From IMG/VR virus record IMGVR_UViG_3300025483_000018, positions 1 to 50,741 of that record: 50,741 bases of DNA; one strand, written 5' to 3'. Source of the DNA: a virus. The notes beneath the pieces were generated by a model. The model was given only the letters and a program-made list of their open reading frames with translations, made no database searches and had not been told where the DNA came from. Of the stretch, positions 1-50,741 are shown in pieces; position 1 is the stretch's first letter, and each line of letters begins with the position of its first letter. Both the position numbers and the translations under genes were made by a program.

Positions 1-1
1 T

Positions 2-3000
2 GCAACTCAAAATATAACTTTAGATTCTAATGTTAGAGTTACAAATGAAAATCTTCTTAGTATTGGTAATGAACTTTCTGAATTAACAATTAATAGTGAT
101 CCTGAAGGATCTAATATTAATAAAATAGGAGGTACATCCCTAAAATTAAATACTGAAGGTGGTTTAATTGAATTTAAGATATCGGATGAACCAATATTAA
201 CGTTATCTCAAAATCCAGATGGCACTGTTATATTATATAATCAAGGTGTACCTACATTAGAAGTTAATACTCAAGGTATAAATTTAAGTTCATCTTATAA
301 TCCAGACTATTCAGCAATTACTGGACCTTCAGAAATATGTATTGATCCTGCAGGTATTGGTGATAATACTGGTACGGTTAGAATAAAAGGTGATTTGATT
401 GTTGATGGTGAACAGTTTATTGTAGACTCTTCGAGGATAGAACTTGCCGACTTTAATGTAGGTATTGCTTCTACTGTAGCTACAAACGCACTGCTTGATG
501 GTGCTGGTATTGGTATTGGTTCTACTGGTATTCGCAAGACTCTTGTTTACGATACTAGTTCTGATGCACTGAAGTCAAGTGAGAACTTTGATCTTGTAAG
601 TGGTAAAGTATATAAAATTGGTGAGACAGAGCATCTAAGCTCTACTCATTTAACTGTACCAAATTATAATGTTGTAGGTACAGGTACAGTAGGTATTCTA
701 TCTGCAACTACAGTATTTGGACATATTGATGGTATCCTTAATAAACCAGGTAATACTTGGTTTGTTTCTACTAATGGTAATGACTCTCATATTGGTGATG
801 ACTATAACCAACAGTTTTTAACACTTGAACATGCACTTAGTGTTGCACAATATGGTGACATTATCGATATTGCTTCTGGGGATTATGAGGAAGTATGTCC
901 TTTAACAGTTCCTGCAGGTGTAACCATTAAGGGTTCTTCAATTAGAAGCACATCTATTATACCAACAGATGCTACTAAAACTCAAGATATATTCAAATTA
1001 AATAATCTATCTACAATAGAAGATCTTACGATCAGGGGTTGTTGTTATGATTCTATCAACGACACTGGTTATGCTTTTTCCTATGATGTTGGTATTGCAA
1101 TCACAACCAGATCACCTTATATTCAGAGAGTTACCGTTCTTAATAGGGGTTCTGTAGTATCTTCTTCTGACCCATATGGTTTTGATACTGCTGATGCTGG
1201 TCGTGGTGCTAAGGTTGATGGTTCATTGGTTGACCCTAGTTCAATTGAAGCGGGTATGCTCTTTAATGAGGTAACCTTCTTCACACCAAATCAAAAAGGT
1301 TTGGTGATGACTAATGGTGCTCGTGTTGAGTATCTGAATTGTTTTCATTATTTTGCCGATGAGGGTATTTGTGGTGTTGCTGGTACTACTGGTATTGGTG
1401 GTAATGCAAACGCAAGAGTTAGAGTTGTTGGTCTATCAACAATACCAACAGCAAATGATGTTATTAAACTATATTCTGGTGGAGTGGGTGTCGCAACGGG
1501 TACAGTTGTATCTCATGACTCTGGTCTAATTACTATTTCTGGAAAAGGAACTGGTAAGTTTAGTTCTAATGTTGGTACGGGTACGACGCAAGATGTCCGT
1601 ATTTTCCAATCTGACGGAACAACTCAGGTAGGTACTGCAGATACAATTACATTTGCAGACTATAAGATGTTTGGAGCCGAGATTAGATCGGTATCTTGTG
1701 CATTTGAATATGGAAATAAAGGTGTTGTTGCTGATGGTAATGGTGTACAATTAAGATTATTTGCCGCAAACTTTAACCATATTGGTTCTGGTAAGGACTT
1801 TAGTAATGATGATACACTAGTAGTTCAGGATAATGAAATTAGTGAAATAAATGATGGTCAGATTTCTTATGTGAGTATCGACCAAAAAGGTGACTTTAGA
1901 GTTGGTGAGACATTCTTTGTAGATCAAGAAACTGGCAATGTTTCTTTTGCAGCAACAACAGGCATGACGGTTGCAAATGCCTTCACTGTTGTTGGTGGTG
2001 GAAACACAATGACTATCACTGATGATAGTATAACCACTACTGAAGTTCTAACTTTAGATACTAATGCTGGAAGAGTTGATATCAATGATCGACTTCATGT
2101 AACTGGAGTATCAACTTTCTTTGAAAGGGTAATCTTTGACAGTACTAATTCTATTCAGATTCCTGTCGGTAATGTTGTTGAAAGAGATTCAGTAGGTACT
2201 GCAGTAACTGGTCAGATTAGATATAATAGTGAATACTCTACATTTGAAGGATTTGGACCAGGTAATGCTTGGGGATCTCTTGGTGGTGTAAAAGACGTTG
2301 ATCAGGATACTTACATTGTTCCAGAAACTGGTCCCGGAACAGATGAAGATATTTTATATTTTTATAACGATGGTACTAATAGTGCTCAGTTAAGTGAAAC
2401 CCATTTTCAATTGAATACTCACTTAAATGCAACTGGTGTTGTCACTGCAACTTCATTCTATGGTGAAGGTGGTGCTCTAACACTTGGTGGTCAATATACA
2501 CCTGTCGATGCACCTACTGATGGTGATTATATTGGAGGTGCAGCAATCAATACATTCAATGGTAATACAAAGATTGTAGATAGTATTGATGAGTTAAATG
2601 AATTAGCATTTAATATTGTTAGAAATACTGCTGTTACTGAAGTTGACTTTGTTTCTACACCTGAGGTTGGTGGATCACCATTAAATGTTTCTCTTAATAT
2701 TACACACTCTGGTAATGCAAATAGATATGACGTTACTTGGGGTGATGGTACTCAGAGTTTAGATCAGTCTGCCTCTACAATTGCTCATACTTACACACAA
2801 CCAAATGGTGCGATATTACCAATAACAGTAACAGCAAGAAATAATACTGGTGTTGGTGCAGGTCACAGTCAGACTCTTCTTAAGAGTGATTATATTACTA
2901 TCTACACTCCAGATCCAGTTGTTGATTTTGATTTCTTTGCAGCATCTAGTGGTGGTTCTGCACTAAATCTATGGGATGATGGTGATATAGTTCATTTTGA

Positions 3001-5551
3001 GAATGATACGACTAATGTATCTGGTTTTGCTGTTGACTATACGGTGAATTATGGTGATGGATCATCTGACCAAATTTCTTCAAATGCTGTTCCTGGTGGT
3101 GTAGGTGGTGGTAGAACCTCGCATACATTTACTAATGCTACAGAAACTGATACTGTTTATTCTGTAGTAACCACACTTAATAGTCATCCTGCTGCTGACC
3201 CTGCTGTTATTCCTTCAACAGATACGCAAACATTTAAGGTTTATTCTGAGCATACTCCATCTTTTGATACAACTACTTTAGTTGGTATTAATAGTCTTTC
3301 TGCTAGTGGTTTTCCAGTAGTATTTACAAATACCACTGAAGACACTGTTGGTAGTTTTGCAACCTTTGGAAACACTTATACCTGGACATGGGGTGATGGA
3401 ACTACAAATGATATAAATGTTGGAAGTAATTCTGCTGGTGATAATGATGTAGATATTTCACATACATTTGCATTAAATGCTTCACAGCAAATAAGTGGAG
3501 TGACATCAACATTTAATGCCGATCTAACATTATTCACTAGTCATACATCATCACCATTTGTTGCTACTAATGTTACAATTTCAGTAGAACCAGAAGTAAG
3601 ATCAATCTTTGCTGGTGTTGCTACTGTTATTAGTGATAGAACTGGTGATAATTCACAGGATCTATACTCTGGTGTAGATTTATTTGGTGAAGATAGATCT
3701 GTTGGTAATTTCACCAATACTTCTCATAATGGTGAAGATTATGTATATGCTTGGGGTGATGGCACTTCTAATGATGTGATACCTGATAATGTTTCTGCCG
3801 GTGGAACATCAGCAACAATTGATCATTCATTCCAAGGTTCTGCGGGTAATAAAACTGTAACATTAACAGCAAATGGAACACCAGGAACTCTTGTTCAGAA
3901 TGGTAGAACCTCTATAGTAACCATGGAATTGCATGATGTACCTGCAGCCCCAACAGCAATTACTTCTGTTAATCTATCAATGAATACATCTTCTCAAGGT
4001 AGTTCACCATATCTTTGTGCTGGTGCTACAAGAAATGAGTCTGGTGTTGGTATTGAAACTGGTTCTAGTGTGATTAGATATGTAACAACTACACCAATTA
4101 GAACTAATTATATCTCTAATATAAATGGTTCTCATACTGGCACTCTTTCTGCTAAATTGAATGGTGTCGATACTGGTAGCAAGGCATTTACAACTGCAAC
4201 GAGTGAATCTGGTATATTTGATGATCTTGAAATTTCTGGAGAAGGTGATGCACACGATAAAATATCTGCATCTACATATCCTTCAAGATTTTATCAGGTC
4301 TTCACTGCAAGAGTTTCTAAACCATTATCAGAAATATCTGATGGTGTTAATGATTATGGTCTGGCACATTCTACTTTAGGAACTGCTGGTATAACAACCT
4401 TTGTGAAAGATGATCTAAATACTACACCTACTACATCAGCAGGGACTTTGAGTGAAAGTTCTGGTGGTACGAAGAGGTATATATCGGGTATTCCATATTA
4501 TGATAGTGGTGGTCCAACACTAACTATGACTGGAGCAACAGTAACAAACTTTACTGGACAGACATATCAAAATACAACAACACCTGTTAATATTGATGCA
4601 GGTAGTAATTATGAATCAACCTCTGGTAGTATTATAAGTACTAATAATTATACTTATGCACAAGTTGATGGGGCAACGACTTTTATAGATTCTACTTATA
4701 ATGTTCCTCTTGCAGATACTGGAGTCGGTTCACCTTATACATTTGGTTCTTTGTTAATACCAATCACTTCTAATAGTATAAGATCAGTGCAAGACATTAA
4801 AATACGTGCCAAGAATCCTACAGGTACAGGATTATATGCAACAAATAGTACAAAGGTTCAAGTACATACTACAGAACAAAGTGGTATTAGTGAAATTTTA
4901 ATTGCAGTTACAGACTCATTAGGTAACGGTGTTTATACCGATGATGGTGTAAGAATATTTGACTTTAGTTCAGATACTACTGACAATCCATCGTATACTA
5001 GTTCTACTAATTTCTACACCAATTCACCATACACTGAATCAGGTGACCCAGGTGTTGCCGGAACCAAAGAAGCAACTATTAGATTGGGTGTTCTTGAGCA
5101 TAATGTTGTTGATTATTCTACTGGTTTCTTACCAGTTGGACCTGATAGAAGTGGTGATACTGGAACTCAGTACTTTACATTTGCATTCAGAAGGCAGGTT
5201 GTTGCAAACTTTGACATCAATATCACTAGCACTAGTGGTGTTGCAGGAGTTTGGATTGCAGCACCAGGAACACAAATAGACACAACTTCTGGTCTCAATG
5301 GTTGGTTGAGAGCAGATACACCTTATGCTGGATCTGGTATACCTGGATCTGGAACGGGTGGTAATAGCAGTGATGGTTGTGCATCAAATAGTGGGGATCG
5401 AATATTACCATCTACGGCACTAAGTGGTGGGTATACAATGACACTCGGTAGTGAGAACATGAGTAATGCTACAGGAAATGTGGTTTTAGTGAGAATCGCA
5501 TTAACTTCGGGACAATCAATAACAAATCTTAGTGTAGGGGAGGCAAACTGA
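2..5551 (+). CDS. Giant tail-fibre/adhesin protein with beta-helix and PKD-like domains (5' end outside window)
   Basis: The frame is open from base 2, so the true start lies upstream and the visible part is a C-terminal fragment of about 1850 residues. Counting from the first in-window codon, there is a DPAG-x-GDNTG fibre module near residues 110-215. A right-handed beta-helix/DUF1565-like module follows at about residues 250-650; it opens with a FVSTNGNDS-type strand followed by GDIIDIASGDYEE and VPAGVTIKG. Four PKD-like Ig domains have WGDG or YGDG turns at about residues 913, 1017, 1130 and 1251, each followed by a HTY, HTF or HSF strand. The C-terminal domain is rich in Gly, Ser and Thr and resembles the end of the 12926-18610 protein. 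No enzyme active site was recognised. A role in host-surface attachment is inferred from family and neighbours. The stop codon overlaps the next ATG by one base, suggesting translational coupling. Confidence 0.85.
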   Translation, partial: ATQNITLDSNVRVTNENLLSIGNELSELTINSDPEGSNINKIGGTSLKLNTEGGLIEFKISDEPILTLSQNPDGTVILYNQGVPTLEVNTQGINLSSSYNPDYSAITGPSEICIDPAGIGDNTGTVRIKGDLIVDGEQFIVDSSRIELADFNVGIASTVATNALLDGAGIGIGSTGIRKTLVYDTSSDALKSSENFDLVSGKVYKIGETEHLSSTHLTVPNYNVVGTGTVGILSATTVFGHIDGILNKPGNTWFVSTNGNDSHIGDDYNQQFLTLEHALSVAQYGDIIDIASGDYEEVCPLTVPAGVTIKGSSIRSTSIIPTDATKTQDIFKLNNLSTIEDLTIRGCCYDSINDTGYAFSYDVGIAITTRSPYIQRVTVLNRGSVVSSSDPYGFDTADAGRGAKVDGSLVDPSSIEAGMLFNEVTFFTPNQKGLVMTNGARVEYLNCFHYFADEGICGVAGTTGIGGNANARVRVVGLSTIPTANDVIKLYSGGVGVATGTVVSHDSGLITISGKGTGKFSSNVGTGTTQDVRIFQSDGTTQVGTADTITFADYKMFGAEIRSVSCAFEYGNKGVVADGNGVQLRLFAANFNHIGSGKDFSNDDTLVVQDNEISEINDGQISYVSIDQKGDFRVGETFFVDQETGNVSFAATTGMTVANAFTVVGGGNTMTITDDSITTTEVLTLDTNAGRVDINDRLHVTGVSTFFERVIFDSTNSIQIPVGNVVERDSVGTAVTGQIRYNSEYSTFEGFGPGNAWGSLGGVKDVDQDTYIVPETGPGTDEDILYFYNDGTNSAQLSETHFQLNTHLNATGVVTATSFYGEGGALTLGGQYTPVDAPTDGDYIGGAAINTFNGNTKIVDSIDELNELAFNIVRNTAVTEVDFVSTPEVGGSPLNVSLNITHSGNANRYDVTWGDGTQSLDQSASTIAHTYTQPNGAILPITVTARNNTGVGAGHSQTLLKSDYITIYTPDPVVDFDFFAASSGGSALNLWDDGDIVHFENDTTNVSGFAVDYTVNYGDGSSDQISSNAVPGGVGGGRTSHTFTNATETDTVYSVVTTLNSHPAADPAVIPSTDTQTFKVYSEHTPSFDTTTLVGINSLSASGFPVVFTNTTEDTVGSFATFGNTYTWTWGDGTTNDINVGSNSAGDNDVDISHTFALNASQQISGVTSTFNADLTLFTSHTSSPFVATNVTISVEPEVRSIFAGVATVISDRTGDNSQDLYSGVDLFGEDRSVGNFTNTSHNGEDYVYAWGDGTSNDVIPDNVSAGGTSATIDHSFQGSAGNKTVTLTANGTPGTLVQNGRTSIVTMELHDVPAAPTAITSVNLSMNTSSQGSSPYLCAGATRNESGVGIETGSSVIRYVTTTPIRTNYISNINGSHTGTLSAKLNGVDTGSKAFTTATSESGIFDDLEISGEGDAHDKISASTYPSRFYQVFTARVSKPLSEISDGVNDYGLAHSTLGTAGITTFVKDDLNTTPTTSAGTLSESSGGTKRYISGIPYYDSGGPTLTMTGATVTNFTGQTYQNTTTPVNIDAGSNYESTSGSIISTNNYTYAQVDGATTFIDSTYNVPLADTGVGSPYTFGSLLIPITSNSIRSVQDIKIRAKNPTGTGLYATNSTKVQVHTTEQSGISEILIAVTDSLGNGVYTDDGVRIFDFSSDTTDNPSYTSSTNFYTNSPYTESGDPGVAGTKEATIRLGVLEHNVVDYSTGFLPVGPDRSGDTGTQYFTFAFRRQVVANFDINITSTSGVAGVWIAAPGTQIDTTSGLNGWLRADTPYAGSGIPGSGTGGNSSDGCASNSGDRILPSTALSGGYTMTLGSENMSNATGNVVLVRIALTSGQSITNLSVGEAN

Positions 5552-8500
5552 TGTCTATTATAGATTCTAGAAAGGTTGATTACCTTTGGAAAAAATTAGG
5601 TTATGGTAAATCGAAGACTGATGTCAATTCGATTAAAAATGCTACAAACGAATCAATACCATCACCTTTGTTTTTGCGAGGTGATCTGATTTGGGCACAA
5701 TCTGATGTTATACCATCAGTTATACCTTCTTCTTCTCTTGAGGCGGTACAAGTATACCCATCAACATCACCAGTAGAATCAGTAATTGATATTACTGCTT
5801 CACCAAATAGAACTTGGAAAACAAATTCTATTGATTGGATACCACCAGAAATTGGTGATACCTACCAGGTCAAAGTATATGTTCATACCTCTGGTGATGC
5901 TGCTAATGCTGCCTCTAATGGAACTCAGTTATTTGCTGCTGGTTCTGGTAATAACGATGAGTGGTTCTTTGATTATCAGTCTGGTTTACTTCACTTTATT
6001 GGTACGAACCTTCCTAATGGTATTAACTTTAGTGGTAAAAGTATATACATTTCTGGTGCAAGATATATTGGTGTTAAAGGTGTACCTGCCCCAGGTGCTG
6101 CAATTACATTCTCATCTGTTGGTGTTGGATCTAATTTCTCTGTAACTGGATTCTCTACATTTACAAATACTGTTGATATTAACAACGGTGCATATATTGA
6201 TAATGTACAAATTGGAATAACTGGTGATAATGAAATTGATACTACCACTGGTAATTTAATTATTGATTCGTTTGAGGGTACAGTTACTGTAGATGATAGG
6301 TTAATTGTTGTAGGTTTATCTACTTTTAATTCTGATGTTGACTTTGATTCGAATGTAAATATTGACTCTACTTTGATTGTTACTGGTGTATCAACATTCA
6401 CTGGAAATATTGATGCTAATGGTGACTTAGATGTTGATGGTTACACTGAACTTGATACCGTTAATGTATCTGAGAAACTAAATGTCGTTGGTGTATCAAC
6501 CTTTGGTTCTGATTTAGATATCAATGCCAATGTGGATATTAGTGGTGACTTAGATGTTGATGGGTATACCGAACTTGATACCGTTAATGTATCTGAGAAA
6601 CTTAATGTTGTAGGTGTATCTACATTTGAATCTGATGTGGACATTAATGCTAATGTAGATATTAGTGCTGATCTGGATGTTGATGGTTACACTGAACTTG
6701 ATACCGTTAATGTATCTGAGAAACTTAATGTCGTTGGTGTTTCTACATTTGGTTCTGATCTAGACATTAATGCCAATGTGGATATTAGTGGTAATCTGGA
6801 TGTTGATGGGTATACGGAGTTAGATACCGTTAATGTATCTGAGAAACTTAATGTTGTAGGTGTATCTACATTTGAATCTGATGTGGATATTAATGCCTCA
6901 GTTAACATTAGTACTAATCTAGATCTTATTGGTGATCTAGATGTAGATGGTTACACTGAACTTGACACTGTAAACGTTTCTGAGAAACTTAATGTTGTTG
7001 GTGTCTCTACATTTGAATCCAATGTAGACATTAATGCGTCAGTTGATATTAGTAGTGATCTAACGGTTGATGGAACAACAGATATAGATGAACTCAATGT
7101 TGTAGGTGTCTCTACATTTGGTTCTGATGTAGACATTAATGCGTCAGTTGATATTAGTACTAATTTAGATGTTGTTGGTGACTTAGATGTTGATGGTTAC
7201 ACTGAGTTAGATACCGTTAATGTATCTGAGAAACTAAATGTCGTTGGTGTTTCTACATTTGGTTCTGATCTAGACATTAATGCCTCAGTTAACATTAGTA
7301 CTAATCTGGATGTTATTGGTGACTTGGATGTCGATGGGCATACTGAATTAGATAATGTTAATGTCTCCGAAAATGTTTTAGTTGTCGGTGTTGTAACAGC
7401 AACTTCATTCCAAACCGGTGCGGAAGGTTCTGCAATCAGAGTTAACTCTGATTCTATTACTGGTCCTTCTACGATTACCATTGATCCTGCTGGTATTGGT
7501 GATAACACTGGTTTGGTTATTATTGCTGGTGATCTTCAAGTAGATGGCACCCAGACTATTATTAATAGTACTACTTTAAGTGTTGATGATCTTAATATCA
7601 TGCTTGCTGATGGTGCTGTTAATGATGCTGCAGCAGATGGTGGTGGTTTCACAGTTCAGTCTGGCGATGGTAATAAGACTTTTCAATTTGAAGCAACTGG
7701 TGATAATTTTGGTGCTTCTGAACATATCAATCTTGCAACTGGTAAAACCTTAAAGATTGCCAATACTGAGGTTCTGAGAAGTGATCTATTGACTGTAGCA
7801 AATGCTGCACTGTCTGGTGTCACTACTATTGGAACTACACTTGACGTAAATGGTGATCTGGATGTTGATGGTTACACTGAACTTGATACGACTAACATTT
7901 CAGAGACACTGAATGTAGTTGGTCTAACTACACTTGGTTCTAACGTAGATATTAATGCTGACCTAGATGTTGACGGTACTACAGAACTTGATGGTCTGAA
8001 TGTTGATGGAACTACTACACTTGATGGTACTACTATTGATGGCACACTTGTAGTTAATGGTGATATTGATTTAAGTGGAGACATTGATGTTGATGGTTAC
8101 ACTGAGTTGGATACAGTCAATGTATCTGAGAAACTAAATGTCGTTGGTGTATCAACCTTTGGTTCTGATGTTGATATTAATGCCTCAGTTAACATTAGTA
8201 CCAATCTAGATGTTATTGGTGACTTAGATATTGATGGGTATACGGAGTTAGATACAGTTAATGTCTCAGAAAAACTTAATGTCGTAGGTGTCTCTACATT
8301 TGGTTCTGATGTAGACATTAATGCGTCAGTTGATATTAGTGGTGATCTAGATGTCGATGGTTACACTGAACTTGACACTGTAAATGTTTCGGAGAAACTT
8401 AATGTCGTTGGTGTATCAACCTTTGGTTCTGATGTAGACATTAATGCGTCAGTTGATATTAGTGGTGATCTAGATGTTGTTGGTGATCTAGATGTTGATG

Positions 8501-11500
8501 GTTACACTGAGTTGGATACAGTCAATGTCTCAGAAAAACTCAATGTCGTTGGTGTATCAACCTTTGGTTCTGATGTTGATATTAATGCCTCAGTTAACAT
8601 TAGTACCAATCTAGATGTTGATGGGTATACCGAACTTGATACCGTTAATGTATCTGAGAAACTCAATGTTGTAGGTGTCTCTACATTTGGTTCTGACTTA
8701 GATATCAATGCCTCAGTTAACATTAGTACCAATCTAGATGTTGTTGGTGATCTGGATGTTGATGGTTACACTGAACTTGACACTGTAAACGTTTCTGAGA
8801 AACTTAATGTCGTAGGTGTATCTACATTTGAATCTGATGTGGACATTAATGCCAATGTGGATATTAGTGGTGAACTAGTAGTTGATGGTACTTCTGATCT
8901 TGATCATCTTAATGTTGTTGGTCTTTCTACCTTTGCCTCTAATGTTGACATTAATGCTGACCTAGATGTTGATGGTTACACTGAGTTAGATACAGTCAAT
9001 GTATCTGAGAAACTTAATGTCGTAGGTGTATCAACCTTTGGTTCTGATGTTGATATTAATGCTTCAGTTAATATCAGTACTAATTTAGATGTTGATGGTT
9101 ACACTGAGTTAGATACAGTCAATGTATCTGAGAAACTTAATGTCGTAGGTGTATCAACCTTTGGTTCTGATTTAGATATCAATGCCTCAGTCAACATTAG
9201 TACCAATCTAGATGTTGATGGAGATACTGAACTTGATGGTCTAAATGTTGATGGAACCACTACACTTGATGGTACTACTATTGATGGCACACTTGTAGTT
9301 AATGGTGATATTGATTTAAGTGGTGACTTAGATGTTGATGGGTATACCGAACTTGATACCGTTAATGTCTCAGAAAAACTTAATGTCGTAGGTGTCTCTA
9401 CATTTGCTTCTGCAGTTGATATCAATTCTGACGTAGATATCAGTGGTGAACTGGTAGTTGATGGTACTTCTGATCTTGATCATCTTAATGTTGTTGGTCT
9501 TTCTACCTTTGCCTCTAATGTTGACATTAATGCTTCTGTTGATATTAGTGGTGAACTAGTAGTTGATGGTACTTCTGATCTTGATCATCTTAATGTCACC
9601 GGACTATCAACTTTTACTTCTAATGTTGACATTAATGCTTCTGTTGATATCAGTGGTGAACTGATTGTAGATGGCACTTCTGACCTAGATGAACTTAATG
9701 TTGTTGGACTATCTACTTTTACTTCTAATGTTGACATTAATGCTTCTGTTGATATTAGTGGTGAACTAGTAGTTGATGGTACTTCTGATCTTGATCATCT
9801 TAATGTTACTGGTATAGCAACAATCTCTGAACGTTTAGATGTTAATGGTGATCTTCATGATATATCTGGAACGATTTCTCTTGATAATGTAGATGTATCT
9901 GGTATTGTTTCTGCAACTAGATTTGATGGTGATCTTAACGCACTTGGTAATACTTACTATGTTGCTGCAACTGGTTCTGATTCAAACTCTGGTGATAATA
10001 TTAATGAACCATATCTAACAATTGCAAAGGCACTGACAGTTGCAACTAGTGGTGATATTGTTTATGTTGGTGCTGGTATATTTGAGGAGACTTGCCCACT
10101 TACGGTTCCTTCTGGTGTAACTATCAGGGGTGCTGGTCTAAGAGCAACCACAATTAGACCAACGGATGCAACGAAGACTAATAATATATTCTTACTAAGT
10201 GATGTCTCAACAGTTGAAGACTTTACGATCAAGGGTTCATACTATAATTCTACTGATGATACTGGTTATTCATTCTCATATGCATCTGGTATTACAATTG
10301 CAACTAGATCACCTTACATTCAGAGAGTTACCGTTCTCAACAGAGGTTCTGTAGTAACTTCTGATGACCCATATGGTTTTGATACTGCAGATTCACCACC
10401 AACAAGTTACACTGCTGGTCGTGGTGCTAAGGTTGATGGTTCTGTAATTACATCTAGTTCAATTGAAGCTGGTATGCTCTTTAATGAGGTAACCTTCTTT
10501 ACACCAAACCAGAAAGGTGTGATTCTTACGAATGGTGCTCGTGCTGAATATCTAAATTGTTTCCATTATTTTGCATCTCAGGCAATCTGTGGTGTTGCTG
10601 GTACAACTGGTATTGGTGGAAATGCAAACACAAAATTGAGGTTTAGTAATCCAAACGTAACACCATCTGCCAATGATATTGTCAAACTCTTCAATGGTGG
10701 TGGCGTTGGTATTGCAACAGGTCAGATTGTAACTTACTCCAGTGATTATGCCACTATCTCTGGATTGGGTACAGGAACATTTACATCAGTTGGTACTGGT
10801 ACCACTCAAGATATAAGATTCTTCCAAGCAGACGGAACAACTCAGACTGGTGTTGCAGATTCAATTCTTCTAGCAGACTACACCATGTTTGGTGCAGAGA
10901 TGCGTTCTGTTGGTTGTGCTGTTGAGTATGGTACTCAGGGTGTTGTTGCTGATGGTAATGGTGTCAAACTTAGAATGTTTGCTACTAATTTTAACCATGT
11001 TGGATCTGGTAAAGACTTCAGTAATGATACGACTCTTACCATTCAAGCAAATGAAGTTGTTGAACTGAACAGTGGAACAGTTTCTTATGTAAGTATTGAC
11101 CAAAGTGGTGACTTTAGAGTCGGTGATTCACTGTTTATTGATCAAGAGACTGGTAATGTAAGTTTTGCTGCTACATCTTACAGTCTTGATGTTACTGGTA
11201 CCATTGATGTTACTGATGGTACTGATACATCAACTTTAACACCAACATCAATAACAGTAGGTGGTCTTCAGTTAGCATCTAATCAACTATCTTCACTGTC
11301 TGGTGATATTACAATTGATCCTTCTGGATCTAGTAAGACAATTGTTCAGGGTAACCTTGATGTTAATGGTACACTGAATGCATCTGTTGTTAATATTGAT
11401 GCTATTCAGAGAGGTGATACATCAATCTCTATTGCAGATACTGGTACTGATGGAACTATTATTTTCTATACTGAAAATAATGAAGCATTTAGAGCAAATA

Positions 11501-12888
11501 ATTCTCAGCAGATAATATTTACTGGTCTTGTAGATATTAATGGTGGTGGTCAAGCAGATACATTTAAGATAGAAGATTTAACTTCTGGTCGTGTTGTACT
11601 TGCAGGTACTGGTGGTGAAATTGAAGACAGTGCAAATCTAACTTTCAATGGTAGTACTTTAAATATAGTTGGTGATTTAGATGTAAGTGGCACTGCTACT
11701 ATTGCAACCATCGATGCTACCAGTGCAACCATTGATAATCTGACATTTACAAGTGGCACTGCAATCACATCTATTGATACTGATTTAGCATCTGTCTCAG
11801 CATCTGATGATACTCTTGCTTCTGCTAAGGCAATTAGGACTTATGTTGATGCTCAAGTAACCGCACAGGATCTTGACATTTCTGATGGCACTAATACTGG
11901 TGCAGTTGATCTTGACTCTCAATCATTAACAATTGCTGGTACTCCACTAGAAATTGAAACCTCTGTCTCTGGACAGACAATAACTGTTGGTTTAACCGAC
12001 AATATTTCTGTATCTGGTATAGTAACTTCTAATGCTGGTTTTGCTGGTACTACATTAACGATTGATGGCACTGGTTATGTTCTTAAACCTGGTGCTAGTG
12101 TAAATGATACGTCTCAACTGTATAACACGAATCTCTATGATTCTCTTGGACGACCAGTAACTACCATGACGGCTAATGCGATTCATTTCGCTGGTGTTGC
12201 CGATGGACTTACTGGAGAACCAGACATTCACGTTGGTATTGTAACTGCTGGCCAGGTAACTTCTAATGTTGGTTTTGCTGGTACTATATTAACGATTGAT
12301 GGCACTGGTTATGTTCTTAAACCTGGTGCTAGTGTAAATGATACGTCTCAACTTTACAATACAAATCTTTATGATTCTCTTGGACGACCAGTAACTACCA
12401 TGACGGCTAATGCGATTCATTTCGCTGGTGTTGCCGATGGACTTACTGGAACACCAGATATTGAGGTTGGTATTGTAACTGCTACTCATTTGCAAGTTAC
12501 TGGTGTATCTACATTTGCAAACACAGTAGTATCTAGTTCTATTGGATCACCAGTTTTCAATACTGATTATAGCAGTATAGGTTCTATTGAGTTTATTACA
12601 ACTGGTACTTCTCAAGTTGTTGGGCATATTTTAGATGGTAATGCATTCAGATCTGTTGAATATCTAATTCAAGCAGTTGATGGTGCTCAAATGCATCTTA
12701 CTAAGATTCTTGCTATACATGATGGTGCTGGTGTAGTGATGACGACCGAATATGGTACTGTCTTCAATAATGTTCCTCTTGCATCTTATGAAATGATTAT
12801 GAATGGGCCAAATGCTGAACTTTTGATAACTGCTACAACTCCCAATGTAACCACTTATAGGATTACATTTACTGCGATTGCAATTTGA
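5551..12888 (+). CDS. Giant repeat-rich tail fibre protein (2445 aa)
   Basis: One of the largest genes visible here. Residues 1-185 form an N-terminal domain that resembles the start of the 18681 protein (an LGYG/LGYA segment, an IW..(S/E)D.IP segment, then a W.FD..SG(L/I)L.F..LPNG strand and YIG.KG); I infer a virion-anchoring domain. Residues about 292-1430 are a long array of 41- or 47-residue units built on a conserved core that begins DGYTELD and ends VGVSTF, present 15 times, with related ELVVDGTSDLD units at the end. A DPAG-x-GDNTG module lies in the middle (about 630-745). Residues about 1466-1876 are a right-handed beta-helix module nearly shared with the upstream gene. Residues about 2158-2313 contain two 78-residue tandem copies. 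The fold is probably a trimeric fibre of stacked beta structure; this is inference. Some third-position mosaicism between repeats is described under findings. Confidence 0.88.
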   Translation: MSIIDSRKVDYLWKKLGYGKSKTDVNSIKNATNESIPSPLFLRGDLIWAQSDVIPSVIPSSSLEAVQVYPSTSPVESVIDITASPNRTWKTNSIDWIPPEIGDTYQVKVYVHTSGDAANAASNGTQLFAAGSGNNDEWFFDYQSGLLHFIGTNLPNGINFSGKSIYISGARYIGVKGVPAPGAAITFSSVGVGSNFSVTGFSTFTNTVDINNGAYIDNVQIGITGDNEIDTTTGNLIIDSFEGTVTVDDRLIVVGLSTFNSDVDFDSNVNIDSTLIVTGVSTFTGNIDANGDLDVDGYTELDTVNVSEKLNVVGVSTFGSDLDINANVDISGDLDVDGYTELDTVNVSEKLNVVGVSTFESDVDINANVDISADLDVDGYTELDTVNVSEKLNVVGVSTFGSDLDINANVDISGNLDVDGYTELDTVNVSEKLNVVGVSTFESDVDINASVNISTNLDLIGDLDVDGYTELDTVNVSEKLNVVGVSTFESNVDINASVDISSDLTVDGTTDIDELNVVGVSTFGSDVDINASVDISTNLDVVGDLDVDGYTELDTVNVSEKLNVVGVSTFGSDLDINASVNISTNLDVIGDLDVDGHTELDNVNVSENVLVVGVVTATSFQTGAEGSAIRVNSDSITGPSTITIDPAGIGDNTGLVIIAGDLQVDGTQTIINSTTLSVDDLNIMLADGAVNDAAADGGGFTVQSGDGNKTFQFEATGDNFGASEHINLATGKTLKIANTEVLRSDLLTVANAALSGVTTIGTTLDVNGDLDVDGYTELDTTNISETLNVVGLTTLGSNVDINADLDVDGTTELDGLNVDGTTTLDGTTIDGTLVVNGDIDLSGDIDVDGYTELDTVNVSEKLNVVGVSTFGSDVDINASVNISTNLDVIGDLDIDGYTELDTVNVSEKLNVVGVSTFGSDVDINASVDISGDLDVDGYTELDTVNVSEKLNVVGVSTFGSDVDINASVDISGDLDVVGDLDVDGYTELDTVNVSEKLNVVGVSTFGSDVDINASVNISTNLDVDGYTELDTVNVSEKLNVVGVSTFGSDLDINASVNISTNLDVVGDLDVDGYTELDTVNVSEKLNVVGVSTFESDVDINANVDISGELVVDGTSDLDHLNVVGLSTFASNVDINADLDVDGYTELDTVNVSEKLNVVGVSTFGSDVDINASVNISTNLDVDGYTELDTVNVSEKLNVVGVSTFGSDLDINASVNISTNLDVDGDTELDGLNVDGTTTLDGTTIDGTLVVNGDIDLSGDLDVDGYTELDTVNVSEKLNVVGVSTFASAVDINSDVDISGELVVDGTSDLDHLNVVGLSTFASNVDINASVDISGELVVDGTSDLDHLNVTGLSTFTSNVDINASVDISGELIVDGTSDLDELNVVGLSTFTSNVDINASVDISGELVVDGTSDLDHLNVTGIATISERLDVNGDLHDISGTISLDNVDVSGIVSATRFDGDLNALGNTYYVAATGSDSNSGDNINEPYLTIAKALTVATSGDIVYVGAGIFEETCPLTVPSGVTIRGAGLRATTIRPTDATKTNNIFLLSDVSTVEDFTIKGSYYNSTDDTGYSFSYASGITIATRSPYIQRVTVLNRGSVVTSDDPYGFDTADSPPTSYTAGRGAKVDGSVITSSSIEAGMLFNEVTFFTPNQKGVILTNGARAEYLNCFHYFASQAICGVAGTTGIGGNANTKLRFSNPNVTPSANDIVKLFNGGGVGIATGQIVTYSSDYATISGLGTGTFTSVGTGTTQDIRFFQADGTTQTGVADSILLADYTMFGAEMRSVGCAVEYGTQGVVADGNGVKLRMFATNFNHVGSGKDFSNDTTLTIQANEVVELNSGTVSYVSIDQSGDFRVGDSLFIDQETGNVSFAATSYSLDVTGTIDVTDGTDTSTLTPTSITVGGLQLASNQLSSLSGDITIDPSGSSKTIVQGNLDVNGTLNASVVNIDAIQRGDTSISIADTGTDGTIIFYTENNEAFRANNSQQIIFTGLVDINGGGQADTFKIEDLTSGRVVLAGTGGEIEDSANLTFNGSTLNIVGDLDVSGTATIATIDATSATIDNLTFTSGTAITSIDTDLASVSASDDTLASAKAIRTYVDAQVTAQDLDISDGTNTGAVDLDSQSLTIAGTPLEIETSVSGQTITVGLTDNISVSGIVTSNAGFAGTTLTIDGTGYVLKPGASVNDTSQLYNTNLYDSLGRPVTTMTANAIHFAGVADGLTGEPDIHVGIVTAGQVTSNVGFAGTILTIDGTGYVLKPGASVNDTSQLYNTNLYDSLGRPVTTMTANAIHFAGVADGLTGTPDIEVGIVTATHLQVTGVSTFANTVVSSSIGSPVFNTDYSSIGSIEFITTGTSQVVGHILDGNAFRSVEYLIQAVDGAQMHLTKILAIHDGAGVVMTTEYGTVFNNVPLASYEMIMNGPNAELLITATTPNVTTYRITFTAIAI
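6424..9835 (+). repeat. Coding tandem repeat array, 123/141-nt units, 15 conserved cores
   Basis: Units of 41 residues alternate with 47-residue versions that carry an extra NLDVIG or NLDVVG hexad. The 23-residue core starting DGYTELD recurs 15 times almost without amino-acid change (one copy has DIDG for DVDG before it). Copies differ at synonymous positions; for example VGVST is written several ways. The array is interrupted at about 7375-7860 by a non-repetitive DPAG-x-GDNTG module. The last four units use a related ELVVDGTSDLDHLNV core. Confidence 0.9.
12022..12489 (+). repeat. 234-nt direct tandem duplication inside the fibre gene
   Basis: Two adjacent 234-base copies (12022-12255 and 12256-12489) encode nearly identical 78-residue segments with the motifs TIDGTGYVLKPGASVND and NAIHFAGVADGLTG. 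Differences are few and partly clustered, for example the codons for Leu-Tyr-Asn-Thr are all changed synonymously between the copies. The period is a multiple of three, so the frame is kept. Confidence 0.9.
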
Positions 12889-12894
12889 TAAATA
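12887..12894 (+). promoter_or_regulatory. T4-late-type promoter box (GATAAATA)
   Basis: GATAAATA overlaps the stop codon of the upstream fibre gene and lies about 31 bases before the TTG start of the next. It matches the NATAAATA form of the T4 late -10 element known from cyanomyoviruses. No -35 element is expected for late promoters. In an AT-rich genome single matches can be chance, but most structural transcription units here carry one. Confidence 0.5.
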
Positions 12895-12925
12895 TAGTAT
12901 AGAGAACCATAGGGGATAGTGAACC

Positions 12926-15900
12926 TTGGCACAGCAGAACTTTAGAGTAAAGCGCGGACTAGAAGTTGGTCTTGGAGCAACCGTTCTATCCGCAACTTTC
13001 GACGGTAAGATAGGAATAAGACAGGCAAACCCAACTGCTGCTTTAGATGTAAATGGTAATACTGAACTAGATCATCTTAATGTTAGTGGTATCACTACAT
13101 TTAATGGAGATGTAAAACTATCTGGTGCTAGTACTGATCTGGATGTTAGTGGAACTATTAGAACACCAAATCTTCATAGTAATGGAACTTCATTAACAAT
13201 TCGTGGTGGTGGTAATACTTCAGGATTTCCAGAAATTTCACTACCAAATAGCACTAATGGTAGCATTAATATCCTAGGAAAAAGTGGTGCTTCTAATCAA
13301 ATTACTCTTGATACTAGAGGTTCTGGTAATTTACTGTTAAAACATAATACAGTTACAAAAGCAACAATTGATTCTAATGGTATTGATATTGTTGGAATTA
13401 CAGAGACTGATGATTTAAAGGTAACAGGTGTATCAACATTTACTAGTAATATTGATGCTACTCATATTAGTATTACTGGTGTAGGTACGTTTCCGACATT
13501 GGATACTACCAATGGAACGATTAATTATCTGACATCTATTAATACTGATATTTCAGGTATTGGTTCTATTACTACACTGCAGGCAACAACTGCTGCAATT
13601 GGTACTATTGATGTTACAACACTAACTGCTAATACATTATCTGGTGATCTAACAGGTGGTGTAACTGGTAATGTTACTGGTAATTCAGATACTGCAACTA
13701 CTTTACAAACTTCTAGAGATTTTTCTGTAAGTGGTGATGTTGCTACTGCATCTGCCATAAGTTTTGATGGGTCATCTGATGTAGATCTTGCAGTAACACT
13801 TTCAAGTACTTTCAGTGCCAATACTACAGGAAGTATACAAGCATCGGAATTTGGTACTGGGGCAGTAGGTTCTGCCATTAGAATTACTTCTAATACTATT
13901 TCTGGTCCTGCAACAATGACACTTGACCCTGCAGGGGTAGGTGATAATACAGGTAAGGTTGTTATTGCCGGTGACTTGCAGATTGATGGTACAACGACCA
14001 CGGTTAACTCAACCACTATCACAGTGGATGATAAAAACCTCGTTTTAGGTTCTGGTGCTGCTGATGATGCTGCTGCCAGTGGTGGTGGTATTACAATTGA
14101 ATCTGGTGATGGTAATAAGACATTTGAATGGATAGATTCTACAGATTCTTGGACATCTTCCGAGAATTTAGATATTAAAAATGGAAAAACTTATAAGATT
14201 AATGGTGTTGATATTTTATCAGCAACGATACTTGGATCTTCAGTTATTACTTCTTCTCTAACTTCTGTTGGAACTCTTGGTAGCCTTAATGTTACTGGAA
14301 ATGTAACTGCTGGTAGTTTTACTGGACCTCTTACTGGTAATGTAATAGGCGATGTAACAGGTAATGTAACAGGCAATCTTGTTGGTATTGCTGATGAAGC
14401 TGTAACGTTACAAAGTTCTAGAAATTTCAGTATAACTGGTGACGTAACCGCAGTTGCTGTGGGTTTTGATGGGTCATCTGCAGTAAATCTAAGTGCTTCG
14501 TTATCAAGTACTTTCAGTGCCAATACTACAGGAAGTATACAAGCATCTTCATTTACTAAAACTAGTGGTACTTCTTCTCAGTTTTTGAAAGCAGACGGAT
14601 CTTCAGATAATACAGCATATATTGACCTTGCAGATTTAAGTGTTACAAGTAATGCTGCTGGTACTGCTTCATTGTCTTATGACAATTCTACCGGTGCTTT
14701 TACATATACACCACCAGACCTTAGTTCATACATTGACCTTACAGATTTAAGTGTCACTAGTAATGCTGCTGGCACTGCTTCATTGTCTTATGACAATTCT
14801 ACAGGTGCCTTTACTTATACACCACCAGACCTTAGTTCTTATATCGACCTTACAGATCTTTCTGTTACAAGTAATGCTGCTGGTACTGCTTCATTATCTT
14901 ACAATAATTCTACTGGTGCTTTCACATATACTCCACCAGACCTTAGTTCTTATATCGACCTTACAGATCTTTCTGTTACAAGTAATGCTGCTGGTACTGC
15001 TGCACTGACCTATGATAATTCTACCGGTGCTTTTACTTATACACCACCAGACCTTAGTTCTTACATTGATCTTACAGATCTTTCTGTCACTAGTAATGCT
15101 GTTGGCACTGCTGCACTGACCTATGATAATTCTACCGGTGCTTTCACATATACACCACCAGACCTTAGTTCTTATATCGACCTTACAGATTTAAGTGTCA
15201 CTAGTAATGCTGCTGGTACTGCTTCATTATCTTACAATAATTCTACAGGTGCCTTTACTTATACACCACCAGACCTTAGTTCCTACATTGACCTTGCAGA
15301 TTTAAGTGTCACTAGTAATGCTGCTGGTACTGCTGCACTGACCTATGATAATTCTACCGGTGCTTTCACATATACTCCACCAGATCTTAGTTCTTACTTA
15401 ACATCATACACAGAGACAGACACTCTCGATAGTGTAACAGGTAGAACTAATGGAAATACAACTACCAATTCTATAATCGTTGGTGGTGATGGTAGTGCAA
15501 GTGGTATAACTCTTTCTGATGGTAAAATTGATATTAGAACGAGTACTGGTAATGTTGCTGCAATTGATTTCTATTGTGAATCTAGTAATGCACATTACAC
15601 TAGAATTCAATCAGCAGCTCATTCTGCGTATAGTGGCAATGCAACAGTAACACTTCCAAGTTCAACTGGTACACTCCTTCTTACTAATGGTGATGGTTCT
15701 AATCTAACGAATATTGTTACCACACTTACCGGTGGTACTGGTATTACTGTATCTGCTAGTACTGGATCAGTAACAATTAATGGATTGGAGTTATCAGATA
15801 TTTCTGTTGGGACACCATCAGCAGCATCTGGTTCTGGTTCTTTGTCTTATGACAATTCTACCGGTGCTTTTACATATACACCACCAGACCTTAGTTCTTA

Positions 15901-18610
15901 CTTAACAACATATACAGAGACACAAACATTAGATGATGTTTTAACTCTTGGGGCAACAACCTCACAAGATATTACATCAACAGGTAAGATACTATACTCT
16001 AATGTATACAGTGCAATTGTAGATCTACCAAGTGCATCAACATATCATGGTATGTTTGCTCATGTTCATGGCACTGGTAAAGGATACTTTGCTCATTCTG
16101 GAAATTGGATACAACTATTAGATGTAGGATCATCAATTGATAGTTTAACTGATGTAGATACCTCCACTGTTGCACCAACAGATGGACAGTCTCTTGTTTG
16201 GGATAGTACAACTAGTAAGTGGGAACCTGGTACAATTGCTGCATCAAGTACTGGTATTACCGTCAAGCAAGTTCAAGGTAGTGGTGGAACAGTAGACGTT
16301 ACTGCTACAAGCATCACTGAACTTCAGTTTGATAAAAATACTGGTTTCAATGTCACTGATCTAGGTAGTGGTGCTGCTTTTGTTGATTTTGGTAGTGCAT
16401 TTAAAACTTGGTATATTGATGGTCAGACTACTCTGGTTGCATCTGGTGAAGATGAGATTGAATTGATTGCAGGAACAAATATTCAACTTGCAACTACATT
16501 AACTCATACTGGATCTACAACTAAGGCAATCACTATTAGTGCATCTGGTGGTGGTGCAACTGCATTCACTGGTTTAAGTGATACCCCGGCATCTATGGGC
16601 ACAGCTGGTCAGTATCTTGCAGTAAACTCTGGTGGTACTGCACTTGAATTCGTTGCCGCACCTTCTGGTGGTGGAACATCTCTCACTGTTCAGACAAGAA
16701 ATGGATCTGCCGGTGCAGAAGGTGGTGAAGCTACTTCGATCTCAAAACTAACATTCAATAGTGCTTCTGGTTTCTCGGTATCTAATCCAAATACAGGTGA
16801 AGCATTTATTAGTTTGGGTTCTGCTTTTGCACCATGGTCTGTTGATGGACAAACAACTCTGACACCAGAAGGTGAAGAAGAAGTTGAATTTATTGCTGGT
16901 AGTGGTATCACTATTACTACAAACAATTCAGCAACACCAAAGTCTATAACATTTACTTCTTCTGGTGGTGGAGGTGGTGGTGGTGCTTCTTCCATAGATG
17001 ATCTTACTGACGTAGATACAACTACTACAGCACCATCTAGTGGTCAGGTTCTTAAGTGGAATGGTACTAATTGGATACCAGCAAGTGACTCTACCGGTTC
17101 TGGAGGAGGCGGTGGAGGTGGTGGAGATGGTACCGCATCCTTGGGTCAGAACAGTCGTCTAAGTTATGATGGTGGTCTATTAACACTGACAACATCGACT
17201 CAAATTAATGATGCTATTGATCAAATAAACGGGATCATGGTTAAGTTAGCACCACCAACACCACCACCACTGTCCACTAAAACTATGAGTATTAATGGTA
17301 CTTATTCTGCTATAAAATCTGGTACTCACGAACTTCTTTCTGTCGTTACTGATCAGTTAAGTCCTGAAACAAGTGTTGTTTCTAACTTCTATGATGGTGC
17401 TCAAGGTACATTATCATTTACAGTTAATAGTGTAGCTGATGGTTCGATTGCATTATCAGAAGGAGTTGGTACTGAGGGTAACACAGGAAGTGATGGTGGT
17501 TTGACGATTACCACAGATACTGATCCATATGCTGGTCAACAGGGTAAAGAATTCTTCTGGGAACAATTATCAGCAAAAGTTAAATCAACCAGTGATCTTA
17601 CTGCTGGTGAAACTCATAACTATACTATGAGTCATAGTATTACTGGTGATGCATCTCTTGATTTCTTTATCGATCAACTAAACACTGGGGCAAATCTTTC
17701 TGTTAGTGGGGAGTCGGTCGATACAACTCAAGCAACTACAGATAAGGGATTTATTAGTGGAGTACCTACATTTACTTACAACTCATATGTTGATGTAAGC
17801 TGCACTGTTAATGGCGCCGTTACCAAAGCTTATAACTCTACCAAGATTTGTGCCATGACTGGTAGTGTGGTTAGTACTAAAAATGTATCACCAGAAGCAG
17901 ATACTTATAGTGAAGGTGATGCAATAACAATCACTAATGAATCTGTTACTATTGGTAATAATAAGTTTAGTGATGGTGATTTTGATATTACTTTAAAGGG
18001 TTTTAACTCAAAAGGTGACGCAGGTAGTCCTACAACTCTTACTGTTCCTGGTAGAGTTGATACTAAATCAGATGAAACTTCACGAATAACTTCTGGTTCT
18101 GGTCAATATCCAACAACTGGATATGGGGATTCATATGATTCTACTCAATTACTCAGCGCTAATGAAGAACTTCAACTGATAAACGGAAAGTATGAATATC
18201 CTTCAACAGATTACAGTAGTAATGCATTAGTTGGTCCAGATTACTCATCTCTAACAGGAACAAGATGGGTGACATTTGCGCCTGGGACTGCAAGCTCTGC
18301 ATTGGATGGTGTAGTTACTATTAATGCTACTGGATTGACTGCAAATGCATTAAATGCTACCGTAACAGACGGTATAGATATGTACCTGAAAATTGAAGGT
18401 TCCACTGGATGGTTTAATATTAATGAGGGTCCTAACTATTCTTCTGGCACCCTGTCTGCTGATGGAGATAAACCTCTACTTTATGGTGGTTCAGATAAAA
18501 GTACAAAATCTTTAGCTTGGGGAACAGTTCCATTAAGTGGACAAGTATATGTTAGACTGGGATTGCCAGCGGGGTCTAATATTAAGATTACAGGTGTAAC
18601 TTTTAGTTAA
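12926..18610 (+). CDS. Tail fibre protein with 37-residue tandem repeats (1894 aa)
   Basis: The start is a TTG; an AGGGG ribosome-binding sequence at 12911-12915 and the N-terminus MAQQNFRVKRGLEVG, a typical opening for cyanophage tail-fibre proteins, support it. Near the N-terminus is an LDVNG.TELDHLNVSG segment like the repeats of the upstream fibre gene. A DPAGVGDNTG module follows at about residues 318-435. Seven tandem 37-residue repeats occupy residues 565-823 (core DLSVTSNA then TGAFTYTPPDLSS), with a diverged eighth copy near 15790-15900. The segment DSLTDVD..TVAPTDGQ.LVWD and its later copy are typical phage fibre motifs. Two glycine runs (near 16966-16986 and 17101-17127) look like flexible linkers before the C-terminal domain, which resembles the end of the first fibre gene in the window. 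It probably acts in host recognition; the receptor is unknown. Confidence 0.87.
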   Translation: MAQQNFRVKRGLEVGLGATVLSATFDGKIGIRQANPTAALDVNGNTELDHLNVSGITTFNGDVKLSGASTDLDVSGTIRTPNLHSNGTSLTIRGGGNTSGFPEISLPNSTNGSINILGKSGASNQITLDTRGSGNLLLKHNTVTKATIDSNGIDIVGITETDDLKVTGVSTFTSNIDATHISITGVGTFPTLDTTNGTINYLTSINTDISGIGSITTLQATTAAIGTIDVTTLTANTLSGDLTGGVTGNVTGNSDTATTLQTSRDFSVSGDVATASAISFDGSSDVDLAVTLSSTFSANTTGSIQASEFGTGAVGSAIRITSNTISGPATMTLDPAGVGDNTGKVVIAGDLQIDGTTTTVNSTTITVDDKNLVLGSGAADDAAASGGGITIESGDGNKTFEWIDSTDSWTSSENLDIKNGKTYKINGVDILSATILGSSVITSSLTSVGTLGSLNVTGNVTAGSFTGPLTGNVIGDVTGNVTGNLVGIADEAVTLQSSRNFSITGDVTAVAVGFDGSSAVNLSASLSSTFSANTTGSIQASSFTKTSGTSSQFLKADGSSDNTAYIDLADLSVTSNAAGTASLSYDNSTGAFTYTPPDLSSYIDLTDLSVTSNAAGTASLSYDNSTGAFTYTPPDLSSYIDLTDLSVTSNAAGTASLSYNNSTGAFTYTPPDLSSYIDLTDLSVTSNAAGTAALTYDNSTGAFTYTPPDLSSYIDLTDLSVTSNAVGTAALTYDNSTGAFTYTPPDLSSYIDLTDLSVTSNAAGTASLSYNNSTGAFTYTPPDLSSYIDLADLSVTSNAAGTAALTYDNSTGAFTYTPPDLSSYLTSYTETDTLDSVTGRTNGNTTTNSIIVGGDGSASGITLSDGKIDIRTSTGNVAAIDFYCESSNAHYTRIQSAAHSAYSGNATVTLPSSTGTLLLTNGDGSNLTNIVTTLTGGTGITVSASTGSVTINGLELSDISVGTPSAASGSGSLSYDNSTGAFTYTPPDLSSYLTTYTETQTLDDVLTLGATTSQDITSTGKILYSNVYSAIVDLPSASTYHGMFAHVHGTGKGYFAHSGNWIQLLDVGSSIDSLTDVDTSTVAPTDGQSLVWDSTTSKWEPGTIAASSTGITVKQVQGSGGTVDVTATSITELQFDKNTGFNVTDLGSGAAFVDFGSAFKTWYIDGQTTLVASGEDEIELIAGTNIQLATTLTHTGSTTKAITISASGGGATAFTGLSDTPASMGTAGQYLAVNSGGTALEFVAAPSGGGTSLTVQTRNGSAGAEGGEATSISKLTFNSASGFSVSNPNTGEAFISLGSAFAPWSVDGQTTLTPEGEEEVEFIAGSGITITTNNSATPKSITFTSSGGGGGGGASSIDDLTDVDTTTTAPSSGQVLKWNGTNWIPASDSTGSGGGGGGGGDGTASLGQNSRLSYDGGLLTLTTSTQINDAIDQINGIMVKLAPPTPPPLSTKTMSINGTYSAIKSGTHELLSVVTDQLSPETSVVSNFYDGAQGTLSFTVNSVADGSIALSEGVGTEGNTGSDGGLTITTDTDPYAGQQGKEFFWEQLSAKVKSTSDLTAGETHNYTMSHSITGDASLDFFIDQLNTGANLSVSGESVDTTQATTDKGFISGVPTFTYNSYVDVSCTVNGAVTKAYNSTKICAMTGSVVSTKNVSPEADTYSEGDAITITNESVTIGNNKFSDGDFDITLKGFNSKGDAGSPTTLTVPGRVDTKSDETSRITSGSGQYPTTGYGDSYDSTQLLSANEELQLINGKYEYPSTDYSSNALVGPDYSSLTGTRWVTFAPGTASSALDGVVTINATGLTANALNATVTDGIDMYLKIEGSTGWFNINEGPNYSSGTLSADGDKPLLYGGSDKSTKSLAWGTVPLSGQVYVRLGLPAGSNIKITGVTFS
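14618..15394 (+). repeat. Seven 111-nt coding tandem repeats
   Basis: Seven consecutive units of exactly 37 codons, each running from YIDL(T/A)DLSV to PPDLSS. Amino-acid variation is confined to a few positions (S/A, D/N, A/V, S/T), and the variants SLSYDN, SLSYNN and ALTYDN occur in shuffled order. An eighth, shorter and diverged copy follows at about 15790-15900. Confidence 0.92.
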
Positions 18611-18618
18611 TTATGAAT

Positions 18619-18626
18619 TATAAATA
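18619..18626 (+). promoter_or_regulatory. T4-late-type promoter box (TATAAATA, perfect consensus)
   Basis: A perfect T4 late -10 octamer lies in the 70-base gap between the fibre gene and the 18681 gene, 54 bases before its ATG. It is the best late-promoter match seen in the window and probably starts the transcript for the short fibre protein and the two collagen-like genes. Confidence 0.65.
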
Positions 18627-18680
18627 TCTAAAAAGTACTCATTATATTTTTAACAATATCAATACCGGGGGATTTTAAGT

Positions 18681-19868
18681 ATGCCATCAACTGATGATAA
18701 ATCAACAATGCTTTTTAAAATTGCTTTGGGGTATGCTGACACTGGTAATGCCCCAGGAAAAAGTGTTTCTAAAGAGTTCTATGCTGAGGGTGTTCCATCT
18801 AGACCTACTGTATATTCTAGTTCTGTTTGGTCTGAAGTTGATAAAATTCCAGTAGATGCTCCGGCCATGATTGATGGTGAAGTCTCTGGCGTTCTTGAAT
18901 ATTTTGAAGACCGAACGATGAGTAGTATGGCTACATCAGCCAAAGGTTTTTATCTTGCAGACCTAATAAACTCCATTCCCTTTAACTTTGGTAATCCTAC
19001 CAGTGGACCTAATAGCACTGGTTATGGTTATACGATTAAAAATTCTGCAGGCACTCAAATCCAGTTTGGCCAAGGTGACTGGGTTCTAGATACATCAGCT
19101 GGTATTTTACAATTCTACGATGATCTACCCAATGGTGTGACTACATCGGATCCACCAACAGTTTCTTTTTACAAATACATTGGTAAAAAAGGTGGTGGTG
19201 GAGGTGCAAGTATTACTATTTCTAGTACTGCACCTGCAGATGCTGATCCAGGATCAATGTGGTGGAACAGTGATACTGGTGATTTGCTTTTAAGATATGA
19301 AGACACTGATTCTACTCAGTGGGTTTCTGCTATTGGTGGTGCGGGTAGTTTATGGGAATTAAATTCTGCTACTAATACACTTAACACACCATATACAGTA
19401 TCTGCAGCTGCAAAGGCATTTAAAATACCTCATCCATTACCTTCAAAAGCAGAAGATTATGACTTGATGCATATTTCTGTTGAATCACCAACAGCAGATT
19501 TGATATACCGAGGTAAAATTCAATTGACTAATGGTAGAGCAACTGTTAATATAGATGAAAATGCAAATATGACCGAAGGAACTTTTGTGGCATTATCAAA
19601 TAATGCTCAATGTCATATTAGCAATAATTCTGACTGGACACAGGTGAGAGGAACAATAGACGGAAATATTCTTACTATCGAGGCAAAGGAATCTGATTGC
19701 AATGTGTTAATAGATTGGTTAGTTATTTCTACAAGAAGAGATCCTAGTTCGTATAATTTACCCGTTGTTAATGCTGCTGGAGAGTATTATCCAGAAGTTT
19801 TAAAATCTATTTTAGCACGTGAACCAAAGCAACATGTAGATCCAATTAAACTTGAATTTGGGGAATAG
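18681..19868 (+). CDS. Fibre-associated virion protein (395 aa)
   Basis: ATG start preceded by a GGGGG run at 18667-18671. The first about 175 residues resemble the N-terminus of the 2445-residue fibre: LFKIALGYA near the start, a VWSEVDKIPVDAP segment, then DWVLDTSAGILQFYDDLPNG and YIGKKG. A GGGGGA linker leads to a short ISSTAPADADPGSMWWNSDTG(D)L motif, a common phage-fibre segment with the pattern PG..WW.S..G.L...Y. The C-terminal 150 residues (about 240-395) look like a small globular domain with no catalytic motif I recognise. The shared anchor suggests it docks at the same virion site as the giant fibre; this is inference. The stop lies 6 bases before the next start. Confidence 0.8.
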   Translation: MPSTDDKSTMLFKIALGYADTGNAPGKSVSKEFYAEGVPSRPTVYSSSVWSEVDKIPVDAPAMIDGEVSGVLEYFEDRTMSSMATSAKGFYLADLINSIPFNFGNPTSGPNSTGYGYTIKNSAGTQIQFGQGDWVLDTSAGILQFYDDLPNGVTTSDPPTVSFYKYIGKKGGGGGASITISSTAPADADPGSMWWNSDTGDLLLRYEDTDSTQWVSAIGGAGSLWELNSATNTLNTPYTVSAAAKAFKIPHPLPSKAEDYDLMHISVESPTADLIYRGKIQLTNGRATVNIDENANMTEGTFVALSNNAQCHISNNSDWTQVRGTIDGNILTIEAKESDCNVLIDWLVISTRRDPSSYNLPVVNAAGEYYPEVLKSILAREPKQHVDPIKLEFGE

Positions 19869-19874
19869 AAATAT

Positions 19875-22535
19875 ATGGCTTTAGATTTTCCCGAAGGCGT
19901 TGGACCTGGTCATCTATATTATGATGCCACTAGTGGTAATATATACCAACTTGAAATAGGTGACTATTGGAGATTGCTGCCCAAACCATCTGCTCAAGGA
20001 GTTCAGGGATTTTCTGGTGGTGAGGTTGGGGCAACTGGTGACCAAGGTATTACAGGTATTCAAGGTCCTGATTCTGAGCAAGGTCTTCAAGGTATTACAG
20101 GTAAACCAGGACCTAATGCTCCACCTGAATTAATTACTCAAGGTAATCAAGGTTATCAAGGTTTTCAAGGTATTCAAGGTATTCAAGGTCCTCAAGGTAT
20201 TCAGGGACAAGCATCTGAATTAGGTGATATTGGTGTTCAAGGTGAAGATGGACCTCAAGGTACTAGTGGTTCTCCTGGACCTGTAGGAGAACTTGGGACC
20301 TTTAGTACACAAGGTGATCAAGGAACTCAAGGATTTCAGGGTCATAGAGGTGAACAAGGTTTTCAAGGTGTTCAGGGACAAGCAACTGAATTAGGTGATA
20401 AAGGTTCTCAAGGTCCCGATTCTGAACAAGGTCTTCAAGGTTTTCAAGGTCCTCTTGGTGATCAAGGAGAAGCATTACAACTAGGTTCTCAAGGTATTCA
20501 AGGTAATATTTCTGATCCTGGACCTGTAGGACATCTCGGTTATACTGGGGTGGGATATGACTTAGGTCCTGAAGGTAACCAAGGTCCTGAAGGTCATCAA
20601 GGACTTGCTGGTTATGAACTTAATCAAGGGATACAGGGAAATTCAATACAACGGGGAGATATTGGCATTCAAGGTACTCAAGGTTTTCAAGGTGAAGGTG
20701 GACCTCAAGGACCTGCAGGAACTGCAAATGATGTTGGATCTCAGGGTATAGATGCCGATCAAGGTATTCAAGGTTCATTGGGTTTTACGGGTGAACAAGG
20801 TACTACAGGAACTGCATCGGCCGGTGGTGATCAAGGTATCCAAGGTTTTCAGGGTAATAGAAGTTACAGTGGACGAAGAGGTCTTGCTGGTGGATTTAAT
20901 GTAGTTGGTGATCAAGGAACACAAGGATTTCAGGGTCGTCAAGGTGGAGAAGGTCCGTTAGGTGATACTGGTTTAGATGGTCTTTTTACTGATCAAGGTA
21001 CTCAAGGAGTTCTAGGGAATCAGTCTATTCAAGGTAACCAAGGTATTCAGGGGCCTTTGGGGACAGTTAATGAGCCAGGTGATAAAGGTGTACAAGCTAT
21101 TCAAGGTAAGTATGGTCTTAAGGGTAAACGTGGTATAGATGGTTATCCTGGTGGTGCTGATGAAGATGGTGACCAAGGTCCTGAAGGTGAACAAGGTCGT
21201 CAAGGTTTTCAAGGTAATATTGGTCCTTATGGTAATGTAGATTCTCAAGGTACTCAAGGTTTTACGGGTGAACAAGGTACTTTAGGAAAATTAGGAAAAT
21301 CTGGTTCTTCCGGTGCTCCAGGACCTGCACAAAACATAGGTTATCAAGGTTATCAAGGTTTTCAGGGTTATCAGGGTGATCAAGGTGTTCAAGGATTCGG
21401 TGGTAGTGCTGATGAAGATGGTGACCAAGGTGTTCAAGGTCGTCAAGCTTCTCAAGGGATAACCGGTCCTAAAGGTTATCTTGGTCCTGCTGGTGGTGCT
21501 GATGAAGATGGTTTTCCGGGTGAACAAGGTACACAAGGTATTCAAGGTTCAACTTTAAGTCGAGGAGTCCGAGGTGGGTCTGGTACTGCTACGCTGCAGG
21601 GTCCCCGTGGTATTCAAGGTACTCAAGGTTTTGCAGGGGGAAAAGGTGATAGAGGTGATAGAGGAAATGATGGGTATGCTAACAATCCTGGACAGCAAGG
21701 AGTACAAGGACCGATAGGTGATACTGGTAGAAATGGTATTTCTGGAGGTACTTATAAGTTCATACATAAAGAACATCTTTCTTGGACTAATAATACAAAG
21801 AGATCTCCACTCTCTGGAGAGATGGGATTATATACCGAATATACTGTGGGTGATATGTATAGAGTATGGCAACTTAAATTTTCTAGATTTGATCGTAATG
21901 GGAAAGATATTGGTAAAATATTTGACCTAGTAGGTTCTCCTACTGCTACCTTTTATGCATATACCAAAGCTTTGCACATGAAGCTTTCCTTCGCTGATTA
22001 TAGTAATACGTTAGAATCTGACCACGAGGGGTCGCATCAATTCATGGTTTATAGGGCACCGGTATATGATGCTGGAGATGATTCATATTTACTTATTCTT
22101 AATCAACAGGGTGATAATACTGCCTTCAATGCTAGATATTGGTATGGATCCTCAAGTGGAATGGACTTCCCTTCTATTAATGATGAAGTATATGTAGAAT
22201 TATTTTTTCATGGAGATCGAGGTCCATCTGGATATTCAACAAATCCTGGTGGTCAAGGTTATCAAGGTTTTCAAGGTCAAAGGGGTTATCAGGGATCTGT
22301 CGGTACTGTAAGTACTCAAGGATCCCTTGGATCTCAAGGTATTCAAGGTCATCGAGGTGCTCAGGGTTATCAAGGTTATCAAGGTTATCAAGGTGGACAA
22401 GGTATTGCTGCAAACCAAGGATTTCAAGGAGTTCAAGGTGTTTTGGGATCTTCAACACGTAATGTTTTTGTTTCTACATATGATCCAGATCCCACTACAG
22501 TTGATCCTGGTGCTTTATGGTTTAAAATACCGTAA
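19875..22535 (+). CDS. Collagen-like fibre protein A (Gly-X-Gln repeats, 886 aa)
   Basis: A short N-terminal domain (MALDFPEGVGPGHLYYD... YWRLLPKP, about 40 residues) is followed by a long Gly-X-Y array in which Y is most often Gln (GIQGFQG type). The array is broken at regular intervals by triplets lacking Gly (for example SEL, STQ, TEL, LQL, YDL); from 20133 to 21752 the spacing alternates 9 and 10 triplets. Nine additional single-Gly losses occur between these regular breaks. A globular insertion of about 160 residues (21753-22220) ends in INDEVYVELF, followed by a second Gly-X-Y arm and a short C-terminal tail ending TVDPGALWFKIP. Bacterial and phage collagen-like proteins form trimeric fibres; a tail or head fibre role is inferred. 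The start is set by GGGG at 19860-19863 and the next in-frame ATG. It is paralogous to the following gene. Confidence 0.85.
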   Translation: MALDFPEGVGPGHLYYDATSGNIYQLEIGDYWRLLPKPSAQGVQGFSGGEVGATGDQGITGIQGPDSEQGLQGITGKPGPNAPPELITQGNQGYQGFQGIQGIQGPQGIQGQASELGDIGVQGEDGPQGTSGSPGPVGELGTFSTQGDQGTQGFQGHRGEQGFQGVQGQATELGDKGSQGPDSEQGLQGFQGPLGDQGEALQLGSQGIQGNISDPGPVGHLGYTGVGYDLGPEGNQGPEGHQGLAGYELNQGIQGNSIQRGDIGIQGTQGFQGEGGPQGPAGTANDVGSQGIDADQGIQGSLGFTGEQGTTGTASAGGDQGIQGFQGNRSYSGRRGLAGGFNVVGDQGTQGFQGRQGGEGPLGDTGLDGLFTDQGTQGVLGNQSIQGNQGIQGPLGTVNEPGDKGVQAIQGKYGLKGKRGIDGYPGGADEDGDQGPEGEQGRQGFQGNIGPYGNVDSQGTQGFTGEQGTLGKLGKSGSSGAPGPAQNIGYQGYQGFQGYQGDQGVQGFGGSADEDGDQGVQGRQASQGITGPKGYLGPAGGADEDGFPGEQGTQGIQGSTLSRGVRGGSGTATLQGPRGIQGTQGFAGGKGDRGDRGNDGYANNPGQQGVQGPIGDTGRNGISGGTYKFIHKEHLSWTNNTKRSPLSGEMGLYTEYTVGDMYRVWQLKFSRFDRNGKDIGKIFDLVGSPTATFYAYTKALHMKLSFADYSNTLESDHEGSHQFMVYRAPVYDAGDDSYLLILNQQGDNTAFNARYWYGSSSGMDFPSINDEVYVELFFHGDRGPSGYSTNPGGQGYQGFQGQRGYQGSVGTVSTQGSLGSQGIQGHRGAQGYQGYQGYQGGQGIAANQGFQGVQGVLGSSTRNVFVSTYDPDPTTVDPGALWFKIP
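20133..21752 (+). repeat. Collagen-like array with 9/10-triplet interruption ladder (protein A)
   Basis: Reading in triplets from ITQ at 20133, glycine-less triplets fall after 9,10,9,10,9,10,9,10,9,10,9,10,9,10,9,10,10,10 triplets, the last being NNP at 21681; eight triplets later the globular insertion begins at 21753. The arithmetic (180 triplets, 1620 bases) closes exactly on the sequence. Nine further single-Gly substitutions lie inside the intervals. Confidence 0.85.
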
Positions 22536-22552
22536 TAATTTTTTTGTATTCA

Positions 22553-22560
22553 GATAAATA
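22553..22560 (+). promoter_or_regulatory. T4-late-type promoter box (GATAAATA)
   Basis: GATAAATA sits in the 47-base gap between the two collagen-like genes, 22 bases before the second ATG, with an AAGGAT ribosome-binding sequence at 22567-22572 between them. The second gene could therefore be transcribed separately as well as from upstream. Confidence 0.5.
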
Positions 22561-22582
22561 ATCTTTAAGGATAAAAAATAAA

Positions 22583-25183
22583 ATGCCAATAGAATTTCCA
22601 GGAGGTCCAAATGACCCAACACTACAGATAGGTGATGAACATTCCGTTTTGGGTGGTAGAACCTGGGTATGGAATGGTACTTACTGGAAAAGAAAACCAG
22701 ATCCTGGTCCTCAAGGTGTTCAAGGACCAGACACTGGTCCTCAAGGTATAAGGGGTTATCAGGGGTTGCAGGGTGACCAAGGAACTCAAGGTTTTCAAGG
22801 TGAACAGGGACTTCAAGGTGACCAAGGAATTTCTGCTAGTGATCTCGCTGCTCAAGGATATAGAGGTGAACAAGGTACTCAAGGTATACAAGGTGAAATT
22901 GGTGAACAAGGTATAAGTGGTGAAGATGTAGATAAAGGTTTACAGGGTGACCAAGGAACTCAAGGTTTTCAAGGTATTCAAGGTGAACGAGGTGAACAAG
23001 GTGAAGATGGATCTGAAGTAGGTAAAGGAAGTCAGGGTACTCAAGGATCTCAAGGTATACAAGGTGAAATTGGTGAACAAGGTATAAGTGGTGAAGATGT
23101 AGATAAAGGTTTACAGGGTGACCAAGGAACTCAAGGTATACAAGGTATACAAGGTGAAATTGGTGAACAGGGTATAAGTGGTTCTCAAGTTGGACAGGGG
23201 AGTCAGGGTACTCAAGGACCTCAAGGTCCGCTTGGTCCTCAAGGATTTCAGGGTGTATCTGGTGCTAATGTTGCTCAAGGTATAAAAGGTTCAACGGGAG
23301 ACCGCGGTCCTTCTGGATTTACAGGACCTCAAGGACCTCAAGGAATATCTGGATATGAAGTAGGACAAGGTTTTGCCGGTCCCCAAGGTCCTCAAGGTCT
23401 TCAGGGTGGTTATGGTCCTAGAGGTGTATCTGGTGAAGATGTTAGTCAGGGAAGTCAAGGTTCTCAAGGCACACGAGGTGAACAAGGTACGCAAGGTGGA
23501 ATCGGTCTACAGGGTATAAGTGGTAGTGACGTTGCCAAAGGTTCTCAAGGTTCTCAAGGTCCTCAAGGTGTTCAAGGTGTTCAAGGTCAACAAGGTATTC
23601 AAGGTTATGAAGTTGGAAAAGGTAGTCAGGGTGCCAGTGGATCTCAAGGTACACGAGGTGAATTAGGTCCTCAAGGTATTCAAGGTACTGATGGTGCTCA
23701 AATTGGTCAAGGTATTCAAGGTCCTCAAGGTATTCAAGGTATTCAAGGTGTAATTGGTCTACAGGGTATAAGTGGTGGTGATGTATCTAAAGGTTTTCAG
23801 GGTGACCAAGGTATTCAAGGTTTTCAGGGGTTGCAGGGTGACCAAGGAACTCAAGGAGTCAGTGGTGCTAACGTTACTAAAGGTGCTCAAGGAAATGCTG
23901 GATATCAGGGAATAAGAGGCAATAGAGGTTTTCAAGGCGAAAGTGGTGCTTATGCTTTTCAGGGTATTCAAGGATTAATTGGTCCTCAAGGTATTGATGG
24001 TAACCAAGGACCTCAAGGACCTCAAGGTATTGATGGTTCTGAAGTTGCTAGAGGTTTTCAGGGTTATCAGGGTGATCAAGGTACTAAAGGTATACTGGGT
24101 GACAGAGGTATAACAGGGCAAACAGTATCTAAGGGTGATCAAGGTATTCAAGGTATTCAGGGAATTATTGGATATCAGGGATCTATCGGTGAACAAGGTA
24201 TAAGTGGTGGTAATATCGCTAGAGGTGACCAAGGTATACAAGGTGAACAAGGTATTCAAGGACCTAGAGGTCTTCAAGGTTATCAAGGAGTTGATGGTTC
24301 AAATACTAATTATGGTGGTCAAGGTTTTGGTGGTGCTACCGGTGCAACTGGAATTGAGGGTGACCAAGGACCTCAAGGAGTAAGTGGCGCTATTATCGGT
24401 GCTGGAGACCAAGGTGAACCTGGTGGCCAGGGTGTTCAAGGCACACGAGGTATTACTGGCAATACTGGTCTGCTATTCGTGTACAAAGGTGAAAATACCG
24501 CAACCAATCCAACTCCTCAGGCTGCCTCAAACGCTTATATGCAGATTGAATTTGACACTGGTAGTGGTAGCCTAGATGATCTTAAAAAGATTTGGATTAG
24601 TAGATATCACAACGGTGCATATATTAATAATTACTTACAATCATGGGATAAAAGTGGATCTACTGGAAATAGGGGTATTATCACTATTACTAAAACTGAT
24701 TATAGTGCTCAGATTATGGTACAATTGGTTAGTTCATCCAACTCCACCTTCAATGGTTATACACCCATGACTGTTGATGGGTCTCCTTTCCATACATCAA
24801 GTGATTCAAATCCATTTACTCTTAATGATGAGGTCTTTATAAACTTTATTCCTAGTGGAGTACAGGGTATTGATGGTGCCTTGACATCTCTTGGCCAACA
24901 AGGTATTCGAGGTTTAACGGGTTTTCAAGGTCATACAGGTGAAAGTGGGGAAAGTTTTGGTCAAGGTTCTCAAGGTTTCGATGGTGACAGAGGTTTTCAG
25001 GGTCATACTGGTACACGAGGTGAATTAGGTCCTCAAGGTATTAGTGGTCAAAATACCGACTATGGTGGTCAAGGTATCCAAGGTATTCAGGGCCCCAATG
25101 CATATGAAATTACTACATCCACAGTAGATCCAGGAGTAAACGATGGTGCTGTGGGTGATATTTGGATTAAATACACTCCATAA
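22583..25183 (+). CDS. Collagen-like fibre protein B (Gly-X-Gln repeats, 866 aa)
   Basis: Layout parallels the preceding gene: an N-terminal domain of about 40 residues (MPIEFPGGPNDPTLQIGD... WVWNGTYWKRKP), a long Gly-X-Y array with Gln at Y, a globular insertion of about 130 residues (about 24470-24860, ending LNDEVFINF), a second Gly-X-Y arm and a C-terminal tail ending GAVGDIWIKYTP. Regular glycine-less triplets are mostly V-x-x (VDK, VGK, VAQ, VSQ, VTK, IGQ) preceded by a GISGED- or GVSGAN-like pair. Their spacing alternates 9 and 10 triplets, exactly as in the preceding protein, with no other interruptions inside that stretch. Stretches of 87 bases are exactly repeated 171 bases apart, so duplication of the superperiod is recent in places. 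A trimeric fibre is likely; whether it pairs with protein A is untested. Confidence 0.85.
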   Translation: MPIEFPGGPNDPTLQIGDEHSVLGGRTWVWNGTYWKRKPDPGPQGVQGPDTGPQGIRGYQGLQGDQGTQGFQGEQGLQGDQGISASDLAAQGYRGEQGTQGIQGEIGEQGISGEDVDKGLQGDQGTQGFQGIQGERGEQGEDGSEVGKGSQGTQGSQGIQGEIGEQGISGEDVDKGLQGDQGTQGIQGIQGEIGEQGISGSQVGQGSQGTQGPQGPLGPQGFQGVSGANVAQGIKGSTGDRGPSGFTGPQGPQGISGYEVGQGFAGPQGPQGLQGGYGPRGVSGEDVSQGSQGSQGTRGEQGTQGGIGLQGISGSDVAKGSQGSQGPQGVQGVQGQQGIQGYEVGKGSQGASGSQGTRGELGPQGIQGTDGAQIGQGIQGPQGIQGIQGVIGLQGISGGDVSKGFQGDQGIQGFQGLQGDQGTQGVSGANVTKGAQGNAGYQGIRGNRGFQGESGAYAFQGIQGLIGPQGIDGNQGPQGPQGIDGSEVARGFQGYQGDQGTKGILGDRGITGQTVSKGDQGIQGIQGIIGYQGSIGEQGISGGNIARGDQGIQGEQGIQGPRGLQGYQGVDGSNTNYGGQGFGGATGATGIEGDQGPQGVSGAIIGAGDQGEPGGQGVQGTRGITGNTGLLFVYKGENTATNPTPQAASNAYMQIEFDTGSGSLDDLKKIWISRYHNGAYINNYLQSWDKSGSTGNRGIITITKTDYSAQIMVQLVSSSNSTFNGYTPMTVDGSPFHTSSDSNPFTLNDEVFINFIPSGVQGIDGALTSLGQQGIRGLTGFQGHTGESGESFGQGSQGFDGDRGFQGHTGTRGELGPQGISGQNTDYGGQGIQGIQGPNAYEITTSTVDPGVNDGAVGDIWIKYTP
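22847..24394 (+). repeat. Collagen-like array with 9/10-triplet interruption ladder (protein B)
   Basis: From AAQ at 22847 the glycine-less triplets fall after 9,10 repeated eight times, then 10 and 10, reaching IGA at 24395. The arithmetic (172 triplets, 1548 bases) closes exactly. The superperiod is 19 triplets (171 bases). Unlike protein A, no additional Gly losses were found between ladder positions. Confidence 0.9.
22880..23137 (+). repeat. 171-nt period duplication with 87 identical bases
   Basis: Bases 22880-22966 recur identically at 23051-23137, an offset of 171 bases, equal to one 19-triplet superperiod of the collagen-like array. This is the clearest nucleotide trace of superperiod duplication in the gene. 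Confidence 0.9.
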
Positions 25184-25186
25184 ATA
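25179..25186 (+). promoter_or_regulatory. T4-late-type promoter box (CATAAATA)
   Basis: CATAAATA overlaps the stop codon of collagen-like gene B and lies 22 bases before the ATG at 25209, the same geometry as at the collagen-like gene B start. Confidence 0.45.
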
Positions 25187-25208
25187 ATAAAAAAAGTATA
25201 TAATTTAA

Positions 25209-28200
25209 ATGGCTATCTATTATGTTGATCTTGAAAATGGCAACGATGCCAACAATGGGCAGTCTTTTGCTGATAGAAAGTTAACCATCCCAAATGTTTC
25301 TCAGTTTGATGAAGTTCGAGTTATGGCTTCTGCGGATGCATATGCTATAGGGAATGCAACTTGGACTTCACAAGAAGTTACTTCTAAGGAGTTTGTAGTA
25401 AACGTAAGTGATGATAATGGTGAGATTAAAATTTATATTAGTCCAAATACTTTGGCATATTATCAAGATGATGGTTATGTGCAGATTGCTAATAGTTATA
25501 TTGGTGCCCTTAATGGTCGTTGGCAGACTACAAGTTTAGGTAATGGATATTACAAATTAAAAAACTCATCTTTTTCTAGTCTCGGTGTTAGTTCTGGAAC
25601 TGGAGTCAATCCAACAACTATACAGCAAATTAGTGGTAGATTAGTTATATTTTCTGGTGAACAAGTAAAAAGTATTACACCATCTTGGTCAGCTGCGTCA
25701 GTAACCAATGTAGTAACTGCGTATGTAAATGTTGGTGGTTGTTTTGATGCAGCAACTAATGGTGGAGTATTAGTTCCCGGTTCGACTGATTTTGTATCAA
25801 GACCACAAAGTACATGGAGGATTAAATGGAGTAGCAATACTGCGGTTACTGTAGAGGAGAGGACATATTTTGATCCTAGAACTGTGATATCAAGTTGGTC
25901 TAACTCATATAATTCCAACTATGGATCAGATAATTATGGTAGAAGCATATACACGGGGTATTGGCAGAGACATTACTTTGGTTCTTATACTGGATATTAT
26001 CTAGTCGTCAACTCAAACTCGTTCATTAACATAGGACACTATTCTACTACTAATTACCCAAATTTAACGAATCCTTCCGCTAGGAATTATAAAATAGGTG
26101 CTAGAAATAGTGAAATGTATCGTTTAAGGTACAAAGTAGTCAACTCCAAGGATCACACGGCTTATAGTGATGTTGACGAATATACGAGCACAACCAGTAC
26201 TTATAATAATGGTTACTTAATTTGGTATATTGGAAACAGACAAGATGCTGGTAGTGTCTCATCATATCAAGGTGATTCTTCAACAAATGCTCATGACCTT
26301 GAATGGACTGCTTACTTTTATGGGAGAGTTGGTAGTAACAATATGATTCAGGTTGATATTCACACTAATACTGATTTTGAATTGCAAACTATTGTACCAG
26401 GTGTAGTTTCTGTAGGGAGTGCTTCTGGATCTGGATCTGGGTCACAGTTTAATACAGGTGGAACAGAAGCAAATACTACTGTTTTTTGGGAAAATTTTAC
26501 AAGTTCTATTGATTTAAGTTCTTATGATTCATTATCATTAATGATGAAGAGAACTGGAACTGTTCCTGATAATTTTAAACTTAGATTGCATGAAGGTGCT
26601 TATGACAGTGGTGCATCATACGTAGAAGTAGCATTGCCCATAGGAACTTTGTCTAGTGAATGGGTACCAGTTGCTATAGATTTTGGAGCAAATTTATCTT
26701 CTAATATACAAGCAATCTCTATTCATTATGATGGTTCAAGTGATAATACTAGCATAGGATCATTTTACATTTCAGATCTGACCGCTGTTAGTTCAACGGG
26801 TCTTAATCTTTCTACTTATATTGGAAGAAATACTACAGATTCTCCACATTGGTACAGAATAGAATCAATTGATTTTGATGGATACAATACTTTTGTATCT
26901 ATTAAAGGTTCTAATGACCAAATAGCAGGTGATAATAATCAATTAGCATATTATGGTAGTGGTACTACTCCTCCAAATCTTCGAGATAATGCTTCTGTTG
27001 TTACTGATACTGTAACAACTTATGGTAGATCACCAATAACACTTGGTAATTCGGGTATAACATTAAATACGAATCGAGTATCTGTAAGGGGTGGATGGAA
27101 TAGAACTGATATGTCCACTCAAACTAGCGATACTTGGATTAATATGAATGCTACTGAAGGCACGGTTTTTAATATTAGCAACGTTCAAGGATCGTATTAT
27201 TCAAATTTCCATGCCACTGGTGGTGGAACAGGTTTTTATATCACTGGTTGTAAGGGCATTGAGTTGGAAAATTGTAGTGCATCATATTGTAACGATGTTG
27301 GTTTTCTTCCAATCAGTTCAGATGCGTGGAAGTTAAAAATAATATCTTCTCTTGCTAATGGTCAATCAGTTACGTGTAATAACACTAACGGAGGTGAAAT
27401 TTATGGGGGTATTCATGATGGCAATACGAAAGGTATTTCAAGAGCACAGAATAAAATTTCGGATATTAATACTTTTGATGTTGTTATAAGAGGATGTCGA
27501 GATGATGCAATGTACTATGATATGGCTAAATCATGTAGAGATTATAACCCAACAATCACATCTTGTAGTCATAACATATATGATGTGAAAGAATCTACTG
27601 ATATTTTAGTTCACGGTGGGTTAATAAGACCTTCTAGAACAAGACAATCTTCAACCTACCATTATTACAATTCTGAGGACTCTGAGGTATACTTCCTTGG
27701 AACTAATATTGCAGATCTTACTATAACTACCAATCAAAGTGGTGTTGTTAGTATGGAATCTACTCTGTATGTAGATGGACCTTGTGAAGAAATATCTAAT
27801 GCAAATAGAACAAGGATACTGTGGCCTCCACACACATCGTTAGTAAAAGATCCAGACACAAAAGCCTTTACTCTTCCAGATGGAAGTACAGATCCTGGTA
27901 ATGTCTGTTGGAAATGGGAACGGCATCAATCATATGATTATACTGGTTGGAAGATTAGACAAAATTCTCCAAGAATAAAACTTGGAGAAATACCAGTATC
28001 AAGTGGTACTACAATTACGGTTAGTGCTGATGTGTATCGATCTTCACCGAGTTATGGAAGATTGCAAGTTTTTTGTGATTGGATGGAATCTTCCATCGGT
28101 ATTACTGAAGATGTTGAGGATGATTTTTATGGACCGGTAAGCCAGTGGAATAATGTATCTTTTAATGTTACTGCAGTTACTACTGGTGTAGCGGTTATAT

Positions 28201-28286
28201 ATATGGTATACTTTACTGATGTTGCCAACACAATCGGTAATCAAACGAGAGTTTTATATACTAACTTAGAGATTACAACTGCTTAA
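25209..28286 (+). CDS. Beta-helix adhesin/tailspike-like protein (1025 aa), paralog 1
   Basis: Begins MAIYYVDLENGNDANNG(Q)SFADRK, the opening strand of DUF1565/pectate-lyase-like right-handed beta-helix proteins. A middle region (about 250-540) resembles a carbohydrate-binding jelly-roll, and near residues 627-640 a GGWNRTDMST motif opens a Gly- and Asn-rich beta-helix with repeated short strands (residues 640-850). The last about 120 residues form a separate beta-sandwich-like domain (GEIPVSSGTTITVSADVYRSS and later strands), possibly carbohydrate-binding. The same order is seen in the 28553 gene, so the two are paralogs. No catalytic residues could be assigned, so depolymerase activity is only a possibility. 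It lies 25 bases after the collagen-like genes in the same direction. Confidence 0.8.
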   Translation: MAIYYVDLENGNDANNGQSFADRKLTIPNVSQFDEVRVMASADAYAIGNATWTSQEVTSKEFVVNVSDDNGEIKIYISPNTLAYYQDDGYVQIANSYIGALNGRWQTTSLGNGYYKLKNSSFSSLGVSSGTGVNPTTIQQISGRLVIFSGEQVKSITPSWSAASVTNVVTAYVNVGGCFDAATNGGVLVPGSTDFVSRPQSTWRIKWSSNTAVTVEERTYFDPRTVISSWSNSYNSNYGSDNYGRSIYTGYWQRHYFGSYTGYYLVVNSNSFINIGHYSTTNYPNLTNPSARNYKIGARNSEMYRLRYKVVNSKDHTAYSDVDEYTSTTSTYNNGYLIWYIGNRQDAGSVSSYQGDSSTNAHDLEWTAYFYGRVGSNNMIQVDIHTNTDFELQTIVPGVVSVGSASGSGSGSQFNTGGTEANTTVFWENFTSSIDLSSYDSLSLMMKRTGTVPDNFKLRLHEGAYDSGASYVEVALPIGTLSSEWVPVAIDFGANLSSNIQAISIHYDGSSDNTSIGSFYISDLTAVSSTGLNLSTYIGRNTTDSPHWYRIESIDFDGYNTFVSIKGSNDQIAGDNNQLAYYGSGTTPPNLRDNASVVTDTVTTYGRSPITLGNSGITLNTNRVSVRGGWNRTDMSTQTSDTWINMNATEGTVFNISNVQGSYYSNFHATGGGTGFYITGCKGIELENCSASYCNDVGFLPISSDAWKLKIISSLANGQSVTCNNTNGGEIYGGIHDGNTKGISRAQNKISDINTFDVVIRGCRDDAMYYDMAKSCRDYNPTITSCSHNIYDVKESTDILVHGGLIRPSRTRQSSTYHYYNSEDSEVYFLGTNIADLTITTNQSGVVSMESTLYVDGPCEEISNANRTRILWPPHTSLVKDPDTKAFTLPDGSTDPGNVCWKWERHQSYDYTGWKIRQNSPRIKLGEIPVSSGTTITVSADVYRSSPSYGRLQVFCDWMESSIGITEDVEDDFYGPVSQWNNVSFNVTAVTTGVAVIYMVYFTDVANTIGNQTRVLYTNLEITTA

Positions 28287-28287
28287 T

Positions 28288-28533
28288 ATGTATAACTTAT
28301 TAGAAAAATATAAAGGTATTGATGATAATTGGCATTATGCTGTATTAATTGATGATGACGGCAGTATTGTCAGTTATTCAACTAAATATGAATTACCGCA
28401 AGACGAACTAAATAGTTTTATTGTTGATAAAATATTTGAATATCAATGCAATATTGATTACTTAAACTTATCCAAGAGACTCAAGAAAAGAACTCAATTC
28501 CATGACTTTGAACATCTTGAAGACATACAATAA
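28288..28533 (+). CDS. Small hypothetical protein between the beta-helix paralogs (81 aa)
   Basis: Starts one base after the stop of the upstream adhesin and ends 19 bases before the next adhesin. The protein is acidic with aromatic residues (starts MYNLLEKYKGIDDNWHYAVL), with no membrane segment, signal peptide or recognisable domain. The tight spacing suggests co-expression with the flanking adhesins; a chaperone or small virion subunit role is possible but only a guess from position. Confidence 0.6.
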   Translation: MYNLLEKYKGIDDNWHYAVLIDDDGSIVSYSTKYELPQDELNSFIVDKIFEYQCNIDYLNLSKRLKKRTQFHDFEHLEDIQ

Positions 28534-28552
28534 ATTTAAAGGTAATAGATAA

Positions 28553-31204
28553 ATGGCAATTTTCTATGTTGATCCAGTTGATGGTGACGATTCTAATACT
28601 GGATTAAGTTTTGCTGATCGTAAAAGATCTGTTAAAAGTGCTTCTAACACAGGTGGATCTAATACTGAAATTAGAGTTATCAAAACACCAAATACACTAT
28701 TATCTGGGGATTCTACTTGGGTTAGTAAAATTAATCACGTTCCACTATATCTTTCTTATCTTAACGGACAAACTTCAAGTCCTGACCCTCCTGGTTGGAG
28801 GGTGTATTGTGCCAACCATAATCTTTCGGAGGGTGATTTAATATTTACTAATGGCCTTGCTGAGGGACGTTTAAATGGTTGGTGGAAAATATCAGTTATA
28901 GATTCTAATTTTTTTGTTATACCTCACTTGGGGACCGTTACCACCACTGGCACGAGTGGTAATAGATATCTTTGGAAACAGCAGAATCAATTAATTACAC
29001 TTGATACACCTAAAGTTAAAAATTTAATTAATTGTGTCACTGGAGCAGAATCTGGTACTCATATAACTCCTGGTTTTGTTACCAATCAAAGCACAAATAC
29101 AAGCATTTACAATTATACAACAACTGGACTAAATTTTGATAGTGTTACTCAGGCATGGATAACACAATTCTACTGGAGTAATAGTTTTACTACTGGATTA
29201 GTTTCTTATCATGCTTTCACTAATTCGATGGATCTGACTGGTTATAGACAAATTTCATTTCATCTCAGGCAAAGTGCAGGCAATACTACCACCCCCAATA
29301 CTTGGAAAATATCATTATGTAGTGATGCAAATGGAGCGGTCCCAGTTTATGATTTTTTAGTTCCTGCTCAGGGGGGTACTAATTATTGGAGATCTATTAC
29401 TATAGATTGTAGCAATTTACCTGCTGGTCAAACAATGACTACTCCGATAAATTCTATCGCATTTTATGTCGTTACTGACTACGGATATCACACATTTCGT
29501 ATACAAAATATAATTGCATGTAAAGGTCCAGATGATCCCGAGTGTGTGAATCATGATAGTCTTGTGTCAACAAAAAGATCGGGTGATATATGGTGGCCGG
29601 TTTACTTTGCAGATGAAGAAATGGGTTTAATTATTGGTTCTCGAACTTTGGAATCTGGCCTCGGTGGAGGAAATAATCAAGCCCCGTTTTGTTCTGGGTA
29701 TGTAAGTCCTTCTTATGCTTCTTTAGTGCATTGGAATTTTAGAACTAATGACTCTGTAGGTTTACTCACAGAAAATAATTTACCTTGTTATGTTGTAAAT
29801 GCTCCTAATACTCATATGGCTGCACTTGGATATGATAAGTTTCCAGCCAGCAGCGGTGATTCGCAAGGTGAGCAAGTGCAGCATAACAATACGAGTGTAA
29901 TTGGTGGATGGAATAGAACTGATATGTCTACACTGGACGATGTTACTGATATTGGTACCATAAGTTGGTTTAGAGTTGGATGTAATTATACTGGTAGAGC
30001 ATTTATGCTTCAATATCGAGATGACTGTACTGTTTCAAATATTGGAGTCTTTGGTGGTTATAATGGGATGTATATTAATCAGTCCCAGAGAAATACTCTT
30101 AATAATATACATTTTGCCAATAATTATTATGGAATTTATAACTACTCTAGTAATGCTTCGATTTTTAATGGTCTTACAGGAACATCGGACCTCTATGCAA
30201 TTTATATAAACAATTCTGGAGCTTTAAGAATGAAAGATGTTACTGTTCTTAGTACGGCCAATGCTTTGCGTTTGGTGGGCTCATATCACACATCTGTAGA
30301 TGGATTTACAAGTAAAAATCTTAGAAGTACTAGCATTTCTCTCGACTATTGGACAGGTCATTCCAAATTTAATAATATTTCTAGCTATGGTGATAGGTAT
30401 ACGATACGAAATCAATTTAATTCGAATCATATGATCTTTAGAAATGTAACTGCAACTGCCGTAGGGGATTTTTCAAGTAGATATATGACGGACTCTCAGT
30501 CAACTATATTTCACGATCAAAAATATAAAGATATATCTGTGGTAGGTACAGGTGTTCCTCATTCTGTGCTTAGACCTACCACTTATGGTGGTGGTGATTC
30601 TGTGACCCTGGACAGCAGTGCAGTTTATTATGCTACTAGTTATGTTGGTAAGAATGACCCATATATACACTGGCAAAACTCTGATGGTACATGGGTTTCA
30701 GCCAGTGGTTCTGTATTTATTCAAAAGGGAGTAGGATATGGTTCTGGAGGTCAAAGTTTAAGTATTTCTCTGGCAGCTTTTGATTATTATGCATACGACT
30801 CTAGTGTACTACCTACATCTCAAAATGGTTTTGTTGCAGTGTCTGATCAAGCAAATGGATTATTCTCCAGAGGTATTGGTAATAAAGTAGTACTAGCAGA
30901 AGTTGCAGTTATTGCTAACCAGGTAGTAACTTTTACTGTTCAGGCTAAGAGGTATTCATACCAAACAGGATTAGAACACATTCAAGCAAATCTTTATGTT
31001 CCACCTACTCTTGGAAACCCTATAGTTAGAAGTCCTATGATGACTACAAGAGATGTATGGGAAGAAATGAGTGTAGATGTAACTCCAATTAGGAGTGGTA
31101 TTATGGTCTTTTCAATGGAAGTATTTCAATACTATGGTAATACTAACAATCAACATGCCAGACGTATTGACGTGGATAATATAGTTTGTACACAGGGGAA
31201 TTAA
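28553..31204 (+). CDS. Beta-helix adhesin/tailspike-like protein (883 aa), paralog 2
   Basis: Begins MAIFYVDPVDGDDSNTGLSFADRK, matching the start of the 25209 gene. A jelly-roll-like region (about 200-330) is followed by the shared GGWNRTDMST motif near residues 451-460 and a beta-helix of short strands rich in Asn, Gly and Tyr (about 470-680). The C-terminal about 200 residues carry a beta-sandwich-like domain with strands such as VVLAEVAVIANQVVTFTVQA. The two paralogs share architecture but differ strongly in the middle, as expected for diversifying receptor-binding proteins. No catalytic motif could be identified. The stop is one base from the next start. Confidence 0.8.
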   Translation: MAIFYVDPVDGDDSNTGLSFADRKRSVKSASNTGGSNTEIRVIKTPNTLLSGDSTWVSKINHVPLYLSYLNGQTSSPDPPGWRVYCANHNLSEGDLIFTNGLAEGRLNGWWKISVIDSNFFVIPHLGTVTTTGTSGNRYLWKQQNQLITLDTPKVKNLINCVTGAESGTHITPGFVTNQSTNTSIYNYTTTGLNFDSVTQAWITQFYWSNSFTTGLVSYHAFTNSMDLTGYRQISFHLRQSAGNTTTPNTWKISLCSDANGAVPVYDFLVPAQGGTNYWRSITIDCSNLPAGQTMTTPINSIAFYVVTDYGYHTFRIQNIIACKGPDDPECVNHDSLVSTKRSGDIWWPVYFADEEMGLIIGSRTLESGLGGGNNQAPFCSGYVSPSYASLVHWNFRTNDSVGLLTENNLPCYVVNAPNTHMAALGYDKFPASSGDSQGEQVQHNNTSVIGGWNRTDMSTLDDVTDIGTISWFRVGCNYTGRAFMLQYRDDCTVSNIGVFGGYNGMYINQSQRNTLNNIHFANNYYGIYNYSSNASIFNGLTGTSDLYAIYINNSGALRMKDVTVLSTANALRLVGSYHTSVDGFTSKNLRSTSISLDYWTGHSKFNNISSYGDRYTIRNQFNSNHMIFRNVTATAVGDFSSRYMTDSQSTIFHDQKYKDISVVGTGVPHSVLRPTTYGGGDSVTLDSSAVYYATSYVGKNDPYIHWQNSDGTWVSASGSVFIQKGVGYGSGGQSLSISLAAFDYYAYDSSVLPTSQNGFVAVSDQANGLFSRGIGNKVVLAEVAVIANQVVTFTVQAKRYSYQTGLEHIQANLYVPPTLGNPIVRSPMMTTRDVWEEMSVDVTPIRSGIMVFSMEVFQYYGNTNNQHARRIDVDNIVCTQGN

Positions 31205-31205
31205 A

Positions 31206-31511
31206 ATGGCACGTTTATCTGGAACAGAAGTAAAGGGATTTGAACTTCTTCATTTTGGTAGACCCTTTGTTAAGTTTGAGGTTTCATCACTAGCTGCTAC
31301 CTCAACATATAATTATTTTCATATTGGTGGTTATTTTATTGGTGCATCTGGTGAAGTTTTAGTAGTAACAACCAATAACGTTTATATTAAAAGGCCAACT
31401 GTTGGTTGGGTAAATGTATCTGAGATTCACATTAATGTGAGTGGGGCATGGAAGAGAGTTAGTAACGATAAGTTCTTTGTAAAGGATGTAAATGGGATAT
31501 GGAAAACATAA
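31206..31511 (+). CDS. Small fibre-associated protein (101 aa)
   Basis: ATG is one base after the adhesin stop, with a GGGG sequence eight bases upstream. The sequence is mostly predicted beta strand and ends in a W..VSEIHINVSGAWKRV segment and FVKDVNGIWKT, a V-x-G-x-W-K pattern common at the C-terminal ends of phage fibre proteins. No known family was assigned. It closes the adhesin block; a fibre tip or adaptor role is an inference from position and composition. Confidence 0.6.
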   Translation: MARLSGTEVKGFELLHFGRPFVKFEVSSLAATSTYNYFHIGGYFIGASGEVLVVTTNNVYIKRPTVGWVNVSEIHINVSGAWKRVSNDKFFVKDVNGIWKT

Positions 31512-31513
31512 TG

Positions 31514-31522
31514 TGTTATAAT
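31514..31522 (+). promoter_or_regulatory. Extended -10 promoter (TGTTATAAT)
   Basis: A perfect TATAAT with an upstream TG one base away lies 27 bases before the ATG at 31550, in the 38-base gap after the adhesin block. No good -35 was seen. It would let the glycan-related gene pair be expressed independently of the late fibre transcript. Confidence 0.45.
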
Positions 31523-31549
31523 TACTGTGTATGAGATTTAGGATATTGA

Positions 31550-32545
31550 ATGTTTGAAAATTTTGTAAAGCATGTGACATCTGGTGGTGGAATCATAAAA
31601 CCTTTATTGATCGACCCTAAACTTACAAATGGGTTAGGTCTTATGAATCCTTCTGTCTATATCGATGACGGAAAAATACTTGTAAATATCCGAAGTGTAA
31701 ATTATACACTTTATAATTGTGAAACCCCACACTATGAGCATGTATGGGGACCTTTAGTTTATATACATCCAGAAGATAACCTTGTTCTTGCCACAAAAAA
31801 CTACTTATGTATCTTAAATGATGAATTAAATATTGATTGGTATAAATTGGTCGATACTAGCAAATTTGATACTAAACCTATATGGGATTTTCATGGTTTG
31901 GAAGATGCAAGACTTGTTAGGTGGGATGGAAAACTTTATATGACTGGTGTTAGGAGAGACTGTAATACAATTGGAAGTGGTAGAATGGAATTGTCTGAAA
32001 TTGAAATGAGTAATGATTACGTTAAAGAAGTTTCTAGAACTAGAATTCCACTAGTTGGAGAACCTGGTGAAATTTGTTCATATTGTGAAAAAAATTGGAT
32101 GCCAATTATTAATAAACCATTTCATTATGTGAAATGGGGGAATCCAACAGAAGTTGTCAAGTATGATTTCGAAACTGATAGAACAATACAAGTTTCTCAT
32201 ACTAATATACATAATATTGCTCATGATTTAAGAGGTGGTTCTCAAGTTATACCTTATAAGGATGGGTATCTAGGTTTACATCATATTACTTACTTAACAA
32301 AGGTTGCTGCAGGAAGAAGAGATGGTATGTATAGACACCAATTTACTTACTGGGATAAAGATTGGAATCCAATCAAAAGATCTCCAGTATTTTCATTTTT
32401 AACTGGTAAAGTGGAATTTACATGTGGTCTAGCAGAATACGGTGATAGTTTTTTAATCACCTTTGGATTTATGGATAATGCAGCATACATTTTAAAAACA
32501 CCTAAAAAAGTATTGGAGGAATTTCTTGATGTCGATTCAAAGTAG
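31550..32545 (+). CDS. GH130-like five-bladed beta-propeller protein, glycan-related (331 aa)
   Basis: The sequence shows motifs shared by GH130-type glycosidase/phosphorylase and related beta-propellers: a LMNPSV strand near residue 31, DFHGLEDARLVRWDGKLYMTG near 114-134, CEKNWMPI near 179-186, LRGGSQVIPY near 227-236, a HH residue pair, and KVEFTCGLAEYGDSFLITFGF near the end. In this superfamily such propellers act on mannose-containing oligosaccharides, but relatives occur in glycan-biosynthesis clusters without proven activity. Here it directly follows the fibre genes and overlaps a TPR gene, so a role in modifying a virion or host-surface glycan is possible. Substrate and activity are not visible from sequence. 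Confidence 0.55.
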   Translation: MFENFVKHVTSGGGIIKPLLIDPKLTNGLGLMNPSVYIDDGKILVNIRSVNYTLYNCETPHYEHVWGPLVYIHPEDNLVLATKNYLCILNDELNIDWYKLVDTSKFDTKPIWDFHGLEDARLVRWDGKLYMTGVRRDCNTIGSGRMELSEIEMSNDYVKEVSRTRIPLVGEPGEICSYCEKNWMPIINKPFHYVKWGNPTEVVKYDFETDRTIQVSHTNIHNIAHDLRGGSQVIPYKDGYLGLHHITYLTKVAAGRRDGMYRHQFTYWDKDWNPIKRSPVFSFLTGKVEFTCGLAEYGDSFLITFGFMDNAAYILKTPKKVLEEFLDVDSK

Positions 32546-33113
32546 ACTAGAAACTTACATTTTAGATAATGAAAATCCCGCCTCAAATTTTAATCTTGGA
32601 TTAGAATATGAAAATGTGGGGCAGTCTTCTTCTGCAATTTCTTATTATCTTAGAGCAGCAGAGAGATGTAATCACTCCTCAATTGCATATGAATCTTTAA
32701 TTCATATGGGTTATCTCTATGATGGTCAAGGTAAAAGGGGTAGAACGGCTATGTCTTGCTGGAGAAAGGCATTGTCAATGATGCCAAAAAGGCCAGAAGC
32801 ATATTATTATATTTCAAGATATTACAATTGGATTTCTGAATACGATCAGGGTTATCTATTTTCAAAACTCGCACTAGAATTTTGCGAATTTGATTTAGAA
32901 CCATTGGAATGTACTTGGTACATAGATCCAACTAAGTATAAGTTATGCTTAGAATTTGATAATGGTTTGTCCGCATGGTGGTGGGGAAAGGTCGATGAAT
33001 CTAAACAAATATTACTCGACATCTATAATAATAAAGTAGATTTATTACCACCTTATCAAAAAAATATCTTAATCAAGTATCTAAAGGAGTATTTTAAGTT
33101 AGATGAAATTTAA
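32529..33113 (+). CDS. TPR-repeat protein (194 aa)
   Basis: The ATG at 32529 is chosen because GGAGGA lies eight bases upstream; the gene overlaps the propeller gene by 17 bases, indicating coupling. TPR-like helical pairs are visible: NPASNFNLGLEYENVGQSS, the IAYESLIHMGYLYDGQG helix pair, and the AYYYISRYYNW helix. TPR proteins of this kind often accompany glycosyltransferases or glycan-binding genes in cyanophages, as protein-interaction scaffolds. The exact partner is unknown; the adjacent propeller is the obvious candidate. The stop codon overlaps the glutaredoxin start region. Confidence 0.65.
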   Translation: MSIQSRLETYILDNENPASNFNLGLEYENVGQSSSAISYYLRAAERCNHSSIAYESLIHMGYLYDGQGKRGRTAMSCWRKALSMMPKRPEAYYYISRYYNWISEYDQGYLFSKLALEFCEFDLEPLECTWYIDPTKYKLCLEFDNGLSAWWWGKVDESKQILLDIYNNKVDLLPPYQKNILIKYLKEYFKLDEI

Positions 33114-33342
33114 AGTTTATTCAAAAGAAGATTGCCCTTATTGCTATAAAGTAAAAAAAATTTTGGAGTTGACTGGTAGTGAGTTTTTAGTGTATAATCT
33201 CGGTGAGGACTTTACCAAAGAAGATTTTTACAACCAGTTTGGAGAAGGTTCTACTTTCCCCCAAGTTTTGTGTGATGATCAAAGTATAGGAGGATCAGTT
33301 GGCACGATTCAATTTCTTAAAGAAAAACAAATTGTTAGATAA
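33103..33342 (+). CDS. nrdC: Glutaredoxin
   Basis: A short (79-residue) glutaredoxin with the complete CPYC redox motif at residues 11-14, the conserved TFPQV cis-proline segment near residue 51 and an IGG motif near residues 62-64. In T4-like phages such proteins supply electrons to ribonucleotide reductase, supporting dNTP synthesis during infection. The symbol is by analogy with T4 NrdC; the sequence alone proves only glutaredoxin. The ATG overlaps the TPR gene end by 11 bases. Confidence 0.88.
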   Translation: MKFKVYSKEDCPYCYKVKKILELTGSEFLVYNLGEDFTKEDFYNQFGEGSTFPQVLCDDQSIGGSVGTIQFLKEKQIVR

Positions 33343-33544
33343 TAACATAAATAACTCAGAGGACCACGGTAATCGTGGTGTTGATTTCCTGCTTAACGGA
33401 GGTAAAAAAAAGCAGACAAAACCATTTCATATCATTTTTGAGAAGATGGTTTGCTTTCTGAATCGGGAGTTTACCATATATTCTGAGTTTTCTTTTAACA
33501 TCGAAAAGAAAAGAGATAGTTCCCAGGAGAAAAAGCAATGTTAG
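33299..33544 (+). CDS. Possible small protein starting at TTG inside the glutaredoxin gene (81 aa)
   Basis: The frame opens with a TTG at 33299 preceded closely by AGGAGG, but those bases also encode the conserved Gly-Gly of the glutaredoxin, so the ribosome-binding sequence could be coincidental. The body (HGNRGVDFLLNGGKKK, then HIIFEKMVCFLNREF) reads like a genuine protein and fills the otherwise empty interval before the next gene, which it overlaps by seven bases. No function recognised. If the TTG is not used, a start further downstream in the same frame is possible. Confidence 0.45.
   Translation: MARFNFLKKNKLLDNNINNSEDHGNRGVDFLLNGGKKKQTKPFHIIFEKMVCFLNREFTIYSEFSFNIEKKRDSSQEKKQC
33346..33353 (+). 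promoter_or_regulatory. T4-late-type promoter box (CATAAATA)
   Basis: CATAAATA lies just after the glutaredoxin stop and inside the overlapping small ORF, about 185 bases before the next clear start. The distance makes it a weak candidate for the 33538 gene. Confidence 0.3.
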
Positions 33545-33765
33545 CAGTAAGTTTAGTCTTTGGTTCATTCCTGACCATTTTGTTTCTAATATTGGGAATA
33601 ATAATTGGTTGGACTGCTAGAGAATATATTATGAACTATCGGGAAGTGCCAAGACCTCACCCCGAAATGTTTGACAATCAAGGAAATCTAATCCCAGATG
33701 AAGTAATCGCATTTAACTTTGAAAATTATGACCATACAGAAGACGACCACGAAGAAGAAAACTAA
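33538..33765 (+). CDS. Small single-pass membrane protein (75 aa)
   Basis: ATG with an AGGAG ribosome-binding site eight bases upstream. Residues about 3-25 are a hydrophobic membrane segment, followed by AREYIMNYREVPRPHPEMFDNQGNLIP and an acidic tail (HTEDDHEEEN). The short TM plus acidic cytoplasmic tail pattern recurs in cyanophage genomes, function unknown. It overlaps the next gene by 38 bases. Confidence 0.65.
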   Translation: MLAVSLVFGSFLTILFLILGIIIGWTAREYIMNYREVPRPHPEMFDNQGNLIPDEVIAFNFENYDHTEDDHEEEN

Positions 33766-34318
33766 AACAACACCAAATTCTATTCCAGAACTTCCCAATA
33801 ATCCATTAGCTTTTGAGATCTTTGATCTAGTGTCAAAGCAAAGAACAAAAGCAAAAAAAGTAGAAGTACTACGCAAATATAATCATGATTCTATTAGATC
33901 ACTTTTGATTTGGAATTTTGATGATTCCATTCATAGTGCATTACCAGAAGGAGAGGTTCCATATTCTGCTTATGGTGATCAGACTACGAATTCTGGTACT
34001 TTTTCAACAAAACTGACCCAAGAGATTCGTACAATGTATGAGAATGGTTCGTTCTCTCTTGGTGCTTCTGATACTCAAGGACGTAGTACTATTCGTAGAG
34101 AATTTAAACATTTTTATCACTTTATTAAAGGTGGTAACAATGGCATCAGTAATATTCGTAGAGAGACCATGTTTATCAATCTTCTTCAGGGGTTACATCC
34201 TTTGGAAGCAGAGATTATTTGTCTCGTAAAAGATGGAAAATTATCTGATAAGTATAATATTACTCAAGCAGTTGTCTCAGAATCTTTTCCTCAGATTACA
34301 TGGGGAGGACGTTCTTAA
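33728..34318 (+). CDS. Conserved cyanomyovirus protein of unknown function (DUF6433-like)
   Basis: The ATG at 33728 is preferred over the TTG nine bases upstream. The protein (196 residues) has a Lys/Thr-rich start and a conserved body with the segments NPLAFEIFDLVSKQRTKAKKV, SLLIWNFDDSIHSALPEGEVPY, FKHFYHFIKGGNNGI and NLLQGLHPLEAEIICLVKDGKL, then ITWGG near the end. I recognise this as a family widespread in T4-like phages, probably DUF6433; no biochemical function is known to me. The stop overlaps the next ATG (TAATG). Confidence 0.7.
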   Translation: MTIQKTTTKKKTKTTPNSIPELPNNPLAFEIFDLVSKQRTKAKKVEVLRKYNHDSIRSLLIWNFDDSIHSALPEGEVPYSAYGDQTTNSGTFSTKLTQEIRTMYENGSFSLGASDTQGRSTIRREFKHFYHFIKGGNNGISNIRRETMFINLLQGLHPLEAEIICLVKDGKLSDKYNITQAVVSESFPQITWGGRS

Positions 34319-34584
34319 TGGGAAAAGGAGTACAATTATTGCATCAAGACTGTGACCCATCTTTATCAACTGATAAATCTTTACCATACACAGCATATCT
34401 TGTGGAGTATGTCGAAACAGAAACAACCAAGTTTGACATTGTTATTGCTGTTAAAAAAGTAGATATTTTTGATTATTATTGGGATAAGTATAAGGTTGGT
34501 TTTGTTAATATGACACAGACTGAGGGAAGATCCAATCCTAAAATGTGGGGTAATAAACCACCCGAAACCAAAAAGAAGAAATGA
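34318..34584 (+). CDS. Conserved small cyanophage protein (88 aa)
   Basis: ATG at 34318 is chosen because GGAGGA lies eight bases upstream and the TAATG overlap couples it to the previous gene. The sequence has a YLVEYVETETTKFDIVIAVKK strand pair, an FDYYWDKYK segment and a Lys-rich C-terminus (GNKPPETKKKK). No catalytic motif, membrane segment or known domain. It is the last gene before the promoter-rich interval. Confidence 0.65.
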   Translation: MGKGVQLLHQDCDPSLSTDKSLPYTAYLVEYVETETTKFDIVIAVKKVDIFDYYWDKYKVGFVNMTQTEGRSNPKMWGNKPPETKKKK

Positions 34585-34594
34585 TTCCAAAAAT

Positions 34595-34622
34595 CGGGGG
34601 AAAAAAACCCGGCAAAATTTTT
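34595..34622 (+). terminator. Possible weak terminator after the 34318 gene
   Basis: A CGGG/CCCG stem (34595-34598 and 34608-34611) with an A-rich loop is followed by a short T tract ending at 34622. The stem is only four or five base pairs, so terminator activity is uncertain. Confidence 0.3.
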
Positions 34623-34650
34623 AGACTGTAAGGTTTTTTATAATAGTATC

Positions 34651-34679
34651 TTGACTATATACTATACATGGTCTATAAT
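34651..34679 (+). promoter_or_regulatory. Strong sigma70-type promoter (TTGACT-17-TATAAT)
   Basis: TTGACT at 34651-34656 and TATAAT at 34674-34679 are separated by exactly 17 bases. Transcription would start near 34686, giving a leader of about 59 bases before the first small ORF. This is the best housekeeping-type promoter in the window and is suited to early expression by the host RNA polymerase. Confidence 0.75.
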
Positions 34680-34686
34680 TACCATA

Positions 34687-34745
34687 CGTTCATCCCACTC
34701 TTGGGTGGGACGCAAGTAAGTCGCGGAACGGAGCCGTTCATCCCA
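34687..34745 (+). promoter_or_regulatory. Structured 5' leader with two hairpins and a flanking direct repeat
   Basis: The leader begins and ends with the 11-base direct repeat CGTTCATCCCA (34687-34697 and 34735-34745). Hairpin one pairs TCCCAC (34693-34698) with GTGGGA (34705-34710); hairpin two pairs GAACG (34726-34730) with CGTTC (34735-34739) around the loop GAGC. The CGGAG sequence that would serve as ribosome-binding site lies across hairpin two, so the fold could limit translation of the following ORF. Confidence 0.5.
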
Positions 34746-34912
34746 TGCTAGAACTATTATTCTATACAACACTCACCTGCACTCAAACTGATGCTATCAT
34801 GCTGAAGATTGAGAACAATGCCAACCTTAGTAATTTACTCAAGGTTGAACTGATTGAGACCCTCAAGGACTCAGCACCAGAATGTGAGTGGTATTGGGAC
34901 GCAAACGACTAA
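34745..34912 (+). CDS. Mini-protein, cyanophage-conserved type (55 aa)
   Basis: The ATG follows CGGAG by 11 bases and the reading frame is MLELLFYTTLTCTQTDAI through to ECEWYWDAND. The sequence starts with a short hydrophobic stretch and ends acidic. I recall similar short proteins at this kind of position in other cyanomyoviruses but cannot name a function. It is the first gene behind the strong promoter. Confidence 0.65.
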   Translation: MLELLFYTTLTCTQTDAIMLKIENNANLSNLLKVELIETLKDSAPECEWYWDAND

Positions 34913-34952
34913 AGGAACGGATTAAAATCCAACTACTTTAGGAGTAACTACA

Positions 34953-35120
34953 ATGAACACACTGCAAATGATCAAAAAGCAGATCAATAAGGCATCTGCA
35001 CTTCACGACGCACAGATTACCCACACTTCATATCGTGGTGTTGAGTATTCTACACGTTGTGTAGAAAGCAAAGAGTCTCACGGGACTTTCTGCTATCGTG
35101 GTAAAACTTACACTAAGTGA
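34953..35120 (+). CDS. DUF4278-like mini-protein (55 aa)
   Basis: An AGGAG site lies 8 bases before the ATG. The protein contains two YRG motifs, SYRGVEYSTR and CYRGKTYTK, separated by about 18 residues, the pattern of the cyanobacterial and cyanophage DUF4278 family. Function is unknown. It is followed after about 20 bases by a strong terminator, so it is probably the last gene of the short transcript from 34686. Confidence 0.65.
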   Translation: MNTLQMIKKQINKASALHDAQITHTSYRGVEYSTRCVESKESHGTFCYRGKTYTK

Positions 35121-35140
35121 TTAGTAAACTTACTTAACGG

Positions 35141-35165
35141 AGAGGGTTTTCGACCCTCTTTTTTT
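35141..35165 (+). terminator. Rho-independent terminator
   Basis: A seven-base-pair stem AGAGGGT/ACCCTCT with a five-base loop is followed directly by a run of seven T residues. It closes the transcript of the two preceding mini-genes. Confidence 0.85.
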
Positions 35166-35295
35166 ATGTCTTTATGTAAAAAAGACATAAATGTTAGTGA
35201 ATTAACACAAAGTGTACTATATACTACAGAATTAAGGAACATATTATGATTTGAGTATTGTTTTATTAAATGTCAATTGTATACGGAGTTGAAAA

Positions 35296-35475
35296 ATGCA
35301 TAATTTATTATCTCGTGCCCAGCTTAATGAATGGAAGCATGTAGAGGATACTTTAGATGAACTTGCCTTGGATGAGCAAAGAATAAGTGATTATTATGAA
35401 TGTTTAATTGAATGTGATGCTTTAGATCAACCTCGTTGTAAACGAGTCTGTAAACACATACTTAACGAAAGATGA
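35296..35475 (+). CDS. Small Cys-containing cyanophage protein (59 aa)
   Basis: ATG preceded by CGGAG seven bases upstream; reading frame MHNLLSRAQLNEWKHVEDTL to HILNER. Four cysteines lie in the C-terminal half (YYECLIEC, then CKRVCKH), a spacing that could bind metal, but no known finger is matched. I recall related short proteins in cyanomyoviruses. No convincing promoter was seen in the 130 bases upstream, only a poor TATACT candidate at 35220-35225. A terminator follows 12 bases after the stop. Confidence 0.65.
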   Translation: MHNLLSRAQLNEWKHVEDTLDELALDEQRISDYYECLIECDALDQPRCKRVCKHILNER

Positions 35476-35486
35476 GTTTTTTATCG

Positions 35487-35512
35487 AAAGGGGGGGTCAC
35501 CCCCCTTTTTTT
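35487..35512 (+). terminator. Rho-independent terminator (G/C stem)
   Basis: AAAGGGGGG pairs with CCCCCCTTT around a short loop and runs into a T tract. It is a textbook strong terminator that isolates the 59-residue gene from the downstream unit. Confidence 0.85.
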
Positions 35513-35513
35513 A

Positions 35514-35522
35514 TGCTATAAT
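35514..35522 (+). promoter_or_regulatory. Extended -10 promoter (TGCTATAAT)
   Basis: TG-C-TATAAT lies immediately after the terminator T tract. Transcription from it would begin near 35529, which favours the ATG at 35545 rather than the in-frame TTG at 35524 as start of the next gene, and it probably drives the thyX-phoH cluster. Confidence 0.55.
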
Positions 35523-35544
35523 ATTGAGTAGTGATAAGTTACCT

Positions 35545-35709
35545 ATGGATAAGGAAAAACTAAAACTTATTGTTCGTAATCTTGAATTATTAGTTGATAG
35601 TCTTAAAGCCGAAGTTTATTCTGATGCTAAAAGTTGTCTAAATTATGATGAAGTGAAACAATCACTCCACGACTATGATGAGGTTTTTGATGATGAATAT
35701 TCAAACTGA
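35545..35709 (+). CDS. Small acidic helical protein (54 aa)
   Basis: The start ATG at 35545 is preferred because the promoter would exclude the upstream TTG from the transcript. The protein MDKEKLKLIVRNLELLVDSL..., ending in FDDEYSN, is predicted to be mainly helical and acidic. Similar short proteins are found in cyanomyoviruses next to thyX; function unknown. Its 3' end overlaps the following gene. Confidence 0.6.
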   Translation: MDKEKLKLIVRNLELLVDSLKAEVYSDAKSCLNYDEVKQSLHDYDEVFDDEYSN

Positions 35710-35866
35710 TAAAGCAAGAAAATATTTAAAATTACTTCGCAGATTAGTGAGACAAGAACATTTCTATACAGATGAAAAACTAATAGAGATGAAAAGGCAA
35801 GTAAAAAACTTAGAAGAAGAACTTGCTACCATAGAATCAAAAGTATCTAAAGGATTTGGTAAATGA
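35693..35866 (+). CDS. Small basic helical protein (57 aa)
   Basis: The most likely start is the ATG at 35693 (or 35690), with GAGG at 35680-35683 as ribosome-binding sequence. The protein is Lys/Arg/Glu-rich and probably a coiled coil (RKYLKLLRRLVRQEHF, then LIEMKRQVKNLEEELATIE). It overlaps the previous gene by 17 bases and thyX by 4, so it belongs to the same operon. Function unknown. Confidence 0.6.
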   Translation: MNIQTDKARKYLKLLRRLVRQEHFYTDEKLIEMKRQVKNLEEELATIESKVSKGFGK

Positions 35867-36498
35867 ATGTAAAATTAATCAGTGTTACACCTGATGCAGA
35901 GAAAATGATGGGATATGTGGCACGAGTGTCAAATCCATCTAATCAAGAGAATCCAAAGGTTGCTGGTCTTCTTAAGTATTGTGTAAAGCATCAACATTGG
36001 AGTGTCTTTGAGCAGTCATTCATGACTCTTGAGATTGAAACTACAAGAGGACTTGCAGCTCAAATCTTGCGTCATCGGAGTTTTACATTCCAGGAGTTTT
36101 CTCAGAGGTACGCAGATTCATCAATGCTTGCCGATACTATTCCTCTGTTTGATTTAAGACGGCAAGATACAAAGAATCGTCAAAATTCCATTGATGATAT
36201 TGATCCCCATACTCGTCAAAATTTTGAAATTAAGATTCAAAGGCACTTTGATGATGCTATGCAGTTGTATCAAGAAATGCTTGCTGCTGGAATTGCAAAG
36301 GAATGTTCAAGATTTGTGCTTCCTTTGGCAGTACCAACGAGAATTTACATGAGTGGTTCATGTCGTTCATGGATTCATTATATAGATTTGCGTTCTGCTC
36401 ACGGAACTCAAAAAGAGCATATGGACATTGCAGAAGCATGTAAAAAGGTTTTTATAGAACAGTTTCCAACAGTAGCAGAAGCCCTTGAATGGGTCTAA
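35863..36498 (+). CDS. thyX: Flavin-dependent thymidylate synthase
   Basis: The protein (211 residues) carries the ThyX signature RHR-x7-S: RHRSFTFQEFS near residues 69-79, plus a Q immediately after it and a RYADSS segment. The C-terminal half has the R-S-xx-H-x-x-x-L-R segment (SWIHYIDLRSAHGTQKE) typical of the family. ThyX methylates dUMP to dTMP with tetrahydrofolate and FAD, supplying thymidylate for the AT-rich phage genome. It replaces T4 td and is typical of cyanophages. Start ATGAATG overlaps the previous gene by four bases. Confidence 0.95.
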   Translation: MNVKLISVTPDAEKMMGYVARVSNPSNQENPKVAGLLKYCVKHQHWSVFEQSFMTLEIETTRGLAAQILRHRSFTFQEFSQRYADSSMLADTIPLFDLRRQDTKNRQNSIDDIDPHTRQNFEIKIQRHFDDAMQLYQEMLAAGIAKECSRFVLPLAVPTRIYMSGSCRSWIHYIDLRSAHGTQKEHMDIAEACKKVFIEQFPTVAEALEWV

Positions 36499-36501
36499 AT
36501 A
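36495..36501 (+). promoter_or_regulatory. CTAAATA late-type box
   Basis: CTAAATA overlaps the thyX stop, 21 bases before the ATG at 36523. The match is to the CTAAATA variant that precedes structural genes at 43-45 kb. Alone it is weak evidence in an AT-rich genome. Confidence 0.3.
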
Positions 36502-36522
36502 AATTATCTTGAATTTTTAACC

Positions 36523-36771
36523 ATGGCAACTTATCCTGTAGTAAATAAAAAAACCGGAGCACAAAAAGAAGTAAAGATGAGTATCACTGAATGGGATCAG
36601 TGGAAAACTAATAATCCTGACTGGGATAGGGATTGGTCAGATCCTTCTACTGCACCGATGGCAACCGATGTTGGTGAGTGGAGAGATAAACTGATTGCAA
36701 AAAATCCAGGATGGAATGACGTTTTAAATAAAGCATCAAAAGCACCGGGTTCTAGGGTAACAAAAATCTAA
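36523..36771 (+). CDS. FmdB-related small protein lacking cysteines (82 aa)
   Basis: Begins MATYPVVNKKTGAQKEVKMSITEWDQWK and contains DWDRDWSDPST and EWRDKLIAKNPGWNDVLNKAS. The layout resembles cyanophage proteins annotated as FmdB-like zinc ribbons, but no cysteine is present here, so no zinc ribbon can form. The stop overlaps the phoH start by one base. Function unknown. Confidence 0.6.
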   Translation: MATYPVVNKKTGAQKEVKMSITEWDQWKTNNPDWDRDWSDPSTAPMATDVGEWRDKLIAKNPGWNDVLNKASKAPGSRVTKI

Positions 36772-37532
36772 TGGCAAGAAGAAAAAGAGCATCTGCGAAT
36801 GATCAACCCATTGGAGTTGGTCTTACAACAAAGCAGATGAAAAGGAAAAAACCACTTAGTCAAGAATACCTTATCGGTATTGATCCACTAACTGATAATC
36901 AGAAAAAGTTATTTAATGCATATTCAGAACAAAAGAACATCGTAGCTTATGGTTGTGCGGGTACGGGAAAGACTTTTATTACCCTCTACAATGCACTTCA
37001 TGATGTTCTAAGTGAGAATACACCTTATGAGAGAATTTACCTCGTGAGGTCTCTAGTGGCAACCAGAGAGATTGGTTTTCTTCCTGGTTCACATGAAGAT
37101 AAGGCAGACATCTATCAAATTCCATATAAGAATATGGTGAAGTATATGTTCCAAATGCCTAGTGATGCAGATTTTGAAATGCTGTATGGCAATCTCAAGG
37201 CACAAGAAACAATTAAGTTTTGGTCTACATCATTCTTGCGTGGCACTACACTTGATAATGCTATTGTAATTGTTGATGAGTTTCAGAACTTGAATTTTCA
37301 TGAACTTGACTCCATCATTACTCGTGTTGGTGAGAATACTAAAATTTGTTTTTGTGGTGATGCGAGACAGTCTGATTTGCAAAAAACAAATGAGAAAAAT
37401 GGTATTGTAGATTTTATGGGAATCTTGCGTAAAATGCCATCTTTTGATATAATTGAATTTGGTATTGATGACATTGTTCGTTCTGGACTTGTTAAAGAGT
37501 ATATTGTTGCTAAATCAGAAGCAGGTTTTTGA
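36771..37532 (+). CDS. phoH: PhoH-like P-loop ATPase
   Basis: Walker A GCAGTGKT is at residues about 62-69 and Walker B VIVDEFQN at about 165-172; sensor segments FCGDARQSD follow. These are diagnostic of the PhoH family. Nearly all T4-like cyanophages encode it; it is related to phosphate-stress genes in hosts and may act in RNA metabolism, but the phage function is unproven. It is translationally coupled to the following exonuclease (TGATG overlap). Confidence 0.95.
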   Translation: MARRKRASANDQPIGVGLTTKQMKRKKPLSQEYLIGIDPLTDNQKKLFNAYSEQKNIVAYGCAGTGKTFITLYNALHDVLSENTPYERIYLVRSLVATREIGFLPGSHEDKADIYQIPYKNMVKYMFQMPSDADFEMLYGNLKAQETIKFWSTSFLRGTTLDNAIVIVDEFQNLNFHELDSIITRVGENTKICFCGDARQSDLQKTNEKNGIVDFMGILRKMPSFDIIEFGIDDIVRSGLVKEYIVAKSEAGF

Positions 37533-38212
37533 TGTTTAATCACGTTGATTTAAATCTTCCTCAACTTGAGAGGGAGACTATTGATGGAGTCAGATATTAT
37601 TCTGTTCCTGATGAAGAAGAACTCCTAAGACTGGTCTCTATTACTTCGGTGACCAGTCATTTTAATAAAGAGATTTTTGTTAAGTGGCGTAAAAAAGTAG
37701 GTGATGAGGAAGCAAATCGAGTTACAAAGGCGGCAACACGTCGTGGGACTGACATGCATACTCTTACTGAGTGTCACTTGAAAAATGTAGAGTTACCGAA
37801 AGTTCCTCCTATTTCCGAGTTCCTATTTAAAATTTCTAAGGGCACTTTAAATAATATTAATAATATTCATGCTCTGGAAACTTCCCTATATAGTAAGCAA
37901 TTGGGAATTGCTGGAACTGTCGATTGTATTGCAGAATACGATGGTGAATTAGCAATAATTGACTTTAAGACTTCGAAAAAACCTAAACCAAGAAATTGGA
38001 TCGAAAACTATTTTGTACAATGTGCAGCATATGGTTGTATGTTGTATGAAATGACTGGTATTCCAGTCAAAAAATTTGTAATCATTATGGCCTGTGAAAA
38101 TGGAGAATGCGTCGTTTATGAAGAAAGAGACAAATCAAAGTACATCAAACTTCTTACCGAATACATTAGAAAGTTTGTTACAGATAAATTGGAACTCTAT
38201 GGAACCGAATAA
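37532..38212 (+). CDS. PD-(D/E)XK (Cas4/RecB-like) exonuclease
   Basis: The ATG at 37532 is chosen over the TTG three bases before because it overlaps the phoH stop as ATGA. Motifs in order: RRGTDMH near residues 70-76 with an E three residues on, GTVD near 129-132, IDFKTSKK near 142-149 (the D-x-K core) and a downstream QCAAYG. This is the layout of Cas4/RecB-family nucleases, predicted to be a metal-dependent DNA exonuclease in phage recombination or host DNA breakdown. It overlaps the 38199 gene. Confidence 0.8.
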   Translation: MFNHVDLNLPQLERETIDGVRYYSVPDEEELLRLVSITSVTSHFNKEIFVKWRKKVGDEEANRVTKAATRRGTDMHTLTECHLKNVELPKVPPISEFLFKISKGTLNNINNIHALETSLYSKQLGIAGTVDCIAEYDGELAIIDFKTSKKPKPRNWIENYFVQCAAYGCMLYEMTGIPVKKFVIIMACENGECVVYEERDKSKYIKLLTEYIRKFVTDKLELYGTE

Positions 38213-38459
38213 GGAACTAGAAAAAGCAATAGCAAGCAAATTTTTGACACCATCAAAATTTGCTTTAGAAATTGAAAAAATTGTAGCATCAGAAAATGTC
38301 AATTATATTGATGCAATAGTTCATTATTGCGAAATTAATGAACTTGAAGTAGACTCGATTACTAAACTTATTTCAAAACCTCTGAAAGAACGTTTAAAGT
38401 GGGATGCTACGAGACTTAATTTTATGAAAGCAACTTCGAGAGCAAAACTGCCATTATGA
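38199..38459 (+). CDS. 33: gp33-like late transcription co-activator (86 aa)
   Basis: A longer ORF exists in this frame, but the ATG at 38199 is the natural start of a compact protein beginning MEPNKELEKAIASKF. Its middle segment, FALEIEKIVASENVNYIDAI followed by HYCEINELEVDSI, aligns with the central part of T4 gp33 (IEKMVEEFGMSYLEAT and the following E-N run). T4 gp33 bridges the sliding clamp and host RNA polymerase on late promoters. The gene order 33, 59, 32 matches T4, strengthening the call, and late-type boxes are present in this window. Length is shorter than in T4. It overlaps the exonuclease by 14 bases. Confidence 0.65.
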   Translation: MEPNKELEKAIASKFLTPSKFALEIEKIVASENVNYIDAIVHYCEINELEVDSITKLISKPLKERLKWDATRLNFMKATSRAKLPL

Positions 38460-38659
38460 TTTCTCGTGATGATTTAATGCACCATCGACTACAAGCATGG
38501 ATGCGTGAAAATAAATGTAATGATCTAGAATATCTAGGATCTTATCCGGATGCCTTTGGTTTAGATCGCCATTGGTATCTTATTGCTGACCAATACGAAG
38601 TCAGCGTTGATTGTATTGAAGGACTTGATTTAGTAGATGCCAAAAGTGACTCCGTTTGA
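38456..38659 (+). CDS. Small conserved cyanophage protein (67 aa)
   Basis: ATGA overlap with the upstream stop. The protein (MISRDDLMHHRLQAWMRENK, then AFGLDRHWYLIADQYEVSVD) has no recognised domain. It lies between gp33 and gp59 genes, overlaps the gp59 start by 23 bases, and is probably expressed with them. Confidence 0.6.
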   Translation: MISRDDLMHHRLQAWMRENKCNDLEYLGSYPDAFGLDRHWYLIADQYEVSVDCIEGLDLVDAKSDSV

Positions 38660-39236
38660 TACTTATCGACATTACTTGTCTTTAAAAAATCATTTTACAA
38701 ACCCCAAATACGATTTTTTTAAATATGGGGCAAAAACCCGTGCTAGTGTTACTTCCTTTAATAAAAGAAAAGACAAATACTGGTTTGAAAAAACTTCTCG
38801 TAAGTACTCTGATGAAGAAGTTGTAAATTTTTTAGTATCTAATTTTGCAGCTTCTGATAACCCACAAAATTTATGGATTGGAGAAATCATAAATTCTGGA
38901 GAAAGAGTGTATCTCGATTGGATAAAACGTCGACAGAGTTCGACTTACTTATTCAGAGAACAAAGCAACGAATTATTATTGAGTACCGAATTAGAGAATC
39001 TTTTCGATTGCTCCAAAGGTCACCCAAAAATTCTGAAACTTTTTCTAGGAGGGAGATTATCAATAGAAAATTTCATAATCTACGACAAAATTTTTCATTT
39101 TTCAAATAAGTTTGATAAAAAACTGACAGATCCAGTGTGGGAAACCGTAAGTTTAAAAATAAAGAAATATAAACCTTTCATAAATATTGATATGTTCTCT
39201 TATAAGAAAATTTTACGGCAAATTATAAATGAGTAA
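38637..39236 (+). CDS. 59: gp59-like DNA helicase loader
   Basis: The N-terminal third matches the gp59 family: TPFDTYRHYLSLKNHF, then KYDFFKYGAKTRAS and SFNKRKDKYWFEKTSRK. The length (199 residues) is close to T4 gp59 (217). In T4 gp59 loads the gp41 helicase onto gp32-coated forked DNA and couples recombination to replication. The gene lies directly upstream of a small gene and gp32, as in T4. Many Lys and Arg residues fit DNA binding. Confidence 0.88.
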   Translation: MPKVTPFDTYRHYLSLKNHFTNPKYDFFKYGAKTRASVTSFNKRKDKYWFEKTSRKYSDEEVVNFLVSNFAASDNPQNLWIGEIINSGERVYLDWIKRRQSSTYLFREQSNELLLSTELENLFDCSKGHPKILKLFLGGRLSIENFIIYDKIFHFSNKFDKKLTDPVWETVSLKIKKYKPFINIDMFSYKKILRQIINE

Positions 39237-39561
39237 TTTTTTTGAATCTGAATTAATTCAAGATGAATTAAAAACTATTAATAGACTTCAAGAAGAGATC
39301 TATACTAACGTTCTCTCTTTTAGTTCAATGAATAGTGAATCACAACTAGAACATATTGAAATGTTACAGACCTTGCTAGAAAAGCAAAGAGTGATGTATA
39401 CTAGACTATCTCTTTCAGACGACCCACAAGCGGTTGAGATGAAAGAGAATCTACGCAAATCAGTTGCTCTGATGGGTTTCCCACCAGATACTGATGTGCG
39501 AAATTTATTCAATAGTATGAGTGCCACTATCGAATCTCTCAAATCTCATATTGACGAGTGA
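39229..39561 (+). CDS. DUF1825-like small protein (110 aa)
   Basis: Starts MSNFFESELIQDELKTINRLQEEIY and is predicted to be helical throughout, with segments SQLEHIEMLQTLLEKQRVMYT and NLRKSVALMGFPPDTD. The opening S-F-F-x-S-E and MGF.P near the C-terminal third resemble DUF1825 of cyanobacteria and their phages. It overlaps gp59 by eight bases. No function is known. Confidence 0.55.
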   Translation: MSNFFESELIQDELKTINRLQEEIYTNVLSFSSMNSESQLEHIEMLQTLLEKQRVMYTRLSLSDDPQAVEMKENLRKSVALMGFPPDTDVRNLFNSMSATIESLKSHIDE

Positions 39562-39579
39562 TTTAGTTTCTGTTATACT
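39551..39579 (+). promoter_or_regulatory. Promoter for gp32 (TTGACG-17-TATACT, extended -10)
   Basis: TTGACG at 39551-39556 and TATACT at 39574-39579 are separated by exactly 17 bases, with TG one base before the -10. It overlaps the end of the DUF1825-like gene and lies 44 bases before the gp32 ATG. A dedicated promoter fits the very high demand for gp32. Confidence 0.7.
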
Positions 39580-39623
39580 ATCCGAGTAAATCTCACAAAT
39601 CTAATTAATCCGAGGTAATCTAA

Positions 39624-40595
39624 ATGTCTTTCGCAGACCTTAAAAAGCAATCTAAACTTGGTTCGCTGACCCAAAAACTGGTCAAAGAAGTAGAAAAAAT
39701 GAATAGTAACGGCAGCACCTCTGGTGATGACCGTCTCTGGAAACTAGAATGTGATAAGAGTGGTAATGGTTATGCCGTCATTCGTTTCCTGCCAGCACCG
39801 AATGGAGAAGATCTGCCATTCGTTAAACTGTATAGTCATGCATTCCAAGGTACCGGTGGTTGGTATATTGAAAACTCTCTGACATCTTTGGGTCAGAAAG
39901 ATCCAGTGTCTGAGTACAACACTATGTTGTGGAATAACGGCACAGATGCTGGTAAAGATGCTGCACGTAAGCAAAAACGTAAGCTTACTTACATGAGCAA
40001 CATCTATGTTGTAAAAGACCCTGCAAACCCTGAGAATGAGGGTAAAGTGTTCTTATACAAGTACGGTAAGAAGATCTTTGACAAACTGACTGCCGCAATG
40101 CAACCTGAGTTTGAGGATGAGGAAGCAATTGATCCATTTGACTTTTGGCAAGGTGCTAACTTCAAACTGAAGGCAAAGAATGTTGCTGGTTATCGTAACT
40201 ACGATTCTTCTGAGTTTGCACGTGTTTCTCCTCTTTTGGATGATGATGATGCAATGGAAGCAATCTGGAAGAAAGAGTATTCTCTTGCAGAATTAGTCGC
40301 AGCCGATCAGTTTAAAGACTACGATACTCTGAAAAAGCGTCTTGACTATGTTCTTGGTAATAAAGGTACACCTCGTTTCCAAGATCAAGAGACTATTGAG
40401 CAGGAAGAAGAATTTCGTCAACAAAATCGTGGAAACGAAACACCTTCAATGCCCAACTCTATGCGTGAAGAATTGAATTCTTTGAGTACTAGTAGTCAAG
40501 GTAGTTTCAACGATCCTGATATTACCTTGAATAATACTTCATCTGACGATGACGATGATGCACTATCATACTTTGCAAAACTCGCAGAAGACTGA
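39624..40595 (+). CDS. 32: gp32 single-stranded DNA-binding protein, zinc motif lost
   Basis: Typical gp32 opening (MSFADLKKQSKLGSLTQKL) followed by the OB-fold with segments GNGYAVIRFLPAPNGE, KLTYMSNIYVVKDPANPENEG and FLYKYGKKIFDKL, all shared with T4 gp32. The C-terminus is the usual acidic tail (DDDDDALSYFAKLAED). Where T4 has the zinc ligands in its CPVCQY segment, this protein reads DPVSEY, and the other ligand Cys is also missing; only one Cys exists in the protein. It therefore cannot bind zinc in the T4 way. It coats replication and recombination ssDNA. AGG-type ribosome-binding sequence lies upstream and its own promoter at 39551. Confidence 0.95.
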   Translation: MSFADLKKQSKLGSLTQKLVKEVEKMNSNGSTSGDDRLWKLECDKSGNGYAVIRFLPAPNGEDLPFVKLYSHAFQGTGGWYIENSLTSLGQKDPVSEYNTMLWNNGTDAGKDAARKQKRKLTYMSNIYVVKDPANPENEGKVFLYKYGKKIFDKLTAAMQPEFEDEEAIDPFDFWQGANFKLKAKNVAGYRNYDSSEFARVSPLLDDDDAMEAIWKKEYSLAELVAADQFKDYDTLKKRLDYVLGNKGTPRFQDQETIEQEEEFRQQNRGNETPSMPNSMREELNSLSTSSQGSFNDPDITLNNTSSDDDDDALSYFAKLAED

Positions 40596-40597
40596 TA

Positions 40598-41350
40598 ATG
40601 AATATTCAAGATATTATTAATACGGTTGAACAGAGTCAAAGTATTACTGATAATAATGAGATTCCCCCAAAAGAATCTCAGATTCCCCCACATCTAGTGG
40701 GGGTAAAAATGCCAGACATATTGCCACTCTTTCCAAAAGTGGTAACTGCGTATAATTTCGATGCAGCAGATCAGTATGAGTTAAAGCAATTTGTTAAAGA
40801 TTACATGAGTCGAAACAAAGGTGTAGAATGTTCAAATGGTTATAATTTGACTAATTGGTGCAATACATCTAAAGAAAACTTTTTGGATATAGATGAACCT
40901 ATAGTACAAAAATTCTCTAAGTTTATTAATGACTCGTATGAAACCTTAGTTAAAGTTATTCATTGGGATTTAAGTTCTGATCATATTATTCCACAATGCT
41001 GGATTAGTAAAACTGAAAAAGATGGTTTTCAGTCAAGGCATAGTCATGCAAATTCTTGGGTTTCTGGAACTTATTACTTAGATTTTCCAGAAAACTCATC
41101 CCCTATAAGAATGTGGGATAGTGTATCTGACATGTCTGCACCCTTTTTACAAGTTAATGCAGTAGAACATAATCCTTTTAATGCATTTTATCAGGATCTT
41201 ATGCCAAGGGAGGGTACTTTATTTCTGTGGCAAAGTAATTTATTACACGAAACTCTTCCTAATAACTCTGATAGTAGAATTAGTATTTCTTTTAATATTC
41301 TACCTAAAGAAATAGATAATGGTGTTTATAGTATAAAAACAACAAGGTAA
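40598..41350 (+). CDS. 2OG-Fe(II) oxygenase-family protein
   Basis: The second half matches the 2OG-FeII oxygenase family common in cyanophages: CWISKTEKDGFQSRHSHANSWVSGTYYLD (putative first Fe ligand His in HSH), then GTLFLWQSNLLHETLPN (second His) and SRISISFNI (2-oxoglutarate-binding Arg). Such enzymes hydroxylate proteins, nucleobases or small molecules; the substrate here is unknown. The first about 40 residues are poorly conserved and proline-rich. It starts two bases after gp32 and is the last plus-strand gene before the convergent minus-strand block. Confidence 0.8.
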   Translation: MNIQDIINTVEQSQSITDNNEIPPKESQIPPHLVGVKMPDILPLFPKVVTAYNFDAADQYELKQFVKDYMSRNKGVECSNGYNLTNWCNTSKENFLDIDEPIVQKFSKFINDSYETLVKVIHWDLSSDHIIPQCWISKTEKDGFQSRHSHANSWVSGTYYLDFPENSSPIRMWDSVSDMSAPFLQVNAVEHNPFNAFYQDLMPREGTLFLWQSNLLHETLPNNSDSRISISFNILPKEIDNGVYSIKTTR

Positions 41351-41360
41351 AGTGAAATCG

Positions 41361-41402
41361 GATTAACTATGTCATAAGAGTACTATTATGGCATAGTTAA
41401 TC
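41361..41402. terminator. 17-bp inverted repeat between convergent genes
   Basis: Arms 41361-41377 and 41386-41402 are complementary over 17 positions with a single G-U pair, around an eight-base loop. The hairpin sits exactly between the oxygenase stop and the gp53 stop, and the second arm contains the last codons of gp53. Neither side has a good T tract, so it may be a bidirectional terminator or an mRNA-stabilising structure. Confidence 0.6.
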
Positions 41403-42075
41403 TTGTATTATCTGATCGTATCAAGTTTTCATTTACATATGATGATGATCTATCATAAATCATGATCTGTCTCATATCATTCAAAAATTGTTGAAGATAA
41501 CTAGTTCGCAGTATGTATATTGAAGATTTTTTATTGTTATTTAAAACCTCATATTCAAAATTAGTAACAGCAGTAACAGGGTTTGATATTTGTACTATAT
41601 TTTCACCAAGAATAGTTGAATCATTAGTATACAATTGCCCAGCATCATAATATCGAATTTTAAATGTTCCTGGAACATTTTTTTCTTTTGGTAAAATTAA
41701 TTTGCCAGAAGAATCTTTTACTTCTTTCGTTTCATAGTGATGAACTGCATTTATTTCACTACCATAAAGATTATCAGCATACTTGTATAAGTTGTAATTA
41801 GATAGAGGCCATTCATCTCTCGGATTTAAAATACCAGCAGTTAATAATACAACCCAATCTAATTCAGAATCACCATAAAATTCTTCTGCAACCGTATCTG
41901 GTCTTGCACCATCTACAATCTCGTACTTATCAAAGACCGTAAATATATTTTTTAAATCATCTCTTAACTTATTTCTTCGAAATAAATTCTTTACTCTTAA
42001 ATAACTCTGAGATGATATACTATCAGTCAAAAATGATTGATAGTCTAACTCTGGCAATTCTCTGAAATAACCCAT
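41386..42075 (-). CDS. 53: gp53 baseplate wedge subunit
   Basis: A 229-residue protein beginning MGYFRELPELDYQSF and containing KYEIVDGARPDTVAEEFYGD (the LysM-like segment R-P-D-x-V-A) and WVVLLTAGILNPRDEWPLS, a combination diagnostic of gp53. In T4 gp53 joins wedges to the central hub in the baseplate. It overlaps the inverted repeat with its stop codon, starts one base after gp48 ends and is transcribed from the minus strand. Confidence 0.9.
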   Translation of the reverse strand: MGYFRELPELDYQSFLTDSISSQSYLRVKNLFRRNKLRDDLKNIFTVFDKYEIVDGARPDTVAEEFYGDSELDWVVLLTAGILNPRDEWPLSNYNLYKYADNLYGSEINAVHHYETKEVKDSSGKLILPKEKNVPGTFKIRYYDAGQLYTNDSTILGENIVQISNPVTAVTNFEYEVLNNNKKSSIYILRTSYLQQFLNDMRQIMIYDRSSSYVNENLIRSDNTRLTMP

Positions 42076-42076
42076 T

Positions 42077-42943
42077 TTAGAAACCTACTAAATTGCCATC
42101 TATTTTCTTATCATAATCTCTTTCATAGATTGGTTCAATTTCCTTGAATCCAAGATCCATAGTGTATGAAACTGGTGAACCATCATTATATGTCGCATAT
42201 ACTCCTTCACCAGTATAATTAACAGACATATCTGTTAAAAAACATTGCTTAAACAAATTTAAATATGGATGTATTTTTGGACCTTTTTTATATGTCAATT
42301 GAAAGACATTTGGTGTCTTTAAAAAAGTACCAGATGCTTTTGGTGACATAGACTTTTTTAAAGTATTAATAATGTGCGCTATATTTTTTGCTTCATCAGT
42401 ATCTCTTGGTGTCATTTTGAAAGAAAACTTAAATGACCTTAGAGTAACTCCATTGAACAAAAGTTCCATATTTGGATTTAATATTTGTGATTCTTCCCTT
42501 GCCAAAATTTGACTAATACTCATATTTCCACCAAAGGGAATATTTGCTGCTTGTGCAGCTAGAGATGCTGTAAATATTCGTCTTGCATCATCACCGGTAA
42601 CTGTCTGCGCGACGTCCGTCAAAGCTCCTGTAAGTTGATCACCAAAATTCCGCTTATTATCGTTTCCTATATTGGTTTGAATTGCACCATAAACTCCAGC
42701 AGTCAAACTATCTAAGGTATCATCAGCATAACTAACACTATTACCATCTTGAATATTTGATGGTATTGGTAAAAATATTGAATTTAAAAATTGTTTTGCA
42801 CTACCCTTACCACTTTTAAAAGCGTGTCTGTTACCACGCAACATGCTACCTCCTTTACCAAGTGGAGTGTAATCTAATATTTGAATTTGCAAGTAATCAG
42901 TTTCTTCTAATAAAGCTTCATCAGGATATCTAAGACGTGCCAT
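42077..42943 (-). CDS. 48: gp48 baseplate/tail-tube cap protein
   Basis: A 288-residue protein with ILAREESQILNPNMELLFNG, then VTLRSFKFSFKMTPRD and a KGPKIHPYLNLFKQCFL segment, characteristic of gp48 family members. In T4 gp48 and gp54 together form the platform from which the tail tube polymerises on the baseplate hub. The gene follows the 42961 gene on the minus strand. Confidence 0.88.
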   Translation of the reverse strand: MARLRYPDEALLEETDYLQIQILDYTPLGKGGSMLRGNRHAFKSGKGSAKQFLNSIFLPIPSNIQDGNSVSYADDTLDSLTAGVYGAIQTNIGNDNKRNFGDQLTGALTDVAQTVTGDDARRIFTASLAAQAANIPFGGNMSISQILAREESQILNPNMELLFNGVTLRSFKFSFKMTPRDTDEAKNIAHIINTLKKSMSPKASGTFLKTPNVFQLTYKKGPKIHPYLNLFKQCFLTDMSVNYTGEGVYATYNDGSPVSYTMDLGFKEIEPIYERDYDKKIDGNLVGF

Positions 42944-42960
42944 TATTGCATCTTTTTTAC

Positions 42961-43341
42961 TTATTTAGAAGGGTTTTCTAAAAGATCCGCATATGGTATT
43001 CTTCTTATGTCAGTTAACTCCTCTTTTCTTACTTCATAGACCTCACCAATTACCTCATCCCAAGTATATTGCCTTGTTTCATCCCAATGAAAATTAATAC
43101 CAGTAAACCCCCAATTGTATACATTAGTTACTCCAACTAATGGATGCATATCATACATAAGACCTGAAGATTTAGCTCTATATGTAAATGTATATATTTT
43201 TCCAGATTGAATATTTACTTTACTATCACTAGAAATTGTAGACTTAATTTGCTCCATCATATCCTGAGGGTTCTCAGTTCCTATCAATCCATCTATAATA
43301 TTTCTAATTCTATTTTCTTTATCGTCTGTTGGATATACCAT
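42961..43341 (-). CDS. Unassigned structural-region protein (126 aa)
   Basis: The N-terminal part is helical (DIIDG/NRIRNIIDGLIG, then DMMEQIKSTI). The C-terminal half reads as beta strands: KIYTFTYRAKSSGLMYDMHPLVGVTNVYNWGFTGINFHW. That Y-T-F-x-Y-x-A-K, H-P-L-V, F-x-G-I-N-x-H series recurs in other T4-like phage proteins of unknown function in baseplate and head gene clusters. I do not assign a role. The start ATG overlaps the gp4 stop by one base. Confidence 0.65.
   Translation of the reverse strand: MVYPTDDKENRIRNIIDGLIGTENPQDMMEQIKSTISSDSKVNIQSGKIYTFTYRAKSSGLMYDMHPLVGVTNVYNWGFTGINFHWDETRQYTWDEVIGEVYEVRKEELTDIRRIPYADLLENPSK
42962..42968 (-). promoter_or_regulatory. CTAAATA late-type box (minus strand)
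   Basis: On the minus strand CTAAATA overlaps the stop of the upstream gene and lies 18 bases before the gp48 ATG. The same heptamer occurs before gp4, gp54-like and gp26 genes. Confidence 0.4.
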
Positions 43342-43778
43342 TACTTGATACCTAGTTCGTTTTCTGTAAGAACTTTAAACTCCCACATTCTGTCTTTACA
43401 AAATTCTCTTGCTGCTTTCCACTTTGCTTGGTTTTTTGCATACTCATAGACTTCGTAAATATAACCCTTGGTCTTCTTTTTTTTAACCTTAGGTTCTATA
43501 CATTGCTTAAATGGTTTTATTTCAATTATATATTTCTTTATTTTACCCGTATTTTCTCTTACCTTAATATAAAAGTCTGGATAGTATCTATGAATTTTAT
43601 TATCAATTGGTGAACGATATGGAAGTACAATTTCTTCACTACCCCACTCTAATATATTTTCATTTAAATCACAGTAAACCATAAACTTACGTTCCCATAG
43701 AGAACGATATATTATATTGGTTGAATTGCCTTTATACTTTTTTGGATGTGATGGTTGGTATTTTCCTTTATATGCCAT
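43341..43778 (-). CDS. 4: gp4 head completion protein
   Basis: Starts MAYKGKYQPSHPKKYKGN, then IIYRSLWERKFMVYCD, ILEWGSEEIVLPYRSPIDN and KIHRYYPDFYI, matching the T4 gp4 (gp50) head completion family, which has a restriction-endonuclease-like fold (TnsA type). A Lys-rich region and WKAAREFCKDRMWEFKVLTENEL close the protein. In T4 it is needed to complete filled heads so that tails can attach. The ATG lies beside the divergent CTAAATA pair. Confidence 0.88.
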   Translation of the reverse strand: MAYKGKYQPSHPKKYKGNSTNIIYRSLWERKFMVYCDLNENILEWGSEEIVLPYRSPIDNKIHRYYPDFYIKVRENTGKIKKYIIEIKPFKQCIEPKVKKKKTKGYIYEVYEYAKNQAKWKAAREFCKDRMWEFKVLTENELGIK

Positions 43779-43785
43779 CTAAATA
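43779..43785 (+). promoter_or_regulatory. CTAAATA late-type box, plus strand, divergent pair
   Basis: CTAAATA immediately after the gp4 start codon (as read on the plus strand), 33 bases before the GTG of the gp54-like gene. The partner box on the other strand is the mirror of this one. Confidence 0.55.
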
Positions 43786-43810
43786 GTTAATAATAAAAGA
43801 GTAGTATAGG

Positions 43811-43817
43811 TATTTAG
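43811..43817 (-). promoter_or_regulatory. CTAAATA late-type box, minus strand, divergent pair
   Basis: On the minus strand CTAAATA lies 32 bases before the gp4 start. With 43779-43785 it forms a symmetrical divergent promoter pair within 41 bases between the two genes. Confidence 0.55.
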
Positions 43818-43818
43818 A

Positions 43819-44616
43819 GTGGGAAATTCGATAGTACAAAAAATTTCCATGTCTGGTGCGAGAGAGAAAGTTGGTAATCTTGCCCAAACAAATCATTACT
43901 TTGTTGAAATGGCAGGTATTTCTGATAATTTGACAAATCATTTTAATAAATCTTATCAGGGTGATTTTGGTGACCTGTCTAGATTTAAAGATAGACTGGG
44001 TTATTTGTGCTCTGAAGCATCATTACCATCTTCTTCTTATGCTACGTCTGAAGTTAAAGATAATTTTATGGGTATAACTCAAGAGTTTGCTCATACCAGA
44101 ATATATACCGATCTCGATCTAACATTCTATGTTGATGCTGAGTATAAGGTTATGAGATTTTTTGAAGGTTGGATGGATTATATTAGTGGAGGGGGTGCAG
44201 TAGCTGCAGCAAGTTCTCCATCTAGAAATGTTTACAGGAGATTTAATTATCCAAATGATTATAAGTTAAGTACGTTAAATTTATATAAATTTGAAAGAGA
44301 TTATAGGTATTCATTAAACTACAACTTTATAAATGCATTTCCAAAATCGGTTTCATCTCTACCTGTATCCTACGGATCAGCAGAAATTTTAAAGATTACA
44401 GTGACATTTAACTACGATAGATATATTGTAAAAAAAGATGTATTCTACTCAGATAACGATTTAAATGATGCAGTTAGTAACATATGGAAAAATCCAATAG
44501 ATCTGGGTATTGATACTGATTTTAGTCAATTTCAATTTAATGGACAATTATTTTCTCAGCAACCAATACAACCTTTTACTTTTCCTATAGATAGCCCTAT
44601 AGAAAATTTATTTTAA
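43819..44616 (+). CDS. 54: gp54-like baseplate tail-tube initiator (tail-tube family)
   Basis: A GTG start is chosen because no good ribosome-binding site precedes the next ATG (43849). The protein (265 residues) resembles the tail-tube family: LTFYVDAEYKVMRFFEGWMDYI in the middle, then YRYSLNYNFINAFPKSVSSL and VSYGSAEILKITVTFNYDRY, patterns seen in gp19/gp54 proteins. In T4 gp54 nucleates tube assembly on gp48. Assignment to gp54 rather than another tube-family protein rests on length and position near gp48/gp53. Confidence 0.65.
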   Translation: MGNSIVQKISMSGAREKVGNLAQTNHYFVEMAGISDNLTNHFNKSYQGDFGDLSRFKDRLGYLCSEASLPSSSYATSEVKDNFMGITQEFAHTRIYTDLDLTFYVDAEYKVMRFFEGWMDYISGGGAVAAASSPSRNVYRRFNYPNDYKLSTLNLYKFERDYRYSLNYNFINAFPKSVSSLPVSYGSAEILKITVTFNYDRYIVKKDVFYSDNDLNDAVSNIWKNPIDLGIDTDFSQFQFNGQLFSQQPIQPFTFPIDSPIENLF

Positions 44617-44625
44617 AAAACCACA

Positions 44626-44632
44626 CTAAATA
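44626..44632 (+). promoter_or_regulatory. CTAAATA late-type box before gp26
   Basis: CTAAATA 26 bases before the ATG at 44659, in the 42-base gap after the gp54-like gene. It matches the other boxes before baseplate genes. Confidence 0.5.
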
Positions 44633-44658
44633 ACTAAACCTGAATTGTATTTCGTATT

Positions 44659-45381
44659 ATGCCTTTACCAAAAATTAATACCCCAATTTATGAATTAGAG
44701 TTGCCATCAAGTGGGAAAAAAATTAAGTATCGTCCATTTCTCGTAAGAGAAGAAAAGATTCTTTTGATGGCATTAGAATCTGAAGATATGAAACAAATTA
44801 CAGAATCTGTAGTTTCGATCTTATCGGATTGTATTTCTAGTAGGGGAGTGAAAGTTCAAGATCTTGCAACATTTGATATAGAATATTTGTTTTTAAATGT
44901 TCGTTCTAGGTCTGTCGGTGAATCAGTAGAAATTAATATTACATGTCCAGATGACGGCACAACATCTGTTCCTGCAGAAATTGATTTGGATGATATCAGT
45001 GTTAAAAGAGATAAAAATCACAAAAATATTATTAAACTTGATGATAAATTGTCAATGAAATTAAAATATCCTTCATTGGATCAGTTTATTGATACTAACT
45101 TTGAAACTAATGGTGATAAAAGTGAAATTGACAAATCTATGAGTATGGTTATATCATGTATTGATATCATTTATGATAACGAAGAAAGTTGGGATGCATC
45201 AGATTGTACTAAAAAGGAGTTGGAGGAATTTCTTGAACAGTTAAATAGTAGACAGTTTAAAGAAATTGAAACATTCTTTACTACAATGCCAAAACTATCT
45301 CATACTGTTAAGGTGAGAAATCCAAATACTAAAGTAGAAAGTGAAGTCGTTCTGGAAGGATTAGCAAGTTTTTTCAGTTAA
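44659..45381 (+). CDS. 26: gp26 baseplate hub subunit
   Basis: A 240-residue protein of the T4 baseplate hub family: starts MPLPKINTPIYELELPSSGK, then KIKYRPFLVREEKILLMALES and EYLFLNVRSRSVGESVEINITC. In T4 gp26 is needed early for hub formation. It is followed after two bases by the small gp51 gene, as in T4, supporting the assignment. Confidence 0.85.
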   Translation: MPLPKINTPIYELELPSSGKKIKYRPFLVREEKILLMALESEDMKQITESVVSILSDCISSRGVKVQDLATFDIEYLFLNVRSRSVGESVEINITCPDDGTTSVPAEIDLDDISVKRDKNHKNIIKLDDKLSMKLKYPSLDQFIDTNFETNGDKSEIDKSMSMVISCIDIIYDNEESWDASDCTKKELEEFLEQLNSRQFKEIETFFTTMPKLSHTVKVRNPNTKVESEVVLEGLASFFS

Positions 45382-45383
45382 GT

Positions 45384-45563
45384 ATGGCTCATAATAATCT
45401 TGAGTCATACTACAAAATTAATTTTGCTCTGATACAACATCATAAATATAGTTTGACAGAGATTGAAAATATGATTCCTTGGGAAAGGGATATCTACGTC
45501 AGTTTATTACAGCAATATATTGAAGAAGAAAATCTAAAGGCACAACAAAATAGTGGAAATTAA
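45384..45563 (+). CDS. 51: gp51 baseplate hub assembly catalyst (59 aa)
   Basis: A short ORF, MAHNNLESYYKINFAL through QQYIEEENLKAQQNSGN, with MIPWERDIYVSLLQQYIEE as its core, positioned directly after gp26 exactly like T4 gene 51. The W-E-R-D-I-Y segment and the spacing fit the family, although it is shorter than T4 gp51. It ends within the start of the next gene (11-base overlap). Confidence 0.75.
   Translation: MAHNNLESYYKINFALIQHHKYSLTEIENMIPWERDIYVSLLQQYIEEENLKAQQNSGN
45441..45448 (+). promoter_or_regulatory. CATAAATA box inside gp51
   Basis: CATAAATA lies inside the gp51 coding region, 104 bases before the GTG of the following gene. Being internal to a gene it is weak evidence, but it could provide separate late expression of the downstream tail proteins. 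Confidence 0.25.
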
Positions 45564-47598
45564 CACCCAACCTTTTTATAAAGCACCAAAGTTAAATTCT
45601 AAAAACATTTCTAGAAATGTTTTTAGTGGATCTTCTTCGACTTTACTTAAACCTACAAAAGTACAACTAAAAGTAAAACCATTTAGTTTTAAAAAACCAG
45701 ATCCTATATTAAAAAAGGATATTGAACCTACAGATAACCTTGCAGGTAAACTTGCAGAGACTAATCAAGTTCTTGTAGAAATTCAAAAGCAATTATCTAT
45801 AGATTTTGCTAGTAGAATTGCTCAAGAAAATGCAGAAGTTAAAAAAATAAGATCTTCTAGAGAGAAAGAAAAAATTGCAGCAGAAGAGAATAGATTAGAA
45901 AAAACAGGTGAAAAAATTCGTTCAATAGGCAGTTCTTTAGTAAGTAAAGTTGCCGCACCAGTTAAAAGTATCTTTGATAGAATAAAAGAATTTTTTGGTT
46001 TAATTCTTACCAATATTGTTTTAAACAAGGCATTTGAATGGTTGAAGGATGAAAATAATGCTGCCTTAGTTAATACAATTTTTGATTGGATTGGTAAAGC
46101 ATTTATACCAGCAGTAATAACCATTATTGGTTATAAAGTATTTAAATGGGTTAGAAGATTATATAAACTGGGAAAGCTTTTACTTGGCATACCTTATAAG
46201 ATATTTAACAGGTTATTCAGAGGAGGTGCAAAGATTCCCCGTACTGGAGGTGCAGAAAATGCATCTAGAAAAACTGTTACTTCAGCTGCTCAAAAAGCAA
46301 GTGAAAAGAAAGTAAAAAGTGAATTAGCAGAAAAAGTAGTAAGCAAGGGGTTATCAAGTGCAGGAAAAATTGCTTTCGACCCAGCAACAGGAACAAGAAG
46401 GTTCATCAGTGTTTCAGCAGAAGAAGCTACTAAAATAACTGCAAAACCAAATGTATTCCAAAAGATGATGAGCAAAGCTTCTGGAATTGGAAATAGTATT
46501 AATAATCAATTGTCTAAAAGAATAATTCAACCTATTGTTGATATTTCTTTAAGCAAAAAAGTACCAGCACCTGTAAGAGCAAAGGTAGGTAAGGCTGTTG
46601 CTTCAAAAGGTATTCAAAGATTCCTTCCTTTTGTTAATACGATATTTAGCACTGGAGAAGCTGTTAGTAGATTGATGAGTGGGGATATTGAAGGTGCTTT
46701 AATTTCAATGGCAGGTGCCATTCCTATAGCAGGATGGGGTGCTATAGCTCTAGATATTTACAGAACTGTAGATCCTGAAGGATATCAAAAAAATATAAGA
46801 TTTGGGTTAAGTGCAGAACAAATGGATGGATTAATAGTTGAAGGATTTGCTGCGGTAGGAGAAAATATGGGTGGGATTGGACTTAGTAAGGGTGGAACTG
46901 TTCCAGGAGAAGGTCCAGGAACAGTTGATAGTGTAAGGACAAATCTTGCTCCTGGTGAGGAAGTTATTAAGACCTCTTCATCAATGCTGTTTAGACCTTT
47001 ACTGAAGGATATAAATGATAATGCAGGAAGACAATATTCAAGTTTCTCTAGAGGCGTTGAATCTTTGAAAACAAATTCAAATTATCAACGTGATGTGTCA
47101 GAAGAATACTCCAAAGTCTTAGAAGATTTTAATAAATCTCTTAAAAACTCTATAGATAGCAAAAGAATTAAAAAAACAAGTACAAATACATTCCCACCAC
47201 CACCAATTTTACCACCATCACCTACAGAAACCACTACTAGAAGTGCATCAGAACCAAATATAATGTCTGATGGATCTGTAATTAAACCTGGTGATGAAGT
47301 TGGTGGTTCTGATATGAAACTAATACAACCACCCACACCAAAAACTGATGATAAGGATATATTGCCAAAATCGACACCAATTTCACCATCAATGGCAACT
47401 CCTCCAAACTTGAATCTAGACTCATCTACAAAATCAAAAATTAGTATTATCGACTTACCGATACAAAAAATGGGTGGTGATATACAACAAATGCCATCAA
47501 TGCAAAAAACAGCAACTGATGTTGAAGTCATAACCCCAGTCAATTTTCTGAATCCATATATGACCATAACACCAGAAATCTATGGAATTTACATGTAG
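45553..47598 (+). CDS. Large tail-associated protein with hydrophobic helices (681 aa)
   Basis: GTG start overlaps gp51. Residues about 70-130 are a charged coiled coil; residues about 135-222 hold a paralogous segment (PVKSIFDRIKEFFGLILTNI) and hydrophobic helices reaching FIPAVITIIGYKVFKWVRRLYKL and LGIPYKIFNRLFRG, unusual for a soluble tail protein. A central Gly/Ala-rich region contains IPIAGWGAIALDIYRTVD. The LAPGEEVIKTSSSMLFRP segment resembles tape-measure-like virion proteins. The end is Pro-rich. Position between gp51 and a gp27-like hub gene suggests a tape-measure or hub-associated role; this is inference. I do not recognise an exact family. Confidence 0.6.
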   Translation: MEINTQPFYKAPKLNSKNISRNVFSGSSSTLLKPTKVQLKVKPFSFKKPDPILKKDIEPTDNLAGKLAETNQVLVEIQKQLSIDFASRIAQENAEVKKIRSSREKEKIAAEENRLEKTGEKIRSIGSSLVSKVAAPVKSIFDRIKEFFGLILTNIVLNKAFEWLKDENNAALVNTIFDWIGKAFIPAVITIIGYKVFKWVRRLYKLGKLLLGIPYKIFNRLFRGGAKIPRTGGAENASRKTVTSAAQKASEKKVKSELAEKVVSKGLSSAGKIAFDPATGTRRFISVSAEEATKITAKPNVFQKMMSKASGIGNSINNQLSKRIIQPIVDISLSKKVPAPVRAKVGKAVASKGIQRFLPFVNTIFSTGEAVSRLMSGDIEGALISMAGAIPIAGWGAIALDIYRTVDPEGYQKNIRFGLSAEQMDGLIVEGFAAVGENMGGIGLSKGGTVPGEGPGTVDSVRTNLAPGEEVIKTSSSMLFRPLLKDINDNAGRQYSSFSRGVESLKTNSNYQRDVSEEYSKVLEDFNKSLKNSIDSKRIKKTSTNTFPPPPILPPSPTETTTRSASEPNIMSDGSVIKPGDEVGGSDMKLIQPPTPKTDDKDILPKSTPISPSMATPPNLNLDSSTKSKISIIDLPIQKMGGDIQQMPSMQKTATDVEVITPVNFLNPYMTITPEIYGIYM

Positions 47599-47604
47599 TA
47601 AGAT

Positions 47605-49731
47605 ATGGAAAATCAATTACAAAAACTTAAGATTAATGCCACAAATATAAAAAGTACCTTAATTTTCTCAAATAAGGAGTTAAAGAAGACTAGAATAAAA
47701 AAGAAGGAATTAATTCAAAAAATTGAAAATAAAAATAAAGTACAGTCAGAAGAGAAACGACTTGAGAGCAAAAATCTTGGTGTAGGGTCATCAATTAAAA
47801 ATATAGCATCTATTGCAACTTCTCCAATAAAAAGTTTTTTCGATAGGATTCTAGAATTTTTTGGATTGATTGCACTTAATATATTAATACAAGAATTACC
47901 TGCAATTTTGGAAAAAATTGAAAATTTCATGGATAGTGATTTTATGAAGACAGTTGGTAATATTTTTAATACTATCGGTACTGGAATCAGCAAAATTGGA
48001 GAATTGTTTGGCATTCTTCCCCAGTCAAAAATGGATGAAATTGATGAAGATTTGAAAGAAATTGAAAAAGATATTGACAGTGATGATAAATCATTTGAAG
48101 ATGCAGAAAAAGATTTTGAAAATTTAGATAAAAAATTAAAATCTGAAGAGGATTACGAACCAGAAGAAATTGAAGAGCAACCGACACCACTACCAGAAAT
48201 TTCCGAAGAACCAAAAACACAGGAAAAATCGGAACCTGCATCTCAGATACAACCACAAAAACCACAAGATGCACCAGGACCTGTACCAGTATCAGAAACA
48301 ACTAAATCTGAAGATCCAAAACCACAAAAATTCTCTAGAGGTGGAACAGTAAAATCTACAGATTCTGAAGGTAAACCTAGATATACTCCAAAAGAAAGTG
48401 GGAGATTATCTTCTTCTAAAAGATCATTGCAAAATGGTTTTCTTGGTTTTGATTTAGCAGTTAAAACTATAAAAGAATCCACAGAACGTGAAGAACAAAA
48501 TATGATATCCCTCTCAAAAGTTTCTAAAAAATTATTTGAATGGGGCACTTTGATGCAGCAATTTGGTGGAGGAGGTACTGGAGGTCAATATGGAGGTGGT
48601 CCTAATAGTTATTTTGGATCTGGTGCTATAGGTGGTGATGAAGAGGAACTTCTCTTTAGATTGATGCATGCTGAAGCAGGTGGAGAAGGTAAGTTAGGTA
48701 TGGCAATGGTTGCTAGATCTGTTCTTAATAGGGCAGGTTTGGTTCAAAGTGGTAGAGTTCCTGCAGGTACTTTCTTATCAAATAGTGGTAGTATTGCTGA
48801 TATTATATACGGTACAAATCAATATCAACCAGTAAGAGAAGGCAAATTAGAAAACAATTTATCAGAAAGTCAGAGATCTAGTGCAAGAGCTGCATATCTC
48901 TTGGCTAAAAATCCAGAATCACTAAAATCTGAACTAGAGAAAGAATCTATTTCTGACCGAGATATACAAAAACTTATTTCATCTACCGGATTCAGAACTC
49001 ATTCTGCAGATTACGATGCCTCTCAACATGTTAATTCTACTAGATTAGGTGGACATCAATTCAACACTGCAGGAAATACTGGAATGCTTACAGTTTCACC
49101 AGAAGTTTCTACTGGGTTGGGTGATTTTGAAGGAAATGTTATTTCTGTTGGTAAAATGATCCTAGATAAAGGATTTACAATTGGAGAGAATAAATATTTC
49201 ACTAAAAATAATTGGAGTAAACAAGGACCAAATACTGGAGGGTTTAACCAAAGAGGAGATAGTTATGTTGGAAATCATGCATCTGCAGACCACGCAACAA
49301 ATGCACTTGATATCACTGATCACCGAGGTAGTGCAGCTTCTGGTGTTCCTAGACTTAAAAACTTATTCTTAAGTCTTTATGGTAGAAGGCAACAGTATGG
49401 TATAAAGGCATTGATTTATGATCCAATTGGGCATTGGTTCAGTGGAATGGAGCAATATAATAGAGAAAGATTTGGTGGTCATCCTACTCATTTACATGTT
49501 GGGTTTACAGTTTCTGCCGATGTTGCTATGAGACGTGAATCTAGTAGGAAATCTATATCAGAAGGTTCTTCATCAAGTTACTATGGTCCAGGTGGTAAAC
49601 CCGATGTTGTTATAGTTAGACAAACAGTTCAAAATGATAGAACGGTACCTGTACCAATACCAGTAACTCAAAATACTCAAAGAGCACAGGAAAAATCACA
49701 AAGACTTACATCAATATGGTTAGGTAAATAA
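47605..49731 (+). CDS. Tail protein with SleB-like and M15-like hydrolase domains (708 aa)
   Basis: The N-terminus repeats the pattern of the preceding protein (charged coiled coil, then PIKSFFDRILEFFGLIALNI, then an acidic D/E-rich stretch and a Pro-rich linker). The second half has a SleB/cell-wall hydrolase-like domain at residues about 348-495 (LMHAEAGGEGKLGMAMVARS with the catalytic-type Glu, then TGFRTHSADYDAS), then a D-Ala-D-Ala-peptidase (M15/VanY)-like segment at about 555-635 with NHASADHATNALDITDH and HLHVGF as candidate zinc ligands. It probably cuts peptidoglycan during tail penetration. Start ATG is six bases after the previous stop; operon position supports co-assembly. Confidence 0.65.
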   Translation: MENQLQKLKINATNIKSTLIFSNKELKKTRIKKKELIQKIENKNKVQSEEKRLESKNLGVGSSIKNIASIATSPIKSFFDRILEFFGLIALNILIQELPAILEKIENFMDSDFMKTVGNIFNTIGTGISKIGELFGILPQSKMDEIDEDLKEIEKDIDSDDKSFEDAEKDFENLDKKLKSEEDYEPEEIEEQPTPLPEISEEPKTQEKSEPASQIQPQKPQDAPGPVPVSETTKSEDPKPQKFSRGGTVKSTDSEGKPRYTPKESGRLSSSKRSLQNGFLGFDLAVKTIKESTEREEQNMISLSKVSKKLFEWGTLMQQFGGGGTGGQYGGGPNSYFGSGAIGGDEEELLFRLMHAEAGGEGKLGMAMVARSVLNRAGLVQSGRVPAGTFLSNSGSIADIIYGTNQYQPVREGKLENNLSESQRSSARAAYLLAKNPESLKSELEKESISDRDIQKLISSTGFRTHSADYDASQHVNSTRLGGHQFNTAGNTGMLTVSPEVSTGLGDFEGNVISVGKMILDKGFTIGENKYFTKNNWSKQGPNTGGFNQRGDSYVGNHASADHATNALDITDHRGSAASGVPRLKNLFLSLYGRRQQYGIKALIYDPIGHWFSGMEQYNRERFGGHPTHLHVGFTVSADVAMRRESSRKSISEGSSSSYYGPGGKPDVVIVRQTVQNDRTVPVPIPVTQNTQRAQEKSQRLTSIWLGK

Positions 49732-49732
49732 T

Positions 49733-50741
49733 ATGACAAAAGCAGCACTAGCATCAACATATGAAATATTTTCAATTAAAAAAGAAGGTAGACCAGAAGT
49801 AGACATTACTGGTCAAGATAGTACTGGACCACAAACAGTTCTTTTTAACTATTATGAAAGTATATTTTCTCCAAGTGTCACTGCAACAATTGCTTTAGTA
49901 GAAACTGGTTCATCTATACCGTATGATAGAAAATATGATTCACAAGAAAGACTTGGTACGTTAAGTTCAGCTCTTCCATTATCTGGTGATGTCTCAGTTT
50001 CTTTTAAAATAAAAACAAAATATGGTGATTTGAATTTTACAAAAAAACCTTTATTATTTGACAAAGTTATCAATCCTGGAGATGAGTCAAATAGAGAATC
50101 TATTATTATGAATCTAGTATCTGATACTTTTAGAAAGAATGAAGAATCTTCTGTTAATAAAAAATATACGGGAAACATCTCTGATACTGTTAAGAACATA
50201 ACATCAAATTACCTAAAAGTTGATAATATTAATATTGATAAAACTCAAAATTCCAACTCATTTATTGGAAATAATAGACCACCTTTTGAAGTTATTTGTG
50301 AGTTGGCAAAAAAATCAATTCCAGGAAAAGGTAATCCGGGTTACTTTTTTTATGAAACAAAAGATGGATTGAATTATAGATCAATTGACGATTTAATTAG
50401 ACAATCTCCTGTTGCAAAATATGATAGTAGAGATGTTTTAGAATCTAACTTGGATAATGATGAAAATGACTTCAAAATATTATACAAGAGTGATATTAAA
50501 AAGGGTGACTTGATGAATTTATTGAGATCTGGTAGTATTTTTAGTAAAAATATTTTTTGGGATCCATTAACTTTTGAATATGAAGAGATAAGTGAAAATC
50601 TCGAAGGAAAAATTGTAACATCTTTAGGTAAAGATGCAATCTTACCGACAGTAAAAAATAATACAAGAACACATTTTCATATAAAAGATATTGGGACTTT
50701 AAGTAGAAAAATTAGAGAAGAGAATCCAAATAATGATCCTA
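49733..50741 (+). CDS. 27: gp27-like baseplate hub protein (3' end outside window)
   Basis: ATG overlaps the gap after the 47605 gene by one base. The visible 336 residues begin MTKAALASTYEIFSIKKEGR and show FNYYESIFSPSVTATIALVE, then FEVICELAKKSIPGKGNPGY and FFYETKDGLNYRSIDDLIRQ. These segments match the hub (gp27-type) family of cyanomyoviruses, which forms the trimeric baseplate hub carrying the spike. The stop lies beyond the window, so the C-terminus and any lysozyme part are not visible. Confidence 0.65.
   Translation, partial: MTKAALASTYEIFSIKKEGRPEVDITGQDSTGPQTVLFNYYESIFSPSVTATIALVETGSSIPYDRKYDSQERLGTLSSALPLSGDVSVSFKIKTKYGDLNFTKKPLLFDKVINPGDESNRESIIMNLVSDTFRKNEESSVNKKYTGNISDTVKNITSNYLKVDNINIDKTQNSNSFIGNNRPPFEVICELAKKSIPGKGNPGYFFYETKDGLNYRSIDDLIRQSPVAKYDSRDVLESNLDNDENDFKILYKSDIKKGDLMNLLRSGSIFSKNIFWDPLTFEYEEISENLEGKIVTSLGKDAILPTVKNNTRTHFHIKDIGTLSRKIREENPNNDP

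Follow-up and report, generated by a model that had tools for sequence, protein, structure and literature searches.

A shared ladder of glycine-less triplets in two adjacent collagen-like proteins of a T4-like marine cyanophage

Results

Two neighboring collagen-like proteins, A and B, interrupt their Gly-X-Y repeat at identical places. Counted in triplets from nucleotide 20133 in A and from 22847 in B, the 19 glycine-less triplets of this ladder stand in both proteins at indices 0, 9, 19, 28, 38, 47, 57, 66, 76, 85, 95, 104, 114, 123, 133, 142, 152, 162 and 172. An earlier note, made from the letters alone, had described this series as intervals of 9 and 10 repeated eight times and then 10,10, and our independent count reproduced every number, including the exact closure on 1548 bases in each protein, with the last ladder triplets at 21681 in A and 24395 in B. 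The break at index 0 is the end of a non-collagen spacer of 7-8 residues (APPELITQ in A, ASDLAAQ in B). Protein B has no further break within its ladder (22847-24403, + strand). Protein A (ladder at 20133-21689, + strand) has, as previously counted, exactly nine extra ones at indices 32, 42, 54, 69, 81, 99, 107, 146 and 158 (nucleotides 20421, 20511, 20619, 20754, 20862, 21024, 21096, 21447 and 21555), spread over 20421-21563 on the + strand.

The window, by which we mean the whole 50.7 kb stretch analyzed, is a linear IMG/VR virus record (IMGVR_UViG_3300025483_000018). Its T4-like cyanophage genes include phoH, td and gp32 along with baseplate and tail-tube genes. With a phoH-thymidylate synthase-gp59-gp32 block 82% identical to that of S-SKS1, a Synechococcus phage (Llyrvirus), and with genes for a T4-like baseplate and tail tube further downstream, the virus is by gene content a T4-like marine cyanophage. 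In a profile comparison, A, B and the gene upstream matched tail-fiber PHROGs, and A and B lie in the tail-fiber locus of this tailed phage. The same region holds other repetitive or paired genes. A 2445-aa ORF (5551-12888) in the cyanophage fiber locus matches LRR_5 (BspA-type, E=4e-19) and is weakly similar to bactofilin; a 1894-aa fiber ORF (12926-18610) contains a 111-bp (37 aa) repeat in seven copies at 14621-15397 (87% matches), upstream of which two 234-bp copies (94%) lie at 12022-12483. Immediately downstream of A and B is a second paralogue pair (25209-28286 and 28553-31204; BLASTP E=2e-9), whose N-termini both read MAI(Y/F)YVD..G(N/D)D.N.G.SFADRK and which share a GGWNRTDMST motif; the product of 28553-31204 has a weak NosD beta-helix match, and the pair could possibly be two tailspikes for two shafts.

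The genes of A (19875-22535, 886 aa) and B (22583-25183, 866 aa) adjoin on the + strand with 47 bp between them, and both products belong to Pfam Collagen (PF01391) with E=4.5e-63 and 209 bits for A and E=3.6e-81 and 267 bits for B, against a cut-off of 27.2. They have the same architecture of N-terminal part, globular insert and C-terminal collagen arm. The insert of A (21741-22211, +) ends in INDEVYVEL and that of B (24464-24856, +) in LNDEVFINF; both are predicted to be all-beta at low confidence, the models having pLDDT values of 35-49, too low to use, and the insert analysis gave a weak profile match to PDB Lmo1102 (E=0.01). In the arms (22212-22466 in A and 24857-25108 in B, both +), the break intervals of 3, 8, 11 and 4 that the note had listed after the insert were equal in the two proteins on recount. 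Pro occupies 11-12% of X positions and 0-3% of Y positions.

The alignable non-collagen domains make A and B paralogues, the products of an ancient tandem duplication: identity is 31% across the C-terminal part including the arm and 22% over the inserts, which differ in length and have an NDEV motif in common. Within the ladder, in-register identity reaches 12% for X and 30% for Y, compared with 8% and 27% after shuffling, and the in-register match stands out from other triplet shifts by a z of only about 1.3. There is nevertheless no net indel between A and B over 516 residues. What the two ladders have in common is the break spacing and the pattern relative to the breaks, not the ordinary residues.

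All 19 ladder positions of B fall among the 28 breaks that A has in 173 triplets (hypergeometric 7e-19), a value that is no test of independence, A and B being homologous; the ladder of A was therefore also tested alone, with the extra breaks included. Over periods of 4-20 triplets, the best comb for A had a period of 9.5 triplets at phase 0 and z=8.7, while the maxima were 5.5 among 1000 random and 5.9 among 1000 interval-shuffled break sets, so that the pattern exceeds chance even with every additional Gly loss counted, the outcome on which the earlier note had made its claim depend. Eight intervals of 9 and ten of 10 can be ordered in 43,758 ways, and the observed order alternates strictly until the 10,10 tail. 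Except for the last two, the ladder positions equal floor(9.5k), which resembles an integer spacing following a half-integer period.

The ladder breaks carry motifs of their own. In A, the pattern is G-x-[AVF]-[mostly polar]-x-x-G in 16 of 18 breaks; A, V or F stands directly before the glycine-less triplet in these 16, never at the nine extra breaks (Fisher p=1.2e-5), and at the same site in 7 of 118 ordinary triplets (p=1e-13). At the extra breaks, S, A or L takes the Gly place of an ordinary-looking triplet, and six of the nine triplets end in Q; the motif thus separates ladder breaks from extras within one protein. In B, the typical break is G-[IV]-S-G-x-[DEN]-[VI]-x-[KQR]-G, with V or I in the Gly position in 16/18 breaks, D, E or N before it in 13/18, and K, Q or R two residues after it in 16/18. 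Relative to B, the hydrophobic residue of the break is shifted by one position toward the N-terminus in A. The note's statement that position, not residues, is conserved accordingly stands between A and B and does not hold within each protein, where the ladder breaks share a motif.

The units from break to break are polar in both proteins, with the Gln-rich part first: the Gln fraction at Y falls from 0.70 in the first half of the unit to 0.22 in the second in A, and from 0.74 to 0.40 in B (0/5000 permutations). Similarity between A and B is 0.407 at shifts that make the ladders coincide and 0.324 otherwise. Both proteins have an autocorrelation peak at a lag of 19 triplets, and B contains one recent tandem repeat of 171 bp (57 aa, two units; 22871-23227, +, 89% matches). 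A preserved 57-aa repeat was considered as the cause of the 9/10 alternation and ruled out by a parity test, in which 9-units and 10-units were as similar to each other as units within a class (for A, difference -0.0002, p=0.47; for B, 0.007, p=0.32), so that no still-recognizable two-unit repeat accounts for the alternation. The additional triplet of the 10-units fits best in mid-unit.

Comparison with other collagen-like proteins

No second ladder like that of A and B was found in IMG/VR, in 84,980 genomes of bacteria and archaea, or among the cyanophages examined; its carriers in these searches are two proteins of one genome only. The ladder-pattern scan of the bacterial and archaeal genomes did return matches, none of which is a collagen ladder; many are mycobacterial and probably belong to Gly-rich proteins of the PE-PGRS type. 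No orthologous locus turned up when the B break motif, the inserts or the neighboring proteins were used for scanning, in a set of records that may lack the closest neighbors of the window's own; tblastn against phages gave no match for whole B and generic collagen matches only for whole A, and blastn of the ladders gave just short collagen-repeat matches. PHROG 3420, which is colinear with the N-terminal half of A, was followed up and set aside, as it leads to mostly uninterrupted cyanophage collagens. In the cyanophage collagens examined (P-SSM2, P-SSM5, S-CRM01, DSL-LC02 and S-SCSM2R), the tracts are mostly long and uninterrupted, and they included no comparable pair of paralogues; S-SKS1 gave no collagen match.

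A homology-free scan of IMG/VR for the pattern break-8G-break-9G-break returned 39 contigs. Most of the matches rich in breaks are Ser/Thr-rich and collagen-like, and in them glycine-less triplets (xTS, ALS) recur in phase every 7-10 triplets. This viral group (L194, L196, L200, L204, L215, L217-L219, L224-L228; mostly 1100-4100 aa) has the break motif GxS-xTS-G or GxS-ALS-G. Near-constant in-phase spacing and a recurring motif place A and B with it among regularly interrupted phage collagens, and some members have a T4-like context: at least one contig, L200, encodes a protein that on visual inspection is PhoH-like, a sign of a T4-like phage. However, the group differs from A and B in its variable spacing (modes mostly 7, 8, 9 or 10, and a longest 9/10 alternation of 4 versus 16 in A/B), in having almost no Pro and in being mostly far longer. 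Compared by eye, its N-terminus (MAQVRFLDQVPVGV...) and composition, including GTSGTSG tracts, are different enough that no homology to A and B was found, and the likeness is one of architecture only.

More widely, A and B share with phage fiber collagens (PF01391; PHROGs 5073, 6320, 819, 366 and 1806) the Gly-X-Y repeat, globular modules, the tail-fiber locus and frequent Gln at Y, whereas the examined members of those PHROGs have long unbroken tracts or irregular breaks and no strict ladder. One phage collagen-like protein (L119, 4767-6966) has GAASTVTG interruptions recurring at irregular spacing. In E. coli O157:H7 prophages, the EPclA/B side-tail proteins are likewise phage-derived collagen shafts between globular domains (PMC3368898); they are trimeric by experiment, and the Col domains described have at most one conserved interruption and vary in length by multiples of three (PMC3368898). 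Animal collagens such as MBL (GQG) and C1q also have Gly-X-Y breaks, which bend or destabilize, but these are one or a few and phase-changing, unlike the 18 in-phase breaks at near-constant spacing in A and B (PMC9898670).

As a control for how tract length evolves, we compared phage collagen-like proteins with alignable flanks. Where the flanks are about 100% identical, the tracts still differ in length by a whole number of triplets (53/69/85/101; 38/47; 75/82), and equal tract lengths occur in no listed pair with a flank identity under 92.7%; the control is imperfect in that its tracts are more repetitive (mostly perfect repeats, where slippage is easier), its pairs non-independent and its proteins mosaic. 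Among these are orthologues (L046, L053, L054, L056, L062 and L075) with identical flanks and one long tract of 53, 69, 85 or 101 triplets, whose length evolves in whole 48-residue units (16-triplet steps).

Discussion

From the ladder identity, the motifs, the unit polarity, the near-saturation at X and Y, the want of net indels and the equal similarity of units across parity, all computed here, we infer that A and B may be duplicated tandem fiber shafts, each homotrimeric, in which selection rather than inertia has kept a break ladder from before the duplication as register marks or joints. We give this reading about an even chance of being correct. Each protein would probably form its own homotrimeric triple helix, and the shaft would be segmented, a glycine-less triplet with a protein-specific motif closing each polar, Gln-rich-first unit of 9 or 10 triplets (9.5 on average, or about 8.2 nm). 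With the value of about 0.29 nm per residue used for a side-tail collagen of phage origin that was found to be trimeric (PMC3368898), 516 residues give about 150 nm. If selection held the ladder while the X and Y residues turned over, both shafts would keep the same length of ~516 residues (~150 nm) and the same joint positions; the defined fiber length proposed in the earlier note would fit this equal ladder length. Interruptions destabilize, bend and expose triple helices (PMC9898670; PMC10191275). The breaks most likely would act as register marks, locking three chains against slip in a degenerate GxQ repeat, and as joints, splitting the rod into short helical segments. Aligned hydrophobic breaks would penalize chain slippage, and with unequal adjacent intervals a slip by one unit would mismatch half of the breaks; these two properties favor register marks that double as joints, the two homotrimeric shafts being alike in geometry. 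The note's suggestion that the interruptions are structural and conserved in position is borne out insofar as the ladder outlasts near-saturated X/Y divergence, with break-specific motifs, polar units and no net indel in 516 residues.

The case for selection is made from X/Y saturation and from a control mostly of perfect-repeat tracts and mosaic proteins. Neutral inheritance has to be weighed against it. A two-unit repeat (57 aa, 171 bp) may have been amplified before the duplication, the ladder persisting simply as non-repetitive collagen rarely gains or loses triplets. The 171-bp repeat at 22871-23227 in B and the autocorrelation maximum at 19 triplets in both proteins are what such a history would leave; yet outside 22871-23227 no memory of two units is seen, same-parity and cross-parity similarity being equal while the alternation is perfect in both proteins. 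The break motifs have also been kept, and in A they tell ladder from incidental breaks, and in other phage collagens the length of the tract shifts rapidly. We regard neutral inheritance as possible but doubtful. Coincidence or a counting artefact might be suspected in low-complexity collagen-like repeats with the frequent breaks of A, but it is refuted by the hypergeometric value together with the comb score of A alone, and retains practically no probability.

Other readings concern what the ladder would do. The earlier note had also suggested an A/B heterotrimer in which a common ladder holds the chains in register, and break indices identical across 516 residues in two genes adjoining on one strand, 47 bp apart, are in keeping with it. 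In such an assembly, however, nine breaks of A would lie opposite intact Gly triplets of B, the hydrophobic break residues would be offset by one position, and the inserts, as candidate trimerization domains, are 22% identical and of unequal length; we mildly disfavor the heterotrimer and think it rather improbable. Alternatively, one break might mark each superhelical turn of an imino-poor triple helix, the motif recurring on one face and the 9,10 spacing approximating 9.5 much as coiled coils use a 3-4 spacing. Low-imino sequences approach a 10/3 helix with a true repeat of 8.58 nm (PMC3933592), to which 28.5 residues (about 8.2 nm) come near; the best period in A alone is 9.5, and A and B are low in imino residues (Pro as given above for X and Y). 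Against this, the modal interval of interrupted phage collagens lacking imino residues is 7 or 8 in some and 10 in others, comparators without Pro favoring 8 triplets, so that a turn per break is no general rule; the ladder ends in 10,10, the C-terminal arm includes intervals of 8 and 11, and the break triplets may themselves alter the twist. We consider this reading quite improbable. A more far-reaching proposal takes the 9/10 alternation as the triple-helix counterpart of 3-4 heptad spacing, a physical period of 9.5 triplets that selection holds in two diverged shafts, so that register or face along 150 nm of rod would be set by where the breaks lie and not by which residues occur; it strikes us as unlikely.

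That two long-diverged proteins keep their interruptions in 19 identical places, spaced by about 8 nm, suggests that the spacing of breaks along a collagen rod can be conserved in its own right. The role of interruptions in collagens has usually been approached single break by single break. A and B form a natural pair whose 18 break intervals did not change as the ordinary triplets were replaced, and in which break motifs can be separated from incidental Gly losses within one protein. The wider set of quasi-regularly interrupted viral collagens supplies comparators with other spacings, and the ladder of A and B is a ready design for variants with breaks shifted, removed or regularized, with which register, stability and stiffness could be gauged.
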